Positions 1-64,000 of a DNA stretch of 64,000 bases are shown here, piece by piece. This DNA is from Rathayibacter agropyri (GTDB lineage: Bacteria; Actinomycetota; Actinomycetes; Actinomycetales; Microbacteriaceae), in contig NZ_JABRPL010000002.1 of assembly GCF_013249015.1 (NCBI RefSeq), forward strand, positions 592,030-656,029. The letters run 5' to 3'. The position numbers were made by a program, and so were the translations under genes. Within the stretch, counting starts at the first letter, position 1. Every line of letters begins with the position of its first letter. Under the pieces are notes generated by a model. That model was given only the letters and a program-made list of their open reading frames with translations, searched no databases and was not told the origin of the DNA.

Positions 1-307
1 AGTAAATGCATTCAGGCATGGTCCTATATTACCACATATTCGTAATATTTTTCCCTGCACATCACGAATAATAACCAGAGACTCCTTCGAGGCGGCGTAC
101 TTTACCAGGTCCTTAGAAATCCCTTTATTTTGCACAGGTACTTCAAGGATTAGATCTCCGTCTAGCAGGCCGCCACCCTTATCGGAGTGTCCGGCGGTAC
201 TTGTTGAGCATCTCGTCAATGTATTGCCGTCCAGTCTCCAGGCGAATACCTGCAAACTGAGTATTTTTCCGAGACAAAATTTCTTTACCAGGTGGGGCAA
301 CCGTCAT
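1..307 (-). pseudogene. Partial, frameshifted gene running off the left edge; function unknown
   Basis: Read on the minus strand, an ATG at 307 opens 42 codons (internal residues FAGIRLETGRQYIDEMLNKY) and stops at 179-181. From about 190 a different frame stays open to the window edge and reads like real protein, including DGDLILEVPVQNK and LVKYAASKESLVIIRD. The two pieces look like one gene split by a one-base shift near 180-190. The base composition is much AT-richer than that of the ara genes. The D...ExP pattern and acquired-looking context are reminiscent of nuclease-type toxin domains, but I do not recognise the family. Because the gene leaves the window, a sequencing error cannot be told apart from true decay. 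Confidence 0.45.
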
Positions 308-570
308 AGTGCCCGAGCCACCTCGGGACGAGTTCCGCCACGACGCCGTCACTAAGGCGCGAAGTAGAACACCGTTGGCATAGAACGCGAAGGACCTAGG
401 GTTTCGAAGAACCCGATCGCGAACGGAATGAAACGGAGGCCTATGCAGAATACCCTTGCATGCTCAACGAAGATTCCACCGACCTCCGCATTTGCGGCGC
501 TCAACCTGAATTTTGCATAAGCACCTTCTAAGGATTACGCTGACACAAACCTTGGCGACGCCACAACCGA

Positions 571-714
571 TTATCTACTCAGATTGTTTCGGGTCTTCTT
601 CGACAGGCGGCGATTTATCAGCAGTTTTGCGACGTAGCACGCGGCGCCGACGATGACCACAAAAACAACGACGAGAATGACTACCGTAAGGAGGAGGTTT
701 GCGTTTCCGAACAT
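571..714 (-). CDS. Small single-pass membrane protein (47 aa)
   Basis: ATG at 714 to TAA at 571. Residues 7-33 form one continuous hydrophobic segment rich in Val, Ile and Leu (LLLTVVILVVVFVVIVGAA), followed by a strongly basic tail with RR and KK pairs. This is the layout of an N-out/C-in single-span protein obeying the positive-inside rule. The Shine-Dalgarno is weak (GAAAG and GAAG 15-20 bases upstream). It may belong with the broken gene to its left on the same strand. Function unknown; the main support is the clean membrane segment. Confidence 0.4.
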   Translation of the reverse strand: MFGNANLLLTVVILVVVFVVIVGAACYVAKLLINRRLSKKTRNNLSR

Positions 715-1086
715 CAGGTTTCACTTCGACTTTCTCTCGTGGAGGAACATTTGCGCGAGATGAAGATGCGGTGAGTGGTCTCGTAGGTGCCCACCGGTGA
801 TTACCCCTCCACGTCCCATCGGGTTTCCGTTATCGGACTTCGTTAGTGAACACTAGGCACAGCGATCGGCCTCCGCAAAGGTTTCTTTTACCGGATGCAC
901 TGGAGCGGCCAGGGACTCCGCCGCTCCCGAGAGTGTGATGGCGGCCCGTCCTCCTCGGAGTAACCAGGACTCCGTCCACCCCCGGGGCCTCGTCAAAGTC
1001 GTGCTAGCTGGTGAGGAGTAGTTTCACTGGTCGTTTGTGACGACGCCCGGGAGGGGACCGGGCCGGGGTGCCGCTACGGTGACCAC
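715..1086. other. Intergenic, regulator upstream region
   Basis: No convincing gene. The only symmetric element noted is TAGTG-AA-CACTA at 844-855, a possible operator of unknown owner. GC rises sharply from about 900 onwards, marking the edge of the AT-richer left flank. Confidence 0.3.
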
Positions 1087-2094
1087 ATGCCCGACCGCGC
1101 CCCGACGATCCGTGACGTTGCGGAGCGGGCCGGAGTGTCGTATCAGACGGTCTCGCGGGTGCTGAACGACAGCCCGCAGTTGCGACCCCACACGCGGGAG
1201 CGGGTGCTCGCTGCGATCGAGGAGCTCGGCTTCCGTCCCAGCGCCGCCGCCCGCGCACTGGCGACCAGCCGCTCCGGGCTGATCGGGATCCTCGCTGCCG
1301 AGAGCCACAGCTTCTATGGCACCGCTACTGCGATGGCCGCCATCGAGCAGGCGGCACGCGACGCCGGCTACCGCGTTCCCGTGGTCAACGCGGCACCCGA
1401 TGCGGAGTCGCTCGCCGGCGGCCTCGCGCACCTGCAACGGGAGTCGGTCGAGGCGATCGTGATCCTCGCCCCGCAGGAGCGCGCGTTGGAGGCGATCGAG
1501 AGTCTCGCGATCGGCGTCCCTTTTGTGACTCTCGGGGCGACAGGGCGCGGAGCGGACTCCCTGCTCCTCGTCGACCAGGCCGCGGGCGGGCGGCTCGCGA
1601 CCGAGCACCTCGTGGGCCTCGGCCACACCCGCATCGCGCACCTCGCCGGACCGCAGCACTGGGTGGAGGCGCAGGCCCGGCTCGATGGCTTCGAGACGGG
1701 GATGAGCGCGGCGGGCCTCGCGTCGGCGGCCGTGGTCGAGGGCGACTGGAGCGCCGAGTCCGGCTACCGAGAGGGCCTGCGGCTCCTGGATGAGGTCCCC
1801 GACCTGACCGCGGTCTTCGCCGGGAACGACCAGATGGCGCTCGGGCTCCTGCACGCGTGCGCCGACCGCGGAGTGAGTGTGCCCGAGGACTTGAGCGTCG
1901 TCGGCTTCGACGATGTGCCGGAGGCGGCGCACTACCAGCCGCCACTCACGACGATCCGGCAGGACTTCGCCGAGGTTGGCCGCCGCACGATCGGCGTGGT
2001 GCTGGCGGAGCTGCGCGGCGAGACGGCCGCGGTCGACCGCCCCGTTCCCCCGGTGCTGCTGGAGCGCGCGTCCACGCGGACACCGCGCAGGTGA
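1087..2094 (+). CDS. LacI-family transcriptional regulator of the arabinose operon
   Basis: 335 aa. Residues about 7-27 (TIRDVAERAGVSYQTVSRVL) are the LacI helix-turn-helix, followed by the hinge helix (RPSAAARALATSRSG) and a periplasmic-binding-protein-like effector domain ending with the usual VGFDDVPEA and TTIRQDF motifs. Length is normal. It lies directly upstream of, and in the same direction as, araB-araD-araA, so it is the likely local repressor with L-arabinose or a pathway intermediate as inducer. That role is inferred from position. In many bacteria AraR is a GntR/LacI hybrid; here the DNA-binding domain is plainly LacI type. Confidence 0.9.
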   Translation: MPDRAPTIRDVAERAGVSYQTVSRVLNDSPQLRPHTRERVLAAIEELGFRPSAAARALATSRSGLIGILAAESHSFYGTATAMAAIEQAARDAGYRVPVVNAAPDAESLAGGLAHLQRESVEAIVILAPQERALEAIESLAIGVPFVTLGATGRGADSLLLVDQAAGGRLATEHLVGLGHTRIAHLAGPQHWVEAQARLDGFETGMSAAGLASAAVVEGDWSAESGYREGLRLLDEVPDLTAVFAGNDQMALGLLHACADRGVSVPEDLSVVGFDDVPEAAHYQPPLTTIRQDFAEVGRRTIGVVLAELRGETAAVDRPVPPVLLERASTRTPRR

Positions 2095-2099
2095 CGACG

Positions 2100-2150
2100 T
2101 CGATCCGTCGCGAACGGCCCGAGTGGAACGGGGCGTCCGTGACGGATCGA
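2100..2150 (+). terminator. Hairpin after the LacI regulator gene
   Basis: TCGATCCGTC (2100-2109) and GACGGATCGA (2141-2150) are perfect 10-base inverted arms separated by 31 bases, starting five bases after the regulator stop codon. It could end or attenuate transcription between the regulator and araB. No U-tract follows. Confidence 0.4.
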
Positions 2151-2210
2151 TCACCTGTCGCGGGGTGGGTCGCGGGTAGGGGGCGGGCGGAGTTCTGCAG
2201 GGCGGTGCGG

Positions 2211-2240
2211 TTGCCGTCAGTAGGGCGTTTCGCCTACGCT
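2211..2240 (+). promoter_or_regulatory. Candidate araB promoter with overlapping operator
   Basis: TTGCCG (2211-2216) and TACGCT (2235-2240) are spaced 18 bases apart, a plausible sigma-70 type promoter 45 bases before the araB start. Between them TAGGGCGTTTCGCCTA (2221-2236) is an imperfect palindrome, well placed for repressor binding. Assigning it to the adjacent LacI protein is inference. Confidence 0.35.
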
Positions 2241-2284
2241 GGGTGAGGCTTTGTGAGCGGTCACATTGCCGATTGAGGAGCATC

Positions 2285-3904
2285 ATGGACCAGCGCAGGC
2301 CCACCCCCGCCGACGCGATCACGAGCGGCGCCACCGCTCTCGGCATCGAACTCGGCTCCACCCGGATCAAGGCGTGCCTGGTCGACGCGGCCGATCCCTC
2401 CGTCGTGCTGGCCGTCGGCAGCCACGAGTGGGAGAACCAGTTCGTCGACCGCCGCTGGACCTACTCCCTCGACGCGGTGCACGCGGGCCTCCAGGCCGCC
2501 TACGCCGACCTCGTCGCTGACGCCGAGACCCGTCACGGCGCGCGCCTCACCTCCGTCGGAGCCCTCGGCGTCTCCGCGATGATGCACGGCTACCTCCCCT
2601 TCGACGCGGACGGGTCACCGCTCGTCCCCTTCCGAACCTGGCGCAACACCAGCACCGGCCCTGCGTCGGCCGAGCTCACTGAGCTGTTCGGCGCCAACAT
2701 CCCGCTGCGCTGGTCGCTCGCGCACCTGCACCAGGCGGTCCTCGACTCCGAGCCACACATCGAGCGGATCGACTTCCTCACCACCCTCGCCGGCTACGTG
2801 CACTGGCGCCTCACCGGCGAGAAGGTCCTCGGAGTCGGCGACGCCTCCGGCATGGTCCCCACCGATCCGGCGACGCGCGACTACGACCAGAGCGTGATCG
2901 ACCGCTACGACGCGCGCGCGGCGGGCGCCGTGAAGCCGCTGCGCGAGCTGCTCCCGACCGTGCTGCCCGCGGGCGCCGACGCCGGCTCGCTCACCGCCGA
3001 GGGCGCGCTGCTGCTCGACCCGACCGGCTCCCTCCAGCCCGGCGCCCCGGTCTGCCCGCCCGAGGGCGACGCCGGCACCGGGATGGTCGCCACCAACTCC
3101 GTCGCGCCACGCACCGGCAACGTCAGCGCGGGCACCAGCATCTTCGCGATGGTCGTCCTCGAGGGACCGCTCACGAGCGTGCACCACGAGCTCGACCTGG
3201 TCGCAACTCCAGCCGGCGACCTCGTTGCGATGGTCCACTGCAACAACGGAGCCAGCGAGCTCGCCGGCTGGGTCGGCCTGTTCTCGCGGTTCGCCGCGGC
3301 CTCGGGCGTCCCCGCCGAGAGTGACGCCGTCTACGGCACGCTCTTCGCCGAGGCGCTCGAAGGCGAGTCGGACGCGGGCGGACTACTCGCCTACAACCAT
3401 CTCGCGGGCGAGCCGATCGCCGGGCTGGTCGAGGGCCGCCCGCTGGTCGTGCGCACCCCCGACTCCCGCCTCACCCTCGCCAACTTCATGCGCGCCCAGC
3501 TGTACGGCGTGTTTGGCACGCTCACTCTGGGCATGCGCGTCCTCGCCGGCGAGGGCGTCCGGATCGACGAGATGTTCGCGCACGGCGGCATGTTCCGCAC
3601 GGCCGGAGTCGCGCAGCGTTTCCTCGCCGGAGCGCTCGACGCCCCCGTGTCCGTCGCCGCGACCGCCTCCGAGGGCGGCCCGTGGGGCATGGCCGTGCTG
3701 GCCGCCTACCGCCTGCAGAGCGCAGTCGCGCTGGACGAGTACCTGACCGGTCAGGTCTTCGTTGATTCCGCCTTCGAGACCGTCGCCCCCGATCCCGACG
3801 ATGTCGCGGGCTTCTCCGCCTACCTCGAGCGCTACCGCGCCGGTCTCGCCGTCGAGCAGACCGCCGTCGACACCCTCACCGACACCCAGGGAGCATCCGT
3901 ATGA
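2285..3904 (+). CDS. araB: Ribulokinase (FGGY-family carbohydrate kinase)
   Basis: Phosphorylates L-ribulose with ATP, second step of L-arabinose catabolism. 539 aa from the ATG at 2285, chosen because GAGGAG at 2275-2280 is correctly spaced; an in-frame upstream extension to 2243 lacks this. The N-terminal phosphate-binding motif [15 protein letters not shown] is typical of FGGY kinases, and the C-terminal half carries the [21 protein letters not shown] segment region (key residues GG and the following acidic loop). Followed by araD with a 4-base ATGA overlap. A xylulokinase-like specificity cannot be excluded from sequence alone, but the araD and araA neighbours make ribulokinase by far the best call. 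Confidence 0.88.
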
Positions 3905-4623
3905 CCGCCGAGACCGTCGGCTTCGACGCCGCCACCGAGGAGGCGATCGCCCGCGTCCGCGAGGACGTGGCGCGCCTGCACTCCGAACTCGTCCGCTACG
4001 GGTTGGTGATCTGGACCGGCGGCAACATCTCGGGCCGCGTGCCCGGCGCCGACCTGTTCGTGATCAAGCCCAGCGGCGTCTCGTACGACGACCTCGCTCC
4101 CTCGAACATGATCCTCTGCGATCTCGACGGGACCGTCGTCCCTGGCACCCCCGGCAGCGACCGCAGCCCCTCCAGCGACACCGCGGCGCACGCCTATGTG
4201 TACCGCGAGATGCCCGAGGTCGCCGGAGTCGTGCACACGCACTCCACCTACGCGACCGCCTGGGCGGCCCGCGCCGAATCGATCCCCTGCGTCATCACGG
4301 CGATGGCGGACGAGTTCGGCGGCGAGATCCCGATCGGCCCGTTCGCGATCATCGGCGACGACTCCATCGGCCGCGGCATCGTCGCGACCCTGAGCGGGCA
4401 CCGCTCGCGCGCGGTCCTGATGCAGAATCACGGAGTCTTCACCATCGGCAAGGACGCGAAGGACGCTGTGAAGGCGGCCGTCATGGCCGAGGACGTCGCG
4501 CGCACCGTGCACCTCGCGCGCCAGGGCGGCGAGCTCGTCCCCATCCCGCAGGAGTCGATCGACGCCCTGTTCGACCGTTACCAGAACGTCTATGGACAGA
4601 ACCCGACCGGAGCCATCGCATGA
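3901..4623 (+). CDS. araD: L-ribulose-5-phosphate 4-epimerase
   Basis: 240 aa class II aldolase/AraD fold. Converts L-ribulose 5-phosphate to D-xylulose 5-phosphate. Visible family features are [12 protein letters not shown] and [11 protein letters not shown] near the N-terminus and the zinc-ligand segment [11 protein letters not shown] around residue 113, with a further metal histidine in QNHGVFTIG. Start ATG overlaps the araB stop and its own stop overlaps the araA start (ATGA), so the three genes are translationally coupled. Length is normal for the family. Confidence 0.93.
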
Positions 4624-6155
4624 CCAGCAGCCCGCGCTACAAGAGCATCATCCCGAACCTTGCCACCCGCACCGTCTGGTTCCTCACCGGCAGCCAGGAC
4701 CTCTACGGCGAGGACACCCTCCGCCAGGTCGCCGAGCAGTCGCAAGCCGTCGTCGCGCAGCTGAACGAGTCGAGTTCGATCCCGGTGACCATCGAGTGGA
4801 AGCCGGTGCTGAAGAGCTCCGACGCCATCCGCCGCACGATGATCGAAGCGAACTCCGACGACTCCGTGGTGGGCGTCATCACCTGGATGCACACGTTCAG
4901 CCCCTCGAAGATGTGGATCCACGGCTTCGACGCGCTCGCCAAGCCGCTGCTGCACTTCCACACCCAGGCGAACATCGCTCTGCCGTGGCAGGACATCGAC
5001 TTCGACTTCATGAACCTCAACCAGGCCGCGCACGGCGACCGCGAGCACGGCTACATCCTCAGCCGGATGAGCGTGCCCCGGAAGACGGTTGTGGGCCACG
5101 CGAGCGACACCCGCGTCACGGATTCGATCGGCATGTGGTCGCGCGCAGCGGCCGGCTGGTCGGCCTCGCAGAGCATGAAGGTCGCCCGCTTCGGCGACAA
5201 CATGCGCAACGTCGCCGTGACCGAGGGCGACAAGACAGAGGCCGAGATCCGCCTCGGCGTCAGCGTCAACACCTGGGGCGTGAACGAACTCGTCGAGCGC
5301 GTCGACGCGGCCACGGCGGCGGAGATCGACGCGCTCGTCGCCGAGTACGTCGAAAGCTACGACGTCGTGCCGGAGCTGCTTCCCGGCGGCGAGCGCCACG
5401 AGTCGCTCCGCTACGGCGCCGCGGTCGAGATCGGCCTGCGCTCGTTCCTGGAGGAGGGCGGCTTCGAGGCGTTCACCGACAGCTTCGAGGACCTCGGCGG
5501 GCTGCGTCAGCTTCCCGGCCTCGCCGTGCAGCGCCTGATGGCCGACGGCTACGGCTTCGGCGGCGAGGGCGACTGGAAGACTGCCGTTCTCATCCGCATC
5601 GCCGCGGTCATGGGCGCCGGCCTCCCCGGCGGCACCAGCCTGATGGAGGACTACACCTACGACATGACGCCAGGCGAGGAACTCATCCTCGGCGCGCACA
5701 TGCTCGAGGTCTCGCCGTCGCTCTCGTCACAGCGCGCCTCGCTCGAGATCCACCCTCTGGGTATCGGTGGCCGCGAGGACCCGGTGCGCCTCGTCTTCAC
5801 CGCCGACGCTGGCCCCGCGGTGGTCGTTGCTTTGAGCGATGTGCGCGAGCGTTTCCGCCTCGTCGCGAACAAGGTGCAGACCGTGGAGCCGCCGCAGACA
5901 CTGCCGCACCTGCCGGTCGGTCGCGCCGTGTGGCAGCCCGCGCCGGACTTCGGCACGAGCGCCGCGGCGTGGATCACTGCAGGTGCCGCGCACCACACGG
6001 TGATGACCACGCAGATCGGCATGGAGGCGTGGGAGGACTTCGCCCGCATCGCCGGCGTCGAGCTGCTGGTGATCGACGAGTCGACCACCCTGCGCGGCTT
6101 CGAGGCCGACATCCGCTCGAACGCGGCGTACTACCGGCTGTCGCAGGGGCTGTAA
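4620..6155 (+). CDS. araA: L-arabinose isomerase
   Basis: 511 aa. Converts L-arabinose to L-ribulose, a cytoplasmic Mn-dependent reaction. Recognised by the N-terminal [17 protein letters not shown] motif, the conserved [12 protein letters not shown] stretch and [13 protein letters not shown] near residue 340. Start ATG at 4620 overlaps the araD stop. It is the last gene of the araBDA unit; the next large hairpin lies at 6673-6750. Length matches the family (about 500 aa). Confidence 0.95.
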
Positions 6156-6336
6156 GGGCTGTCGGCAGGCTCCCTGCGGAGGCCGGCCGTCCGCCGTTCC
6201 CGGGGCGGGTCGGCCGTCCGGCCGTCGCCTAGATGCGCACATGACGAGCCGACCAACGGCCCGGCAAGAGACAGTTCGATCGATTGACTTTCCGCGCTTA
6301 GGCGCACGGCGAAACAGCAACGGGGCTGAGTAAGAC

Positions 6337-6622
6337 CTACAGATCCAGCGCTTGCCCTGAGCCAGCTGCGCCACCCACCTCCTCAACTGGAAAGGGGGCG
6401 GCGAGGTTGTTGCGGATGCCGACAGCGGCTTCGGCCGCATCGTCACGGTGTGTCGGCGCGGAGTAGAGCCGATGCCCGGCACCCGCCAGCAGCCTCTCGA
6501 CGGTGCTGTAGGCGGCGTCCCGGCCGCCCTCAGCACGGGAGACTCCGGCCTGGTCGAGCCGCGAGCTGCTTCTGAGTCAGCCCCCGACTCGTGCGAGCAG
6601 CTAGAAGGAGTGTGCCGATCAC
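6337..6622 (-). pseudogene. Broken XRE-type helix-turn-helix regulator (antitoxin-like)
   Basis: A GTG at 6622 preceded by AGGAAA at good spacing opens IGTLLLAARTSRGLTQKQLAA, the first half of an XRE HTH. Around 6553 the sensible frame changes and continues as AGVSRAEGGRDAAYSTVERL, then GAGHRLYSAPTHRDDAAEA, ending at TAG 6337-6339. These pieces match short XRE antitoxins that accompany nucleotidyltransferase-type toxins. At least one frameshift, and probably loss of part of the recognition helix, means no functional protein is made. This is read from translations on both sides of the break. A piece of the typical partner family lies 55 kb away at 61675-61815. Confidence 0.6.
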
Positions 6623-6672
6623 CGCGCTTTCCTGTGTCGTAGACGCCATAGTGTGCCACGCCCGGTGCGCAG

Positions 6673-6750
6673 GCCTGCACAACGAAGGCTGGGAGCCCCG
6701 AAAGGCGTCCGTGGGCCGGGATTCGGGCTCTCAGCCTTCGTTGTGCAGGC
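6673..6750. terminator. Large inverted repeat between convergent genes (bidirectional terminator)
   Basis: Arms 6673-6698 and 6725-6750 pair over 26 positions with one G-T wobble; the core is CAACGAAGGCTGGGAGCCC. The loop of 26 bases is GC-rich. It separates araA (plus) from the isomerase-like gene (minus). A related element with the same AAGGnTGGGAG core lies at 25233-25295, also between convergent genes. Confidence 0.7.
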
Positions 6751-6775
6751 GGGCGACCGCGGAGCCGCCGCGGAG

Positions 6776-7783
6776 TCAGTCGCGCGCCGTCGAGAACGCC
6801 GCGTCGAAGGCGTCGGACGGCGGCGTGATCGCGTTGAGCTTCCGCACGAACGCCAGCGCCTCGGGCGCGCCGTCGAGGCGGTCCATGCCCGCGTCCTCCC
6901 ACTCGACGCTGGTCGGGCCGGTGTAGCCGATCGCGTTGAGGGCGCGGAAGACCGGCTCCCACGGTACGGCGCCGTGGCCGGTGGAGACGAAGGTCCAGCC
7001 GCGGCGCGGGTTCGCCCAGGGCAGGTGCGAACCGAGGACGCCGTTGCGGCCGTCGAGATTCGTGACCGACTCCTTCACATGCACGTGGAAGATGTGGTCG
7101 GCGAAGTCGAGCACGAAGGCGACGCTGTCGAGCTGCTGCCAGACGAAGTGCGACGGGTCGAAGTTGAAGCCGAACGACGCGCGGTGGCCGATCGCCTCAA
7201 GGGTGCGCTTTGCAGTCCAGTAGTCGTAGGCGATCTCGCTCGGGTGCACCTCGAGGGCGAAGCGCACGCCCACCTCGTCGAAGACGTCGAGGATCGGATT
7301 CCAGCGGTCAGCGAAGTCCTGGTAGCCGGCGGCGACCCACTCGTCGGAGGCGGGCGGGAACATGGCCACGCCCTTCCAGATGGAGGAGCCCGAGAAGCCG
7401 TTGACCTGCGTCACGCCGAGCGCGGCGGCAAACCGGGCGGTGTCCTTGAGGTCTTGGGCGGCGCGCTGACGAACGCCCTCGGGGTTGCCGTCGCCCCAGA
7501 CGCGGTCGCTGAGGATGTCGCGGTGGCGCGCGTCGATCGGGTCGTCACAGACCGCCTGGCCGGTGAGGTGGTTCGAGATCGCGAAGACCTGGAGGCCGTT
7601 CGCAGTCAGGATGTCCTTCCGGCTCTGCACGTACTCTGCGTCGTCCCAGCGCGCCACGTCGATGTGGTCGCCCCAGCAAGCGATCTCGAGGCCGTCGTAG
7701 CCCCACTCCCCCGCGAGGCGTGCCACCTCCTCGAACGGCAGGTCAGCCCACTGGCCGGTGAACAGGGTGATCGGTCGCGTCAT
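6776..7783 (-). CDS. Sugar phosphate isomerase/epimerase-like protein (AP endonuclease 2 TIM barrel)
   Basis: 335 aa of the xylose-isomerase-like TIM-barrel superfamily. Motifs typical of the metal-binding barrel are GYDGLEIACWGDH near residue 30, FALEVHPSEIAYD near 190, FNFDPSHFVWQQ near 225, FHVHVKE near 250 and SVEWEDAGMDR near 305; the Glu, Asp, His and Glu in these segments are the expected metal ligands. Substrate is not predictable from sequence. It is divergent from the GH95 gene with only 70 bases between starts, suggesting joint control and a role in metabolising a sugar released by the glycosidases. Confidence 0.8.
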   Translation of the reverse strand: MTRPITLFTGQWADLPFEEVARLAGEWGYDGLEIACWGDHIDVARWDDAEYVQSRKDILTANGLQVFAISNHLTGQAVCDDPIDARHRDILSDRVWGDGNPEGVRQRAAQDLKDTARFAAALGVTQVNGFSGSSIWKGVAMFPPASDEWVAAGYQDFADRWNPILDVFDEVGVRFALEVHPSEIAYDYWTAKRTLEAIGHRASFGFNFDPSHFVWQQLDSVAFVLDFADHIFHVHVKESVTNLDGRNGVLGSHLPWANPRRGWTFVSTGHGAVPWEPVFRALNAIGYTGPTSVEWEDAGMDRLDGAPEALAFVRKLNAITPPSDAFDAAFSTARD

Positions 7784-7853
7784 TGCGTGTCCTCACTCGG
7801 GTCGGCGCCGCGGGTTAGCCCTGGGGATACCCGGACGGCTAATTTGAAGTTCA

Positions 7854-10238
7854 ATGCAACATATCAGGAGCACCCTGACGGAAGGAACGATCATCCGATC
7901 GATCGATCGCGCAGGGATGCGCACCGCCACCGCCGCCCCGACCTGGGAGGACGGCCTGATCGTCGGCAGCGGCCGTGTCGGCGCGGTCGCCCACGGGCCC
8001 GCCGACTCCCTCACCGTTTCGCTCGCGCACGAGCGCTGGTTCCTCCCCGTGAATCCACGGCCGGACGCCCCCGACCTTGCGAATGTGCGGGACGAGCTCC
8101 GCCGCGCCCTGCTCGGCGGCGACTCCGACACCGCGAGCGAGTTGCTGAACCAGGCCGCCCGCGACAGCGGCTACGACGGCGGCCTGATCTGGACGGATCC
8201 GCTCGGCCTCTGCGCGACCGTCACAATCCGTACGCCCGGCGGGGTCGCCGCGATGACCCGACTCATCGATCCGCTCGGTGGCGAGGCAGCCGTGGAGTGG
8301 ACCGACCTCGACGGCGGGCTGCACGCGGTGCGCCTGCTCGCCCCGCACGGCGGCGAGGGCGTGCGGGTGGCCCTGGAGTCCTCCGAGCCGACGGCCGTCA
8401 CCATCGAGCTGGCGCTCGGCGCGGGCGAGGCGACCTCGTTCGACACCGGGGTGCCCGACGCCTCCGCCGTGGTGTCGGCGCGGGTCGAGGGCGGTGCGAG
8501 CGGCGTGCTCACGGCCGACGCGGGCGAGGGAGGGACCGCGCGTGCCGTCACTCGCGCGACGAGCGGAGCGACGTGGCGCGTGGTCGAGGGCGCCGCCGTC
8601 TCGGTCGTCGAGCTCGCGGGGACGCCGCAGGTGCTGCGGCTGGACGTCGGCCTCGGGGCCGCGCCCGACGCCTCCGCTGCCCTCTCGTGGGGGACACTGC
8701 GCGATCGCCAGCGCGAAGGCCACGGCCGGTTGGTCGGCACCTCGATGCTCGACCTCGACGGCGTCTCCACCGCCGAACTGACCGAGGACCTGTGGGCCGC
8801 CGCCCGCTCCGGGGACGCGGGCGCACGCCGCCGCGTGGTCGAGCTGGCCTGGCTGAGCGGGCGGGCGAACATCGTCGCCTCGACCGGGGAGCTGCCGCCG
8901 ACGCTGCAGGGCGTCTGGCAGGGCACCTGGCGTCCGGCGTGGTCGGCCGACTACACGCTGAACGGCAACGTGCAGAACGGCGCGATGGCGGGGATGATCG
9001 CGACCGGGACGCCCGAGCTCGCACTCTCGCTGCTCGAACTCGTTCTCCCGCATCTCGAGGATTACCGTGACAACGCGCGGCTGGTCTACGGCGCCGAGGG
9101 GATGCTCCTGCCCTCGCGAATGTCGACGCACGGCCGCGCCGACCACTTCGTCGACGGGTATCCGCACCTGTTCTGGACCGGCTGCGGCGGCTGGGTGCTA
9201 CGCCTCGCGGCGGATGTGGTCGCCACTTCCGGCGACCGCTCGATCGTCGACGATCAGCTGTGGGAACTGGCGGAGGGAGTGCTGCGCTTCGCCGAGACCG
9301 CGACCGTGCTGGTCGACCGGGTGCGGCGGATCGTCCCCTCCTACTCCCCCGAGAACACGCCCGGTGGGCAGGGGGTGCCGACGGCGGTCGACGCGACGAT
9401 GGACGTGGCGATTCTCCGCGACGCCGCGCGTGCGACCGCGCTGCTCGGACGCGCCCGCGGCGACGACTCCCTCGACGCCCGCTGGACCCGTGTCCTGGCC
9501 GATCTGCCGGGGTATCGCGTGGCCGAGGACGGCACGCTCTCCGAGTGGATCGATCCGCGCTGGGGCGAACAGATTGCGCACCGCCACGCCTCGCAGCTGT
9601 ATCCGCTCTGGTACGAGCTCGACGCGGCGTTCGTGCGCGACGAACGGTTGCGGGCCGCGGCCGTGGCGACGGTCGAGGCGAAGATCGCCTGGCGGGCCAA
9701 GGCTCCGACGGCACCGCCCGGGCGGATGGAGATGGCGTTCGGTCTGGTGCAGATCGGGATCGCGGCGGCGGTGCTCGGCGAGGCGGAGGCGGCGCTAGTG
9801 TGCGCGGAGTGGCTGGCGGTGGAGCACTGGTCACCGACGCTGACGACACAGCACGACGCCGGACGCATCTTCAATCTCGACGCGAGCGGCGGGCTGCCGG
9901 GCCTGGTCGCGGCGATGCTGCTCGGATCGACGGCCGACTCGCTGACCGTGCTGCCGGCGCTGCCCGCGGCCTGGCCGCGCGGCTCCGTGACCGGGCTGCG
10001 GGCCCGCGGCGGGCTGGTCGTGGACCGGCTGGAGTGGGAGCCGGGGCGGGCGCGCCTGACGGTGCGCCGGATCGCGGGGGCGGAGTGGCTGGCGCCCGCG
10101 GAGGGGACGCTGGTCGTGGGCGGGCGGGCGGCCGTGGTCCGCGCGGCGGCGGCGGCAGGGCACGTGGACGAGGTGGCGGCAGGGCGCGTGCGGTTCGGGA
10201 CGGAGCCGCTGCGGCTGGTACTGGAGTGGCCAGCCTGA
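7854..10238 (+). CDS. Glycoside hydrolase family 95-like enzyme (alpha-L-fucosidase/alpha-L-galactosidase type)
   Basis: 794 aa. The N-terminal WEDGLIVGSGRVGAVAHG and the mid-protein LQGVWQGTWRPAWSADYTLN motifs are those of GH95, followed by the (alpha/alpha)6 barrel segments and a C-terminal beta domain. GH95 members remove terminal L-fucose or L-galactose from plant and host glycans. No signal peptide, so it should act on imported oligosaccharides. Start is uncertain: the ATG at 7854 has a poor ribosome site, while 7917 is an alternative ATG in frame; a good GGAAGGAA site at 7882-7889 has no standard start codon at the right distance. Which L-sugar it releases is not decidable here. Confidence 0.8.
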   Translation: MQHIRSTLTEGTIIRSIDRAGMRTATAAPTWEDGLIVGSGRVGAVAHGPADSLTVSLAHERWFLPVNPRPDAPDLANVRDELRRALLGGDSDTASELLNQAARDSGYDGGLIWTDPLGLCATVTIRTPGGVAAMTRLIDPLGGEAAVEWTDLDGGLHAVRLLAPHGGEGVRVALESSEPTAVTIELALGAGEATSFDTGVPDASAVVSARVEGGASGVLTADAGEGGTARAVTRATSGATWRVVEGAAVSVVELAGTPQVLRLDVGLGAAPDASAALSWGTLRDRQREGHGRLVGTSMLDLDGVSTAELTEDLWAAARSGDAGARRRVVELAWLSGRANIVASTGELPPTLQGVWQGTWRPAWSADYTLNGNVQNGAMAGMIATGTPELALSLLELVLPHLEDYRDNARLVYGAEGMLLPSRMSTHGRADHFVDGYPHLFWTGCGGWVLRLAADVVATSGDRSIVDDQLWELAEGVLRFAETATVLVDRVRRIVPSYSPENTPGGQGVPTAVDATMDVAILRDAARATALLGRARGDDSLDARWTRVLADLPGYRVAEDGTLSEWIDPRWGEQIAHRHASQLYPLWYELDAAFVRDERLRAAAVATVEAKIAWRAKAPTAPPGRMEMAFGLVQIGIAAAVLGEAEAALVCAEWLAVEHWSPTLTTQHDAGRIFNLDASGGLPGLVAAMLLGSTADSLTVLPALPAAWPRGSVTGLRARGGLVVDRLEWEPGRARLTVRRIAGAEWLAPAEGTLVVGGRAAVVRAAAAAGHVDEVAAGRVRFGTEPLRLVLEWPA

Positions 10239-10316
10239 TCGGGTCGCACGCCCGGCGCACCCGCGCACGCTGCAGTGCCGACTCGAGCGTGCGTGCGCGC
10301 CGTGACCGCGCACCGT

Positions 10317-11561
10317 CTACCCCGCGTCGCGCCCGTCCGCCTCCCCGCCAGCCGCGAAGCGCCGGTGCCGGAACAGCACCGCCACCACGCCCTCGATGAC
10401 CGCCGCCACCAGGATCAGGATCGCGAACGGCACGAGCGACACCTCCGCGAAGCCGCCCATCACCGGCATCACCAGCCCGGCCGCCGTGAAGCTCACCGTG
10501 CCGAGGATCGCCGTGACGCTCGCCGCCTCCCGTGACGGCCCCTGCAGCGAGAGGAACTGCACGGCCGGCGCACCCAGCGAGCGTCCGGCGAGTGCGAAGG
10601 TCAGCGCCCCCACGACCACGAGCAGCGGCTGGTCGCCCAGGATCGCGATCACGAACAGCACCACGGAGCCCACCGCCGTCGCCAGAGCTGACGCCGTCAT
10701 CGCCCACCGGGCGCCGAAGCGCGGAATGAGCACGCGGCCCGTCGTCTGCCCGACCGCAATCGTGATCAGCGAGGTCGCCAGAAAGAGCAGGCCGTAGCCG
10801 TCCGCGTTCACCCGGAACACGTTCGTGTAGAGGTACGGCGCCGTCGCCAGGTAGCCGAATCCCACCGACCAGCCGGCCGCCGAGGCCGCGGCGAGCGCCA
10901 GGATCCGCGGCCGGCGCAGCAGCCCGAACGAATTGCGGAGCGAGGGCATCAGCCCGCCCTGGTGCCGCTTCTCGCGCGGCAGCGTCTCGGGGAGCACCAG
11001 CAGCGCGATCACCGTGGCCACCGTCCCCCACACTGCGACGACGAGGAACGAGCCGCGCCAGTCGACCACCTTCGTCAGCTGCGCGCCGACCGAGGGCACC
11101 AGGATCGGGAACACACTCGTGATCACCGCGAGGTTCGCGAGCATCGTGACGAGCCGCTTGCCGCTGTACAGATCGCGCACGATGGCCACGACCACGACTC
11201 CGGCCGCCGTGCACGCCGCGCCCTGAATGAAGCGGGCGGGCATCAGCACCGCGGTCTCGGCCGTGCTCGCCGCGACCAGGCTCGCTGCGATGTGCAGCCC
11301 CGCCGAGATCCCGAGCGGCCAGCGCCGCCCGACCGCGTCGCTGAGCGGTCCGGAGAAGAGCTGGCCGGCCGCGAAGCCGAAGGTCGCGCCGGTGACGACG
11401 AGCTGGGCCGAGGCGGCCGAGATGTCGAGGTCGGCGCCGAGCGAGGGGAGAAAGGGCAGGACGAGGTCGATGGTCAGCGGGCCGAAGCCGACCAGCATCG
11501 CGAAGATCGGGAGGAGGATCCGCGCCGAGGGCACGGCACGCACGGCGACGGCGGCGCTCAC
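10317..11561 (-). CDS. MFS transporter of the Bcr/CflA drug-resistance type
   Basis: 414 aa from a GTG at 11561, the start that places the first membrane segment (RILLPIFAMLVGFGPLTIDL) at the N-terminus; an upstream open extension would run into the preceding glycosidase gene. About 12 hydrophobic segments are visible, with the motif GPLSDAVGRRWPL between segments 2 and 3 (MFS motif A) and RFIQGAACTAAGVVVV in segment 4. Members export drugs or small metabolites. It sits 61 bases behind the GH127 gene on the same strand, so it may export or import a sugar or toxic intermediate in that pathway; that is inference. Confidence 0.8.
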   Translation of the reverse strand: MSAAVAVRAVPSARILLPIFAMLVGFGPLTIDLVLPFLPSLGADLDISAASAQLVVTGATFGFAAGQLFSGPLSDAVGRRWPLGISAGLHIAASLVAASTAETAVLMPARFIQGAACTAAGVVVVAIVRDLYSGKRLVTMLANLAVITSVFPILVPSVGAQLTKVVDWRGSFLVVAVWGTVATVIALLVLPETLPREKRHQGGLMPSLRNSFGLLRRPRILALAAASAAGWSVGFGYLATAPYLYTNVFRVNADGYGLLFLATSLITIAVGQTTGRVLIPRFGARWAMTASALATAVGSVVLFVIAILGDQPLLVVVGALTFALAGRSLGAPAVQFLSLQGPSREAASVTAILGTVSFTAAGLVMPVMGGFAEVSLVPFAILILVAAVIEGVVAVLFRHRRFAAGGEADGRDAG

Positions 11562-11622
11562 GCGAGCCGGTCGGACATCGTCATGGGGGTCCTGTTCCTC
11601 GGATCCCGGCCAGCACAGCGGG

Positions 11623-13446
11623 TCATCGGGTCCTGGCCGAGTGGATCGGGAAGTAGAGCGAGAACGCTTCGTCGGCGATCTCGTGCACGGGTCGGAAGCG
11701 GATCGCGGCGGGCTGCCCGACCGTGCGGTAGCCGCGCAGCCACTGGGTCCACTGGCGCTCGTTGTCGGGGGCGAGGAGGGAGGCGGCGTCCTCAAGCGTT
11801 CCGTGCAGCGCGACCTCACGGTCGACCAGCCCGGCCAGCACGACAGCCCCCTCGACGAAGGCCACCGTGCCGGGCTCGTCCGGAATCGGCACCGTGCGCA
11901 CCTCGAACGGGAACGCGAGGTCGACGCTCGTCTCCCCGCCCGGGTGCTCGATCACGAGGACGTCCTCGCCGCGGCTCACCCGCTCGGAGTCACCGGCCAC
12001 CTGCGGCTCGTCGGCGATCCACTCGGGCACGCGCACCCGCACCCGCAGCGGCGCGCCCGAGAGCACGACCCGCAGGCGTGACGCGGTCGGCCGGCGGATG
12101 TCGCCCGCCTCCCCGGCGTTCGCATCGGGTCCGACGTAGCCGGCGTTGTCGAGCACCTCGACCCGCACGGCCGTCTCGGCGCCGTCGACCAGCACCCGCG
12201 TGCTCGCGTCGATGTGCTGCGCGATCGTGAGGCCGTCGCTGCCGGGGTAGAAGACCAGATCGGAGTGGCGGGTGTGCGCCTGCACAAGGGTGCCGTGGCA
12301 GCACCAGAAATCCTCGGTCGGCGTGCCCCAGTCTTTCCTCGCTCCGCCCTCCAGCGGGAGGAAGTAGGCGACCATGCCGGTGCGCGGGTGCTGCTGGGCG
12401 AGGATCCCGTTGAGCAGGGTGCGCTCGATGTAGTCGGCGTAAGCGAGATCGCCGGTCCAGCGCAGCAGCACGTCGGCCAGCCGGATCATGTTGTAGACGG
12501 TGCAGTGCTCCTGCGTCTTCTCGCCGCGGCGGGCCGCGAACTCGAACGGCGGCGTCCAGATCTCGCCCGAGGTTTGGCCGCCGGTGCAGAAGGTGCCGCG
12601 CGCGGTGACTGCCTGCCGCCAGTACTCCTCCACGATGCGGCGCCAGCGCTCGTCGCCGGTGACCTCGTAGGCCCGCGCGGCGCCAAGCACCTCCGGGATC
12701 GTGGTGTTCGCGTGCTTGTTCGTCAGAACGTCGCGCCCCTCGAGCAGCCCGTCGAAGAGCGAGCGGCGGTAGTAGCGCTCCAGCAACTCCGAGTAGACGG
12801 GATCGCCGGTGCTCGCGAGCAGGTCGGCCCAGACCTCGAGCATGCCGCCGACCTCGACCTCCATGATCCGCTGGAAGTCCTCATCGCTGAAGCCGCGCAC
12901 CCACTCCAGGAGCGGCACGGTCGCGTTCCGCGCGAGCCGCAGTGCCCGCTCGTCGCCGAGGTCGCGGTGCACGTCGACGAGCCCCATCAGGAGCTTGTGC
13001 ATCGCGTACTGCGGCGCCCAGATCGGCTGGCCCTCGGCGAGGCGGCGGAGAAAGCGCGGCGGGATCGCCCAGATCCAGCCGTCGCCGTTCTCCTCCTGGC
13101 AGCGCTCGAGGCCATCGAGCACCGCGTCGATCTTGACGCGGAGGAGGGCATCGCCCGTCACGGCGCTCTCGCGGGCCGCGCCCGAGAGCCAGTGGCCGAG
13201 GAAGTGGCCGCGCAGCGCGCCGCCCGGCGTCTCCCAGCCCCAGTGCCTGGTCAGGCCGCGAGCCTCGGGCGTGCCCTGGGAGGGCTTGAGGTGCCAGTCC
13301 TGCTCCACGATGCCCGCCTCCAGCAGGAAGTTTTGCAGTAGCGCATCGTCCTCGAGTGAGACGAGATAGGCGCGGTTCAGGCGTCGGCGGGAGTCGAACA
13401 GTCCGCGTTCGAGGCGGGTGCCCTGGAGGGTGGGAGGGGTCGGCAT
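11623..13446 (-). CDS. Beta-L-arabinofuranosidase (GH127)
   Basis: 607 aa (DUF1680/GH127). Hydrolyses beta-linked L-arabinofuranose as found on plant hydroxyproline-rich glycoproteins. Start ATG at 13446 follows GAGGAG at ideal spacing. The hallmark zinc-thiolate residues are visible: EHC in KTQEHCTVYNMIRLADV and the Cys pair in DFWCCHGTLVQAHTRH, matching the Cys nucleophile and Zn ligands of HypBA1-type enzymes. Additional family features are QYAMHKLLMGLVDVH and NGILAQQHP. No signal peptide, therefore cytoplasmic. Divergent from the GH36 gene with a symmetric operator-like site between them. Confidence 0.9.
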   Translation of the reverse strand: MPTPPTLQGTRLERGLFDSRRRLNRAYLVSLEDDALLQNFLLEAGIVEQDWHLKPSQGTPEARGLTRHWGWETPGGALRGHFLGHWLSGAARESAVTGDALLRVKIDAVLDGLERCQEENGDGWIWAIPPRFLRRLAEGQPIWAPQYAMHKLLMGLVDVHRDLGDERALRLARNATVPLLEWVRGFSDEDFQRIMEVEVGGMLEVWADLLASTGDPVYSELLERYYRRSLFDGLLEGRDVLTNKHANTTIPEVLGAARAYEVTGDERWRRIVEEYWRQAVTARGTFCTGGQTSGEIWTPPFEFAARRGEKTQEHCTVYNMIRLADVLLRWTGDLAYADYIERTLLNGILAQQHPRTGMVAYFLPLEGGARKDWGTPTEDFWCCHGTLVQAHTRHSDLVFYPGSDGLTIAQHIDASTRVLVDGAETAVRVEVLDNAGYVGPDANAGEAGDIRRPTASRLRVVLSGAPLRVRVRVPEWIADEPQVAGDSERVSRGEDVLVIEHPGGETSVDLAFPFEVRTVPIPDEPGTVAFVEGAVVLAGLVDREVALHGTLEDAASLLAPDNERQWTQWLRGYRTVGQPAAIRFRPVHEIADEAFSLYFPIHSARTR

Positions 13447-13468
13447 TCGGGAGCTCCTCGTCGTTGAT

Positions 13469-13482
13469 CGAGATCGATCTCT
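13469..13482. promoter_or_regulatory. Operator-like palindrome in the GH127/GH36 divergent promoter
   Basis: CGAGATCGATCTCT, containing the perfect palindrome GAGATCGATCTC with the central CG typical of LacI-family operators. It matches AGAGAACGATCTCT at 23057-23070 in 12 of 14 positions, so the LacI regulator at 23284-24285 may control both loci. The same 13-mer recurs inside the GH36 coding region at 13921-13933. Confidence 0.5.
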
Positions 13483-13521
13483 CACTGTACTCAGGTCGAG
13501 AGAGACGATAGGAATAGAGCT

Positions 13522-15711
13522 ATGAATCCGCCCCGGGTGATCCATGTCGTCGCCGCCGACGTCTCCGTCCTTCTCACCCAGACGGGAGACTTCCTGCCGG
13601 TCCTGGCCCACTGGGGTCCGCGGCTCGATGCGAGCGACGACGATTTGAGCGTCTACGCCACAACCCCCGTGCGCACAGGGATTGACGGGGAATCCGACGT
13701 GCCCTACGAGCCGTCGATGCTTCCCGAGCACAGCTTCGGGTGGGCCGGCTTGCCCGGTCTGCGGGTGCACCGCGGAGGTGCGGGCTGGTCTCCGCTGCTC
13801 GTCGTCACCGGGGTGTCGCTCGATGGCGAGACGGTCCCGGAGGGGGCGGTCGTGCAGACCGGAAGCGCCCTCGTCACCGTCGAAGCAAGCGATGCGGAGG
13901 CCGGAATCGCGGTGGTTCTGGAGATCGATCTCTCCGCCGCGGGACTCCTCCGCACTCGCGCGACGGTGCGCAACTCGCACGACGTAGGAACTCTCGAGAT
14001 CATCGGAGTCGACCCCTCTCTGCGCATCCCGGCTGAGGCCCGCGAGATCCTGGACTTCGCGGGCCGCTGGGGCACCGAGAAGATTCCGCAGCGCCACCCC
14101 GTCGTCGTGGGCACCCACTCCCGCTCGTCGCGCCGCGGGCGTACCGGACTCGACGCGACCACCGTCATCGCCGTCGGCACCCCCGGCTTCGACGGCGGCT
14201 CCGGACGCGTCTGGCTCTGCCACGTCGGCATCGGCGGCAACCACGAGCACGCCGTCGAGCGCGGCGACTCCCACCTGGCCTTCCGCGGCGGCGAACTGCT
14301 GCTGCCGGGCGAAGTGCGCCTGGCGAGCGGAGAAAGCTACGCGTCGCCCTGGATCTACGGCAGCTTCGGCGTTGGCCTCGATGACGCGGCTGCCCGCTAC
14401 CACGCCTTCCTCCGCGAGCGCTCGCGCGCCTCCCGGCGCCCGCGCCCCGTGACCCTCAACGTGTGGGAGGCCGTCTACTTCGACCAGGATCTCGCCACCC
14501 TGAGCGAGCTCGCCGACCGCGCCGCCGCCCTCGGCATGGAGCGCTACGTGCTCGATGACGGCTGGTTCCTCGGCCGCTCCGACGACCGCGCAGGGCTCGG
14601 CGACTGGACCGTCGATCCGGCGGCATGGCCGCAGGGCCTCGCTCCGCTCGCCGACCACGTGCGCGGCCTGGGCATGGAGTTCGGCCTCTGGGTCGAGCCG
14701 GAGATGATCAACGAGGACTCGGACCTCGCCCGCGCGCACCCCGACTGGATTCTGCGCACCCGCGACTCGTCGCTGCCCGCCCGCTGGCGCTTCCAGCAGG
14801 TGCTCGACCTCACCAACCCCGACGCGTTCGCGCACATCCTCGAGGCGCTCGACACGCTGATCCGCGACCTCGATGTGGCCTACCTGAAGTGGGACCACAA
14901 CCGCGATCTCGTGGACGCGGGCCACCCCGCCACGGGCGCCCCGGCGGTGCACGAGCAGACCCTCGCCGTCTACCGTCTGATGGACGAGCTACGCGCGCGC
15001 CACTCGGAACTCGAGATCGAGAGCTGCGCGTCCGGCGGCGGCCGGGTCGACCTGGGGGTGCTGGAGCGCACCGACCGCGTGCACACCTCCGACAACCACG
15101 ACCCGCTCGATCGCACCCGGATACTGCGCTGGACCGGCCTGCTGGTGCCGCCAGAGATGCTCGGCTCGCACGTCGCCTCCGACGTCTCATCGGTGACCGG
15201 CCGCACGAGCGATCTGCACACGCGCTGCGCGGTCGCGTTCCTCGGCCACTTCGGCGTGGAGTGGGACCTGCGCGAACTCGACGAGACCGACACGGCCGTC
15301 CTCGGTCGCTGGATCGCCGCCTACCGCGAGCACCGCGACCTGATCGCGACCGGCCGCGTCGTCGGGAGTGGGGACGTCGACCCGGACGCGCCGACCCTCC
15401 GCGGCGTCGTCGCTCTCGACGGCTCCGAGGCCCTGTACACGCTGATGACGCCCGTGCTCTCGGCCGACACCCGGAGCCGCGTCCGCCTCCCGGGCTTGCT
15501 CTCCGATGCGCGCTACCGCGTCGAGGCGGCACGGCCCGAGTCGCTCGGACCGTGGTGGCTGAGTCCGCGCTGGCTGGAGTCGACCGTCCCGCTCGACAGC
15601 GACGACGCGGCGCCCTCCTACTCCGGCAGCCTGCTGCGCGAGGCGGGTCTCGACCTGCTCGCGTTCCACCCGGACCGCGTCGTCGTCCTGCGGCTCGTCC
15701 GCGTCTCCTGA
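13522..15711 (+). CDS. Alpha-galactosidase (GH36)
   Basis: 729 aa. Releases alpha-linked galactose. Family blocks are visible in order: an N-terminal beta-sandwich; EAVYFDQDLATLSELADRAA at the barrel start; VLDDGWFLGRSDD; WVEPEMINEDSDLARAHPDW; AYLKWDHNR, whose Asp is the nucleophile; SCASGGGRVDLGVL; and HTSDNHDPLDR, whose Asp is the probable acid/base. No signal peptide. ATG at 13522 with AGGA upstream. The gene is divergent from GH127 and 66 bases upstream of GH51 on the same strand, probably one transcript. Confidence 0.93.
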   Translation: MNPPRVIHVVAADVSVLLTQTGDFLPVLAHWGPRLDASDDDLSVYATTPVRTGIDGESDVPYEPSMLPEHSFGWAGLPGLRVHRGGAGWSPLLVVTGVSLDGETVPEGAVVQTGSALVTVEASDAEAGIAVVLEIDLSAAGLLRTRATVRNSHDVGTLEIIGVDPSLRIPAEAREILDFAGRWGTEKIPQRHPVVVGTHSRSSRRGRTGLDATTVIAVGTPGFDGGSGRVWLCHVGIGGNHEHAVERGDSHLAFRGGELLLPGEVRLASGESYASPWIYGSFGVGLDDAAARYHAFLRERSRASRRPRPVTLNVWEAVYFDQDLATLSELADRAAALGMERYVLDDGWFLGRSDDRAGLGDWTVDPAAWPQGLAPLADHVRGLGMEFGLWVEPEMINEDSDLARAHPDWILRTRDSSLPARWRFQQVLDLTNPDAFAHILEALDTLIRDLDVAYLKWDHNRDLVDAGHPATGAPAVHEQTLAVYRLMDELRARHSELEIESCASGGGRVDLGVLERTDRVHTSDNHDPLDRTRILRWTGLLVPPEMLGSHVASDVSSVTGRTSDLHTRCAVAFLGHFGVEWDLRELDETDTAVLGRWIAAYREHRDLIATGRVVGSGDVDPDAPTLRGVVALDGSEALYTLMTPVLSADTRSRVRLPGLLSDARYRVEAARPESLGPWWLSPRWLESTVPLDSDDAAPSYSGSLLREAGLDLLAFHPDRVVVLRLVRVS

Positions 15712-15777
15712 TCCCCCGAATTTCCCGATCCCTCCCCGAGAATCCACAATCCCTCCCCGAGAACACTGGAGTCCTCC

Positions 15778-17292
15778 GTGCACAGCACCATCACCGTTGA
15801 CGTCGACCGCCCCGGCGCCACCATCAGCCGCCACCTCTACGGCCACTTCGCCGAGCACCTCGGCCGGTGCATCTACGACGGCTTCTGGGTCGGCGAGGAC
15901 TCGCCCGTCCCCAACGAGGGCGGGATTCGTCTCGACGTCGTCCAGGCCCTGCGCGCCCTCAACATCCCCAACCTCCGCTGGCCGGGCGGCTGCTTCGCCG
16001 ACCGCTACCACTGGACCAACGGCATCGGCCCGCGCGATCAGCGCCCCGGCCTGATTAACACGCAGTGGGGCGGAGTGGCGGAGGACAACTCCTTCGGCAC
16101 CCACGAGTTCATGGCCCTCTGCGAGCTGCTGGGTGCCGACGCCTACATCTCGGGCAACATCGGCTCGGGCACGGTGCAGGAGATGGCCGACTGGGCCGAG
16201 TACCTGACCGGAGCCGGGAGGTCGCCGATGGCGGACCTGCGTCGATCGCACGGCCGCGAGGAGCCGTGGACCGTTCGCTTCTGGGGGCTCGGCAATGAGA
16301 CCTGGGGCTGCGGTGGCAACATGCGTTCCGGCGCCTACGCCGACCTCGCCCGCCAATTCGGGACCTTCGTGCAGAGCGGCAACGACACTCCGCTCTACCG
16401 CGTGGCGGCCGGAGCAGACGGTGCCGACACGCACTGGACGCAGACGCTGATGGAGGTGATCCCCGAGATCGAGGGGCACCCGTTCTCCTCCGTGCCGTGG
16501 GAGTCGGTCTCGGTGCACTACTACACGATTGGCGGCTCCTGGCATGCGAAGGGCAGCGCCACGGACTTCGACGCGGACACTTACTGGAGCACGATCGTCG
16601 CCGCGCAGGGCATCGAGGAGCTGCTCCGCTCGCACGCCGCGGTGATGGACGTGCACGACCCCGAGAAGAAGTACGGGATGGTGCTGGACGAGTGGGGCAC
16701 CTGGTGGGATGTGGAGCCGGGCACGCACCCGGGGTTCCTGTTCCAGCAGAACACGATCCGCGACGCGATGGTCGCGGCCTGGCACTTCGACGTCTTCCAC
16801 GGCTTCGCCGACCGGTTGACGATGGCGAACATCGCGCAGACGGTGAACGTGTTGCAGGCGATGCTCCTCACCGACCCGGACGGCGGCGAGATGGTCCGCA
16901 CCCCGACCTACCACGTCTTCGAGATGAACAAGGGGCACCACGACGCGACCGTGCTGCCGACCACCGTCGCCGGGCCGACCCACGCGGTCGACGGCCGCGA
17001 CGTCCCCGTCTCCTCCGCCTCCGCCTCCGCCAAGGACGGGCGCGTGCTCGTCTCGCTGACCAACGTCGACCTCGACGAACCGCTCGACATCGCGCTCGAC
17101 ATCCGCGGCGGCACCGTGACCGGAGCGACCGGCCGCCTCCTCACCGCCGACCGGCCCGACGCTCACAACCGCCCGGGCGCCAGCGACGAGGTGAGCCCGG
17201 TGGCCCTAGACGGCCTCGAGACCACCGCGACCGGCCTGCGCGTGACGCTCCCGCCGCACTCCTTCGCAACCGTGACGCTGGAGCTCGCATGA
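15778..17292 (+). CDS. Alpha-L-arabinofuranosidase (GH51)
   Basis: 504 aa, intracellular type. Removes alpha-L-arabinofuranosyl residues from arabinan, arabinoxylan or arabinogalactan oligosaccharides. The acid/base Glu is in FWGLGNETWGCGGNM and the nucleophile Glu in MVLDEWGTWWDVEPG; LRWPGGCFADRYHW near residue 62 is also conserved. Start is GTG at 15778 after GGAG at good spacing. Just upstream two copies of ATCCCTCCCCGAGAA lie in direct repeat (about 15728-15763). It is followed by a 56-base perfect palindrome separating it from the convergent GH3 gene. Confidence 0.95.
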   Translation: MHSTITVDVDRPGATISRHLYGHFAEHLGRCIYDGFWVGEDSPVPNEGGIRLDVVQALRALNIPNLRWPGGCFADRYHWTNGIGPRDQRPGLINTQWGGVAEDNSFGTHEFMALCELLGADAYISGNIGSGTVQEMADWAEYLTGAGRSPMADLRRSHGREEPWTVRFWGLGNETWGCGGNMRSGAYADLARQFGTFVQSGNDTPLYRVAAGADGADTHWTQTLMEVIPEIEGHPFSSVPWESVSVHYYTIGGSWHAKGSATDFDADTYWSTIVAAQGIEELLRSHAAVMDVHDPEKKYGMVLDEWGTWWDVEPGTHPGFLFQQNTIRDAMVAAWHFDVFHGFADRLTMANIAQTVNVLQAMLLTDPDGGEMVRTPTYHVFEMNKGHHDATVLPTTVAGPTHAVDGRDVPVSSASASAKDGRVLVSLTNVDLDEPLDIALDIRGGTVTGATGRLLTADRPDAHNRPGASDEVSPVALDGLETTATGLRVTLPPHSFATVTLELA

Positions 17293-17381
17293 TCGCCGCG
17301 CGCTGAGGGCGCCCGGCGCCCGCCTGCCTGCTGCGGGTCGTCTCACGGCCGCCCCGCCCCCGCCGCGCCCCGCCCGAGCGT

Positions 17382-17437
17382 CGAGAGTCTAAAAGTTGTC
17401 GCACTCGGCGCCGAGTGCGACAACTTTTAGACTCTCG
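17382..17437. terminator. Perfect 56-base palindrome, bidirectional terminator
   Basis: Arms 17382-17409 and 17410-17437 are exact reverse complements with no loop bases beyond those forced by folding; the centre is GGCGCC. It lies between the stops of the convergent GH51 and GH3 genes. Each arm contains AAAAGTTGTC, so transcripts from either direction would form a long stem with an A/U stretch inside the stem rather than after it. Confidence 0.75.
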
Positions 17438-17461
17438 CGGCGGCGCGCGCAGCGCCCCCGC

Positions 17462-19783
17462 TCACGGGCGCGTGAGCGACCACGGGGTGCGCAGCGCACG
17501 CTCCGAGAGCACCCGGCGCTCGCCCACGACAGCAACACTCGCCGTCACGGCCGCGTCCGCCGCCGAGGCACCAGCAATCAGCCGCAGCGGCCCCGGATCC
17601 ACGGCCAGCGCCCCGTCCTCCCCCGTCACCGCGAGCCGGGCCGCCTCGACGTCAAAGTGCACGGTCAGCGCCTCCCCCGCCGCGATCGGCACGCGCGCGT
17701 AGCCGATCAACTGCACCGCCGGCCGCACGACCGCCGAGGTAGGGTAGGCGGCGTAGAGCTGCACCACCTCCACCGAGTCGGCGCCGTCATTCCGGAGCGA
17801 CACCGCGGCGTCCAATGACCCGCCGACGGGCAGCACGGAAGCTGCGTCGAGCCCGGTGTACGTCACAGCGCCGCGAGTCAGTCCGAAGCCGAAGGGATAC
17901 AGCGGAGTGTTGTCGAGCGCCGTGATCCCGGGATTCGCAAGCCCGAGCGACGGCTGCACGTAGGTCGTCGAGGCCGCCGGATACCGCGGCACCTGCACAG
18001 GCAAGCGCCCGGTCGGCGACACGCGACCCGAGAGCACGCCGGCGACCGCGGCCGCCCCGTCCGCTCCGGGGAAGAACGCCTGGACTACTCCTCGCGCCGC
18101 TCCGAAAGCCCCGAGCGCGTAGGGCCGGCCCGAGAGGACGACCAGCACCGTGGGCACGCCGGTCGCGAGCACCGCCGTCACCAGCTCCTCCTGCGCTCCG
18201 GGGAGGCGGAGGTCGGCCGCGTCGCAGCCCTCCCCCGAGGTGCCGTCGCCGAAGAGCCCGGCGATGTCGCCGACGACGACGACCGCCGCGTCGGAGCCGC
18301 GGACCACAGTCACCGCCTCCTGCACGCCGTCGAGGGAGGCCGAGGTGATCGAGCCGCCCGTCGCGAAGCGCACCCGCGATGCGCCGAACTCGTCGCGCAG
18401 CGCCGTCAGCACCGTCGGGATCGACAGCCCGAGGTCGTGCCCAGGGTGCTTGGCGAGCACATGGTTCGGGAAGGCGTAGCAGCCGACGAGGCTGCGGAAC
18501 TGGTCCGCCGCGGGTCCGACTACCGCCAGAGTCCCCTCAGCAAGCAACCCGCGCACGTCCTCGTCGCGCAACAACACGACCGACTCCTCCGCGATCCGCA
18601 GCGAGATCGCGCGGTTGCGCGCGCTGTCGAGGTCGACCGACTCGGCCCCCTCTGGCACGGGCGGATCGCCGTCGAGCAGTCCCGCCTCGAACTTCTGACG
18701 CAGGTGCCGCTCAACGGAGCGGTCGAGGTCACGCTCGTCGACCACCCCTTCGCGGATCAACCGCGGCAACGAGCCGTAGGACGCGGTCTGCGGCAGCTCG
18801 ACGTCCACGCCCGCGTGCAGCGCCAGACGCCCCGCGTCGGCCGCGTCCACGGCGACGTGGTGCATCGCCTGGAGGAACGGCACGGCCCAGTAGTCGGCGA
18901 CGACCGTCCCCTCGAAGCCCCAGCGCTCACGCAAAAGCGTTGTCAGCAGGTGCCGGTTGGCACTGCTCGGCACGCCGTCGATGTCGGTGTACGAGGTCAT
19001 CACACTGCGCGCTCCCCCGTGGCGCAGCGCGGCCTCGAACGGAGGCAGCACCGTGTCGGCGAGTTCGCGCGGCCCCATGCTCACGGGCGCGTGGTTGCGC
19101 GCGCCGCGGGAGGCGGCATACCCCGCGAAGTGCTTCAGGGTGGCGATGATGCCGGCTCCCTCCAGCCCCGCCACATACGCGGTGCCGAGCTGAGACACGA
19201 GGTACGGATCCTCGCCGAGGGTCTCCTCGACGCGGCCCCAGCGGTAGTCCTTCACCACGTCGACGACGGGCGCGAGCCCCTGGTGGATGCCGAGGGCACG
19301 CATGTCCGAGCCGATCGCCTCCGCCATCTCACCCACGAGCTCCTCGTGGAAGGTGGCCGCCCAGGCGAGCGGAGTGGGGAACGCGGTCGCACCGTACGCG
19401 GCGAGGCCGGTCAGGCACTCCTCGTGGGCGAGGGCCGGAATGCCGAGGCGGCTCCCGGCGACGACGCGCTCCTGCACCTCGCGGAGGCGGCGCACCCCCT
19501 CGGCGACGGTCACCGGCTCGGTGCCGAACACGCGGGTCAGCTGGCCGAGGCCGCCGGTGAACGGGTCATCGGCTGCCGCGGGTCCGCCGTCGAGCTTGGG
19601 AGCGAAGTCGGCGGCGGAGTCGGTGAGCCAGACCGAGCCCAGCTGCGCCGCCTTCTCTTCGAGGGTCAGTTCCATGGTCAGGAGGCGGGCGCGCTCGGCC
19701 GGGGGCAGAGCGCGGTCCCGCCAGTCCTGCCCGGGAGGACGATCCAAGTCCGTCCCGGGCAGTGCTGGAGAAGCGTCGTGCAT
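17462..19783 (-). CDS. Glycoside hydrolase family 3 (beta-glucosidase/beta-xylosidase type)
   Basis: 773 aa. Barrel domain at about residues 40-340 with KHFAGYAASRGARNHAPVS and the nucleophile Asp in GTVVADYWAV; a second alpha/beta domain at about 385-620 including VVVVGDIAGLFGDGTSGE; and a C-terminal fibronectin-III-like domain at about 660-750. No signal peptide. Its ATG overlaps the stop of the upstream permease gene (TGATG), making it the last gene of an SBP-permease-permease-GH3 operon. This argues that it hydrolyses the oligosaccharide brought in by that transporter. Specificity among beta-glucosides, beta-xylosides or arabino-xylosides is open. Confidence 0.9.
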   Translation of the reverse strand: MHDASPALPGTDLDRPPGQDWRDRALPPAERARLLTMELTLEEKAAQLGSVWLTDSAADFAPKLDGGPAAADDPFTGGLGQLTRVFGTEPVTVAEGVRRLREVQERVVAGSRLGIPALAHEECLTGLAAYGATAFPTPLAWAATFHEELVGEMAEAIGSDMRALGIHQGLAPVVDVVKDYRWGRVEETLGEDPYLVSQLGTAYVAGLEGAGIIATLKHFAGYAASRGARNHAPVSMGPRELADTVLPPFEAALRHGGARSVMTSYTDIDGVPSSANRHLLTTLLRERWGFEGTVVADYWAVPFLQAMHHVAVDAADAGRLALHAGVDVELPQTASYGSLPRLIREGVVDERDLDRSVERHLRQKFEAGLLDGDPPVPEGAESVDLDSARNRAISLRIAEESVVLLRDEDVRGLLAEGTLAVVGPAADQFRSLVGCYAFPNHVLAKHPGHDLGLSIPTVLTALRDEFGASRVRFATGGSITSASLDGVQEAVTVVRGSDAAVVVVGDIAGLFGDGTSGEGCDAADLRLPGAQEELVTAVLATGVPTVLVVLSGRPYALGAFGAARGVVQAFFPGADGAAAVAGVLSGRVSPTGRLPVQVPRYPAASTTYVQPSLGLANPGITALDNTPLYPFGFGLTRGAVTYTGLDAASVLPVGGSLDAAVSLRNDGADSVEVVQLYAAYPTSAVVRPAVQLIGYARVPIAAGEALTVHFDVEAARLAVTGEDGALAVDPGPLRLIAGASAADAAVTASVAVVGERRVLSERALRTPWSLTRP

Positions 19784-20691
19784 CAGCCCTTGAACGCCCC
19801 GTCCATAATTCCCGACACCATCCGGCGGCCGACGAAGAAGAACGCGATCAGCAGCGGGAGGGTGGCCATGAACGATCCGCCCATCGCCAGGGCGACATCG
19901 ACCGAGCGGTTAGCCTGCAACTGCTTCAGCGCAATCTGCACCGTGAACAACTCCGGCGACTTCAGCACGATAAAGGGCCACATGAAGTCATTCCAGACCC
20001 CGGTGAAGGTGATCAGCCCGAGCACGAACGCCGCCGGCCGGACCACGGGGAACGCGATCCGCCAGAACAGCTGCCACGAGTTCGTACCGTCAATGCGGGC
20101 GGCCTGTATCAGCTCGTCACTGACCGTCGTGGACATGTGCTGGCGCATCCAGAAGATGCCAAAGGCGCTGGCCAGACCCGGAACAATGATCGCCTGGAGG
20201 GTGTCGACCCAGTCGAGCGCCGAGACGATCAGGTACTGCGGGATAATGCTCAGCTGAGCCGGCACCGTCATCGTCAGCAGCACGATCAGGAACAGCACAT
20301 TGCGGCCAGGGAACTGCAGCTTGGCGAAGGCGAACCCGGCCATCGCGCAGAGGATCGCCGAGAGGACGGAGATGCTCAACGAGACGATCAGGCTGTTCAG
20401 CATCGAGGCGATGAACGGGACCGTGTCGAACACCTTCTCGGCGATCGCCATGAAATTCGTGCCCGGGTACAGGCGCGGCGGGATCGACGTGACCGCCGTC
20501 GCTCCCACCGACGCGACCACGAACATGTAGTAGAGCGGGAACACTGAGACGAGCACCGCGATCGCAAGGAACACGTAGGTCGGCCAGCCGACTCCGCCGC
20601 CCTTGCCGCGGCGCTTCGGCAGCGTCTGGGGCGTGTCTCCTGTCGCCACCGCGCGGGCCTGCGGGAGGGCCTGATCGATCACATCCGACAT
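19783..20691 (-). CDS. Sugar ABC transporter permease (MalG/LacG type)
   Basis: 302 aa inner-membrane permease. About six membrane segments, beginning WPTYVFLAIAVLVSVFPLYY, and the cytoplasmic EAA loop ELIQAARIDGTNSWQLFWRI that docks the ATPase. ATG at 20691 overlaps the preceding permease stop by one base (TGATG) and its own stop overlaps the GH3 start the same way. No ATPase is encoded in the operon, as is usual for CUT1 importers served by a shared MsiK-type ATPase in actinobacteria. Confidence 0.93.
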   Translation of the reverse strand: MSDVIDQALPQARAVATGDTPQTLPKRRGKGGGVGWPTYVFLAIAVLVSVFPLYYMFVVASVGATAVTSIPPRLYPGTNFMAIAEKVFDTVPFIASMLNSLIVSLSISVLSAILCAMAGFAFAKLQFPGRNVLFLIVLLTMTVPAQLSIIPQYLIVSALDWVDTLQAIIVPGLASAFGIFWMRQHMSTTVSDELIQAARIDGTNSWQLFWRIAFPVVRPAAFVLGLITFTGVWNDFMWPFIVLKSPELFTVQIALKQLQANRSVDVALAMGGSFMATLPLLIAFFFVGRRMVSGIMDGAFKG

Positions 20692-21662
20692 CAGACGGCC
20701 GCCTTTCTCGTGCGAGTGGACAGATAGAAGTTGAGGAGGGAAACGAGGACCACGATCACGAACAGCACGACACCGATGGCGGAGCCGTAGCCGAACTTGA
20801 ACTGGCCGAAGCCCTGCTCGTAGAGGAAGAGCGCCAGTGTCTGGCACTGCCGACCGGCGCCGCAGGTGAGACCCGATTCGGGAGCCACCAGGAGCGCCTC
20901 CGTGAAGATCTGGAGACCGCCGATCGTGGACATAATCACGGTGAAGACGATGATCGGGCGCAGCGCCGGAATGGTGAGATGGCGGAACTGCTGCCAGCTC
21001 GACGCTCCGTCGACCGACGCGGCCTCGAACATCTCGCGGGGCAGCGATTGCAGGCCCGCCAAATAGAGCAGCGTGTTGTAGCCGAACCAGCGCCAAAAGA
21101 CCATCGTCGAGATGACGATCCACGAGCCGTAGTTCGTGGCGAGGAAGTTGATCGACGGCAGCCCGAAGATGCCGAGGAACCAGTTGATCAGACCGAAGTT
21201 CTTGTCGAAGATCTGCGCGAAGACGATCGCGGTCGCGGCGACGGAGGTGATGTACGGCACCAGGAGCGCCATCCGGAAGAAGTTCGCCCAGCGCAGCCGC
21301 GCGTGATTCAGCATGTGCGCCAGAAAGAGAGCGAAGAGGAGCTGCGGCACCGTCGAGATGATGAAGATGCCAAAGGTGTTGACCAGGGCATTCCAGAACC
21401 GGGAGTCGGCGAAAAGCTGCTGGAAGTTCGCGATGCCGACGAAGGTCTGCTCGCCGATCGGGTTCCAGTCGAAGAGAGAGACGTAGAACGTGAACAGGAG
21501 CGGGAAGAGCCCGAACACGATGAAGATGATGAAGAAGGGCGCGACGTACGCGTAGGGGGCGATCCGCTCCGAGAGGGAATTGCGGATCCGCGCGGCCTTC
21601 CGAACCGGCGCGCTGGGCTGCTTGCGCTGCCTGGGGGGTAGTGCGGCTGTCGCCGTTGACAC
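20691..21662 (-). CDS. Sugar ABC transporter permease (MalF/LacF type)
   Basis: 323 aa from GTG at 21662, chosen because GGAGGT lies seven bases upstream; a longer open frame reaches 21779 but overlaps the binding-protein gene. Six membrane segments starting APYAYVAPFFIIFIVFGLFP and an EAA loop containing EMFEAASVDGASSWQQFRHL. Second gene of the import operon, pairing with the permease that follows. Confidence 0.92.
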   Translation of the reverse strand: MSTATAALPPRQRKQPSAPVRKAARIRNSLSERIAPYAYVAPFFIIFIVFGLFPLLFTFYVSLFDWNPIGEQTFVGIANFQQLFADSRFWNALVNTFGIFIISTVPQLLFALFLAHMLNHARLRWANFFRMALLVPYITSVAATAIVFAQIFDKNFGLINWFLGIFGLPSINFLATNYGSWIVISTMVFWRWFGYNTLLYLAGLQSLPREMFEAASVDGASSWQQFRHLTIPALRPIIVFTVIMSTIGGLQIFTEALLVAPESGLTCGAGRQCQTLALFLYEQGFGQFKFGYGSAIGVVLFVIVVLVSLLNFYLSTRTRKAAV

Positions 21663-21733
21663 GGGGAGTACCTCCGTCGAAGGGGAGAGGGCCCGGCGCG
21701 CAGGGCGCCGGGCCGCTCGGGTGGGTGCGACGA

Positions 21734-23005
21734 TCAGCCGCCGATGGCCTGCTTGGCCGTGTCGAGGGCGGTCGACCACGCCGCATCGGAGGTGACGTTG
21801 CCCGCCTCCAGTTCAACGAGAGTGTTCAGGAGAGCGCCGTTGATCGGAGTCGTGTCTGGCCCGTTATAGAAGGACGGGAACTGCTCGACGGAGGTCGCCA
21901 TGACCTCACCGATCTTCGAGTCGCCGAAGAACGGGTCGGTGTACGACTGGACCTCGTCGCTCGCGACCGCCTCGGTCGCGGCGGGCAGGGTGCCCGAAAC
22001 CTTGAAGTGGTCGGTCTGACCCTCGGCCGACATCATCGTCTTGATGTACTGCCAGGCGGCCTCGGGGTGCTCCGCGCGGGCGGGAATGGCGATGACGCTG
22101 CCGCCCCAGTTGCCGCCGATGCCGGGAACGCTGGTCACGCGCCAGTTGCCCGCAGTCCCGGGGGCGTCGGTCTTGATGCCCGAAAGGATCCATGAGGGAG
22201 CGATGGTGACAGCGAAGGCACCGTTGGCACGACCCGGAGCCCAGCCCGAGGACCACGCGGCGATGCCGGCGCTAATCCCGGCGTCCTTCGTGTCCACGGC
22301 GATCTGGAACGCGTCCTTCACCTGCGGGTTGGTGTCGTACACCAGTTCGCCGTCGGGCGAGTAGTACTTCTCGGAGACCTGGTTGACGGTCGAGAAGAAG
22401 ACGCTGGTTTCGATGTTGTCCACGAAGGGCTTGCCAGTCGCAGCGGTGTACTTCTTGCCGGTCTCGATGAAGGACGGCCAGTCCTTCCAGAGGTTCGCAA
22501 CCTCGGCCGGGTCGGTCGGCAGGCCAGCCTGCTCGAAGAGGTCGGCGCGGTACGCAAAGCCCAATCCGCCGACATCGGTCGGGATGCCCACGACGGAGCC
22601 GTCGTCGGCGGTTGCCGCGGAGGCGGCCCACGGAAGGTACGCGGACGCGACGTCGTCGCCACCGAGGGTGCGCAGGTCAAGGAAGTTGGAGCTGTTGGCG
22701 ACGAACTGGGGCAGGTCGTCGTTCTGGATCATGACCAGGTCCGGCACCTTGCCGCCGGCGAGGGCGGCGGTGAGGGCCGTGGCGGTCTCGGTCGTGCTGC
22801 CGACCTCCGAGAGCTTGATCTTCGCATCAGGCACCTTCGCGAGGTACTCATCGACGCTGTCCTTCGCTTTGATGCCGGTGAAGGACCAGAAGGTGGCTTC
22901 AGCGTTCGGGTCGTCCGAGGCGCCTCCTCCCCCTCCGGATGAGCACCCGGTCAGGGTAAGTGCGACTACTGCTGCTGCGGCTACGGCCGTCAGGCTTCTT
23001 TTCAC
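21734..23005 (-). CDS. Sugar ABC transporter substrate-binding lipoprotein
   Basis: 423 aa. Starts at GTG 23005 (KRSLTAVAAAAVV follows) behind AGAGGAA. A lipoprotein signal peptide ends in the lipobox LTGC at about residues 18-21, then a Gly/Ser linker. The remainder is a family-1 extracellular solute-binding fold with ALAGGKVPDLVMIQ and AEHPEAAWQYIKTMMSAEG. It captures an oligosaccharide outside the membrane for the two permeases downstream. First gene of the operon; two operator-like sites lie in its promoter. Confidence 0.93.
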   Translation of the reverse strand: MKRSLTAVAAAAVVALTLTGCSSGGGGGASDDPNAEATFWSFTGIKAKDSVDEYLAKVPDAKIKLSEVGSTTETATALTAALAGGKVPDLVMIQNDDLPQFVANSSNFLDLRTLGGDDVASAYLPWAASAATADDGSVVGIPTDVGGLGFAYRADLFEQAGLPTDPAEVANLWKDWPSFIETGKKYTAATGKPFVDNIETSVFFSTVNQVSEKYYSPDGELVYDTNPQVKDAFQIAVDTKDAGISAGIAAWSSGWAPGRANGAFAVTIAPSWILSGIKTDAPGTAGNWRVTSVPGIGGNWGGSVIAIPARAEHPEAAWQYIKTMMSAEGQTDHFKVSGTLPAATEAVASDEVQSYTDPFFGDSKIGEVMATSVEQFPSFYNGPDTTPINGALLNTLVELEAGNVTSDAAWSTALDTAKQAIGG

Positions 23006-23056
23006 GACAATTCCTCTTCGTTGGGGATTCGCGGGTGTCGGGTGAGGGCGAGCCTC

Positions 23057-23140
23057 AGAGAACGATCTCTTGGCCGCCACCGTAACCCGGAGGCGAGCCC
23101 GATGCAAGCGACAATCGGTCTCCGCCAGATAACGATCTCC
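23057..23140. promoter_or_regulatory. Two operator-like repeats between importer operon and LacI gene
   Basis: AGAGAACGATCTCT (23057-23070) and AGATAACGATCTCC (23127-23140) share AACGATCTC and have a CG at the centre, as LacI-family sites do. They are 70 bases apart, close to seven helical turns, suited to cooperative binding by the LacI protein encoded at 23284. Confidence 0.55.
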
Positions 23141-23283
23141 GCCTAGTATTCAAGGGAACTTTCGCAAAATGAACGGCTGAGAGGCGCGGCACGTGCACCG
23201 CGTGCAACTCTGGAGATCGCACCCCCGCGAGCCTGCTCCACCGGCACAGCGGGAGGCCAACTTTTCTCTCAGAAGGAAGCAGC

Positions 23284-24285
23284 ATGACTCGACCTACGCT
23301 GGTGGACGTCGCGCAGGCCGCGGGCGTCTCGCGCGCCACGGCCGCCCGAGTGCTTGCCGGCGGCACCACCGTCGACGTGCGAATGGCGGCTGCCGTCGAG
23401 CGTGCCGCCAAGTCCCTCGGCTACGAGGCGAATAGCGCCGCGCGGATGCTCCGCGGGGGCCGCGCCGGTGCCATCGCCCTGATCGTCGCCTTCAACGAAC
23501 TCGACAGCCTGACCGGCACGTTCTTCACCTCGGTGCTCAAGGGCGCCGCGAAGGGGCTCTACGCCGGCGAGGTGCAGCCGGTACTGCTGCCCGCCGACCA
23601 CGACGACAGCGACCGGATCCCGCGCTTCCTGCGCTCGCGGGCCGTCGACGGCGCGATCGTGATCCTCCAGCACGAGATCACCCACCTCGCGCAGTCCCTC
23701 GCCGACTCCCCCGTGCCGATTGCCTGGGTCGGCCGCCCCCGCGTGGCCCTGGCCGAGGACGCGATCGTCATCGACTCCGACAACTACGGAGGCGGCCGTC
23801 TCGCCGCCCGCGCCCTCGCCGCCGCCGGCCGCCGCCGACTGGGCATCATTGCCGGGCCGCACGACATGGAGCCGGCCCGCGACCGCATCCGCGGCTGGCG
23901 CGACGAACTGACAGAACTCGGCCTCGACCACAGCCCGATTGTGCACGGCGCCTTCACCCTCGAGAGCGGATCGGCCGCAATGGCGCGTCTCCTGCAGCGC
24001 CATCCCGACCTTGACGGCGTCTTCGCCTCGTCGGACCTGATGGCCAACGGAGCGATCCGCGTCCTGCACGCGTCCGGCCGCCGCGTCCCCTCCGACGTGT
24101 CGGTCATCGGCTTCGACGACGTGGTCGTCGCGACCACCTCGGATCCGACGCTCACGACCATCCGCCAGCCACTGGAGGACATGGGCCGCGTCGCCGCCGA
24201 GACGGTCGTCGCGGTCGTGCAGGGGCGCCCGGTCGATCGCCAGCCGATCCTCGCAACTACCCTCGTGCAGCGGGAGTCGGCGTAA
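23284..24285 (+). CDS. LacI-family regulator of the glycan import operon
   Basis: 333 aa. HTH at residues 5-25 (TLVDVAQAAGVSRATAARVL), hinge ANSAARMLRGG, effector domain with DGVFASSDLMANGAIRVL and VIGFDDVVVATTSDP. GAAGGAAG precedes the ATG. It is divergent from the binding-protein gene across 278 bases that carry two matching palindromes; a third matching site sits in the GH127/GH36 promoter. It is therefore the best candidate for the regulator of this glycan regulon (inference from position and shared sites). Confidence 0.9.
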   Translation: MTRPTLVDVAQAAGVSRATAARVLAGGTTVDVRMAAAVERAAKSLGYEANSAARMLRGGRAGAIALIVAFNELDSLTGTFFTSVLKGAAKGLYAGEVQPVLLPADHDDSDRIPRFLRSRAVDGAIVILQHEITHLAQSLADSPVPIAWVGRPRVALAEDAIVIDSDNYGGGRLAARALAAAGRRRLGIIAGPHDMEPARDRIRGWRDELTELGLDHSPIVHGAFTLESGSAAMARLLQRHPDLDGVFASSDLMANGAIRVLHASGRRVPSDVSVIGFDDVVVATTSDPTLTTIRQPLEDMGRVAAETVVAVVQGRPVDRQPILATTLVQRESA

Positions 24286-24523
24286 GCGCTCGGCCTCCGG
24301 CCTCGAGACTTTCCCGTCCCTGAGGCACCGCGCCGCCGATCCTCGTGCGGGTGGGGCCGTCCATCGCCCGTGGGGATTCGTGCACAACGGGGCGGAGCCC
24401 CCCGACGGGGGAGGACGAGGCGGCTTCGTGCGCCTCCTTTGTGGGTCGCGTCTCGCAAACTGGAAGAGCCCGGATCAATCCAGCGGATCGACCGATCCAT
24501 CCCGCACGACAAGAGGATCTCCT

Positions 24524-25030
24524 ATGAACGACAAGACCGCACCGCCCACGCAGACCGACTCCACATCGACCGAATCCGTGCGCACCCTGCGCCGCCGAAC
24601 CGTCCTCGCCGGTGCTGGGTGGAGCGTCCCGGCTGTCGGCGTCGCGCTCGCCACTCCGGCCGCCGCCGCATCGACATCGGCGACGGCCAGCGGAACCATC
24701 GTCTTCGACCCCAATCAGTACCGCGGCACGCGAGCCAACAACCGCGTCAAGTTCACTCCCCTGACCGGTTACGTCACGGTCTCTGGCGGGCCCCTACCCA
24801 CCAGGGTGTTCATCACCTTCTCGGAACCCAGCCCGGGACGCGTCGACCTCCGCTGCGACGCGGGCCGCTACGCGACTGTCATTCAGGCGACCGGCCGCTT
24901 CCAGTTCGTCGGCGTCTACAACGCGATCGTGGGCGGCAACAACCCATTCGGATTCGCTTACGCCGGTGTCGAGGAGGCCGATGCGGGTGGCATCGTCTTC
25001 GGCTACGCCACCGCCGAGCTCATCGGCTGA
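24524..25030 (+). CDS. Secreted protein with twin-arginine-like leader, unknown function
   Basis: 168 aa from ATG 24524, preceded by AAGAGG. Residues about 23-54 form a leader: Arg-rich RRRTVLAGAGWSVPAVGVAL, hydrophobic core, then ATPAAAAS as probable cleavage region. The mature part of about 110 residues is beta-rich with no recognised domain and contains FTPLTGYVTVSGGPLP. The leader closely resembles that of the protein at 43976-44626, suggesting a shared export route. Transcribed away from the LacI gene, with its own upstream region. Confidence 0.7.
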   Translation: MNDKTAPPTQTDSTSTESVRTLRRRTVLAGAGWSVPAVGVALATPAAAASTSATASGTIVFDPNQYRGTRANNRVKFTPLTGYVTVSGGPLPTRVFITFSEPSPGRVDLRCDAGRYATVIQATGRFQFVGVYNAIVGGNNPFGFAYAGVEEADAGGIVFGYATAELIG

Positions 25031-25232
25031 GGCGCCGACGCGCTCGTCGGGGCCGTCGAGGTCAGCCGGCCGCTCTGCCGCCTTCTGACCGCCGACGAAT
25101 CCCGAGACGCCGCTGCGCGGCTGCTCGATCAGCACGGTCGAGTGGTCGCGCAGCGGCGTCTCGCGCGGGGACCTCTCTGCACGCCCTCGGCGGCCCAGGA
25201 CCACGTGCTCGGAGGGTCGGCGACGCCTACGT

Positions 25233-25295
25233 AACCAAGGTTGGGAGTGCCGAATCGCGCCGCACGCCGCGGGATCGGGGCTCTGAACCTTGGTT
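25233..25295. terminator. Imperfect inverted repeat between convergent genes
   Basis: Arms 25233-25253 (AACCAAGGTTGGGAGTGCCGA) and 25275-25295 pair through AACCAAGGTT and GAG..CCGA with two mismatches and wobbles. It separates the leader-bearing gene (plus) from the LamG gene (minus). The rest of 25031-25318 shows no gene. It is related to the hairpin at 6673-6750. Confidence 0.55.
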
Positions 25296-25318
25296 GTGAG
25301 CGCGAATGCGTCCGAGCG

Positions 25319-26221
25319 TCAGCGGCCCGCCACGTAGTGACTCCAGATCTGCGTCGGCGTCAGGAGTGTCGAGTAGACCGTCGCGAAGCGGAGGCTGCCG
25401 GAGAAGTACGCCGGGCCGACGTTCGGCCAGACGCCACCGAGGGCGTCATAGCCGATCTTCCAAGTGCCGGTGAAGGCCTCGGGCGCGCGGTAGTCGGCGC
25501 TCGCCGCGACCTGCTTCCCGTCGAGCCAGAGCGCGAGACCCGAGGTCGGCGACAGCGTCGAGACAACGTGATGCCAGGCCCCGTCATCGACGGCCTGCGG
25601 GCTCGTGATCGTCACGGCCTCGCCGTCATACACGCCGAACACCAGGTGTCCGTCGGCGCCGATATACGTGTGCCGGTCGTACTGACCTCCTGGCGCTGTC
25701 GCTCCGGTGCTGAAGCTGAAGAGCTTGCCACCGGCCACCGTGGTCGCGAACCAGATCTCTGTACTGAACGTCGTCGGCCCCACCAGCGACAGCGGCGAAC
25801 TCAGGTACTGGTCCGTGCCGTCAAGGCTCCAGGCGCCGCCGCCGTCTCGCGGGCAGGCGTGCGGCGTCGTGTCCGAGCTGACCATCAGGGACTGCGCCTC
25901 GCCGGTCGACCGGTAGGTGCCGGGCTCAGCGCCCGAGGCGGTGTCTGGAGCGACCGTCGCTCCGCTGGGCTGCGCAAGCGTGTACGAGAAGAGCGCACCC
26001 GCGTCGTCCTCGGCGGAGGCGGATCCGCACGTGAAGAAGGAAGCACTGCCCGCCGTATTGCTCGGGTTCCGCACGGTGGCGATGAAGGCGCCGGAGGTGG
26101 CCGGAACGGTGACCAGAACGCTAGCCAGCACGGCGACGGCGAGCGTCGCGCCGACCGAGCGAGGCCGGGCGCGCAGCGCGCGCACCGGAGCGGCGAGGGG
26201 GGAGGGACGCCGGGGCCTCAC
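25319..26221 (-). CDS. LamG-like (concanavalin A fold) surface protein, SipW-associated
   Basis: 300 aa. An N-terminal membrane/leader segment (SVGATLAVAVLASVLVTVPA) is followed by TSGAFIATVRNPSNTAGSASF, like the cleavage region of SipW substrates. The C-terminal about 180 residues form a LamG/laminin-G-like jelly roll (FSTEIWFATTVAGGKLFSF; DGAWHHVVSTLSPTSGLALW) used for carbohydrate or matrix binding. Its ATG overlaps the stop of the signal peptidase gene (4 bases), so the two are coupled and the peptidase probably processes it. Confidence 0.75.
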   Translation of the reverse strand: MRPRRPSPLAAPVRALRARPRSVGATLAVAVLASVLVTVPATSGAFIATVRNPSNTAGSASFFTCGSASAEDDAGALFSYTLAQPSGATVAPDTASGAEPGTYRSTGEAQSLMVSSDTTPHACPRDGGGAWSLDGTDQYLSSPLSLVGPTTFSTEIWFATTVAGGKLFSFSTGATAPGGQYDRHTYIGADGHLVFGVYDGEAVTITSPQAVDDGAWHHVVSTLSPTSGLALWLDGKQVAASADYRAPEAFTGTWKIGYDALGGVWPNVGPAYFSGSLRFATVYSTLLTPTQIWSHYVAGR

Positions 26222-27255
26222 CTCTCCCCCTCGGTCCCGGGCGACTCACCGGCCGACCCCTCACCGGCCGACCCGTTGTCGCGCACCACCACGAGCAAAC
26301 CATCACCGGGCGACGCGCCCGACGTCTCGTCCGCCGCTCCGCTCCACCGGTGCACCCCGGTGCACTCCGCCTCCGCGGGCAACCCCACGACCAGCGTGTA
26401 CAGCACCGGCAGCGCGCAGACGAACATGAAGACGACCCACCCCCAGAACGGCAGGTGCAGGCCGGAGGAGAGGGCGTATGCGGCGGCGTCACCCCCGCCG
26501 GTCTGCACCGGGATCTGCATCCGTCCGACCTCTCCTGAGATCAGGTCGACAGGGTCGGCACCCTCGGCGCTGACCCGAATCGGGAGGACCCCCGTCGAGA
26601 CGAGCGTCGCGGTCGTCGTCATGTCGTCCACCGCCGCCTCGAGGACGACGATCCCCACCAACGGTCGCAGCACGAAGACGGTGAAGGAGACGACAAGTGA
26701 GAGTCCGAGGATCCGCATCGCGACGCGCTGGGTCGAAGGGGTGAGACCACGGGTGGGTAACCACACGACGAGCGAGCCGACGAGCAGCATCGGCAAGGCC
26801 CGCAGAAGCCAACCGACGACCGGGAGAATCCCAGTGACGACTCCGACGAGCTGATCGGGACCGGTGGCCCACGGGTCAGGCGATCGGTTCACGTCCCCCT
26901 GCGTGCTGAGCGTGCCATCGTCATGTACGGCGACGACCCGGTGCGTGTAGGTCTCATCCGGCACCGTGGCGGGGTGGAAGCTGACGATGTCGCCGACGTG
27001 GACGTCCTCGATCGCGGTCGGCTCGGTGAGGACCAGTGTCCCCACGGGGGCGGCGACTCCCATCGAGGGTGTCTCGACGACGAACCAGCGGCCGCCGGAA
27101 AGATGGAAGAGCAGCGCCGCGGTTGCCAGCCCGATCACCAAAGCAGTCGCCCCCCAGCGGAGGACCGTGCTCAGGACGACGCGGTGGCGGCTGCGCGTCT
27201 CGGCCGGCAACTCTTCCAGCCGGGGCGCAACGGTGACGAGGGTCATTCTCTCCAA
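26218..27255 (-). CDS. sipW: SipW-type signal peptidase I
   Basis: 345 aa, longer than Bacillus SipW. Membrane anchor at about residues 34-52; catalytic Ser in VETPSMGVAAPVGT (about residue 65) and the ER/SipW-type His in YTHRVVAVHDDGTLSTQGD, where bacterial SipS-type enzymes have Lys. Further membrane segments follow at about 155-180, 190-215 and near 290. It removes leaders from secreted matrix-type proteins. It lies between a TasA-like gene and a LamG gene, both plausible substrates. The extra C-terminal region of about 170 residues is unusual and unassigned. Confidence 0.85.
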   Translation of the reverse strand: MERMTLVTVAPRLEELPAETRSRHRVVLSTVLRWGATALVIGLATAALLFHLSGGRWFVVETPSMGVAAPVGTLVLTEPTAIEDVHVGDIVSFHPATVPDETYTHRVVAVHDDGTLSTQGDVNRSPDPWATGPDQLVGVVTGILPVVGWLLRALPMLLVGSLVVWLPTRGLTPSTQRVAMRILGLSLVVSFTVFVLRPLVGIVVLEAAVDDMTTTATLVSTGVLPIRVSAEGADPVDLISGEVGRMQIPVQTGGGDAAAYALSSGLHLPFWGWVVFMFVCALPVLYTLVVGLPAEAECTGVHRWSGAADETSGASPGDGLLVVVRDNGSAGEGSAGESPGTEGER

Positions 27256-27302
27256 CTCCTCTCGCGCGCTGCGAGTAGGGCCGTGACGGGCGGAGAAGAG
27301 GG

Positions 27303-27959
27303 TCAGCTCGTGAAGGTCCAGGTGAGCGGGACCGAGGCGGACAGACCCTGGTAGGCGTTGCTCGCCGACTGATCGAGGGTCACGGCGATCGTGAAGGGTG
27401 TGCTCGTGCCGGGGGTGATCGGAGCCGTATTGAGTGTCTTGACGGCCGAACCGGCGAGGTTCGCGGCGGTGCCAGTGAAGACGGTGGACGAACCAGACGA
27501 GATGACCACCTTCAGCTTGGAGCAGAAGTCGGTCGCCGTTCCCGATCCCACGGCTGCAGCGTTGGCGCTCTGCTCGCAGGTCGCGCCGGGGGCCAGAGTG
27601 AAGGTGCGGGCGGCGGCGGTGCCGACGTTGGTGAGGGTGACAGCGGTAGAGACCGTCTGCCCGGGGACCATCGTGGTCGATCCGCCGAACTCGTTAATCG
27701 TGGAGCAGGAGGCGGTGTTGCTGCTGATCGAGCCGCCGTCGGTGCTGACGCAGGTGACCGGCTTGGAGCCCGTCGTCTTCTCCTCCATCACGAGCGAACC
27801 GGACGCCGCGGCATTGCCGACATTGGAGAGACCCGCGACAAAACCGGACAGGGTGCCGGACATCGAGACGGCGAGAAGAGCGGCAGCGGAGATGCTCGTG
27901 GCAAGAGGGAGGACAGCGAAGCGAACGCGCTTGCGCTTCGGTGCGACGTGGTTCGACAT
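27303..27959 (-). CDS. TasA/camelysin-like SipW substrate
   Basis: 218 aa from ATG 27959 with AGGAG at proper distance. A basic N-terminus (PKRKRVRF) and hydrophobic segment (LPLATSISAAALLAVSMSGT) end near the GNAAASGSL region typical of SipW cleavage. The mature protein is a Ser/Thr/Gly-rich beta-sandwich with VTLTNVGTAAARTFTLAPG. Related proteins build surface filaments in Firmicutes; filament formation here is inference. First gene of the coupled cassette with the SipW and LamG genes, 48 bases upstream of SipW. Confidence 0.75.
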   Translation of the reverse strand: MSNHVAPKRKRVRFAVLPLATSISAAALLAVSMSGTLSGFVAGLSNVGNAAASGSLVMEEKTTGSKPVTCVSTDGGSISSNTASCSTINEFGGSTTMVPGQTVSTAVTLTNVGTAAARTFTLAPGATCEQSANAAAVGSGTATDFCSKLKVVISSGSSTVFTGTAANLAGSAVKTLNTAPITPGTSTPFTIAVTLDQSASNAYQGLSASVPLTWTFTS

Positions 27960-28138
27960 GATGGGGCTCCTGATGGGGATGTAAGGGTGAACTGCTGCGC
28001 ACTCCGGGTGGGCAGAAACTCGATTGATGGACAAGTTACTTGATGGCAAAGCTACATGCGAATCGCAATTCTGGCGGGCGCTCCGAGGAGACGTCGGCGG
28101 CCCGTACGATGACGGAACCGCTACTCCGAGAAGGCCCG

Positions 28139-28606
28139 ATGATCTCCGAAAACCCCACCCGGCACGACAGCGACGATGACGCGCCCGCCGTGCAGGTGCG
28201 GCACGCCCTCCGCCTGCTCGAGAACGCCCAGCGGCACCTGCGCACGAGCATGGCGGCCAGCGTCGGCGTGGGCATCTCAGAACTCACCGCGCTCGAGGTC
28301 CTCGGCGAGTCCTCCGACCTCACGCCAAAGTGGCTCGGAGTCGAGCTCTCGCTCTCCACGGGAGCCGTCACCGCCCTGCTCGATCGTCTCGCGACCGCCG
28401 GATACGTCGACCGTGTCGCCAATCCGCAGGACCGCCGCAGCGTGCTCCTGCGCCTCACCCACTCCGGCACGCTCCTGCTCGCACGGGTCGACGAGCGCTA
28501 CAACGAGGTCAGTGCCCAGGTTCTGGAGGCGTCGCCGAGCCTGGGCGTCGTCGCCGAGGATTTAGCGCGGGCGGCGGCGGTCATCGTCGCGCACACGATC
28601 CACTGA
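28139..28606 (+). CDS. MarR-family transcriptional regulator
   Basis: 155 aa from ATG 28139, preceded by GAGAAGG; an open frame extends upstream to 28040 but without a ribosome site. Winged HTH with GISELTALEVLGESSD, SLSTGAVTALLDRLATAGYV (recognition helix) and the wing DRRSVLLRLT. Divergent from the TasA-like gene with 180 bases between them, so it could control the surface cassette; the ligand is unknown. Confidence 0.85.
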   Translation: MISENPTRHDSDDDAPAVQVRHALRLLENAQRHLRTSMAASVGVGISELTALEVLGESSDLTPKWLGVELSLSTGAVTALLDRLATAGYVDRVANPQDRRSVLLRLTHSGTLLLARVDERYNEVSAQVLEASPSLGVVAEDLARAAAVIVAHTIH

Positions 28607-28643
28607 CTGCGGATCAGGTGACGACACCGCCGCCAGGGTGCGC

Positions 28644-28976
28644 TCACTCGCGGTACGCAGCCGCAGCGGAGTCGAAGCTGGCGAGCATTCGGTTGAGGTT
28701 CGAGAGCTCGAGAACCATCGCGACCTGCTCACTGGGCGACGCGAGCCGCAGGTCCCCGCCGGCCTGGCGCGCAATCTTTAGTGCACAGACCAGGGCACCG
28801 AGGCCCGACGAATCCATGACCTTCACCTTGCTGAGCTCGACGACGATGCGCAGATTACCCGCGTCGATCGCGCGGCAGACGGCGGCACGCAGCTCCGGCG
28901 CGGAGGAGGCGGTAAGACGATCCCCGCCGTTCAGAACGGCGATGCCCGGCTCGATCGTCTCGGTCGTGATCGTCAT
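28644..28976 (-). CDS. STAS-domain anti-sigma factor antagonist
   Basis: 110 aa, one STAS domain (SpoIIAA/RsbV type). The phosphorylatable Ser is in KVKVMDSSGLGALVCAL at about residue 57. Such proteins release sigma factors by binding an RsbW-like kinase and are inactivated by its phosphorylation. ATG at 28976 behind AAGG. No kinase or sigma-factor gene is adjacent, so the partner must be elsewhere. Convergent with the MarR gene. Confidence 0.88.
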   Translation of the reverse strand: MTITTETIEPGIAVLNGGDRLTASSAPELRAAVCRAIDAGNLRIVVELSKVKVMDSSGLGALVCALKIARQAGGDLRLASPSEQVAMVLELSNLNRMLASFDSAAAAYRE

Positions 28977-29217
28977 GCGGCGTCCTTCTCGGAGAGGTCG
29001 GGAGGGCGGGGCTGGCGGGCGGATTCTCCCCCCACCGCGGCGTAGCGGCAACGGCCATCCCCGCGTCTCCTTCACCCCGTCGCAACGCCCGTCCTGGCGC
29101 GTCACTGCGACGACCGTAGCGTCCGCGCCGAACGCCCGCGACGAGAAGGGCCAGGCGTCCCTCTCTCGGGGTGGGCGTCGCAGGCACGCTGCGCGGCGCC
29201 CGTCGCTGGATGACGGC

Positions 29218-29322
29218 AGTACAGATCACCGCACTTCTGGTGGCACCAGTTCTGATGCCGCCACTTCTGATGACACCAGTTCTGATGACACCAGTACAGA
29301 TCACGGCAGTACAGTGCGGGAG
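29218..29322. repeat. Seven tandem 15-base repeats upstream of a MarR gene
   Basis: Seven consecutive 15-base units from 29218, consensus AGTTCTGATGACACC, alternating between AGTACAG and A(G/C)TTCTG versions; the last unit degenerates. The array ends 26 bases before the MarR start at 29348, so it spans its promoter region. Array of operator half-sites for the MarR protein is the simplest reading. The repeats can also be read as five-residue repeats on either strand, but no supported gene covers them. Confidence 0.75.
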
Positions 29323-29347
29323 TCGGTCACTCACCCAAGGAGCCTCC

Positions 29348-29806
29348 ATGCCACCTCCCCCTCAGGCGACGAGCGCACAGTCCGTCTCCAATCGGCTCGG
29401 CTCCTCCGTCAAGGCCGCGGAACAGGTCCTCATAGCCGCGAAGAGTCGCGCCCTGCGCCCTTTCGGATTGACGGTGCCGCAGTACGCCACACTGCTCGCC
29501 GTGCATATCACGCCGGATCAGTCCGCCGCCCAGCTTGCTCGGTCGGCGATGGTCGCTCCGCAGACGATGGCGACGATCATCGGCAATCTCGAGTCGAAGC
29601 AACTCATTCGCCGCGAACCGTCACCCCTGCACCGCCGCGTGCTCGTCACTCGGATCACGGCAGCGGGAACGAGTCTCGTGACCGAGGCGGATGCGGCAGC
29701 GAAGGCCGTCGAGGAGGAACTCGCAGGCCAGTTCACGCCGTCCGAACAGGCGCAACTGCGGCAGTTACTCCAGCGCGCGATCGATCATCTGCGCACGAAA
29801 GCGTGA
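29348..29806 (+). CDS. MarR-family transcriptional regulator
   Basis: 152 aa, ATG at 29348 with AAGGAG at ideal spacing. Winged-HTH core LTVPQYATLLAVHITPDQSA, recognition helix SAMVAPQTMATIIGNLESKQ, wing PLHRRVLVTRIT. Divergent from the STAS gene across about 370 bases containing the 15-base tandem repeats, which probably act in its own regulation. No catalytic target gene lies immediately downstream. Bases 29807-30040 show no recognisable gene. Confidence 0.88.
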   Translation: MPPPPQATSAQSVSNRLGSSVKAAEQVLIAAKSRALRPFGLTVPQYATLLAVHITPDQSAAQLARSAMVAPQTMATIIGNLESKQLIRREPSPLHRRVLVTRITAAGTSLVTEADAAAKAVEEELAGQFTPSEQAQLRQLLQRAIDHLRTKA

Positions 29807-30040
29807 GGTTGCGCCACGGCGAATAACAGAGTCCTGCGCTCCACTCTGCTCCATCGAGGGCACGGCGCCCCTCGCAGAGGCGGCCGCAGTTCTCTCGCGA
29901 ATCGAGGTCGGCCAGACGACGGGCACGTGGGTGCTGCTCCACCCGGTCGGCTGACCTCCAAGATGCCGCGGAGTACCACTCGACCGCCCTCGTCGCCAGG
30001 CCTCCCGGCGGTAGCGGAGGCTCAGTAGCGTCGCCCTGGC

Positions 30041-30080
30041 CGGATCGACCACTGGACACCCGGATCGACCACTGGACACC
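30041..30080 (+). repeat. Perfect 20-base tandem duplication upstream of the Cys-rich gene
   Basis: CGGATCGACCACTGGACACC occurs twice head to tail (30041-30060 and 30061-30080), ending 19 bases before the ATG at 30100. It could be a doubled regulatory site or a recent slippage duplication. Confidence 0.7.
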
Positions 30081-30099
30081 ACGACGAGAGGAACGGGCG

Positions 30100-30504
30100 A
30101 TGACCAGCACCAGCGACATAATCAGGACACACCCCGAGGAGCGGACCGGCGTCGATCCGGACATCCTCACCGCCTGCATCGACGCGTGTTTCGAGTGCGC
30201 GCAGGTCTGCACGGCGTGCGCCGACGCCTGCCTCAGCGAAGAATCGGTGGCTCACCTGGTGGCATGCATCCGCTCCGACCTCGACTGTGCAGATGTCTGC
30301 GGAGTCACCGGGGCAGTGCTCTCGCGCCGCGGCGCCCCCGGATCGGCCGCCGTTCGCGCGCTGGTCGAGGCGTGCCTGCTCGCGTGCCGCGCCTGTGCCC
30401 GACAGTGCGAGCAGCACGCGAGCATGCACGAGCACTGCCGGATCTGCGCTGTGGCCTGCCGCCGCTGCGAGCAGGCGTGCGAAAGCCTGCTCGCGGCACT
30501 CTGA
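30100..30504 (+). CDS. Cys-rich four-helix bundle copper-storage-like protein (Csp/DUF326)
   Basis: 134 aa with 18 cysteines, mostly in CxxxC spacings along predicted helices (ACIDACFECAQVCTACADAC; ACLLACRACARQC; CRICAVACRRCEQAC), plus HASMHEHC. This matches copper storage proteins, in which Cys side chains line a four-helix bundle and bind many Cu(I) ions. No signal peptide, so the cytosolic Csp3-like form. GAGAGGAACGG precedes the ATG. The adjacent biosynthetic operon is convergent and probably unrelated. Confidence 0.88.
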   Translation: MTSTSDIIRTHPEERTGVDPDILTACIDACFECAQVCTACADACLSEESVAHLVACIRSDLDCADVCGVTGAVLSRRGAPGSAAVRALVEACLLACRACARQCEQHASMHEHCRICAVACRRCEQACESLLAAL

Positions 30505-30543
30505 CCCGCACGCCGTCGAGAAACAGCACCCGACGCTCGGCCG

Positions 30544-31206
30544 TCACCCCGTCAGGAGCGGGTCTTCTGGCTGAGGTGTTCCACGGAGCCACGTCGCCGG
30601 CCCGTGACCAGGAAGCACGACGTCCGCGTGGTCGACCAAGCGGCGCACGAGCCGGATCGACCGCGCCAGAACGCGGGAGTCTCCTGTCGGCTGAATAGCC
30701 CGCGCAGGCGCCGACCCGAGATACGCGTCGCCCGTGCACATCAGTTCGCTTCTCTCGCCGAATAAGAACACCTGCGAGCCAGCAGTGTGACCAGGCGCAG
30801 CAACGGACTCCACGCGAAGCTCGCCTGCTGTCACGCGCGAACTCATCGCGTCGCGCACAACGCTCGGCATCACCCGGGGGTATCCGCGAAGCACGCTTGG
30901 CGGGAAATCGACAGGAAGACCAGCCTCCGGCTCTACCAGCATCTGCTGGTCCTTGTCGCCGACGAACACCGGCACCTCCATCAGGTCGGCGATCGGTTGC
31001 GCATCCCACGAATGATCCATGTGACCGTGTGTCAGCACCACGGCATGCACAGTCAGCCCCAGGCCGCGGCTCATCGCCATACACCACTCTCGGCTACCTT
31101 TGCCTGGATCCACGATCACCGCGTCGCGACTCTCCGACGCGAAGAGCACGTATGCGTTCGTGTCGAACCCCGCTCCGAAACTCTGTGACAAGAATTCGGT
31201 GCTCAC
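30544..31206 (-). CDS. Metallo-beta-lactamase-fold hydrolase, last gene of the AfsA operon
   Basis: 220 aa, glyoxalase II-like subgroup. Zinc site motif THGHMDHSWD at about residues 58-67, further ligands in APGHTAGSQVFLFG and MCTGDAYLG, and PGHG near residue 200. Possible roles in this operon are thioester hydrolysis (release from the acyl carrier protein) or lactone ring opening; sequence cannot separate these. GTG at 31206 overlaps the HAD stop by 4 bases, tying it to the pathway. Confidence 0.85.
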   Translation of the reverse strand: MSTEFLSQSFGAGFDTNAYVLFASESRDAVIVDPGKGSREWCMAMSRGLGLTVHAVVLTHGHMDHSWDAQPIADLMEVPVFVGDKDQQMLVEPEAGLPVDFPPSVLRGYPRVMPSVVRDAMSSRVTAGELRVESVAAPGHTAGSQVFLFGERSELMCTGDAYLGSAPARAIQPTGDSRVLARSIRLVRRLVDHADVVLPGHGPATWLRGTPQPEDPLLTG

Positions 31207-31856
31207 ACAATCCTCGACGAACTTCGATGAAACTCTGTGCGCCCGCCTTCACGCACCCACACGCCTGTCCCCACACTCTCGAGCATCGCCAGATCGGTCG
31301 GATGATCGCCGAAGGCAATGCACTCGGCCGGATCTATTCGGCGTTCAGCACAGTACGCGAGGACGGCATCCGACTTCGCCGGACCAATCATCGTTCGCGC
31401 TACGGTACCCGAGTACGTATCACCGACGAATGTCATGACGGAACACAGAACACGGTCAGCGTGGAGTTCCTTCGCTAAGGGATCAAGCACCACATCGAAC
31501 GAACCCGAAACCAGCACGATCTCGAATCCTTTGGCACGAAGTTCGTCGATCTCCGCCACAACGGGCTCGATGTAGAATCCCTCACCCCGCGAGGCTGTCG
31601 CGAACCACTCCTGTCCCGCGACTCGCACCTCCCGACGAGACAGACCCTTCCACAGAGAGTAATACGACGCATTAACCAACTCTCTCGGCGCATTCAATGG
31701 CAAGGAACCAACGAACTCATCCCACAGAGGAACGTCGCCATGCGTGTCATGAAAGTAATTGAGAAATTCACGCATGCTTTTCACAGAAACGACTGTCTCA
31801 TCGACGTCAAAGAACGCCGCCTGACGATGCGACCAATCTGCTCGAACTGCACTCAT
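31203..31856 (-). CDS. HAD-superfamily phosphatase (subfamily IB, SerB-like)
   Basis: 217 aa. HAD motif I FFDVDETVVSVKS at about residue 15, motif II VLVSGSF, and motif III/IV PAKSDAVLAYC then CIAFGDHPTDLAML. Removes phosphate from a small molecule. AfsA-type enzymes form a phosphorylated butenolide from a beta-ketoacyl donor and dihydroxyacetone phosphate, so a dedicated phosphatase fits that pathway (inference). ATG overlaps the acyl carrier protein stop by 4 bases. Confidence 0.88.
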   Translation of the reverse strand: MSAVRADWSHRQAAFFDVDETVVSVKSMREFLNYFHDTHGDVPLWDEFVGSLPLNAPRELVNASYYSLWKGLSRREVRVAGQEWFATASRGEGFYIEPVVAEIDELRAKGFEIVLVSGSFDVVLDPLAKELHADRVLCSVMTFVGDTYSGTVARTMIGPAKSDAVLAYCAERRIDPAECIAFGDHPTDLAMLESVGTGVWVREGGRTEFHRSSSRIV

Positions 31857-32083
31857 GAGCGATTGATGATTCGATCGGCCAGCATCCCCAGCGTTTCGTC
31901 GGCGACTATCTCATCCAGCGAGAGACGCACGCCGAAGAGTTGCTCAATCTCGAGAATGAGCTCCACGGCGAAGATGGAATCCACTTCCAACTCCGCCAAT
32001 GTCGAGTCTTCGCCCACTCGTTCACTAGGCAGATCGGAATAGGTTGAAATGATTTTCTTGAGGGCGAGCAGCACATCAGTCAT
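31853..32083 (-). CDS. Acyl carrier protein
   Basis: 76 aa, acidic, four-helix ACP. The phosphopantetheine attachment Ser is in ELEVDSIFAVELILEIE at about residue 37; note DSI rather than the housekeeping DSL. Presumably activated by the Sfp-type transferase encoded upstream in the same operon. Start overlaps the FabH gene by 8 bases and stop overlaps the HAD gene by 4. A second, pathway-specific ACP in addition to the fatty-acid one is expected. Confidence 0.93.
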   Translation of the reverse strand: MTDVLLALKKIISTYSDLPSERVGEDSTLAELEVDSIFAVELILEIEQLFGVRLSLDEIVADETLGMLADRIINRS

Positions 32084-33083
32084 TATTTGTACTTTCTGGT
32101 TCTTCTGTGGACAATTGTGGCCAGGTCAGCGCGACGGCACCCCAGGTAGTTCCTCCACCGTATGCAGCGAGAACCATACGGTCCCCCGCTCGCAATCGCT
32201 CCTCGCGCTCAGCCTGCGCCAGGGCGAGAGGTATAGAGGCAGCCGACGTATTTCCGACCTCAGCAATATTCGTCACCGCAACCGCTGAGTCGAGCCCAAG
32301 TTTCTTGGCCAGCGCCGCAATAATTCGAGCATTCGCCTGGTGCGGAACGAGCGCGTCAAGATCTCCCAAAGCCCACCCTTGCGCGGACACCACGGCGCGC
32401 ACCGCCTCTTCCATCCGAGTGACGGCATCCAAGAAGACGGCCGTTCCTTGCATCTGAAAGAACGGACTCGCTGGCACGCCCGATAGTGCTGCTGCCGAAC
32501 CGCCGCCCGGAATCCGAATCAGGTCCGCCTTGCTGCCGTCGCTTCCCAGTATGCTCTTCCCGACGACCCCCGGTTGCAACTCATGAGTCCGCTCGAGGAC
32601 TACCGCCCCCGCTCCGTCTCCAAAGATTGCAGCTGTCGTGCGATCCGTGGGATCAAGAATCGTACTGAAAATTTCCGCTCCGATGACGAGAACAGACGCA
32701 AACCTCCCTGACTCGATGAGCGAGGAGCCGACGGAAAGGGCATACACAAAACCGCTACAGACCGCCGAGATGTCGAACGCGGGGACGTTCGTCATTCCTA
32801 GCCCTGTCGCTACAGCAGGAGCCGTACCTGGGCACGGATAGTCTGGAGTCGTCGTCGCGAGAATGACCACATCGACACGATCGCGATCAGCCTTGTGAAG
32901 CGCCGCCCGCCCAGCTCGCACGGCCAGGTCGCTTGTTGACTCCGACCTACTGTGGCGACGTTGAGAAATACCAGTACGCTGGACAATCCACTCATCAGAC
33001 GTATCAAACGTCCGCGCTAGATCATCGTTAGTCACAATATTCTCAGGAAGCGCTTGTCCGATTCCGGTCAGGAGTGCATACAT
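32076..33083 (-). CDS. 3-oxoacyl-ACP synthase III (FabH-like)
   Basis: 335 aa with the complete KAS III triad: Cys in FDISAVCSGFVYAL at about residue 112, His in VPHQANARII and Asn in VGNTSAASIPLAL. N-terminal LPENIVTNDDLA and SDEWIVQRTGI are typical. It condenses an acyl-CoA with malonyl-ACP to give a beta-ketoacyl-ACP, probably on the ACP encoded next. Overlaps the monooxygenase gene by 16 bases. It would supply the acyl substrate for the AfsA protein (inference). Confidence 0.93.
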   Translation of the reverse strand: MYALLTGIGQALPENIVTNDDLARTFDTSDEWIVQRTGISQRRHSRSESTSDLAVRAGRAALHKADRDRVDVVILATTTPDYPCPGTAPAVATGLGMTNVPAFDISAVCSGFVYALSVGSSLIESGRFASVLVIGAEIFSTILDPTDRTTAAIFGDGAGAVVLERTHELQPGVVGKSILGSDGSKADLIRIPGGGSAAALSGVPASPFFQMQGTAVFLDAVTRMEEAVRAVVSAQGWALGDLDALVPHQANARIIAALAKKLGLDSAVAVTNIAEVGNTSAASIPLALAQAEREERLRAGDRMVLAAYGGGTTWGAVALTWPQLSTEEPESTNND

Positions 33084-34540
33084 GAATTATTTCTCTTCCT
33101 CCGAGTGGTAATACGCTCGACGTGACCGTCGGGGCGAACCGTCAAAAATCGGGGAAGCACGCCGAGACGGCGACGAACTCCGAGTGATGCATCAGCTCCG
33201 TACAGGACACTTCCGTCCTCCTGCAGCGGGTTCACAGACCGGCTGAACCGACCTCGCCAATCAACGACCCCACCTCGTAGCGGATCCACGACGTATGTCG
33301 TCGGCGAACCGTCATCGGCCAGGGGGAACCGCGTAGGAAACCTCCGACCAGAAAGCGAGCCGCGCGCAGATGTCGGATAGGATGTATCCAGTTGCCCGAA
33401 TCCAGCGGCGATGCGGTCGGCGACGCACGGTAGTCGAGAGCCGACCGAGTATAAGACTCGGAGCGACATTCGCCGGACGCGCCGGTCGACAAGCCCGAGT
33501 TGCGTCAAGTAGGCGCTTCGCCGCGCACTTTCCCGATAATCGTGCATTCGCTCTCGTTCGTAACTGTCCAGTAAGCCGTCCGGCGCCGATCCGGAGATCA
33601 CTTCAGCGAGCTTCCAGGCGAGATTCGCGGCATCCTGCAAGCCCGTGTTCATTCCTTGTCCGCCAGCGGGACTCAGCGTGTGGGCCGCATCACCGGCGAG
33701 AAACACGCGTCGCTTCCGGAAGTGCTCGGCATGCCCAAAACGCACGTCGAATACCGAAGAGTGAGCAAAATCGCGCAGATCGGTCCGGACGCCTGCCCTC
33801 GCCCGGAGGAGACGAACGAAGTCCTCTCTTCCCGGCGCGATCCGAGTCTCGGGAGGAACGCCCACAGCAATTCTGAACCGCGAGGCGCCGAAAGGGACGA
33901 GAGCGAGGGCGCCGTCGCGCCCGTAGTAGTAGGCAACATCAGCTTCGTTCAGGCTAGCGTCTATGGGGACATCCGTGATTGCGAACCGGATCGCACCGCC
34001 GGAGTTCATCAGGCGGATGCCACTGCGATCCCGCAGATGACTATGAGCGCCATCAGCGGCCACGAGCCAGTCGGCAGTCATCTCTCTTACGACGTGACCC
34101 TTGTGAAGACATCGGAGCGAGACACCGTGTACGTCCTGACTGACATCGACGACCTCAACCTGCCTGAGAACCTGCACACCGACCTCGATGGCTCGACTCT
34201 GCAGAATCCGCTCAGTAATGGGTTGAGCAAGACCGATCCCGAAGGGATATGACGTTGTATCGATCCGACCGAAATCGAACATCGCAAAAGAGCGGCGGGA
34301 GGTGTTGAGAGTGATTCGCGACAATCGATGGCCTGCTTCCAGGATCGCGCCCGCGACGCCTAGTCGATCAAGCAATTCGAGCTGCCTCGGCCAGATCGTG
34401 GTAGCTTTGCTCTGCACACCACCGCCTTCTCGTCGGTCGAGCAACGTGACCTCCACACCGCGCAAAGCGAGATCAATCGATATCGCCAAACCCACCGGAC
34501 CAGCCCCGACGACGACCACTTGCCTTCGCGCCGCCCTCAC
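33068..34540 (-). CDS. FAD-dependent aromatic-hydroxylase-type monooxygenase
   Basis: 490 aa, p-hydroxybenzoate hydroxylase fold. FAD-binding GxGxxG in VVVVGAGPVGLAISIDLAL at residues 8-26; conserved DG in VAADGAHSHLRDRSGI; and the second FAD motif FLAGDAAHTLSPAGGQGMN. The C-terminal about 120 residues likely form the thioredoxin-like domain of polyketide oxygenases. It may hydroxylate or perform Baeyer-Villiger-like oxidation of the pathway intermediate. GTG at 34540 overlaps the KAS III-like stop (GTGA). Confidence 0.9.
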   Translation of the reverse strand: MRAARRQVVVVGAGPVGLAISIDLALRGVEVTLLDRREGGGVQSKATTIWPRQLELLDRLGVAGAILEAGHRLSRITLNTSRRSFAMFDFGRIDTTSYPFGIGLAQPITERILQSRAIEVGVQVLRQVEVVDVSQDVHGVSLRCLHKGHVVREMTADWLVAADGAHSHLRDRSGIRLMNSGGAIRFAITDVPIDASLNEADVAYYYGRDGALALVPFGASRFRIAVGVPPETRIAPGREDFVRLLRARAGVRTDLRDFAHSSVFDVRFGHAEHFRKRRVFLAGDAAHTLSPAGGQGMNTGLQDAANLAWKLAEVISGSAPDGLLDSYERERMHDYRESARRSAYLTQLGLVDRRVRRMSLRVLYSVGSRLPCVADRIAAGFGQLDTSYPTSARGSLSGRRFPTRFPLADDGSPTTYVVDPLRGGVVDWRGRFSRSVNPLQEDGSVLYGADASLGVRRRLGVLPRFLTVRPDGHVERITTRRKRNNSCMHS

Positions 34541-35568
34541 TGGACAGACTCGGCTGCGATAAGCGTCAGAGTAAACCCGGCGCCGACACTTAAAAAGAGC
34601 CTCACCGAATCGTTGTCCTCCTCCTTTTCGGATTCCGAAAGGTTGGCGATCGTGTCCCCCGCTCCTAGATGGCCGGTCTGAGCGGCCAGATGACGTATGG
34701 CGAGACCGAACTCTTCCTCTAGCACCGGACGATAAGCACTATCTATTGTGTCGACCCCAACCCGCGGTACATAAACGTGCGAGACCGCCGGGTCGCCGAC
34801 GGGCAGGCCGATCTGGGCGTGAATCTTCGGAATAAGCGATCGAAGAGCGGAAGCGAAATGCTGTGTGAGTGATTCCTTTCCGTGACGAGCAAGGAACGCC
34901 CGCTTATGTGGCCGAACGAGATGTGGCACCGGCTCATCACTCGCCGAGCCGTACAACCCATCCGCAGGTCGATGCATGCTTTCCAACTCTGACAGTGCGA
35001 TTGTCTGCGACGCCAGAACCCGCATGAACGGAGGTCGGCGTGCCGGACCACCGAAAAGGCCAGCTGTCGCGCCATCCCCATATACGACGCCGTAGTCCCC
35101 GCCCCATCGATCGAAGGACGCATCAGGAAAGCGGTCAGCAGTGCAGACCATGACCATTGCATCTGGAGCTGATGTTGCAAGATATCGCTGCGCAAGATCA
35201 AGAGCGGTGCCACTACCATTACACATCGCGGAAATACCGATCGGTATTGCATTCGTCGCGCCAATACTCTGTGCGATGTAGTGGGCCGGCGACCAGAAGC
35301 TCGCCCCCTGGAAGAAGGTTGACGCGTAGAAGATGGCCGAGACATCTTCCGCACGGACTCTCGCGCCAGTGAGGGCATCACTGCACGCCCAAATAGCCAT
35401 GTCCGGCGCACTCAGGTCGTGCTCAACCGGTACTTGAGAGACGCCACAGGCGCTCCGATTCTTGCTCGAAAGCGCTCCCCTCGCCTCTGCATCTTTGGCG
35501 AGTTCTACCGACGTGGGTAGATACATGGCCAGCGCCGCAATAGTCATCGGAGGGACTGTGGTCGCCAC
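34537..35568 (-). CDS. KAS III-like enzyme with altered active site (acyltransferase candidate)
   Basis: 343 aa thiolase-fold protein. Start GTG 35568 follows GGGAGG at good spacing and overlaps the AfsA gene by 25 bases. The catalytic Cys is present (ISAMCNGSGTAL), but the canonical PHQAN is replaced by a VYVPRVGVD segment, and the Asn loop by QTGHLGAGDTIANL. The His and Asp of GHLGAGD may form a Cys-His-Asp arrangement like KAS III-type acyltransferases such as CerJ, which transfer acyl groups to oxygen instead of condensing carbon. That function is inference; a diverged condensing enzyme is the alternative. Confidence 0.82.
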   Translation of the reverse strand: MATTVPPMTIAALAMYLPTSVELAKDAEARGALSSKNRSACGVSQVPVEHDLSAPDMAIWACSDALTGARVRAEDVSAIFYASTFFQGASFWSPAHYIAQSIGATNAIPIGISAMCNGSGTALDLAQRYLATSAPDAMVMVCTADRFPDASFDRWGGDYGVVYGDGATAGLFGGPARRPPFMRVLASQTIALSELESMHRPADGLYGSASDEPVPHLVRPHKRAFLARHGKESLTQHFASALRSLIPKIHAQIGLPVGDPAVSHVYVPRVGVDTIDSAYRPVLEEEFGLAIRHLAAQTGHLGAGDTIANLSESEKEEDNDSVRLFLSVGAGFTLTLIAAESVQ

Positions 35569-36532
35569 TGGCTGACCTCCCCTTCTTCTCGCACCGCGAT
35601 CCTGTATTCCGTGAGAATCTCCCCGTCAGAGTCGCGAACATCTCCGTGAAAGGAACGACGGTCTTCGTCCTTGTGAGAGAGCAGCGAACGCAGCCTGGCA
35701 ACCACGTCTGTCTCGATGAACCGGTGGAAGACGAGGGTCCCCGACAGCAGACGCGGCGATACTCCTACCTGGAGCGCCGCAGCCTGGCGCGCAGCCTCGA
35801 GAACGACCATTCCCGGCACGTGGTCCTGTCCGTGCTCGAACATGCTCGGGTTGGAGAAGTGCGGCTCGACCACACACTCGAGGGTGTCTGCACCGGTGAT
35901 CACCGGGTCACTGATGACGATGTTCACGGGGTTGAGGCGTCCGACCGACCGCGCAAGGATCTGATTCACTTCAGTAAGTTCCACAGCGGGCTCGTTAGCG
36001 CCGCCGCGGGTCACAGAACTCCTTCTTAGGGCGGAATACACAGAAGGTGGGAGGAAGGTGGTATTGTGAGAAACTCGACCAATGGTTATCCCGTTGTGGA
36101 CGAGATCGACATCCGTGCTCACGGCGAGGGGGATGCCACGCCGATGACGTTCGATAGATGGGCGCGACACCAAGGTGACGGTACGTCTCTCTCCCAGCTG
36201 ATCGGCACTCATTTCATCGATGTCAAAATCGAGCCGATTGAGCACAAATTTGTAATCGAGCGGCACGCTGAGGTATTCATGAGCGATGCAGGACGCGGTC
36301 TGGCGAACCATCTCGATCAACACCAGCGGATCGGCACCTGATTCGCGGCCCAGATGGTCATTGAAATAGAGATTGCTTCGAGGAACCTGACCGGTTGAGA
36401 GAAAGAGATCACCCTGCTTGATGACCTGGCCCACGAGGAATATCTCACCGATGGTGTGTCGATGGGCGAACTGTGCGGAGACGCTACGATCGGAGGGATC
36501 TGTCCCGGACAGTGTCGTCTCCTGTGCCAGAG

Positions 36533-36536
<4 letters not shown>
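35544..36536 (-). CDS. AfsA-family A-factor biosynthesis (gamma-butyrolactone synthase) protein
   Basis: 330 aa with two AfsA hotdog repeats: the first around residues 25-150 (HRHTIGEIFLVGQ; GADPLVLIEMVRQTASCIAH), the second around 190-320 (FEHGQDHVPGMVVLEAARQA at 233-252). AfsA/ScbA proteins couple a beta-ketoacyl chain to dihydroxyacetone phosphate, the key step to gamma-butyrolactone signals. Start is TTG at 36536: GGGAG lies seven bases upstream and TTGA overlaps the reductase stop; a longer frame to 36689 would lie entirely inside the reductase gene. Length fits the family only with this TTG. Call is firm for family, inferred for product. Confidence 0.9.
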
Positions 36537-37477
<941 letters not shown>

Positions 37478-37504
37478 GACATGTCGTCCTTTCATCTTGA
37501 ATAG

Positions 37505-38032
37505 CTACTCGTCTGTGCCGACAGCGACGGCGATGACGGCGGATGGCGTGAGGTCCCGCACACATGAGCGGTCGATTCGAGGGATGGTGGCCTGTTCTGT
37601 GGGCCATGCCGTCCACGTCGGGAATTCAGAAGATAGTCCGTGTCCGCGGGCCTTTGCAGCCGCTTCTTTCAGCGCCCAGATACTGAGAAGTGCGGTACCG
37701 CGCATGTGCGGACGCAAAGTCTCGACGGCGGCAATTTCCTCTCTGCTACAGAAAACTCCACCGTGAGTCGCTGACTCCATCGGTCGTTGTCGCTCTCGTT
37801 CGATGTCCACGCCGATTGGCTGACGTCCAATTGCGAAGGCCCACATGCCCGGGGCGCGACTGAAGCTGATAGTGAGGGCGCTCGTGCCCCTGACCACCGG
37901 TGCTCCCGTGGCCAGCCGCGCGAGGGAGAGCCGACCGCTTGTGGCAACGGGCAAAAGCCCTGCCAGGGCTAAGGCCGTCGAGCGCGATTCAGCGTCTGCG
38001 CCGGACCTGCCCCAGACGGCGACGAATCCCAT
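37505..38032 (-). CDS. Sfp-type 4'-phosphopantetheinyl transferase
   Basis: 175 aa from ATG 38032 (alternatives GTG 38053 or longer). Motifs PIGVDIERERQRP, FCSREEIAAVE and the helix SIWALKEAAAKARGHGL are diagnostic; the Asp and Glu residues bind Mg and the Lys the CoA phosphate. It moves phosphopantetheine from CoA to a carrier-protein Ser, most likely the operon's own ACP. Shorter than Sfp itself (224 aa) because the N-terminal lobe is reduced. 27 bases from the reductase gene. Confidence 0.87.
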   Translation of the reverse strand: MGFVAVWGRSGADAESRSTALALAGLLPVATSGRLSLARLATGAPVVRGTSALTISFSRAPGMWAFAIGRQPIGVDIERERQRPMESATHGGVFCSREEIAAVETLRPHMRGTALLSIWALKEAAAKARGHGLSSEFPTWTAWPTEQATIPRIDRSCVRDLTPSAVIAVAVGTDE

Positions 38033-38124
38033 TTCACGCCAGATGGCCCTCACTCCTCGGGTCGACAAGGAGTGCGCCGCGGACACCCAGTGAGTGCGAC
38101 GGCGATGGCGAAGACCTCCGGTCG

Positions 38125-39567
38125 TCACGCCTGCGACTTCCCGGTCCGAAGGAAGCCGATGAGCACGAGGACAGCGATCGCGATGCAGACGGCCGCGTTG
38201 AGAAGCATCGCGCCGCTGAGAGCGGTCCCCGAGGTCGCCGCCGAGCCTAGTCCCTCTGCCGAGGCGATGACGGTGACCACCGCCGCGAGCACGGGTGTCC
38301 CCAGCGCGATCGCGACCTGCTGGCTGGTCGACGTCAATCCGGTCGCGAGGCCCTGCTCGCCATCCGGAAGACCCGAGGTGGCCGTGACGGTGTAAGCGAT
38401 GATGCTCGCGATGTGGCCCAGCGTCGCGACAGCCAGACCGAGGCAAATAATGAGGATCGAACCTGGATGATCGCCTGCGAAGGCAACGATGGCCGTTCCC
38501 ACGCCCTGAAGGACGAGAGCTCCGACCAAGACCCGAACCTGCCCGACGGCGCCGATCAATCTCGGTACGAAGAGCGCACCGACGACGGCGACGATGCCAA
38601 TGATGGCGATGACAGCACCCGTCGTCACGGGATCGAGGCCGAGAACGAGCTGCAGGAACAGCGTCGTCAGATAGGTGAACGACGACATCATCCCGAACGT
38701 TGTCAGCCCAGCGAGGTTCCCCCACCGCACATTCTTGCGCTTGAGAACAGCAAGAGGGACAAGGGGGTGAGAGCCGCGCAGTTCAATGAGCGCAAACAGG
38801 ACGACGAGAATGAGCGCGGCAGCGAATAACGTCAGAGCACCTGGATCACCGAACCCGCCGATCGCAGCACTGGACACCCCGAGCACGAAACAGGACAGGC
38901 TGAGAGTAATCGAGAGCGCTCCTGCAAAGTCGAGCCTTGTCGTGACGGCCGGACGCGATTCTGGAAAAAGGAACGGAGCGAACACGAGGACGAAAACAGC
39001 GACCGGCACATTGATCCAGAACGCGGCCCTCCACGAGAGGGACGAGGTGAGCGCACCACCGAGTAGCGCCCCGGTAGCGAAACCAGCAGAGAGGAGTGCG
39101 CCGTTGAGACCCAGAGCGCGGTCGCGCACGGGGCCTTCCTTGAAAGTCGTGGTGAGAAGAGCGAGGGCAGTCGGAGCCGCGGCAGCCGTTGCGAGTCCCT
39201 GCAGGACGCGAGCGAGAATGAGGATCCACGCGTCTGTCGCAACCGCTCCGACGACAGAACCGGCAGCAAGGAGCAGCATCGCCGCGAGGAGCACGCCTCT
39301 GCGTCCGGCGAGATCACCGAGACGCCCGAAGAACAGGCCGAGGCCGGCGGCGGGCAGGGTAAATGCAGTAACGACCCACTGAAGGTCGTTCAGTGGGATC
39401 CGAAGATCAACGCCGATGTCAGGAAGTGCGACGTTCAGTACCGAGAAGTCGACCGCAAGCATGAACGTCACGCCCATGAGGACGGTAAGTCGCCACCGGT
39501 CTCGAGGGACCATCCGTGTATCTCTCGGGTTGGCTGTGCCGACAACAGGTTGCGAACCACTACTCAT
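38125..39567 (-). CDS. MFS exporter, DHA2 (14-TM) type
   Basis: 480 aa with about 14 membrane segments. Motifs LAVDFSVLNVALPDIGVDL at the first segment, GRLGDLAGRRGVLL (motif A) and ARVLQGLATAAAAPTALALL (motif B), plus WINVPVAV. DHA2 members export antibiotics and signals by proton antiport. ATG at 39567 after GAGGAG. First gene of the minus-strand unit leading into the transferase and AfsA genes, so it may export the product; PadR lies divergently upstream. Confidence 0.9.
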   Translation of the reverse strand: MSSGSQPVVGTANPRDTRMVPRDRWRLTVLMGVTFMLAVDFSVLNVALPDIGVDLRIPLNDLQWVVTAFTLPAAGLGLFFGRLGDLAGRRGVLLAAMLLLAAGSVVGAVATDAWILILARVLQGLATAAAAPTALALLTTTFKEGPVRDRALGLNGALLSAGFATGALLGGALTSSLSWRAAFWINVPVAVFVLVFAPFLFPESRPAVTTRLDFAGALSITLSLSCFVLGVSSAAIGGFGDPGALTLFAAALILVVLFALIELRGSHPLVPLAVLKRKNVRWGNLAGLTTFGMMSSFTYLTTLFLQLVLGLDPVTTGAVIAIIGIVAVVGALFVPRLIGAVGQVRVLVGALVLQGVGTAIVAFAGDHPGSILIICLGLAVATLGHIASIIAYTVTATSGLPDGEQGLATGLTSTSQQVAIALGTPVLAAVVTVIASAEGLGSAATSGTALSGAMLLNAAVCIAIAVLVLIGFLRTGKSQA

Positions 39568-39805
39568 AAAAACTCCTCAAGGTGAGTGCGGGTCGTCACA
39601 GTACTCGGTCACCTGACAGGGCTCTGCTCTTGGCGGAGTCCGTCCAAAAAGTGGCGCACGAGGGATGATCGACGGTGTGTCCGTCGCACCTGGGTCCTCT
39701 ATCAGCAGCGGGCGACCGTTCATCTGTCCGCCATCGAGGAAGAGCAGTCGTTCACAGTCGGCGCCCATATCGCTGAGTATCGTTCGGGAGAAATAGGAGG
39801 TCATC

Positions 39806-40339
39806 ATGAACGGTTCGTCCACCGGTGCGTTCGGCGCCGGCACCCCCATCGAGAGCATCTGGCGCGCAATGGAGCAGGCCCGCTCTCGCCTGGAGAAGCG
39901 CGTCGGCTCCCGCGTCGGCCGCGGCGACGTGCGCGCGGCGGTGCTCGCGCTCCTCGCCGAGCAGCCGATGCACGGCTACCAGATCATCCACGAGATCGAG
40001 CAGCGCAGCGGAGGCGACTGGAAGCCGAGTCCCGGCTCCGTCTACCCGACGCTGCAACTGCTCGCCGACGAGGGCCTGATCGCGGCCGACGAGCAGAACG
40101 GCCGCAAGACCTACTCGTTGACCGACGCCGGCCGCGCACAGGTCGCCGACTCCGGCACCTCGACGCCCTGGAACGACTCGGACCACGTCGACTTCGGGGC
40201 GCTGCCCAAGGCAGGCATCGAACTCGCCCAGGCCGCGGCGCAGGTTGGACGCTCGGGCTCCCCCGAGCAGATCCGCAAGGCCGTGGCCGAACTCGAGGAT
40301 GTGCGTCGCCGCCTGTACGCGATCCTCGCGCAGGACTGA
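39806..40339 (+). CDS. PadR-family transcriptional regulator
   Basis: 177 aa. Winged HTH with AVLALLAEQPMHGYQIIHEI and GSVYPTLQLLADEGLI, then a C-terminal dimerisation helix (PEQIRKAVAELEDVRRRLYA). AGGAGG is six bases before the ATG. Directly followed by the UbiB-like gene (GTG five bases after its stop) and divergent from the DHA2 exporter. PadR proteins often repress neighbouring efflux genes, so the exporter/AfsA operon is a possible target; ATATCGCTGAGTATCG at 39768-39783 is a candidate site. Confidence 0.9.
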   Translation: MNGSSTGAFGAGTPIESIWRAMEQARSRLEKRVGSRVGRGDVRAAVLALLAEQPMHGYQIIHEIEQRSGGDWKPSPGSVYPTLQLLADEGLIAADEQNGRKTYSLTDAGRAQVADSGTSTPWNDSDHVDFGALPKAGIELAQAAAQVGRSGSPEQIRKAVAELEDVRRRLYAILAQD

Positions 40340-40344
40340 GCCGG

Positions 40345-42045
40345 GTGACCTCGGTCAGCCCGAACGCTGCGGGCGGCCGGGCACGCGAGGACCGGCGGCG
40401 CTACCGCCGGATCCTCCGCTTCGCCGCATGGCATCTCGCGGTGACCTGGCTCTTCGACCTGCTCCTGCCGCGCCTCGGCCTGTCCCGCGTCGCCGTGCGC
40501 ACCCGCCCCGGCCGGATGACACGGTTCGCCCGCAGCTTCCACGTGCTGGCGGTCGAGCTGGGCGGTCTGATGATTAAAGTTGGCCAGTTCATGTCGTCGC
40601 GCCTCGACGTCCTTCCGCCCGAGATCACTCGCGAACTCGAGGGCCTCCAGGACGAGGTGCCGCCCGTCCCGTTCCCGCGCATCCGCGCGCTGGCCGAAAC
40701 CGAGCTCGGAATGCCGCTCGAGCGCGCCTACGCCGGCGTCGAGGAGTTACCGGTCGCCGCCGCCTCGCTCGGCCAGGCGCACCGCGCGCTCCTCTCCCCC
40801 TCCGACGCCGCCGATACCGGGCACGCGACCGCGATCATCAAGGTTCAACGGCCCGGGATCGACGCGGTCGTCGAGGTCGATCTCGCCGCACTGCGCCGGG
40901 TCGGCGGTTGGCTCAGCCACGTGCGTCTCGTCTCCGACCGCGTCGATGCGCCCGCGCTGGTCGAGGAGTTCGCGGTGACCAGCCTGGAGGAAATCGACTA
41001 CCTCCAGGAGGCGGCCAACTCCGTGCGCTTCGCCACCGACTTCGCAGGCGACGCCCGGGTCGCGGTTCCCGCCGTGGTCTGGGAGCGCTCGACCCGCAAG
41101 GTGCTGACTCTCCAGGACGTCACGGCGATCAAGATCACCGACCACGACGCGCTGCGAGCGGCCGGCATCGACCCGCGCGACGTCGCTCCGGTCTTCGCGG
41201 CGGTGATGTTCGACCAACTGTTCACGAACGGCTACTTCCATGCCGATCCGCACCCCGGCAACGTGTTCGTCACTCCGACCCCCGGTGCCGAACTGCCGTG
41301 GCGGCTCACCTTCATCGACTTCGGGATGATGGGCGAGGTGCCGCCGAGCACCAGGGCTGGCCTGCGTCGGCTGCTGATCGCCGCTGCCTCCCGCGACGGC
41401 AAGGGGCTCGTCGATGCGGCGCGCGCGGTCGGCGTCCTCCTCCCCTCCGCCGACTCCCGCGAACTGGAACGGGCGATGACGCAGCTGTTCGCGCGGTTCG
41501 GCGGGATGGGCTTCGCGGAACTGCGGGAGGTGGATCCGCGCGAATTCCGCGACTTCGCCGTGCAGTTCGGCGACGTCGTGCGCTCACTCCCGTTCCAGTT
41601 GCCCGAGAACTTCCTCCTCATGATCCGCGCAATGTCGCTGACCTCGGGCGTGTGCAGCGCGCTCGACCCGGCCTTCAACCTCTGGGACTCGGTCGAGCCC
41701 TACGCGCAACAGCTCATTCGGGAGGAGCGCGGTTCCGTCGCCACGGACGTCGGTCGGCAGGCGGTCGACACGCTCGGCCTGCTCTGGCGCCTGCCGCGCA
41801 AGCTCGATGAGCTGACCGACCGGCTCGAGGACGGCACGCTCGCGGTCACGGTGCCGACGATCGAGCGCCGCCTGACCCGAATCGAGAGCACGATCCGTCG
41901 CGTCGTCTCGGCGGTGCTGTTCGCGGGCCTGTTGATCGCTGGATCCGTCGTGCGCCCGGACGACGGTGTGCTCGGCGCGCTGCTGATGGGTGTCTCGGTA
42001 CTGCCGCTGCTGCACGCGCTCCTGGCCCGCGGGCCGCGCGGCTGA
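40345..42045 (+). CDS. UbiB/ABC1-family atypical kinase or ATPase
   Basis: 566 aa from GTG 40345. The family KxGQ motif is in MIKVGQFMSSRLDVLP, the A-rich ATP loop in LPVAAASLGQAHRALL, ion-pair Lys in AIIKVQRPGID, catalytic HADPHPGNVFV and DFGMMGEVPP. Two membrane segments end the protein (VVSAVLFAGLLIAGSVV; LGALLMGVSVLPLLHALL). UbiB proteins support quinone or lipid metabolism at the membrane; in menaquinone-using actinobacteria the exact role is open. Coupled to the PadR gene. Confidence 0.9.
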   Translation: MTSVSPNAAGGRAREDRRRYRRILRFAAWHLAVTWLFDLLLPRLGLSRVAVRTRPGRMTRFARSFHVLAVELGGLMIKVGQFMSSRLDVLPPEITRELEGLQDEVPPVPFPRIRALAETELGMPLERAYAGVEELPVAAASLGQAHRALLSPSDAADTGHATAIIKVQRPGIDAVVEVDLAALRRVGGWLSHVRLVSDRVDAPALVEEFAVTSLEEIDYLQEAANSVRFATDFAGDARVAVPAVVWERSTRKVLTLQDVTAIKITDHDALRAAGIDPRDVAPVFAAVMFDQLFTNGYFHADPHPGNVFVTPTPGAELPWRLTFIDFGMMGEVPPSTRAGLRRLLIAAASRDGKGLVDAARAVGVLLPSADSRELERAMTQLFARFGGMGFAELREVDPREFRDFAVQFGDVVRSLPFQLPENFLLMIRAMSLTSGVCSALDPAFNLWDSVEPYAQQLIREERGSVATDVGRQAVDTLGLLWRLPRKLDELTDRLEDGTLAVTVPTIERRLTRIESTIRRVVSAVLFAGLLIAGSVVRPDDGVLGALLMGVSVLPLLHALLARGPRG

Positions 42046-42139
42046 CGCTCGCAGGGCCCGGCCCTGATCGGCGGAGATATGGTGAGCGTCGCGAAATCGG
42101 CCGACGCTCCTGCAACAGCCGCCCTGGTGTGCTCGAAGC

Positions 42140-42754
42140 ATGTACTCGACGTCCACCACCACCGCGTCCCCCGCCCGACGTCGCCGCACTCTCGCTGCCG
42201 CACTCGTGCTGGCGGTCGTGCTCCTCGTTGCCATGGTCGGAGCCGGATGGGTCGCCGCGACGACGCAGCGGCTCGACCCGGCGCTGGCCGCGCTGATCCC
42301 TGCCGATCAGCCGGGAGAGACGGACGGATTCATCGACGACGCCGCACCGATCTCCCCGTTCGACGACGACCTGCCTGCGATAGCGCGGCTCCGCCCGGCT
42401 CTCCGCACCGCGATGCAGGCCGCCGCGACCGACGCGCAAGCCGATGACGTCTCCTTCGTCGTCACGAACGGCTGGCGCAGCGAGCGCTACCAGCAGGCAC
42501 TGTTTGACGACGCCGTCCGCACCTACGGCAGCGAGGAGGCGGCGAGCCGTCTGGTCGCACCCGTCACCACGTCCCGGCATGTCTCGGGCGACGCCATCGA
42601 CATCGGCCACACCGACGCGGACAACTGGCTCAAGCGGCACGGCGCCGACTACGGGCTCTGCCAGATCTACGCGAACGAGATCTGGCACTTCGAACTCGCC
42701 ACGACACCGGGCGGCGAATGCCCGACGCTACTGCCAGACGCCAGCTGGGGCTGA
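42140..42754 (+). CDS. VanY-like D-alanyl-D-alanine carboxypeptidase (M15B)
   Basis: 204 aa. One N-terminal membrane segment (AAALVLAVVLLVAMVGAGWV) anchors an extracellular M15 domain. Zinc ligands are seen in SRHVSGDAIDIG (His and Asp) and IWHFE (His), with the substrate loop VTNGWRSERYQQALFDDA. It trims the terminal D-Ala of peptidoglycan stem peptides. No Van regulator genes are near, so it is likely a housekeeping wall enzyme rather than a resistance determinant. Confidence 0.9.
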   Translation: MYSTSTTTASPARRRRTLAAALVLAVVLLVAMVGAGWVAATTQRLDPALAALIPADQPGETDGFIDDAAPISPFDDDLPAIARLRPALRTAMQAAATDAQADDVSFVVTNGWRSERYQQALFDDAVRTYGSEEAASRLVAPVTTSRHVSGDAIDIGHTDADNWLKRHGADYGLCQIYANEIWHFELATTPGGECPTLLPDASWG

Positions 42755-42804
42755 CCGGCTTTCCCGCCGTGCGACAGAACCGCGCGAGGAGACTCTCGGC
42801 CCGC

Positions 42805-43713
42805 TCAGCCTGCAGGAATCGTCCGATCGAACGCCACCAGCAGGTCACGGACCGCCCGGGCGCTCCTGAGGCCGACCTGGTGCGCCACTCGCTCCAGTTC
42901 GATGCTCGACACGCGAGAGTACGTCAGGAGAAGGGCCTCCGCGGCATCGGCCCTGCGCATTCGGATCTCCCTCGTGGGAGTGGTACCGAGAGCGGCGAAG
43001 GCCATCTGCACGCGCCTCTCCGTGACAGACATCTCGCTCGCGAGCGTAGCGATCGAGAGTGCATGGTCGTCAAGCTGCGATCTGATGATCCGGCGAGCCT
43101 CGGAGACGAGGCGCCGATCCGACGGGCTGAGTCCGCTCGGCAGGTCGTAATCCGTCTCCTCTACGAGATCGGCGGCGATCGCTTCGACGGCGATAAGGCA
43201 GCGCCGACTGATGCGCTGGTCCGTCTCATCAGAACTCGCGAGAATCTCGTTGATGAGGACGGACAGCAGGCGCACGGCTCGAACAGTCCGCGGGACGAAA
43301 TAGGAATCATTGATGAGCCCTGAGTTCAAGCGCTCGCCCGATCCCGTTCCCAATTCGATTTCGAGGACCGCAACGGGAAGCTCGCTCGCGGTCGAGATCA
43401 GGCTCGCCGCCCTATACAGAACAGCATCTCCCTTCTCGAGCAAGTGGTCCTCACCACCAGCGCGTAACAGCATCTCACCTTCGGTAAGTACGGTAATGGA
43501 GATTCCAGGAGCACGTGAGTCGGCATTGGTGAGCACGCCAGCGCTCGTCCACATCCTTGCCAGACCGATGTCCTGCGCTCGATAGATGTCGGCGAAGAGT
43601 CGGAGGTCATCTCGGTGATCGGGAGACCGGCTTAGTGTCTCTAGCCACGCCGCAGCCGGTTCGCCCGAGAGCGAAACACCTTTCGACCATGCCGTCCTAT
43701 CAGCACGCAGCAT
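42805..43713 (-). CDS. AraC-family transcriptional regulator
   Basis: 302 aa from ATG 43713 (TTG 43728 is an alternative). C-terminal double HTH at about residues 200-300: DDHALSIATLASEMSVTERR and SSIELERVAHQVGLRSARAV. The N-terminal cupin-like sensor contains GEDHLLEKGDAVLYRAASL. A possible target is the divergent-side secreted protein gene or itself. Upstream bases 43730-43928 are AT-rich with no gene. Confidence 0.87.
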   Translation of the reverse strand: MLRADRTAWSKGVSLSGEPAAAWLETLSRSPDHRDDLRLFADIYRAQDIGLARMWTSAGVLTNADSRAPGISITVLTEGEMLLRAGGEDHLLEKGDAVLYRAASLISTASELPVAVLEIELGTGSGERLNSGLINDSYFVPRTVRAVRLLSVLINEILASSDETDQRISRRCLIAVEAIAADLVEETDYDLPSGLSPSDRRLVSEARRIIRSQLDDHALSIATLASEMSVTERRVQMAFAALGTTPTREIRMRRADAAEALLLTYSRVSSIELERVAHQVGLRSARAVRDLLVAFDRTIPAG

Positions 43714-43928
43714 CTTCTCCAGCCTCAACTTCCTCGCAACCCCACGACCATCTGTATAGGACGGAACGCGGTAAGGACACCGGTGGGTATTTGCGATTCG
43801 TCGTATTCTGTTGATTACTCAACCAGTGCTACACTTTCGCCACATTTCGTCCAACGCGTTTCAGACCGAAGCGAGGCCGCACTCTTGCATAGGAGCGGCG
43901 AGATGTCAATCTAGGCTGCGGGACTGTT

Positions 43929-43970
43929 AGAAGGGTGTGTCTCGGTGCAAGCACCGAGACACACCCTTCT
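43929..43970 (-). terminator. Strong hairpin terminator of the secreted-protein gene
   Basis: Perfect 20-base arms 43929-43948 and 43951-43970 (AGAAGGGTGTGTCTCGGTGC and its complement) around two A residues, beginning five bases past the stop of the minus-strand gene at 43976. It is followed on the minus strand by mixed sequence without a long U tract. Confidence 0.85.
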
Positions 43971-43975
43971 GTCGA

Positions 43976-44626
43976 TCAGGAGCAGGTTAGCGCTGGCATC
44001 TTGATCAGGATGTTGTGGTTTGAATGCTGACTCGTCTTCAATTGGGAGAGTCGGATTTTATACCGGAACGTGTAGGTGCCGTCAACCGTCGGAGTGAACG
44101 TCGCAGACGCCGCGACCGGCGCCGAGGTGTTCGGGTCGAGGAACCCAGCCCCTCCCCCGTAGGTGGAATCACTGGAGGCTGTGTATACAGTCTTCCCGTC
44201 GATCACGGTATCATAAGCGACGTAGGAAGCAGCAGCATCAGCGCCGTTCGCGTAAGCGGACCAGCTAAAGTTGTAGGTGTGGCCGGCGACACCCTTGAAT
44301 GAGAATTCAATGTAGTACTCTAGGGAGCCCGATTGGGTCGCGTCCTTTCCGTTGTCCCACTGCTCTTGATTCCAGTAGTATTTACCCGGTCCGCTCGAAT
44401 CCCCCGTGATGCCCTGCGCACCCGTCCATCCAGAGGAGGCCGGAACACTAGGGCAGACGAATGCTGTGGACGCTGCCGCGGCCGGTGTGGCAAGCGCGAC
44501 CGCGACGACGGGAATGCTCCACGCCGCGCCCTCTACCAGTGTGCGCCGATCAAAGCCGCCATCAGCGGGAATGACCCACTCGCCGCCCACATGAATCTTT
44601 CGCGTCGATTCGAATTGCTGAGTCAA
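43976..44626 (-). CDS. Secreted protein with twin-arginine-like leader, beta-rich
   Basis: 216 aa from TTG 44626, chosen because AGGAGG lies six bases upstream; no ATG or GTG fits. Leader at about residues 25-55: RRTLVEGAAWSIPVVAVAL then ATPAAAAS, very like that of the protein at 24524-25030. Mature region is Tyr/Ser/Thr-rich with beta-sandwich signatures (YYIEFSFKGVAGHTYNFSWS; TFTPTVDGTYTFRYKIRLSQ), resembling secreted carbohydrate-binding or matrix domains. Function unknown. AT-richer than neighbours. Confidence 0.75.
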   Translation of the reverse strand: MTQQFESTRKIHVGGEWVIPADGGFDRRTLVEGAAWSIPVVAVALATPAAAASTAFVCPSVPASSGWTGAQGITGDSSGPGKYYWNQEQWDNGKDATQSGSLEYYIEFSFKGVAGHTYNFSWSAYANGADAAASYVAYDTVIDGKTVYTASSDSTYGGGAGFLDPNTSAPVAASATFTPTVDGTYTFRYKIRLSQLKTSQHSNHNILIKMPALTCS

Positions 44627-45083
44627 TTTGTTCCTCCTAGTTGTTCTTTCGTACGGCTCGATCCTGCGCGACAGGCCGCGGGACTGGCGGCTCACAAGGA
44701 GATGACTTCGTAATCTCGAGCATATTTTTCGTTTTTCCGTGCTCAGGAGGAAACTCGGCACGCGCTGGCTCCGGAGGATCATTGCTTCAGCCAGCCGCCG
44801 CGAATGTGCGCGCGGCGTGGGTCACCGCCTCCGAGAGGGCACGGATTGCCTGCATCTCAACTCGGCGGGCCAGGGCCGTCAGAGAGATCGTGCAAGCCGG
44901 GATCGCGTCGGCCGGCCACAACCACACCACCTGACATCCTCACGATGCGGAGCGAACGCGGGGTGTCCCTACCGGGCGATGTCGCCGGAGCGCTCGGTCG
45001 ATGATCTCGCCCGCCCGACGGCGAACGCGTCACGAGTGCGCCTCCCGGCCACCGCGGCGACGACGACCAGCTACCGTCACGAG

Positions 45084-46292
45084 GTGACCGCCCTGCTGCT
45101 CGTGACCGGAGCCACCGTCATCTGGGCGCTCACGCACCGCAAACTCCGGGCAATCGCGGTCAGCGGGCCCCTCCTCATGGCCGTACTGGGGGCCATCGCC
45201 GGCTGGTTCGTGGCGGACGAGAGCACGCTGTTCTTCGACTCCAAGGCAGCGCTGCTGGTCGCGGAGGTGGTTCTCGCGCTGCTGCTCTTCGTGGACGCGA
45301 TCGATGTGAAGGGTCCGCCCGGCGCGGCCCTCAGCGCCGTCCCGCTGCGGCTCCTGCTCATCGCCCTCCCTCTCTCGGCAGCGTGCATCCTCGCGGTCGG
45401 GCTCGCCCTGCCGCTCGGCCTCTCGCTCCCGGTCATCATCGCCGTGACGTGCATCGCGACGCCGGTCGACTTCTCCCCCGAAACGTCGATCATTCGCGAC
45501 GCCCGGATTCCCGCACGCGTGCGGCGCTGGCTGAGCATCGAGAGCGGCTACAACGACGGTCTCGTCACACCGGTGCTCCTCGGCGCCCTCGCTCTCGCCG
45601 CCGAGTCGGCGCGACCGGAGCAGAACGCCCTGACCACGTTCCTCGCGGCAGCACCGGCGGGTCTCATCGCTCTCGTCGTCGGCGCAGCCCTCGGTGTGGG
45701 CGCAGGACGCCTGTTCCGGTGGGCCCGCGCCGCAGGCTGGGCGGACGGCCAAAGCATCCGGATCGGTCTTCTCGCCCTACCCGTACTCACCTTCGCCGTG
45801 GCCGTCTCGGTGAGTGGCAACGGCTTCGTCGCGGCGTTCGTCTGCGGGATCGCGTTCCGTCTCGCCCGCGGTCGCGGCTGGGACGACCGCTTGGAGACGC
45901 CCCTGGTCGAGGACGTGACCTCCTTCTTGACGCTTCTGCTCTGGTTCGCTTTCGGCCTGATCGGGATCATTCTGATCACCGGGTCGGTGGACTGGTGGCC
46001 GGCCCTGTTCCTCGCGCTCTTCGCCCTGACGGTCGGCCGCATCGGCCCCGTCCTCCTGGCCCTGCTCGGCACGAAGACGACCAGGAAGGACCGACTCGTC
46101 ATCGCCCTGCTCGGCCCGCGGGGAGCGGCCTCGATCGTGTTCGGCCTGATCGCTTTCAACGCGCTCCCCTCGGAGGACGGCTTCGATGTGCTGGCCGCGA
46201 CGGGCTTCGTCGTCGGCGGCAGCCTGCTCCTGCACGGAATCGGCGGTCCGCTGCTCATCCGACGGCTGTACGGCGCGGCTGAGCGGCGCTGA
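45084..46292 (+). CDS. CPA1-type monovalent cation/proton antiporter
   Basis: 402 aa from GTG 45084, where the first membrane segment (TALLLVTGATVIWALTHRKL) begins; ATG 44979 is an upstream alternative without a ribosome site. About 12 membrane segments. The ion-path region is IAVTCIATPVDFSPETSII then IESGYNDGLVTPVLL, matching the ND motif of NhaP/CPA1 exchangers, and LLGPRGAASIVFGLI near the C-terminus is also typical. Exchanges Na+ or K+ for H+ at the plasma membrane. Confidence 0.87.
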   Translation: MTALLLVTGATVIWALTHRKLRAIAVSGPLLMAVLGAIAGWFVADESTLFFDSKAALLVAEVVLALLLFVDAIDVKGPPGAALSAVPLRLLLIALPLSAACILAVGLALPLGLSLPVIIAVTCIATPVDFSPETSIIRDARIPARVRRWLSIESGYNDGLVTPVLLGALALAAESARPEQNALTTFLAAAPAGLIALVVGAALGVGAGRLFRWARAAGWADGQSIRIGLLALPVLTFAVAVSVSGNGFVAAFVCGIAFRLARGRGWDDRLETPLVEDVTSFLTLLLWFAFGLIGIILITGSVDWWPALFLALFALTVGRIGPVLLALLGTKTTRKDRLVIALLGPRGAASIVFGLIAFNALPSEDGFDVLAATGFVVGGSLLLHGIGGPLLIRRLYGAAERR

Positions 46293-46332
46293 GGTCTGCG
46301 TCCAGTCGAGGCCGGGTGAGGGAGGAGGCGAT

Positions 46333-47379
46333 CTACTCTCGCACTCCCGCGACCGACGCACGGCGGATCAGGCGCGTCTCGAGTTCCATGCGGGTGCCCG
46401 AGGCGAGCGGAGTCGCCGACCGGTGCGCCTGGTGCAGCATCCGGAAGGCGACAGCACCCATCTCACCGATGGGCTGCTGAATCGTGGTCATCGGCGGGGT
46501 CGCCCACGCCGACTCCTCGACATCGTCGAAGCCGACCACGCTGAGGTCGCGCGGGATGCGCAGACCGGCGTCGTCAGCCGCCTCGTAGATGCCGAGGGCC
46601 ATCACGTCCGAACAGGCGAAGAAGGCGGTCGGAGGTTCGGGCTCGGCGAAGATCGCGCCGACGGCCTCCCGGGCGAGCTCGCGGTCCCAGTCGCAGTAGG
46701 CGATGCGGGGCGGATCGACTCCCGCTGCCCGCAGCGCCGAGGAGAAGCCGTCGATCCGCGCGCTGCTGTAGAGCTGGTCGCGGGTTCCGCCGACGACTCC
46801 GAGCCGGGTGTGGCCGAGGCCGAGGAGGTGCTCGGCGGCCATGCGCCCGCCGTCCCAGTTCGTCGCTCCGACGCTCGAGACATCGGCGGGCGGACGGGTG
46901 CTCGGGTCCACGACGACGACGGGCAACTCGGCGGTGGTGAGCAGGTGCAGTTGCGCGGCCGAGACGTTCACCAGCACCACGATCGCGCCGAGCGAGGGTC
47001 GGCGAAGGAGGCGACTGATCCAGGCGCCGTCGTCGCGAGCGCGTGTGAGCACCAGATCTACGTTCGCGGCCGATGCCTCCGCCTCGATGCCCGCGAGCAC
47101 TGGGCCGATCCACGTGCCGCTGATGTGGCCGACGACGACATCGACGATCTGCGCGACGTGCGGGTCCTCGACCGGCGGCCGCAGGCGCGGACGGCGGCGG
47201 TAACCGAGCTCGTGCGCCGCCTCCATCACCCGCAGGCGGGTCGCCTCGGACACGTCGGTGCCACCGTTGAGCACCTTTGAGACGGTCGGGACGCTCGTCC
47301 TGGCGCGCTCGGCGATGCCGGCCATTGTGGGGCGGCGGGCCGTTCCGGTGGCGGCCTCATCGTCGGCGGGATCGCGCAT
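46333..47379 (-). CDS. LacI-family regulator of the first ThuA/Gfo-Idh module
   Basis: 348 aa from ATG 47379 (a GTG at 47397 would add six residues). HTH PTMAGIAERARTSVPTVSKV followed by hinge-type sequence and an effector domain with FFACSDVMALGIYEAADDAG and SVVGFDDVEESAWATPPMTT. Divergent from the ThuA gene across 184 bases with two matching operator-like sites. Convergent with the antiporter. Inducer unknown; the target is almost certainly the divergent pair. Confidence 0.9.
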   Translation of the reverse strand: MRDPADDEAATGTARRPTMAGIAERARTSVPTVSKVLNGGTDVSEATRLRVMEAAHELGYRRRPRLRPPVEDPHVAQIVDVVVGHISGTWIGPVLAGIEAEASAANVDLVLTRARDDGAWISRLLRRPSLGAIVVLVNVSAAQLHLLTTAELPVVVVDPSTRPPADVSSVGATNWDGGRMAAEHLLGLGHTRLGVVGGTRDQLYSSARIDGFSSALRAAGVDPPRIAYCDWDRELAREAVGAIFAEPEPPTAFFACSDVMALGIYEAADDAGLRIPRDLSVVGFDDVEESAWATPPMTTIQQPIGEMGAVAFRMLHQAHRSATPLASGTRMELETRLIRRASVAGVRE

Positions 47380-47401
47380 GACCCCACCGTAGCCCACCGA
47401 G

Positions 47402-47512
47402 ACTTTCGCAAGTAGAACCGCTCGACCGCCCCGCTCGCTCGGGTTGCTCCCCGGTGCGGAGCGGTGCAGAATGGGCCGACGCCCGGGACAGCGGCGCGGA
47501 AGTTGCGCAAGT
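47402..47512. promoter_or_regulatory. Two LacI-type operator candidates
   Basis: ACTTTCGCAAGT (47402-47413) and AGTTGCGCAAGT (47501-47512) share the pattern TTnCGnAAGT with a central CG. They are about 99 bases apart in the divergent promoter between the LacI and ThuA genes, one near each start, suited to repression by looping. Confidence 0.55.
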
Positions 47513-47563
47513 CCTGTTCAACGACGAACCGCGGAGTACTCCGCCCGGCCCCTGAGGACGACG

Positions 47564-48280
47564 ATGACTGACCTCCCCCCGACCACTTCCGGCAAGACGG
47601 CGCTCGTCGTCCGAGGGGGCTGGGACGGCCACCAACCGGTCGAAGCGACCGAGCTGTTCCTGCCCTTCCTGCGCGAGAACGGCTACGACGTGCGCGTCGA
47701 GGAGTCGACGGCCGTGTACGCCGACGAGACCTTCATGACCACGGTCGACCTGATCGTGCAGTCGAACACGATGACGTCGATCCAGTGGGAGGAGTTCCTG
47801 GGCCTGCGCGCAGCCGTCGAACGCGGCACGGGCCTCGCCGGCTGGCACGGCGGGATCGCCGACTCCTACCGCGACAACTCCGACTACCTCCAGCTGATCG
47901 GCGGGCAGTTCGCCTCGCACCCGGGCAAACACCCCGACGAGCGCACCGGCGAGCAGTCAGACAACTACGTGCCGCACACGATCGAGATGACCGCCCTCGC
48001 GGTGGACCACCCGATCACGCAGGGCATCTCGGACTTCGAGCTGGTCACCGAGCAGTACTGGGTGCTGCACGACGACTACAACGACGTGCTCGCCACCACG
48101 ACGCAGGCGGTCCGCCCGTGGGATCCGTGGAAGCGTCCGATCACCTCCCCCGCGATCTGGACCCGCCTGTGGGGCGAGGGCCGCATCTTCGTCTCGACGC
48201 CGGGCCACCGCGTCGAGATCCTCCAGGACGAGAACGTCCGCACGATCATCGAGAGGGGAATGCTGTGGGCGTCCCGCTGA
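47564..48280 (+). CDS. ThuA-domain protein (glutamine-amidotransferase-like fold)
   Basis: 238 aa from ATG 47564 with GAGGACG upstream. ThuA fold: TALVVRGGWDGHQPVEATEL at the N-terminus, GTGLAGWHGGIADSYRD in the centre, and HPITQGISDFELVTEQYWVL. ThuA proteins with ThuB (a Gfo/Idh member) oxidise/epimerise disaccharides via 3-keto intermediates, as known for trehalose and related sugars. Its 3' end overlaps the Gfo/Idh start by 16 bases. Here the substrate is unknown. Confidence 0.88.
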   Translation: MTDLPPTTSGKTALVVRGGWDGHQPVEATELFLPFLRENGYDVRVEESTAVYADETFMTTVDLIVQSNTMTSIQWEEFLGLRAAVERGTGLAGWHGGIADSYRDNSDYLQLIGGQFASHPGKHPDERTGEQSDNYVPHTIEMTALAVDHPITQGISDFELVTEQYWVLHDDYNDVLATTTQAVRPWDPWKRPITSPAIWTRLWGEGRIFVSTPGHRVEILQDENVRTIIERGMLWASR

Positions 48281-49362
48281 GCGTTGGCATCATCGGAGTC
48301 GGGAAGATCAGCGAGCAGTACCTCGCCAACTTCCCGACCTTCCCCAGCCTCCGCCTGGTCGCGGTCGCCGATCTGAATCAGGAGCGCGCGCAGCAGATCG
48401 CCGACGAGCAGGGCGTCCGCGCCCTCACCGTCGATGCGCTGATCGAGGACCCCGAGATCGACGCGGTGCTCAACCTCACCATCCCGGCAGCGCACGTCGA
48501 GATCGGCACCCGCGCGCTGAAGGCGGGCAAGCACGTCTTCGCCGAGAAGCCGCTCGGGCTCACTCCGGCCGAGGCCGCGCCGATGCTCGACCTCGCCGAC
48601 GAGCTGGGTCTGCGCTTCGCGAGCGCTCCCGACACGGTGCTCGGGACGGGGGTTCAGACCGCTCGCCGCACGCTCGACTCCGGAGTGATCGGCACGCCGA
48701 TCGCCGCGCAGGTGCACTGGGCCGCGCCCGGGCACGAGCGCTGGCACCCGGCGCCCGAGTTCTACTACCAGCCCGGCGGAGGGCCGCTGCTCGACATGGG
48801 TCCGTATTACCTGACGGCGCTCGTGCACTTTTTCGGGCCTGTCGTGCGGGTGACCGGGCTGGCGACACGCTCCGACCGGCCGCGCACGATCGAGACGGGG
48901 CCGAAGGCGGGCACGCCGATCCCTGTGTCGATCGACACGCACATCACCGCGCTGCTTGAGCACGCGAATGGAGTCGCGACGACGGTCACCGTGAGCTTCG
49001 AGATCTGGCGCAGCCGGGCGCCGAAGTTCGAGGTCTACGGTACCGAGGGGACCATCTCAGTGCCCGACCCGAACATGTTCTCGGACCCGGTCGAGGTCGC
49101 CGTCCGCGACGAGGACTGGCAGGTCGTGCCCGACTCCGCCGGCGTGATCGGCACCGGGCGCGGAGTGGGACTGGCTGACCTCGCGGAGGCAATCGCGGAG
49201 GATCGCCCGCACCGCGCCTCCGGCCGCGTCGCGCTGCACGTGCTCGAGATCATGGATGCCGTGCTCCGCTCGAACTCCGAGAAGGCGGTCATCCCGATCG
49301 CCAGCACCGCCGAGAAGCCCGACGTGATGCCGCTGCGCGTCGCGGCCTCCCTCGCCGGCTGA
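48265..49362 (+). CDS. Gfo/Idh/MocA-family oxidoreductase
   Basis: 365 aa from GTG 48265 behind GAGAGGGG. N-terminal Rossmann motif SVGIIGVGKISEQYLANFPT, EKP motif in HVFAEKPLGLTP (catalytic Lys), and the conserved GGGPLLDMGPYYLTALVHFF with the sheet domain. NAD(P)-dependent sugar or inositol dehydrogenase. Likely forms 3-keto or related sugar intermediates together with the ThuA protein. Confidence 0.92.
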   Translation: MGVPLSVGIIGVGKISEQYLANFPTFPSLRLVAVADLNQERAQQIADEQGVRALTVDALIEDPEIDAVLNLTIPAAHVEIGTRALKAGKHVFAEKPLGLTPAEAAPMLDLADELGLRFASAPDTVLGTGVQTARRTLDSGVIGTPIAAQVHWAAPGHERWHPAPEFYYQPGGGPLLDMGPYYLTALVHFFGPVVRVTGLATRSDRPRTIETGPKAGTPIPVSIDTHITALLEHANGVATTVTVSFEIWRSRAPKFEVYGTEGTISVPDPNMFSDPVEVAVRDEDWQVVPDSAGVIGTGRGVGLADLAEAIAEDRPHRASGRVALHVLEIMDAVLRSNSEKAVIPIASTAEKPDVMPLRVAASLAG

Positions 49363-49419
49363 GGGAACCCCGGACCGTCGAGGGAGGCCGTTATGACGGG
49401 CGGTCTCGACGGGGTTCCC
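49363..49419. terminator. GGGAACCCCG hairpin after the first Gfo/Idh gene
   Basis: Arms 49363-49372 (GGGAACCCCG) and 49410-49419 (CGGGGTTCCC) are perfect, with inner arms CCGTCGAG/CTCGACGG. It starts right after the Gfo/Idh stop and precedes the convergent small membrane gene. The same family recurs at 61325-61376. Confidence 0.7.
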
Positions 49420-49432
49420 CGGTGGAGGGATC

Positions 49433-49663
49433 TCACCCTGTGCCTGATTGGTTGGAGGAGCGCCGACGGTGGAAGTGGTTCAGCACTGCCCACCCGATCA
49501 GCAGGACGACCGCCTGGGTGATCGCGATGATCACCGGCTTCCACGGATCAACTGCCCCGAGCACGGCCGAGACGCCGTTGCCGGCCATCGTCCCAACGAA
49601 TGCGACCGCGAGGAAGCCCCACGGCGACCACGATGCGGCCGCGCGATTTCGCTGTTGAGTCAT
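49433..49663 (-). CDS. Small two-span membrane protein (76 aa)
   Basis: ATG 49663 preceded by GGGAG. Two hydrophobic segments, WGFLAVAFVGTMAGNGVSAV and KPVIIAITQAVVLLIGWAVL, then a basic/polar tail (NHFHRRRSSNQ). No family recognised. It is convergent with the Gfo/Idh gene and stands alone on its strand. Confidence 0.65.
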   Translation of the reverse strand: MTQQRNRAAASWSPWGFLAVAFVGTMAGNGVSAVLGAVDPWKPVIIAITQAVVLLIGWAVLNHFHRRRSSNQSGTG

Positions 49664-49773
49664 GTCTGCATACTCCCGTGAGTTGTGAATACCTGTCAGT
49701 CTTAACGGCGAAGTGCGTGAGATTCGACAAAATCTCCTGAGTTCAGATTCATCCGCACGTACGGGATCCAGCT

Positions 49774-49805
49774 CAGGGAACCGCGAACCGTCGAGGGTTT
49801 CCCTG
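49774..49805. repeat. Short inverted repeat CAGGGAA...TTCCCTG
   Basis: Seven-base perfect arms (49774-49780, 49799-49805) enclosing GAACCGTCGAGGG, a sequence also seen in the terminators at 49363 and 61325. It lies in the otherwise gene-free 49664-50019 between divergent genes, so a terminator role is less obvious here. Confidence 0.4.
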
Positions 49806-50019
49806 GCGGCGGGGCGGGGCGTGCTGGCGGGATGCCGGCGCACGTCGTTGTGCGCGGCGCCGTACCTCCCGAGTGGGGGATAACCGGGGAGCGCACGACC
49901 GGATTTGCGGCGGTTGTCGCTCGTGCGAGCCGCCCCGTTTGAGGGGCCGGACTTTCTAGACCCCGTACACTCGGCGGGTCGACGGCTGTGAGCGACCGTC
50001 GCGAGCGGAGGAGATGGCC

Positions 50020-50925
50020 GTGGGGGTCGGGTTCCGACGGAGTGGGGAACTCCGAATATTGACGCGTCCGCGCCTGGAGCCGGCGGGCGATCCGCTGACC
50101 CGTGGCGACAACCGATGCCGCCTGTCGGGCACCCTGACGATGCCCAGCGGCCCAGGTCTCGTGCGCCCCTCGGCCCTCGCGCCGCCGTGGGAAGCGCCGC
50201 TGATCCGGCTGATCCGGGCTGGCGCACCCGCCGCTGACCTGCATGAGGCGACCGCCTCCTTTCCCGAGGGTTCGCGAGTGGCGGTCGCCGTCGAGCTGGT
50301 TCGCGACGCCCTCCGCTCCCCCGAGGACGACCGTGCGATGCGGCTCGCCTGCTGGCTCGTCCGCCTCCGCTACGACCCGAGCACCGATTCGTTCCTTCGC
50401 CGGTACGGGATAGTGCTCACCGTGCGGTTGCCCCTGAGCGGGGGGCTCGACGTCGAGGTACCCCTCGACGGCACAGCGCTACGGCTGGTCTTCGCCGAAC
50501 TCGCCTCGACGCTGGACCCGGGCGGCGCGATCGCCGCGGTCGAGACGCTCGAGCCGTCAACACTCGCCGCGTCGACGCTGGCCGCGCTCTACTGTGCTCG
50601 GCGCCGCTGGCACGATGTTGCGCGGTTTTCGGCTCCGGTCGAGAACCTCGACGCTGCCTCCGCCGCCGTACTCATCCGCCGGGGGATCGCACTGCGGGAA
50701 CTGGGACTGATCGACGGCGCGCTCGACGCGTTCGGCCGGGTGGTGCGCCCCGCCGTCACCAGCACGCGTCCGCTCGAACTGCGGGCGGAGGCGCTTCTGG
50801 AGCGGGCGAGCACCCATCTGGCCGAAGGACGGTGCGCGCCGGCCCGCCGCGACCTCGAGCGGGTGCTCTCGCGGTATCCGTGCAGCGCCGAGGCGCAGGA
50901 GCTACTGGAGGCGGCGAGCCGCTGA
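50020..50925 (+). CDS. Hypothetical protein with TPR-like C-terminus
   Basis: 301 aa from GTG 50020, seven bases after GGAGGAG (ATG 50014 is two codons earlier but too close to that site). No signal peptide or membrane span. The C-terminal third has helical repeats (LIRRGIALRELGLIDGALDA; ELRAEALLERASTHLAEGRC; ARRDLERVLSRYPCSAEAQE) with tetratricopeptide spacing, suggesting a protein-interaction scaffold. The N-terminal part is Arg/Leu-rich and unassigned. No operon partner. Confidence 0.65.
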   Translation: MGVGFRRSGELRILTRPRLEPAGDPLTRGDNRCRLSGTLTMPSGPGLVRPSALAPPWEAPLIRLIRAGAPAADLHEATASFPEGSRVAVAVELVRDALRSPEDDRAMRLACWLVRLRYDPSTDSFLRRYGIVLTVRLPLSGGLDVEVPLDGTALRLVFAELASTLDPGGAIAAVETLEPSTLAASTLAALYCARRRWHDVARFSAPVENLDAASAAVLIRRGIALRELGLIDGALDAFGRVVRPAVTSTRPLELRAEALLERASTHLAEGRCAPARRDLERVLSRYPCSAEAQELLEAASR

Positions 50926-51091
50926 GGCGTTCTGGAGAGGAGGGGCGCGGAACGTCAGTCCCTCATCAACTCGAGTCACGGCCCCGCTCCGACGTCGCCT
51001 CAGTTCTTTGCCTGACTATGGCGCAGGATGCGCCACTGCTGTGCCGTGGTGGTCGAGTTGAAGGTACTCTCGCTGCCACTGAGAATCAGTC

Positions 51092-51760
51092 ATGGCGAAG
51101 GGGGAGGTCGAGGACGTGGTCTCCACTTTTGGGGAAGTTTCCGCCGCTCCTGTGCTCGGTTCTCGCGTACTGAGAAGTGCGTTCTGGCTTTTCCTCCTGG
51201 CTGGGATCGCGAACATCGCCTTCCTCCTCGCCGCGCCGGCGCTCCGGCGTCTTCACTCCATCAACGAGTTCTCTCGGCCCTTCCTTCCGGAGTTCCTCGC
51301 CGCCGCCACACTCGCACTCATGGCCTACGGGGTCTTGGCCTTCGGGATTCGCGCGCGCACTGCGCTGGCTTTCCGGCGGACTGCCCTTCTCCTCGCCGGC
51401 GCGACCCAATTCGTCTTCGCGGTGTCGAGGCCGCAGCCGAACGCATACCCGATCGGGGATCTGGGACTGCTCTTCCTGGTCACATTCTTCGCGGCTCCGG
51501 CCATCGCGTGGGTCGCAGCCTTCTCCGTGATCGCCCTGCCCGCTCTTCCTGTGGGGGCACGCCTCGCACTCGTCTTCCTCGCACTGTTGCAAACCCTCGG
51601 CGTCGTTTCGACGTTCGCCGGATGGGGTCCGCTTCTCGGCGGGCACGACTATATCTCCGACAATCCACTCTGGTCCTCCGTGATGCAGCTCGGAGCCTCA
51701 CTGTTCCTCGCGCGGCCCGCTTTCACCTCTCACCACTTCCGTCCGATCGAAAGAAGATAA
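51092..51760 (+). CDS. Integral membrane protein, unknown
   Basis: 222 aa from ATG 51092; GTG 51116 after GGGGGAGG is an alternative with a better ribosome site. About six membrane segments (for example AFWLFLLAGIANIAFLLAAP, LLFLVTFFAAPAIAWVAAFS, LALVFLALLQTLGVVSTFAG). No motif points to a transported substrate or enzyme. 50926-51091 holds no recognisable gene. Confidence 0.7.
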   Translation: MAKGEVEDVVSTFGEVSAAPVLGSRVLRSAFWLFLLAGIANIAFLLAAPALRRLHSINEFSRPFLPEFLAAATLALMAYGVLAFGIRARTALAFRRTALLLAGATQFVFAVSRPQPNAYPIGDLGLLFLVTFFAAPAIAWVAAFSVIALPALPVGARLALVFLALLQTLGVVSTFAGWGPLLGGHDYISDNPLWSSVMQLGASLFLARPAFTSHHFRPIERR

Positions 51761-51893
51761 AGACGACGCTGCTGTCGACTGCGGATGGGCCGTTCTCTTC
51801 TCCGATATCTACACGGTCTCGGCCGATGTGGGCGGAACTCTAGTGACCGGCTGACGGTGTGCTGTCGAGTGCGCGCTTCACGCGAGGAGAGGA

Positions 51894-51919
51894 GGGGCGG
51901 GCCAGGGCGGCGCCGCCCC
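51894..51919 (-). terminator. GC-rich hairpin downstream of two small genes
   Basis: GGGGCGG (51894-51900) pairs with CCGCCCC (51913-51919), with an inner GGCGCC. It sits between convergent genes, about 20 bases past the stop of the minus-strand gene at 51940. No gene is seen in 51761-51893. Confidence 0.5.
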
Positions 51920-51939
51920 TTCCTCTCACGAACTCGCGC

Positions 51940-52080
51940 TCAGCCCTCCGCCTGCGACGGCTTGCCCTCGGCGGGCAGGACCTCGTGCGGAGTCTCGCGC
52001 TCATCCTCGCCCTCGGCCTGCGACGGCTTGTCGGCCTGGTCGTCTGGGTCCTCGACGGGACTCGGGGTCTGGTCAGTCAT
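51940..52080 (-). CDS. Small acidic hydrophilic protein with KPSQAEG repeats (46 aa)
   Basis: ATG 52080 overlaps the stop of the upstream gene (ATGA) and GGAGGGG precedes it. Highly charged, low-complexity protein with KPSQAEG occurring twice, once in the middle and once at the extreme C-terminus. Likely disordered; function unknown. Coupling to a second small gene supports that it is translated. Confidence 0.55.
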   Translation of the reverse strand: MTDQTPSPVEDPDDQADKPSQAEGEDERETPHEVLPAEGKPSQAEG

Positions 52081-52319
52081 CGCAGCCCCTCCGGCTCGTC
52101 GGATGTGGCGGACGGCTCGGGGTGCGCCTCGAACTCCATCCACGCCCGCTCCAGATCGGCCTGCGCCGCCTCCGGCTCGCTGGCGAAGTAGCCGTCGTAG
52201 ATCGCCCGGCCGCCATGCTCCGGCAGATCATCACGGCCACCGTAGGTCTGCGCGAACACGCCAACCTCGTCGTCCCTCTTCTGCTGATCCCGCAACCACG
52301 CGGGGAAGGTCTGCGTCAT
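52077..52319 (-). CDS. Small soluble protein (80 aa), unknown
   Basis: ATG 52319 with AGAGAGG upstream. Hydrophilic, with WLRDQQKRDDEVGVFAQTYG and an acidic helical C-terminal half (EPEAAQADLERAWMEFEAHP). No family recognised; the YGGRDDLPEHGG segment resembles small YozE-like or nucleic-acid-associated proteins only loosely. Stop overlaps the following 46-aa gene by 4 bases. Confidence 0.6.
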   Translation of the reverse strand: MTQTFPAWLRDQQKRDDEVGVFAQTYGGRDDLPEHGGRAIYDGYFASEPEAAQADLERAWMEFEAHPEPSATSDEPEGLR

Positions 52320-52385
52320 AGATGACACCTCTCTTTCCTCATGCCAGCCAATCCCTCCACCCGCCTTGCGGCAACCCCTCCCCCG

Positions 52386-52450
52386 CCGCGAGATGCCAGC
52401 TGGGGGTACGCGACACGCCGAAGGGAGCGTACTCAAGAGGCATCTCGCGG
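52386..52450. repeat. Nested inverted repeats in a divergent promoter region
   Basis: Outer arms CCGCGAGATGCC (52386-52397) and GGCATCTCGCGG (52439-52450) are perfect; inside them GTACGC (52406-52411) and GCGTAC (52427-52432) pair as well. The element lies between the divergent 80-aa and carboxylesterase genes, so it may be a regulatory cruciform or two-protomer binding site. Confidence 0.5.
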
Positions 52451-52583
52451 AGGAGGACGGGTGGGGTGAGCGGGAGCGGGAGCGGGTACTCTCCTGGGCG
52501 GTGGGCAGAGGCGAAGGGCACGGTGGTTGAGGTGGCGGCAGAGTTCGCGGGTCCCGCGGGTCGAGGAGACGGCGGCGGGGCGG

Positions 52584-54056
52584 GTGAGCGCAGTGCCTGA
52601 GGTCGCGACCGTCGCCGGGCGGTTGCGCGGCCGGTGGGTGAGCACGCCAGACGGTGACGCGCTCGCTTTCCTGGGCGTGCCGTATGCGGGGGAGGCGCCG
52701 CGGTTCCACACGGCGCTCCCCGTCGAGTGCTGGGCTGGGGTGCGCGACGCGGGTGAGTCCGGGCCGAGCGCTCCGCAGACGGCCGGCGGTAGCGAGCAGG
52801 GTTGCCTCACCGTGAATGTGTGGGCTCCGGCTGGGGCGGAGGGACGTCCCGTCCTGGTCTGGGTCCACGGCGGGCTGCACGTCGCCGGATCCAACGCCGA
52901 ACGGTTCTGTGACGGCGCGCGTCTCGCCGCTCGCACCGGCACCGTCATCGTCGCGGTGAACTACCGGCTCGGCGCCCTCGGCTTCCTCACCCTCGACCAC
53001 GTCCTCGGCGATGACGTCCGCGACTCCGCAAACCTCGGGCTGCACGACGTGATCGCCGCCCTCGCCTGGGTGCGGGAGGAGATTGCGGCGTTCGGAGGCG
53101 ACCCTGACCGGGTGACGGTCGCCGGGCAGTCGGCGGGTGCGACGGCGGTGGCGATGCTCCTGGCGGCGCCGGCGGCGGAGGGGCTGTTCGGGCGGGCGGT
53201 GCTGCAAAGTGCAAACCCCGAGCGGATCGGCTCACGCGAGAACGGCGAGGCGGTGACGAGCGAGCTGCTGGAGTTGCTGGACGCGGCGCCCGAACAACTC
53301 CTGGATCTGCCCTGGCAGCGCCTTATCGAGGCACAGCACAGGCTGCTCGCCCGCCGGTCCGCCGCGGGGCCGAACACGGAGGCCGTTTTCCGGCCGAACC
53401 TCGACGGGCGGCTGCTGATTCGCGACCCGGTCTCGGCGCTTGCGGCCGGAGCCTCTGGCACCGTCGATCTGATCGTGACGACGAATGTGAACGAAACGTC
53501 GGGCGCAGTGGATCTGACGGCGCCCGACAGCCCGGCGCTGCGGGCGATGCTGGAGCGGCACCTCGACGTGCTCCTGCCGGAGTGGGCCGGGTCGCGGGAG
53601 TCTGCGTACCGGGAGGCGCTGGCGGCGGAACTCGGCCGGGAGGCCACCGATGCGGAGGCGCTGGAGGCCTGCGTTACCGACGAGATTTACCGGCAGCCGA
53701 GCCAGCGGCTACTCGACGCGCGAGCCTCGGCTCCCGGGTCGACCCGCGCGGCGCTCTTCACGTGGCGGCTGGACGATTCCCGCGGCGCCACGCACTCGCT
53801 CGAACTACCGTTCCTCTTTCGCCACCTGGACGACTCCGCCGCCGCTCGCGCCACGCTGGGACCCGCTGCGCCGTGGAGTCTGAGCGACGAGATCGGCGCG
53901 CGCTGGGCGGCCTTCGCCGCAACCGGCGACCCCGGCGGCGACTGGCCCGAGTACGGCAGCGCCCGCGAGACCCTCGTGCTCGGGACCTCCGTGCACTGCG
54001 CCCTCGCGCCCCGCGAGCACCTGCGCCGCCTCGTCACGCGCGCTCGCACCTCCTGA
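52584..54056 (+). CDS. Type-B carboxylesterase
   Basis: 490 aa from GTG 52584; starts at 52527 (TTG) or 52593 (GTG) are possible and no clear ribosome site decides. Alpha/beta-hydrolase with oxyanion HGG in LVWVHGGLHVAGS, nucleophile Ser in VTVAGQSAGATAVAM (Gln replaces the usual Glu of GESAG), and the catalytic His in GATHSLELPFLF. No signal peptide, so cytoplasmic ester hydrolase of unknown substrate. Followed by a strong hairpin. Confidence 0.88.
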   Translation: MSAVPEVATVAGRLRGRWVSTPDGDALAFLGVPYAGEAPRFHTALPVECWAGVRDAGESGPSAPQTAGGSEQGCLTVNVWAPAGAEGRPVLVWVHGGLHVAGSNAERFCDGARLAARTGTVIVAVNYRLGALGFLTLDHVLGDDVRDSANLGLHDVIAALAWVREEIAAFGGDPDRVTVAGQSAGATAVAMLLAAPAAEGLFGRAVLQSANPERIGSRENGEAVTSELLELLDAAPEQLLDLPWQRLIEAQHRLLARRSAAGPNTEAVFRPNLDGRLLIRDPVSALAAGASGTVDLIVTTNVNETSGAVDLTAPDSPALRAMLERHLDVLLPEWAGSRESAYREALAAELGREATDAEALEACVTDEIYRQPSQRLLDARASAPGSTRAALFTWRLDDSRGATHSLELPFLFRHLDDSAAARATLGPAAPWSLSDEIGARWAAFAATGDPGGDWPEYGSARETLVLGTSVHCALAPREHLRRLVTRARTS

Positions 54057-54062
54057 GTTGCG

Positions 54063-54125
54063 CGCTGAGGTGCCCGAGAGTGCTGCGATTCGAGCGAATT
54101 CGCTGCATTTTCGGGCACCTCAGCG
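54063..54125 (+). terminator. Hairpin terminator after the carboxylesterase
   Basis: CGCTGAGGTGCCCGA (54063-54077) and TCGGGCACCTCAGCG (54111-54125) are perfect 15-base arms; TTTT precedes the right arm. It begins just after the carboxylesterase stop and isolates the iron operon that follows. Confidence 0.75.
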
Positions 54126-54182
54126 GGAGGGGAGGGAGAGGAGGGGTATCGGCGGGCATCTGCGGTGGCCCCGCGCGGGCAG

Positions 54183-54201
54183 TTAGGTTAGGGTAACCTT
54201 C
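54183..54201 (+). promoter_or_regulatory. DtxR/IdeR iron box
   Basis: TTAGGTTAGGGTAACCTTC closely matches the 19-base DtxR-family consensus TTAGGTTAGGCTAACCTAA (differences at the centre and the right end). It lies 95 bases before the siderophore-binding-protein gene, so the operon should be repressed by DtxR with ferrous iron. Confidence 0.85.
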
Positions 54202-54215
54202 GTTAGTCCTGAGAA

Positions 54216-54283
54216 CCCTGTACCCCCACCCGACTGCCCTGTACCCCCACCCGACAGCCCTGTACCCCCACCCGACAGCCCTG
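54216..54283 (+). repeat. Three 21-base tandem repeats in the iron operon leader
   Basis: CCCTGTACCCCCACCCGACAG repeats at 54216-54236 (ending CTG), 54237-54257 and 54258-54278, with a partial fourth CCCTG to 54283, ending next to the GAAGGA ribosome site. The units are C-rich and G-poor on this strand, so the leader RNA would be largely unstructured. Confidence 0.85.
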
Positions 54284-54295
54284 TGAAGGATCGCC

Positions 54296-55339
54296 GTGCC
54301 CGCCACCCGCACTCCCCTCCGCCTGACCGCCGTCGCCTCGCTCGGCCTCGCCGCGATGCTGCTCACCGCCTGCTCGGCCGACGCCGGCGCCGACGGTACC
54401 TCCGAGAGCACCGCCGCCTCCGCGAGCGAGGGTTTCCCCGTGACCGTCGACCACGCCTTCGGCAGCACCACGGTCCAGTCGGCGGACCGTGTCGTCGCGA
54501 CAAGCTGGACGAACCAGGACGTCGCGCTCGCGCTGGGCGTCACTCCCGTCGGCTTCACCCGCGCGTCCTACGGCGACGAGGACGGCGATGGTCTGCTGGC
54601 CTGGACCAAGGAGGCCCTCGATGCCGCTAGAGCCACGACTCCGAGCCTTTTCGACGAGACCGACGGCGTGCCCTTCGAGTCGATCTCGGACCTCGCCCCC
54701 GACGTGATCCTCTCGGCCTACTCCGGCATCACCCGGCAGGACTACGACACGCTCAGCCAGATCGCGCCCACCGTCGCGTACCCGGGCCTGCCCTGGGCCA
54801 CCACCTGGCAGGACTCGGCGAAGCTCGACGGAGCCGCGCTCGGGCGCGAGAAGGAGGCCGTCGCCAAAGTCGGCGAGGTCGAGAGCACGATCACCCAGAC
54901 CCTCGCCTCCCACCCGCAGCTCGCGGGCACGACCTTCATGTACGGCTGGTACAACCCGACCGACGCGAGCACCTTCACGTACTACACGCCGAACGACGCG
55001 CGGGTGAAGTTCGTCGAGGACCTCGGCCTCGACGTCGCTCCCAGCATCACCAAGCTCTCGGGCGACTCCGAGGCCTTCAGCGGCACCGTCAGCGCCGAGA
55101 ACGCCGACCAGCTCGACGCCGCGGTGCTCATTGTGTACGGCGACGACACGACCCTCGCCGCCCTGCAGGCCGATCCGCTGCTCTCCAAGATCCCAGCCGT
55201 CGCGCGCGGCTCGGTCTACGTGCTGAAGGACGGCTCCTCCGCCGCGATGGCGACCTCGTCACCCAACCTGCTGAGCATCCCGTGGGTGCTCGACGAGTAC
55301 ACCGCGGGCCTCGCCGCGGCCGCCGACAAGGTGTCGTGA
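54296..55339 (+). CDS. Iron-siderophore ABC transporter substrate-binding lipoprotein
   Basis: 347 aa from GTG 54296 after GAAGGA. Lipoprotein signal with lipobox LLTACSA at about residues 22-28. Class III (helical-backbone) binding fold: VATSWTNQDVALALGVTPVG, DLAPDVILSAYSGITRQDYD and ALQADPLLSKIPAVARGSVY. Captures a ferric siderophore outside the membrane. Its stop overlaps the permease GTG. Controlled by the upstream iron box. Confidence 0.92.
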   Translation: MPATRTPLRLTAVASLGLAAMLLTACSADAGADGTSESTAASASEGFPVTVDHAFGSTTVQSADRVVATSWTNQDVALALGVTPVGFTRASYGDEDGDGLLAWTKEALDAARATTPSLFDETDGVPFESISDLAPDVILSAYSGITRQDYDTLSQIAPTVAYPGLPWATTWQDSAKLDGAALGREKEAVAKVGEVESTITQTLASHPQLAGTTFMYGWYNPTDASTFTYYTPNDARVKFVEDLGLDVAPSITKLSGDSEAFSGTVSAENADQLDAAVLIVYGDDTTLAALQADPLLSKIPAVARGSVYVLKDGSSAAMATSSPNLLSIPWVLDEYTAGLAAAADKVS

Positions 55340-56397
55340 GCACCGGATCCGCCGCTTCCCTCGGGCGCCCCGGACGCGACAGTTCTCGCGGCCGGGGCGC
55401 TTCCGGGCGTGCCCGGCTCCGGATGCTCGCGCTGGCCGCGGCGCTCCTCGCCGTCGCGTCCGTGCTTTCCCTCGTGTATGGCTCCCGCGAGATCCCGCTC
55501 GCCGAGATATGGCCGGCGCTGACCGCCCCAGATTCCGCCTCGATTGTCGACGCGGCAGTGCAGGGCCGGGTGCCGCGGACGATCCTCGCCATTCTCGTCG
55601 GCGCCGCACTCGGGCTCGCGGGCGCGGTGATGCAGGGGCTGACCCGCAATCCGCTGGCCGACCCGGGCATCCTGGGCCTCAACTCCGGAGCCTCGCTCGC
55701 CGTGGTGCTCGGCATCGCGGGCGTCGGCGCGACGAGCCTGCCGCAGTTCATTTGGCTCGCATTCCTCGGCGCGGCAGCCGCGGGAGCCTTCGTCTATGCC
55801 GTGGCCTCGCTCGGGCGCGAGGGCGCGACTCCACTCACCCTCGCCCTCGCCGGAGCCGCCACCGCCGCGGCGCTCACCTCGCTCATCAGCGCCGTCCTCC
55901 TCACTCAGGAGACGACGCTCAATCGCTTCCGGTTCTGGCAGGTCGGCGGAGTGGGCGGGGCCGAGACGGCGAGCATCGTGCAGGTCCTGCCCTTCTTCGC
56001 GGTCGGCGCGGTACTCGCGTTCTCGAGCGCCCGCGGACTGGACGCCCTGGCCCTGGGCGATGACCTGGCGACGGGTCTCGGCCGTCGCGTCGGGCGCATC
56101 CGCCTGGTCGCGGGCGTCGCCGCGGTGCTGCTCTGTGGAGCCGCGACCGCGATCGCCGGGCCGATCGGCTTCATTGGGCTGGTGGTGCCGCACCTCGCTC
56201 GCCGCGTCACCGGGCCCGCGCACGCCTGGCTGCTCCCCTCCTCCGCTCTACTCGGCGCGCTGCTGCTGCTCGTCGCCGACGTGGTCGGGCGCGTCGTCGC
56301 CCGGCCGAGCGACGTGGAGGTCGGGATCGTCACGGCGCTGATCGGCGCGCCCGTCTTGATCGCAATCGTGCGGCGCTCGAAGGTGCGAGCGCTGTGA
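55336..56397 (+). CDS. FecCD-family iron-siderophore permease
   Basis: 353 aa from GTG 55336 (GTGA overlap). Eight or more membrane segments; family signatures RVPRTILAILVGAALGLAGA, MQGLTRNPLADPGILGLNSG and GFIGLVVPHLARRVTGPAHA are all present. Forms a heterodimeric channel with the next gene product. Standard length. Confidence 0.95.
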   Translation: MSTGSAASLGRPGRDSSRGRGASGRARLRMLALAAALLAVASVLSLVYGSREIPLAEIWPALTAPDSASIVDAAVQGRVPRTILAILVGAALGLAGAVMQGLTRNPLADPGILGLNSGASLAVVLGIAGVGATSLPQFIWLAFLGAAAAGAFVYAVASLGREGATPLTLALAGAATAAALTSLISAVLLTQETTLNRFRFWQVGGVGGAETASIVQVLPFFAVGAVLAFSSARGLDALALGDDLATGLGRRVGRIRLVAGVAAVLLCGAATAIAGPIGFIGLVVPHLARRVTGPAHAWLLPSSALLGALLLLVADVVGRVVARPSDVEVGIVTALIGAPVLIAIVRRSKVRAL

Positions 56398-57458
56398 GCG
56401 CGGGAGTCGCAGTCGGAGTCGTCAGCGCAGGCACCGTGACGGGACGCCGTCGCCGCCAACGCCGCACGCTGATCGGCTGCGGTGTGCTCGCCGCCCTGGC
56501 GCTCGCACTCGTCGTCGTGTCGCTCACAGTCGGTAGCACGGTGTATTCGGTGCCGCAGGTCGTCCGCGTGATCCTCGGCGAGACGGTACCCGGCGCCTCG
56601 TTCACGGTCGGCACACTGCGGTTGCCGCGCACGATCACCGCCGTGCTGGTCGGCGCAGGATTCGGGATGGGCGGCGTGATCTTCCAGACGATGCTGCGCA
56701 ACGCTCTCGCCAGCCCCGACATCATCGGCGTCACGTCGGGGGCGAGCGCAGCGGCCGTCGTCGCCATCGCCTTCTTCGGGCTCTCGGGAGGCGCGGTCTC
56801 GGCGATTGCCGTCGCCGCCGGGCTCGCTACCGCGCTGCTCATCGCGGCTCTCGCCGAGGGCTCTGGAGTGATGGGGGCACGGCTCATCCTGATCGGCATC
56901 GGCGTCGCGGCGATGTTCCAGAGCGTCATCGCCTACGTGCAGACGCGCGCCGAGGTTGAGGACGTGCAGGAGTCGCTGCGCTGGCTCACCGGCAGTCTCA
57001 ATTCCACCGCGTGGCCGGCCGTGCCTCCGCTCGCGCTCGCGATGCTCGTGCTGGTGCCGCTCGCGCTGCTGCTCGCGGGCCGGCTGTCGGTGCTGCAACT
57101 GGGCGATGAGTCGGCGACGGCACTCGGACTCGACGTGCGCCGCAGCCGCCTGGCGTTGCTCGCGGTCGGCGTGGGGCTCGTCGCCGTCGCGACGGCCGCC
57201 ACGGGTCCGATCGCTTTCGTAGCCTTCGTCTCCGGGCCGATCGCGCGGCGCCTGCTGCCGAGCGCGCGCACACTCCTCCTCCCCTCCGCCCTCGTCGGCG
57301 TGGTCGTCGTGCTTGCCGCCGACCTGCTCGCGCAGCACGTGGTGGGCGCGCTGTTCTCGGGCGCCCGCTTCCCGGTCGGAGTCGTCACCGGCGTGCTCGG
57401 CGCCCCATTCCTGCTCTGGCTCCTCGCCCGCCGCACCCGCACCGGAGGCTCCCTGTGA
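56394..57458 (+). CDS. FecCD-family iron-siderophore permease (second subunit)
   Basis: 354 aa from GTG 56394 (GTGA overlap with the first permease). Signatures RLPRTITAVLVGAGFGMGGV, RNALASPDIIGVTSGASAAA and GPIAFVAFVSGPIARRLLPS. Divergent enough from subunit one to be its partner and not a recent duplicate. Confidence 0.95.
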   Translation: MSAGVAVGVVSAGTVTGRRRRQRRTLIGCGVLAALALALVVVSLTVGSTVYSVPQVVRVILGETVPGASFTVGTLRLPRTITAVLVGAGFGMGGVIFQTMLRNALASPDIIGVTSGASAAAVVAIAFFGLSGGAVSAIAVAAGLATALLIAALAEGSGVMGARLILIGIGVAAMFQSVIAYVQTRAEVEDVQESLRWLTGSLNSTAWPAVPPLALAMLVLVPLALLLAGRLSVLQLGDESATALGLDVRRSRLALLAVGVGLVAVATAATGPIAFVAFVSGPIARRLLPSARTLLLPSALVGVVVVLAADLLAQHVVGALFSGARFPVGVVTGVLGAPFLLWLLARRTRTGGSL

Positions 57459-58258
57459 CCGCACCGCACACCCTCAGCGCCGACGCGGTGACCCTCGCGT
57501 ACGACGAGCGCGTGGTCATTGACGGGCTCTCGCTCACCGTGCCGACCAGCGCGATCAGCGTCATCGTCGGCGCGAACGCCTGCGGAAAGTCGACGCTCCT
57601 GCGGGCGATGGCCAGGCTCATCACTCCGCGTTCCGGCAGCGTGCTGCTCGATGGGCAGGCGATCCACCGGCTTCCCACGCGGCAGGTCGCGCAGCAAGTG
57701 GGGCTGTTGCCGCAGACGCCGATCGCGCCGGAGGGAATCGCCGTCTCGGACCTCGTCGCACGCGGGCGCTACCCGCACCGGGGGCTGTTCGGGCGCGGCT
57801 CGGGAGGCGATGACGACGCGATCGTCGAGGATGCCCTGCGCGACACGGGCACGCTCGAGCTCGCCGATCGTGCCGTGGATGAGCTTTCGGGTGGGCAGCG
57901 GCAGCGGGTGTGGATCGCGATGGCGCTGGCGCAGCGCACCGACGTGCTCCTGCTGGATGAGCCGACGACCTACCTCGATGTGTCGCACCAGGTAGAAGTG
58001 CTGGATCTGCTCACCGACCTGAACCGCTCGCGAGGCACCACGATCGTGATCGTCCTGCACGACCTGAACCTGGCGGCTCGCTACGCCGACCACCTATTCG
58101 CCGTCCGCTCGGGCGCGCTGTACGCCTCCGGGACCCCTGCCGAGGTAGTCACCGCGGACACCGTGCGCGCCGTGTTCGGGATGGAGTCGCGCGTGATCGA
58201 GGACCCGGTGTCTCGGACACCGCTGGTGCTGCCGATCGGCCGGCACCACTCGGGGTGA
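57455..58258 (+). CDS. Iron-siderophore ABC transporter ATPase
   Basis: 267 aa from GTG 57455 (GTGA overlap). Walker A GANACGKSTLLRAM (the usual Gly-Cys-Gly region is ANACGKST), signature VDELSGGQRQRVWIAMALAQ, Walker B DVLLLDEPTTYLDVSHQ and switch His in VIVLHDLNLAARYADHL. Energises uptake at the cytoplasmic face. Last gene of the iron operon; next gene is convergent 35 bases away. Confidence 0.95.
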   Translation: MTAPHTLSADAVTLAYDERVVIDGLSLTVPTSAISVIVGANACGKSTLLRAMARLITPRSGSVLLDGQAIHRLPTRQVAQQVGLLPQTPIAPEGIAVSDLVARGRYPHRGLFGRGSGGDDDAIVEDALRDTGTLELADRAVDELSGGQRQRVWIAMALAQRTDVLLLDEPTTYLDVSHQVEVLDLLTDLNRSRGTTIVIVLHDLNLAARYADHLFAVRSGALYASGTPAEVVTADTVRAVFGMESRVIEDPVSRTPLVLPIGRHHSG

Positions 58259-58293
58259 CCCCCGCCGCCGGGGTTCCCTCAGCCGAAGGCGCG

Positions 58294-59298
58294 CTACCGC
58301 GGCGGGCCGAGGGAGCCGCCCGAGCGCCACGGGCCGGCGAGACGCTCCTGGAGGAGCGGCGCGGCCGGGTCGGCGAGGCGCGCGAGCAGTGCCTCCACCC
58401 CGCGGCGGCCCAGCTCGCGGCCCGGCGCCACCAGCAGCTCCAGAGTCGGGTCGGCCAGGTCGGCGACATCCGGGTCGGAGGCGAGGAGCACGATCGAGAG
58501 GTCGTCGGGGACGCGCAGCCCACGGTGCCGCAGCTCGTGCGCGAAGCCGACGGCGGCGCCTCCGTTGATGATGACGACCGCCGTGACGGAGTCGGTCTCG
58601 AGCGAACGGGCCAGCCCGCGGCCACCGGCGGGTGACTCCTCGCAGCGCAGCAGCACGCCCGAGACACCGCGAACCGCGCACACGCGCTCGAACGTCTCCT
58701 GCGTGCGCGCGTACGGCCCGAAGTCGGCCGCTCCCTCCCTCTCGGGGCCGAGCACCAGCGCCACCCGCTCATGCCCCAACCCGGCAAGGCGTCCGAGCGC
58801 CTCCTCGACCATCCCCTCGAAGTCAATGTCGACCCAGTCGAGCGCCGACGGATCGCGGGTGCGTCCGATCAGGGCGAAGGGAGTTCCGGAGTCACGCAGG
58901 ACCGGCACACGCTCGTCCTCGCTGGTCACCTGCATCAGCACGACGCCGTCGATCAGCCCATCGGCGCGCAGGTCGGCAAGCCGCTCGGATCCGCCGACCG
59001 TCGGCCACAGGACGATCGAGTGACCCTGCTCCGCGGCAGCCTCCGCGGCCCCGAGGAGGAAAGAGGTCGCGGTGTTCAGCGGCCGGCTCGACACGAGCGG
59101 ATAGACGACCGCGATGATCCCGGAGCGGCGACGCGCAAGGGCGCGGGCCAGGGCGTGCGGGCGGAAGCCGAGCTCGCGCATGGCCGCCTGCACCCGCTCG
59201 CGGGTCTCGGGCGAGACGGGCTTGGAGTCGTTCACGACGAACGAGACCGTGGCGATCGACACGCCCGCGAGGCGCGCGACGTCCCTCATCGTGGCCAC
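58294..59298 (-). CDS. LacI-family regulator of the second ThuA/Gfo-Idh module
   Basis: 334 aa from GTG 59298 with GGAGGAGG upstream. HTH TMRDVARLAGVSIATVSFVV, hinge FRPHALARALARRRSG, effector domain with ADGLIDGVVLMQVTSEDERV and a C-terminus ending in a shortened arm (GPWRSGGSLGPPR). Divergent from the ThuA gene, with a well-formed LacI operator between them. Confidence 0.9.
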   Translation of the reverse strand: MATMRDVARLAGVSIATVSFVVNDSKPVSPETRERVQAAMRELGFRPHALARALARRRSGIIAVVYPLVSSRPLNTATSFLLGAAEAAAEQGHSIVLWPTVGGSERLADLRADGLIDGVVLMQVTSEDERVPVLRDSGTPFALIGRTRDPSALDWVDIDFEGMVEEALGRLAGLGHERVALVLGPEREGAADFGPYARTQETFERVCAVRGVSGVLLRCEESPAGGRGLARSLETDSVTAVVIINGGAAVGFAHELRHRGLRVPDDLSIVLLASDPDVADLADPTLELLVAPGRELGRRGVEALLARLADPAAPLLQERLAGPWRSGGSLGPPR

Positions 59299-59373
59299 GC
59301 GGCCTCCTCCGGATCGGGTGCCAGCCCGCGGTTGACGCGGGGCGGACGTCTCCCGCATCCTAGGAGACGCGAA

Positions 59374-59391
59374 TGGTAAAGCGGTTAACCA
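59374..59391. promoter_or_regulatory. LacI-type operator
   Basis: TGGTAAAGCGGTTAACCA has a central CG and pairs at 7 of 9 symmetric positions, the classical LacI/GalR operator shape. It lies midway between the divergent LacI (59298) and ThuA (59446) starts. Confidence 0.65.
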
Positions 59392-59445
59392 CGCTTCGAT
59401 CTCTCCACTGCCGCCCCCCTCTCCACCGCCGAAGAAGGACTCCCC

Positions 59446-60225
59446 GTGACCACACCCTCCTCCCCCGTCCGCGTCCTCGTCTGGGGCGAGAACCGCCACG
59501 AGCAGATCGAGGAGAAGGTCCGCGTGATCTACCCCGACGGCATGCACGCGACCATCGCCGAGGGCATCCGCGCAAACCTCGGCGAGAACGCCAGAGTTTT
59601 GACCACCACGCTCGACGAGCCCGAGCACGGACTCACCGAGGAGGTCCTCGACGCCACCGACGTGCTCGTCTGGTGGGGCCACATGGCGCACGGCGACGTC
59701 GCCGACGAGATCGTCGAGCGCGTCCAGCGCCACGTCCTCTCGGGCATGGGCCTCGTGGTGCTGCACTCCGGCCACTGGTCGAAGATTTTCGGCAAGCTGA
59801 TGGGCACCACCTGCACGCTGCGCTGGCGCTCGGAGCAGGACCGCGAGCTGGTCTGGACCGTCGATCCGACGCATCCGATCGCGCAGGGCGTGCCGCACCC
59901 ATTCGTCATCCCGCAGCAGGAGATGTACGGCGAATTCTTCGATGTGCCAGCCCCCGACGAGCTGGTCTTCCTCTCGACCTTCTCGGGCGGCGAGGTATTC
60001 CGCTCCGGGATGACGTGGAAGCGCGGCCACGGACGCATCTTCTTCTTCTCGCCCGGCGACCAGGACTACCCCGTCTACCACCAGGAGGAGGTGCGCCGCG
60101 TGATCGCGAACGGTGTCGAGTGGGCCAGGTCCTCGCGTCCCGAGCGCCGCCTACCGGTGCTCCAGCGCTACCGCACCGAGGACTTCCACAACGGCGAGGA
60201 CTACGAGGGGACGCTGGTCCGATGA
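59446..60225 (+). CDS. ThuA-domain protein (second copy)
   Basis: 259 aa from GTG 59446 after AAGGA. ThuA motifs: [59 protein letters not shown] and [20 protein letters not shown]. Clearly diverged from the ThuA protein at 47564, so the two modules are not a recent duplication. Stop overlaps the Gfo/Idh start (ATGA). Confidence 0.92.
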
Positions 60226-61310
60226 CGCTGCGCATCGTCCAGGTCGGGGCCGGCGCGATGGGGCGCGCGTGGATCCGCACCCTCCGTGACTCCCCCGATG
60301 TCGAGCTGGTCGGGCTCGTCGATCTCGACGTCGATCTCGCTGCGCGCGCCGCGGAGGAGGAGGGGGTCGCGCCGGTCGCGGTCGGCACCTCCGTCGCCGA
60401 GGTCGCCGCTCGCTCCGGAGCCGAGGCCGTGGTCAACGTGACCGTGCCGCGCGCGCACCTGCCGGTGAGCACGGAGGCGCTGTTCGCCGGGCTGCCCGTG
60501 CTCTCGGAGAAGCCGATCGCGCCGACCATCGCCGAGGCGCTCGTGCTCGCGGCGACGGCCGAAGCATCCGGCCAGCTGCTGATGACCAGCCAGTCGCGGC
60601 GCTACTACGCGGCGATCGCCGCCTTCCGCGAGCAGATCGCCGGACTCGGACAGCTGGGGACCGCGTCCGTGCATTTCGCGAAGGCGCCGCGCTTCGGCGG
60701 CTTCCGGGACGAGATGGACCACGTGCTGCTGGTCGACATGGCGATCCACGCCTTCGACGCGGCGCGGTACCTGCTCGACAGCGACCCCGTCGCGGTCTAC
60801 TGCGAGGAGTACAACCCAGGCTGGAGCTGGTACGCCGACGGAGCCGCGGCGACCGCGGTGTTCGAGTTCGCCGGCGGGGTGCGCTTCAGCTACACGGGCA
60901 GTTGGTGCGCCGACGGACTCGAGACGTCGTGGAACGGCGACTGGCACGTGAACGGCGCAGGCGGCACCGCGCACTGGGACGGGGACGCGGCCCCGGAGTG
61001 GCAGTCGCGCGAGTCGGAGTCGGTGCAGGTCGCGTCGCTCGAGCCGACGCCGGAGGAGATCGCCGGTTCGCTCGCCGAGTTCGTGCGGGTGCTGGGCACG
61101 GGGGCGGTGCCCTCGGGCGAGGTGCACTCGAACGTGCGGAGCCTCGCGATGGTGGAGGCGGCGGTCCGCTCCTCCGAGACGGGCGCGCGGGTTCAGCTGG
61201 ACGACGTGCTAGAGGACGGCTACGCCGAGGCGCTGGGCCTGGCGCGCGACGGCCGCGTGCAGGCGGCGCTCGCCTCCTGGGGCTCGGCCGCGGCGGGGCT
61301 CGTGCGCTGA
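60222..61310 (+). CDS. Gfo/Idh/MocA-family oxidoreductase (second copy)
   Basis: 362 aa. Rossmann GxGxxG in [23 protein letters not shown] in [20 protein letters not shown], active-site region [20 protein letters not shown] (DxxxH). NAD(P)-dependent sugar dehydrogenase paired with the ThuA protein. Followed by a strong hairpin. Confidence 0.92.
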
Positions 61311-61324
61311 CGGGTCCCGACCCG

Positions 61325-61376
61325 GGGAACCCCGTCCAGGGAGCCCGTTGGTGATGGCTCCCTCGACGGGGTTCCC
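61325..61376 (+). terminator. GGGAACCCCG hairpin after the second Gfo/Idh gene
   Basis: Arms 61325-61345 and 61356-61376 pair at 20 of 21 positions (GGGAACCCCGTC and its complement; one C-C mismatch) with a 10-base loop. Same family as 49363-49419, which also follows a Gfo/Idh gene. Confidence 0.8.
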
Positions 61377-61393
61377 TGAGTCGAGGGGCGGGC

Positions 61394-61623
61394 CTGGCCC
61401 TGGAGTCTCAGCCGCTGGATCCGGCGGTCGTCCCGGAGGCCGCGATGCCGATCGGCTCGGCCAGGTGCTGGGGGACCTGCTCGAGAACGGCGCCCGCTTC
61501 GCCCGCTCCCGGATCGACGTGTCCGTCGAGGCCAGGGCCGGCTCCGTCTCGATCACTATGGACGACGACGGCCCGGGCCTCGCCGAGGGCGACCGCGAAC
61601 GCGTGCTCGACCGGCTGGTCCGC
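61394..61623 (+). pseudogene. Fragment of a sensor histidine kinase (HATPase domain)
   Basis: LALESQPLDPAVVPEA in one frame is followed after a shift near 61440 by DADRLGQVLGDLLENGARFA and VSITMDDDGPGLAEGDRERV, the N-box and G1 box of a HATPase_c domain. The remainder of the kinase, including HisKA and later boxes, is missing. An apparently open frame from 61348 to 62598 joins this remnant to an unrelated gene by chance. Confidence 0.75.
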
Positions 61624-61674
61624 CTCGCGCGGCCGTTCTTCCTTCTGCCTAGCTCGAGTAATCGCGTCATTCAA

Positions 61675-61815
61675 CTTGACCGCGTCATTCAACCAATCCG
61701 GCTCCAGCCCGTGCGCCGCACTCATGTCGGCCGCGATCCGGCGCATAGCGCCCGTGGGCTGGACGAGGGCATCGACGTCACGGGAAACTCGCTGAGCGAC
61801 AAAGCCGGGAGTGTC
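61675..61815 (-). pseudogene. Fragment of a DUF6036-type nucleotidyltransferase
   Basis: Minus-strand translation reads GFVAQRVSRDVDALVQPTG then AADMSAAHGLEPDWLNDAVK, matching DUF6036-like nucleotidyltransferases (toxin-like partners of XRE antitoxins). No start codon in context and the protein ends abruptly. At the break LNDA is repeated by a direct repeat GCGTCATTCAA, a likely scar of the rearrangement. Confidence 0.65.
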
Positions 61816-61866
61816 TCACGTCTCATTCACCGTCAACGTCTCCCGGGTGCGTCTCTGCGAGTAGAG

Positions 61867-62178
61867 CTACGCGGCAGCGGGCCGCGAGGCGAGGACGGTC
61901 GTCTCGGCCACCTCGATGTCGACCGTCACACACGGCTCATCTTCGCTCCCCGGCGCAGGGAGGAGTCGCGCGGTCCCGAAGATGCTCACCAGATCCCCGA
62001 CCCGCACGGTCGCGAGTGTCGTCATCACCACGCTGCCGCCGCACATCGCGTAAACGACGGCATCCGCGACGTCGGGCTGCTCGATCAGGCAGGAGAACAC
62101 CACACGGCCGGCATCCGTGCTCACATCCAACGGCTCGGGAGCTCCGACCACCCGACCGGTCATCATCGTCAGCAGCAT
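61867..62178 (-). CDS. Small OB-fold-like protein (103 aa)
   Basis: ATG 62178 with AAGGAG at ideal distance. Beta-rich: MTGRVVGAPEPLDVSTDAGR, VVFSCLIEQ, VGDLVSIFGTARLLPAPG and CVTVDIEVAETTVLA. The pattern of an initial VTGRVV strand and a later GDLVSIFGTARL resembles single-stranded-DNA-binding OB folds, but it is too short for SSB proper and lacks its tail. Divergent from the HTH gene next to it. Confidence 0.6.
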   Translation of the reverse strand: MLLTMMTGRVVGAPEPLDVSTDAGRVVFSCLIEQPDVADAVVYAMCGGSVVMTTLATVRVGDLVSIFGTARLLPAPGSEDEPCVTVDIEVAETTVLASRPAAA

Positions 62179-62265
62179 GGGCACTCCTTGGGGTCGTGGC
62201 ATGTTTTGGGAGACCTCCCGTCTCCCCAATGCCTGCCGTTCTTCATAGCCCCGACACTGGGGGAC

Positions 62266-62598
62266 ATGGGCGAACGTGCTGACCCTTTTGGCTTTCCAGA
62301 CGAGTTCGATCGCGCTATGGACGTGCTGAATACGAAGGTCCGCGTCGCCATCCTGCTCGAGCTCCGCAAGCACGGTCCGTCAACGCCGATCCGGCTCGCC
62401 GAGCAGCTCCGCCTGAATCGCGCGCTCGTTCGCCGGAATCTCCTCGCGCTCGAGCAACTGGGGATCGTCGACGTCCACCCGCCGCGCTCGGAGACCGACG
62501 TCCGCAAGCGCTACTTCTCCATCAACGACGCAGCCCTCGCGGCCGTCCTCGACACCGTGCAAACGCTTGCCGCCGATTCGGAAGACCGGGAGCCGTAG
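62266..62598 (+). CDS. ArsR-like winged-HTH regulator (110 aa)
   Basis: ATG 62266 after a G-run. DNA-binding core: AMDVLNTKVRVAILLELRKH, STPIRLAEQLRLNRALVRRN (recognition helix), then QLGIVDVHPPRSETDVRKRY wing. No metal-site Cys is seen, so a generic ArsR/HTH_24-like regulator. Divergent from the OB-fold-like gene over 87 bases; possible autoregulation. Confidence 0.75.
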   Translation: MGERADPFGFPDEFDRAMDVLNTKVRVAILLELRKHGPSTPIRLAEQLRLNRALVRRNLLALEQLGIVDVHPPRSETDVRKRYFSINDAALAAVLDTVQTLAADSEDREP

Positions 62599-62791
62599 CG
62601 GCGAGCGACCGAGCGACCGACGCCTAGCAGCGTCACCTTGTGGCGCTGTACTGGGCCGGCGGCCAGCGGGGGCTCGATCGCCACTCGGAGGAGACTTCCG
62701 TGACGTTGGCGCTCCCCTCGCTCAGACGCGTGAGCTCGACTGAAGCCGTGTCACCGCGGCGGAGGGCACGCCCTTCGGGCCGTCAAGCGCC

Positions 62792-62971
62792 GTGGCGTTC
62801 GACGTACTCACCCATCGCTCGGCGAGCTTAAGCACTGAACTCGATGCCCTCGGCCGCGGCGAGCCCGTCGCTGCCCACTGCACCGCGGGCTCCGCGGGGT
62901 CACCGTATCCCGACCACCGATGGAACCCAGTTGGAGGGACAACCTTTGTCATATTTCCAGTTCCGTCGTAG
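62792..62971 (+). pseudogene. C-terminal remnant of a gene (59 codons)
   Basis: GTG 62792 to TAG 62971 encodes a clean high-GC3 stretch including FDVLTHRSASLSTELDALGR and YPDHRWNPVGGTTFVIFP. A good ribosome site and GTG at 62700 open a different frame (VTLALPSLRRVSS) that may be the start of the same gene, implying a frameshift near 62745. Family unknown. Confidence 0.4.
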
Positions 62972-63028
62972 GTTCGAAAGGACACGATCAGTGCTTCGCT
63001 CCGCGAAGCCGTCACCCTGGGGGTATGG

Positions 63029-63743
63029 ATGAGGATGTCCAAAATTGCAGCTTGTTTCGGGGGGCTTCTTTTGTGCGTTGGCGCAATTGCGCCAACTTCC
63101 GCAGCAGCTTCGGCGGAAGAGCAATGGGATGAGATGAGAGCGGGGTATGCATCTCTCGGCACCCCCGAAGGAACGGTCGACGCCCTGGTAGAGAAGCTGA
63201 ACAGCGGGCAGCCCGTAGACGCTTTCCTCGGCGGCGCACCGGTCTCGACTTACACATTCACGCAGATCGGAGATGGGCCGCTTGCATCAGACGGGGAAGA
63301 AGTAACTGTTTCGACATTCCCAGATGGTTCGGCGAATACAGTAGCGGAGATGCCGCCACTGTCCTCGATCTTCCCGCTGGCGAGATAACTCCGATGGCGG
63401 AAGCGGCGGATGTCGGGTCCAGACCGGATCTGGTTACTCCAACTTCAACTCCTGCTCCATCACCGCCTCCTGGAGCGGAGGAGTCGTCCAGCTCGGCTTC
63501 GTAGCAAGCTACTCACTTATTTAAGGCGGTTACGACCAGATCATCGGAACAGGCATGACCTGGCAGAGATGCGGGGGCGTCCAGTGCACCAGCCCCACTT
63601 TCACTGTGAAAAAATTATCTGAGGGCACTAGCGGTCCGGCGGTACTCCGCGGCCAAAGCGACGTTTCCGCGCCATGGGGTAGCTGGAACGCTTGGGTTGC
63701 GCTGAACGTCGGCAGAGACCACGGATACGCGACTTCATCTTAG
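63029..63743 (+). pseudogene. Secreted protein gene broken by frameshift and stop codon
   Basis: ATG 63029 opens a signal peptide (KIAACFGGLLLCVGAIAPTS then AAA) and a domain (VDALVEKLNSGQPVDAFLGG) that runs into a stop at 63388. In another frame the protein continues convincingly: GGSGGCRVQTGSGYSNFNSC, SWSGGVVQLGFVASY, an in-frame TAA at 63522-63524, then GGYDQIIGTGMTWQRCGGVQ and PWGSWNAWVALNVGRDHGY to TAG 63741-63743. One gene with a frameshift (about 63360-63400) and a nonsense codon explains all parts. Function unknown; AT-richer than the core. Confidence 0.6.
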
Positions 63744-63745
63744 GA

Positions 63746-63925
63746 GGAAAAAAGCCGGACGTTACTGACGAGATAGAACCAGGCGCAGGACTCCTCATCG
63801 CTAGCGCAGGCTGGTATGCAGCCTACACCGCTTTGACGACAATAGCGATTGTACTTATAATCCGATCCCGAAGTGCTCGATCGGAAAAGTTGCTGTGGCT
63901 CGCCCTAGTCATTCTTGTGCCTTAG
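63746..63925 (+). pseudogene. Truncated PLD-nuclease-N-terminal-type membrane protein
   Basis: After AGGAGG at 63745-63750 the frame reads EIEPGAGLLIASAGWYAAYT, LTTIAIVLIIRSRSA and EKLLWLALVILVP, then stops. PLDc_N proteins have exactly this pair of spans with WxxxVLxxPxxG at the end of the second; here the stop falls right after the Pro. There is no standard start codon at proper distance. The remaining 63926-64000 shows no gene. Confidence 0.4.
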
Positions 63926-64000
63926 AGCGTTATTCATAAGGTCTGATTCGGGTGTGTCGCTCAGAGGCATCGGCTTCCCGTTTGAGAGAATAGAAGTTCC

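What the first reader, a model, noticed from the sequence alone, without database searches (positions are those of the whole stretch)
30544..39567. Self-contained AfsA (A-factor synthase) biosynthetic operon with its own FabH, ACP, transferase, oxygenase and exporter
Directly visible: ten consecutive minus-strand genes, with the eight from the aldo/keto reductase to the MBL hydrolase joined by overlaps (4 to 25 bases). Order: DHA2 exporter, Sfp-type transferase, aldo/keto reductase, AfsA, KAS III-like, FAD monooxygenase, FabH, ACP, HAD phosphatase, MBL hydrolase. Known: AfsA proteins join a beta-ketoacyl group to dihydroxyacetone phosphate; phosphatase and reductase steps follow in gamma-butyrolactone synthesis. 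Inference: FabH plus ACP make the beta-ketoacyl donor, AfsA condenses it, HAD dephosphorylates, the reductase and oxygenase tailor, the KAS III-like protein may acylate, and the DHA2 protein exports. Streptomyces systems borrow the fatty-acid machinery; a dedicated FabH, ACP and transferase fused into one operon in a Microbacteriaceae-like genome appears unusual and may make a new signal or antibiotic.
Basis: partly seen in the sequence, partly recalled or inferred. Interest (0 to 1): 0.88.

Follow-up and report, generated by a model that had tools for sequence, protein, structure and literature searches.

The report
Acquired gene cluster for a butenolide
A Rathayibacter genome carries a compact, horizontally acquired ten-gene set that most likely builds, decorates and exports a small butenolide-type natural product; its plan resembles known Streptomyces clusters, but this version's product is unknown.

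Summary
Ten minus-strand genes (39567 to 30544) form one tight operon: DHA2 exporter, Sfp-type transferase, aldo/keto reductase, AfsA, KAS III-like protein, FAD monooxygenase, FabH, ACP, HAD-IB phosphatase, MBL hydrolase. The active-site motifs checked are present, and all ten genes show purifying selection against the same operon in Rathayibacter iranicus. It is a low-GC island (60% against about 70%). Its KAS III-like gene is in 1 of 15 Rathayibacter genomes searched.

The AfsA groups with mostly receptor-less AfsA proteins, so a metabolite is likelier than a hormone. The KAS III-like protein has the Cys-His-Asp triad of CerJ/ChlB3 acyltransferases, so it most likely transfers an acyl group. 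A dedicated FabH and ACP are not unusual: the methylenomycin and sphydrofuran clusters have them. The FabH is closer to FabHs of some AfsA clusters and of AvrD clusters than to its relative's other FabH. An unnamed 9.2-Mb genome has AfsA, KAS III-like, FAD, FabH and ACP genes in the same order.

Verdict: a new variant of a known kind, a sphydrofuran-like toolkit with AfsA in AvrD's place. Product unknown; perhaps an oxidised, O-acylated short-chain acyl-butenolide or furan.

The parts
38125..39567 (-). DHA2-type MFS exporter, 480 aa
   Evidence: Pfam MFS_1 5.6e-52; TIGR00711 efflux_EmrB 157 bits, below its cut-off of 230; 96% identical in R. iranicus
37505..38128 (-). Sfp-type 4'-phosphopantetheinyl transferase, 207 aa from GTG 38128
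   Evidence: Pfam ACPS 5.3e-11; motifs GVDIE and WALKEAAAK; 91% in R. iranicus
36533..37495 (-). aldo/keto reductase, 320 aa
   Evidence: Pfam 6.3e-65; D57, Y62, K87, H129 at the places expected for the AKR tetrad (motifs; tetrad recalled)
35544..36536 (-). AfsA-family double-hotdog protein, likely butenolide synthase, 330 aa from TTG 36536
   Evidence: Pfam AfsA 2.3e-32, two stretches; NF041195 ScbA/BarX 177.1 bits, below cut-off 200; two conserved DH...E..RQ motifs; tree
34537..35568 (-). KAS III-like protein, CerJ/ChlB3-type acyltransferase by its triad C116-H300-D305, 343 aa
   Evidence: PDB phmmer ChlB3 9.2e-30, DpsC 5e-29, CerJ 8.3e-22; active-site comparison
33068..34540 (-). group A flavoprotein monooxygenase, 490 aa
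   Evidence: Pfam FAD_binding_3 6.4e-68; PDB matches include rifampin monooxygenase, PgaE, CabE, GrhO5
32076..33083 (-). FabH (condensing KAS III, C109-H248-N278), 335 aa
   Evidence: TIGR00747 347 bits over cut-off 292; motifs; tree
31853..32083 (-). acyl carrier protein, Ser36 in DSI, 76 aa
   Evidence: Pfam PP-binding 1.9e-12; motif
31203..31856 (-). HAD-IB phosphatase, 217 aa
   Evidence: Pfam HAD 1.1e-25, TIGR01488 58 bits over cut-off 45; DVDET motif
30544..31206 (-). metallo-beta-lactamase-fold hydrolase, glyoxalase II-like, 220 aa
   Evidence: Pfam Lactamase_B 1.4e-16; HGHMDH; PDB 2xf4 1.9e-19
30100..30504 (+). left boundary: DUF326 cysteine-rich gene, outside the operon
   Evidence: Pfam DUF326; its shortened relative in G003 lies 131 bp from PadR
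39806..40339 (+). right boundary: PadR regulator followed by the ABC1-kinase gene, outside the operon
   Evidence: Pfam PadR 3.5e-22; window 39.7-42.0 kb matched in 15 of 15 Rathayibacter genomes

Best explanation
A horizontally acquired biosynthetic operon for a small exported butenolide-derived metabolite. Most likely mechanism: the Sfp-type transferase arms the ACP; FabH condenses a short acyl-CoA with malonyl-ACP to a 3-ketoacyl-ACP; AfsA joins this to dihydroxyacetone phosphate to give a phosphorylated 2-acyl-3-hydroxymethylbutenolide; the HAD-IB enzyme removes the phosphate; the aldo/keto reductase and the flavin monooxygenase reduce and oxidise the core; the KAS III-like protein moves an acyl group from the ACP or CoA onto a hydroxyl through Cys-His-Asp; the MBL hydrolase acts as editing thioesterase or lactonase; the DHA2 protein exports the product. 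Shown here: gene content, order, motifs, purifying selection, signs of acquisition as an island, evolutionary company of AfsA and FabH. Inferred: every reaction, the acyl chain and the product.
For: Families and motifs. AfsA-type enzymes make phosphorylated butenolides from 3-keto thioesters and DHAP (PMC7756379 passages). Window FabH is 51-56% identical to FabHs of five AfsA clusters (L092, L093, L096, L132, L133) and four AvrD clusters (L146, L148, L150, L152), but 37-38% to the other FabH of R. iranicus and the only FabH match of G003; these nine, the window and R. iranicus form an 11-row clade, support 88/95. AfsA, KAS III-like, FAD, FabH, ACP are collinear in G421/L093. Receptor neighbour in 1 of 26 rows of the AfsA clade against 21 of 28 outside (Fisher 4e-8). 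KAS III-like site: of 45 distinct rows, 27 have Cys-His-Asp without a second His (the window is one), 14 have Ser with a second His (DpsC pattern), 4 are other. GC 60.1%; 182 overlapping same-length stretches elsewhere in the window have a minimum of 67.2%.
Against: No reaction or product was tested. AfsA is only 28-34% identical to the three plasmid cluster relatives aligned and the Rathayibacter pair sits on a branch of 1.98, so acceptor or acyl donor could have changed. NCBI's ScbA/BarX cut-off is missed. Eight of 13 AfsA-cluster FabHs (L001, L002, L094, L095, L126-L129) lie outside the FabH clade of the window, whose support of 88/95 is under the tree tool's star mark of 95/80. Six related loci scanned (L086, L087, L092, L093, L095, L096) have a FabF-type KS that is missing here. 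Of 10 AfsA-centred loci in the same subclade, 6 have FabH and 0 the KAS III-like gene on the fragment; much of the co-occurrence comes from loci fetched because they had the KAS III-like gene. In L002 and L123 the catalytic Cys of the KAS III-like protein is Gly or Ala.
Confidence: 0.7

Rival explanations
1. A gamma-butyrolactone signalling system: the operon makes a hormone read by a TetR-type receptor, as A-factor or SCB do.
For: AfsA family membership; an aldo/keto reductase and phosphatase could finish a butyrolactone (inference).
Against: No ScbR-type receptor was detected in the 64-kb window; the AfsA clade is nearly receptor-less (1 of 26); FabH, ACP, PPTase, oxygenase, acyltransferase and exporter exceed what A-factor synthesis needs (recalled). 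R. iranicus has a separate AfsA beside a weak ScbR-like gene (70 bits) and a HAD gene that fits the signalling role better (L055). The rest of the window's genome could not be searched.
Confidence: 0.12
2. AfsA here uses another acceptor, for example a pentulose as AvrD/MmyD are thought to do, or another triose, giving a sphydrofuran- or syringolide-like furan or lactone rather than a DHAP butenolide.
For: Long AfsA branch; much of the toolkit, including the FabH lineage, is shared with AvrD clusters such as L150.
Against: Studied AfsA-family enzymes are reported to use DHAP (PMC7756379 passages); AvrD is not among the ten proteins and was not found in R. iranicus.
Confidence: 0.12
3. The KAS III-like protein loads an unusual starter onto the ACP (ChlB3-like role) rather than making an ester, so the novelty lies in the acyl chain. 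This is a variant of the best explanation, not exclusive of it.
For: ChlB3, the best PDB match, transfers 6-methylsalicylate to an ACP (PMC9573744 passages); the gene lies between AfsA and the FAD/FabH/ACP genes.
Against: FabH can prime itself from acyl-CoA (recalled); CerJ with the same triad makes esters. Not decided by sequence.
Confidence: 0.35
4. A decayed or silent relic without function.
For: No promoter-like site in front of the operon in a simple sigma-70 scan, which may not suit actinobacterial promoters.
Against: Ten open genes, Ka/Ks 0.11-0.43 between two species, same order retained.
Confidence: 0.03

Closest known systems
Sphydrofuran cluster (GI-9, Streptomyces ambofaciens, PMC11195616 Table 2) and its look-alike L150
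   Same: MFS exporter, KAS III-family protein, aldo/keto reductase, FAD monooxygenase, ACP, FabH, a butenolide synthase and a phosphatase; in L150 the KAS III-family protein has Cys and GHMGGVD
   Different: AvrD instead of AfsA, histidine phosphatase instead of HAD, hotdog thioesterase instead of MBL hydrolase; extra antibiotic-biosynthesis monooxygenase and carboxymuconolactone decarboxylase; no PPTase in the published table; the KAS III-family protein of L150 is only 24% identical to the window's
Methylenomycin cluster (PMC12593393) and its furans (mmfL, mmfH, mmfP)
   Same: Dedicated ACP (MmyA) and FabH-like MmyC are proposed to feed a butenolide synthase; MmfL is an AfsA homologue
   Different: Proposed condensing enzyme of the antibiotic is AvrD-like MmyD with a pentulose; other tailoring enzymes; the mmf genes make separate inducing furans
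Unnamed or unassigned AfsA clusters in Actinomycetes: L093 (G421), L094 (G592), L095 (G609), L087 (G577), L092 with L131 (G617, AfsA about 17 kb from FabH), L001 (Streptomyces sp. NBC_00503 plasmid)
   Same: AfsA with varying subsets of FabH, ACP, KAS III-like, FAD, HAD, AKR and MFS genes; L093 keeps the five-gene order; L095 and L089 also have an MBL gene
   Different: FabF-type KS in the six loci scanned for it (L001, L094 and L126-L129 not scanned); low AfsA identity; no product known to me
A-factor/SCB/virginiae butanolide systems (AfsA, ScbA, BarX)
   Same: AfsA family enzyme
   Different: No ScbR-type receptor in the window, misses the ScbA/BarX cut-off, other clade than most receptor-linked AfsA rows, dedicated acyl supply

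Membership tests
AfsA family (PF03756) | Pfam gathering score, two hotdog stretches | tested here: met
   112.3 bits against 24, two stretches
ScbA/BarX gamma-butyrolactone synthase (NF041195) | NCBI equivalog cut-off 200 bits | tested here: not met
   177.1 bits
Gamma-butyrolactone signalling locus | ScbR-type receptor beside afsA | tested here: not met
   none in the window with an HMM of four annotated ScbR proteins at 1e-10
Gamma-butyrolactone signalling locus | product binds a receptor and controls genes | not testable with these tools
   needs the compound
CerJ/ChlB3 KAS III-like acyltransferase | Cys-His-Asp triad in place of Cys-His-Asn | tested here: met
   C116, H300, D305 correspond to ChlB3 C113, H296, D301
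CerJ/ChlB3 KAS III-like acyltransferase | acyl transfer to alcohol or ACP | not testable with these tools
   needs assay
Beta-ketoacyl-ACP synthase III (FabH) | TIGR00747 cut-off, Cys-His-Asn | tested here: met
   346.9 against 292.1 bits; C109, H248, N278
Sphydrofuran-type furan cluster | AvrD family butenolide synthase | tested here: not met
   no AvrD match among the ten proteins; none found in R. iranicus
Sphydrofuran-type furan cluster | FabH, ACP, KAS III-family, FAD, AKR, phosphatase, MFS set | tested here: met
   (phosphatase of another family)

The most novel reading that the evidence does not exclude
The butenolide synthase is a swappable part: one kit (a FabH lineage, ACP, KAS III-like acyltransferase, flavin monooxygenase, reductase, phosphatase, exporter) has been run with AvrD and a pentulose in some actinomycetes and with AfsA and DHAP in others, and a Rathayibacter has acquired the AfsA version in a small form, making an O-acylated oxidised acyl-butenolide of a new structural type that acts on plants or competing microbes.
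Probability: 0.3. Interest if true: 0.65.

Novelty: new variant of a known kind. Interest (0 to 1): 0.5.

Why it matters
It points to a set of AfsA clusters that look like metabolite factories rather than hormone loci, suggests sequence clues for telling the two apart (receptor neighbour, AfsA clade), and places one in Rathayibacter, a genus of grass-associated plant pathogens best known for a tunicamycin-like toxin (PMC6965331). The product would belong to a class with active members: the butanolide premethylenomycin C lactone is reported as a potent antibiotic (PMC12593393 passages).

Tried and rejected
Looked for the operon in phages (AfsA protein: none), IMG/VR (AfsA protein, close relatives only: none) and, as DNA, in plasmids (none). 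PDB search with AfsA gave only weak ribosomal S5 matches that I take as chance. Considered that the KAS III-like protein might be AvrD: rejected. Considered a signalling locus: weak. Considered that the FabH is the host's own copy moved: not supported. My home-made gene caller chose several wrong frames; it only served to find candidates. In one search profile labels for FabH and the KAS III-like protein blurred; one search replaced them. In one search, 8 of 47 rows were taken in a wrong frame and two were repeats; redid it with 45 distinct rows. Of 57 AfsA matches, 3 short ones were left out of the tree; some rows carry translated stretches upstream of the gene, and 396 of 1121 columns were kept. 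Paper searches for Rathayibacter with butyrolactone and with antiSMASH, R. iranicus with gene cluster, and sphydrofuran/AfsA/AvrD showed no report of this operon in the listings or in the passages that I read; I saw passages or one section, never a whole paper. Subscription papers, nr, MIBiG and antiSMASH were not searched.
Full report
WHAT IS THERE. The ten minus-strand genes exist as described. With AfsA starting at TTG 36536 and the Sfp protein at GTG 38128, every junction is an overlap of 4-25 bases except a 9-base gap between the Sfp and reductase genes. The motifs that I looked for are present in ACP, FabH, KAS III-like, HAD, MBL, Sfp, reductase and flavoprotein (motif meanings recalled).

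WHERE IT IS. A scan of GTDB contigs with the KAS III-like protein, which finds close relatives only, gave one locus, Rathayibacter iranicus. Window 26000-42754 is collinear with it at 92% DNA identity. The window is 68% GC; a published table gives R. agropyri 68.0, R. iranicus 67.1 and R. toxicus 61.5% (PMC6965331 passages), so R. toxicus is unlikely; R. agropyri is a guess. No whole genome is held for the window.

AN ACQUIRED ISLAND. The operon is 60.1% GC; 182 overlapping same-length stretches elsewhere in the window have a minimum of 67.2% and a mean of 70.1%. The KAS III-like gene is found in 1 of 15 Rathayibacter genomes. The neighbouring PadR/ABC1-kinase DNA is matched in 15 of 15. In G003 a shortened DUF326 gene and the PadR gene are 131 bases apart, where the window holds the operon. 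In six other genomes fetched (L049-L054, L049 with little context) no DUF326 match lies beside PadR, so the empty site rests on one genome. AfsA is found in 20 of 398 Microbacteriaceae genomes; among their short loci (about 3 kb), only those of R. iranicus show the KAS III-like gene. Ka/Ks between window and R. iranicus is 0.11-0.43 for the ten genes. The R. iranicus FabH (326 aa) and AfsA (322 aa) end slightly earlier.

PROBABLY NOT A HORMONE LOCUS. I collected 54 AfsA proteins: the window, R. iranicus, plasmid hits, Microbacteriaceae loci, and the loci. The sample is not random. In the tree the window and R. iranicus lie in a clade of 26 (support 97/95), within a subclade of 20 (94/97), on a long branch. 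A ScbR-type receptor gene lies within about 4.5 kb in 1 of 26 rows of that clade and 21 of 28 outside it (Fisher 4e-8); a second locus of the clade, L003, has a receptor farther off on the fragment. The rows are related and contexts differ (19 of the 28 outside loci are about 3 kb, which makes finding a receptor there harder), so the p-value is only a guide. The 64-kb window has no such gene by that test.

FABH AND ACP. The window FabH is 37-38% identical to the other FabH of R. iranicus and the only FabH match of G003, but 51-56% to FabHs in AfsA clusters L092, L093, L096, L132, L133 and AvrD clusters L146, L148, L150, L152. With the Rathayibacter pair these form an 11-row clade (88/95); the other 8 of 13 AfsA-cluster FabHs lie elsewhere. 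AvrD occurs in 9 of 394 Actinomycetes genomes searched; 4 of 9 AvrD fragments fetched have such a FabH. L150 shows the order of the published sphydrofuran cluster: AvrD, FabH, ACP, flavoprotein, aldo/keto reductase, KAS III-family protein with Cys and GHMGGVD, MFS; a thioesterase-like and an RHG-motif phosphatase-like ORF lie in the expected places by eye. In methylenomycin the proposal is that MmyC makes acetoacetyl-MmyA for AvrD-like MmyD (PMC12593393 passages). Hence the claim that a dedicated FabH and ACP are unusual does not hold, while the inferred role of FabH and ACP gains support.

THE KAS III-LIKE PROTEIN. Best solved relatives are ChlB3, DpsC and CerJ. ChlB3 uses Cys113-His296-Asp301, shared with CerJ, whereas DpsC uses Ser-His-His (PMC9573744 passages). 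The window has C116, H300, D305 and no second His. Of 45 distinct rows aligned, 27 have Cys-His-Asp without the second His, 14 have Ser with it, and 4 differ: Gly (L002), Ala (L123), Ser without the second His (L103), Cys with the His changed (L111). So this protein most likely transfers acyl groups; whether to an alcohol or to the ACP is open.

RELATED CLUSTERS. In 394 Actinomycetes genomes, 81 match the KAS III-like profile at 1e-12 and 57 the AfsA profile at 1e-6; some weaker KAS III-like places are FabH genes, for example in G592, G658 and G616. Of 40 KAS III-like-centred fragments fetched, some overlapping, 6 have AfsA (L086, L087, L093, L094, L095, L123). L093 has AfsA, KAS III-like, FAD, FabH, ACP in the window's order, then a FabF-type KS and a reductase, with HAD further on (its FAD and FabH were placed by tblastn only). 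Of 10 AfsA-centred loci in the same subclade, 6 have FabH and 0 the KAS III-like gene on the fragment, though for two of them (L131, L138) such a cluster lies about 12-25 kb away on the same contig. The kit is mixed and matched, not fixed. The window version lacks the FabF-type KS seen in six related loci, which suggests one condensation and a short acyl chain (inference).

PATHWAY. Family knowledge and reported AfsA chemistry (PMC7756379 passages) give: acyl-CoA plus malonyl-ACP to 3-ketoacyl-ACP, condensation with DHAP to a phosphorylated butenolide, dephosphorylation, reduction, oxidation by a flavin monooxygenase whose solved kin include polyketide and rifampin oxygenases, acyl transfer, export. 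AfsA beside a HAD-IB gene is also reported in Chromobacterium (PMC12114271 passages), which fits the phosphatase step. None of these steps was tested.

VERDICT. Real, complete, conserved under selection and probably acquired; ordinary in its parts, uncommon in its combination and host; product unknown.

Noticed in passing
L055 (G001:C19) 1441-3085: R. iranicus has a second AfsA gene beside a HAD gene and a weak ScbR-like gene (70 bits), a better candidate for a signalling locus.
   Followed up: partly
L048 3155-3349 and window 30100-30504: The DUF326 gene at the operon's edge is much shorter in G003 (64 against 134 codons).
   Followed up: no
L094/L089 (G592), L095/L088 (G609): Two KAS III-like genes in one neighbourhood, one next to AfsA and one 12-14 kb away.
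   Followed up: no
L002 12968-13999 and L123: KAS III-like proteins on fragments with AfsA that have Gly or Ala in place of the catalytic Cys.
   Followed up: no
L146, L148, L150, L152 and L092, L093, L096, L132, L133: One FabH clade (88/95) holds FabHs of both AvrD and AfsA clusters.
   Followed up: partly
window 42805-43728: Possible AraC-type regulator (27.2 bits against 27) just beyond the collinear stretch with R. iranicus, where similarity falls to 75%.
   Followed up: no
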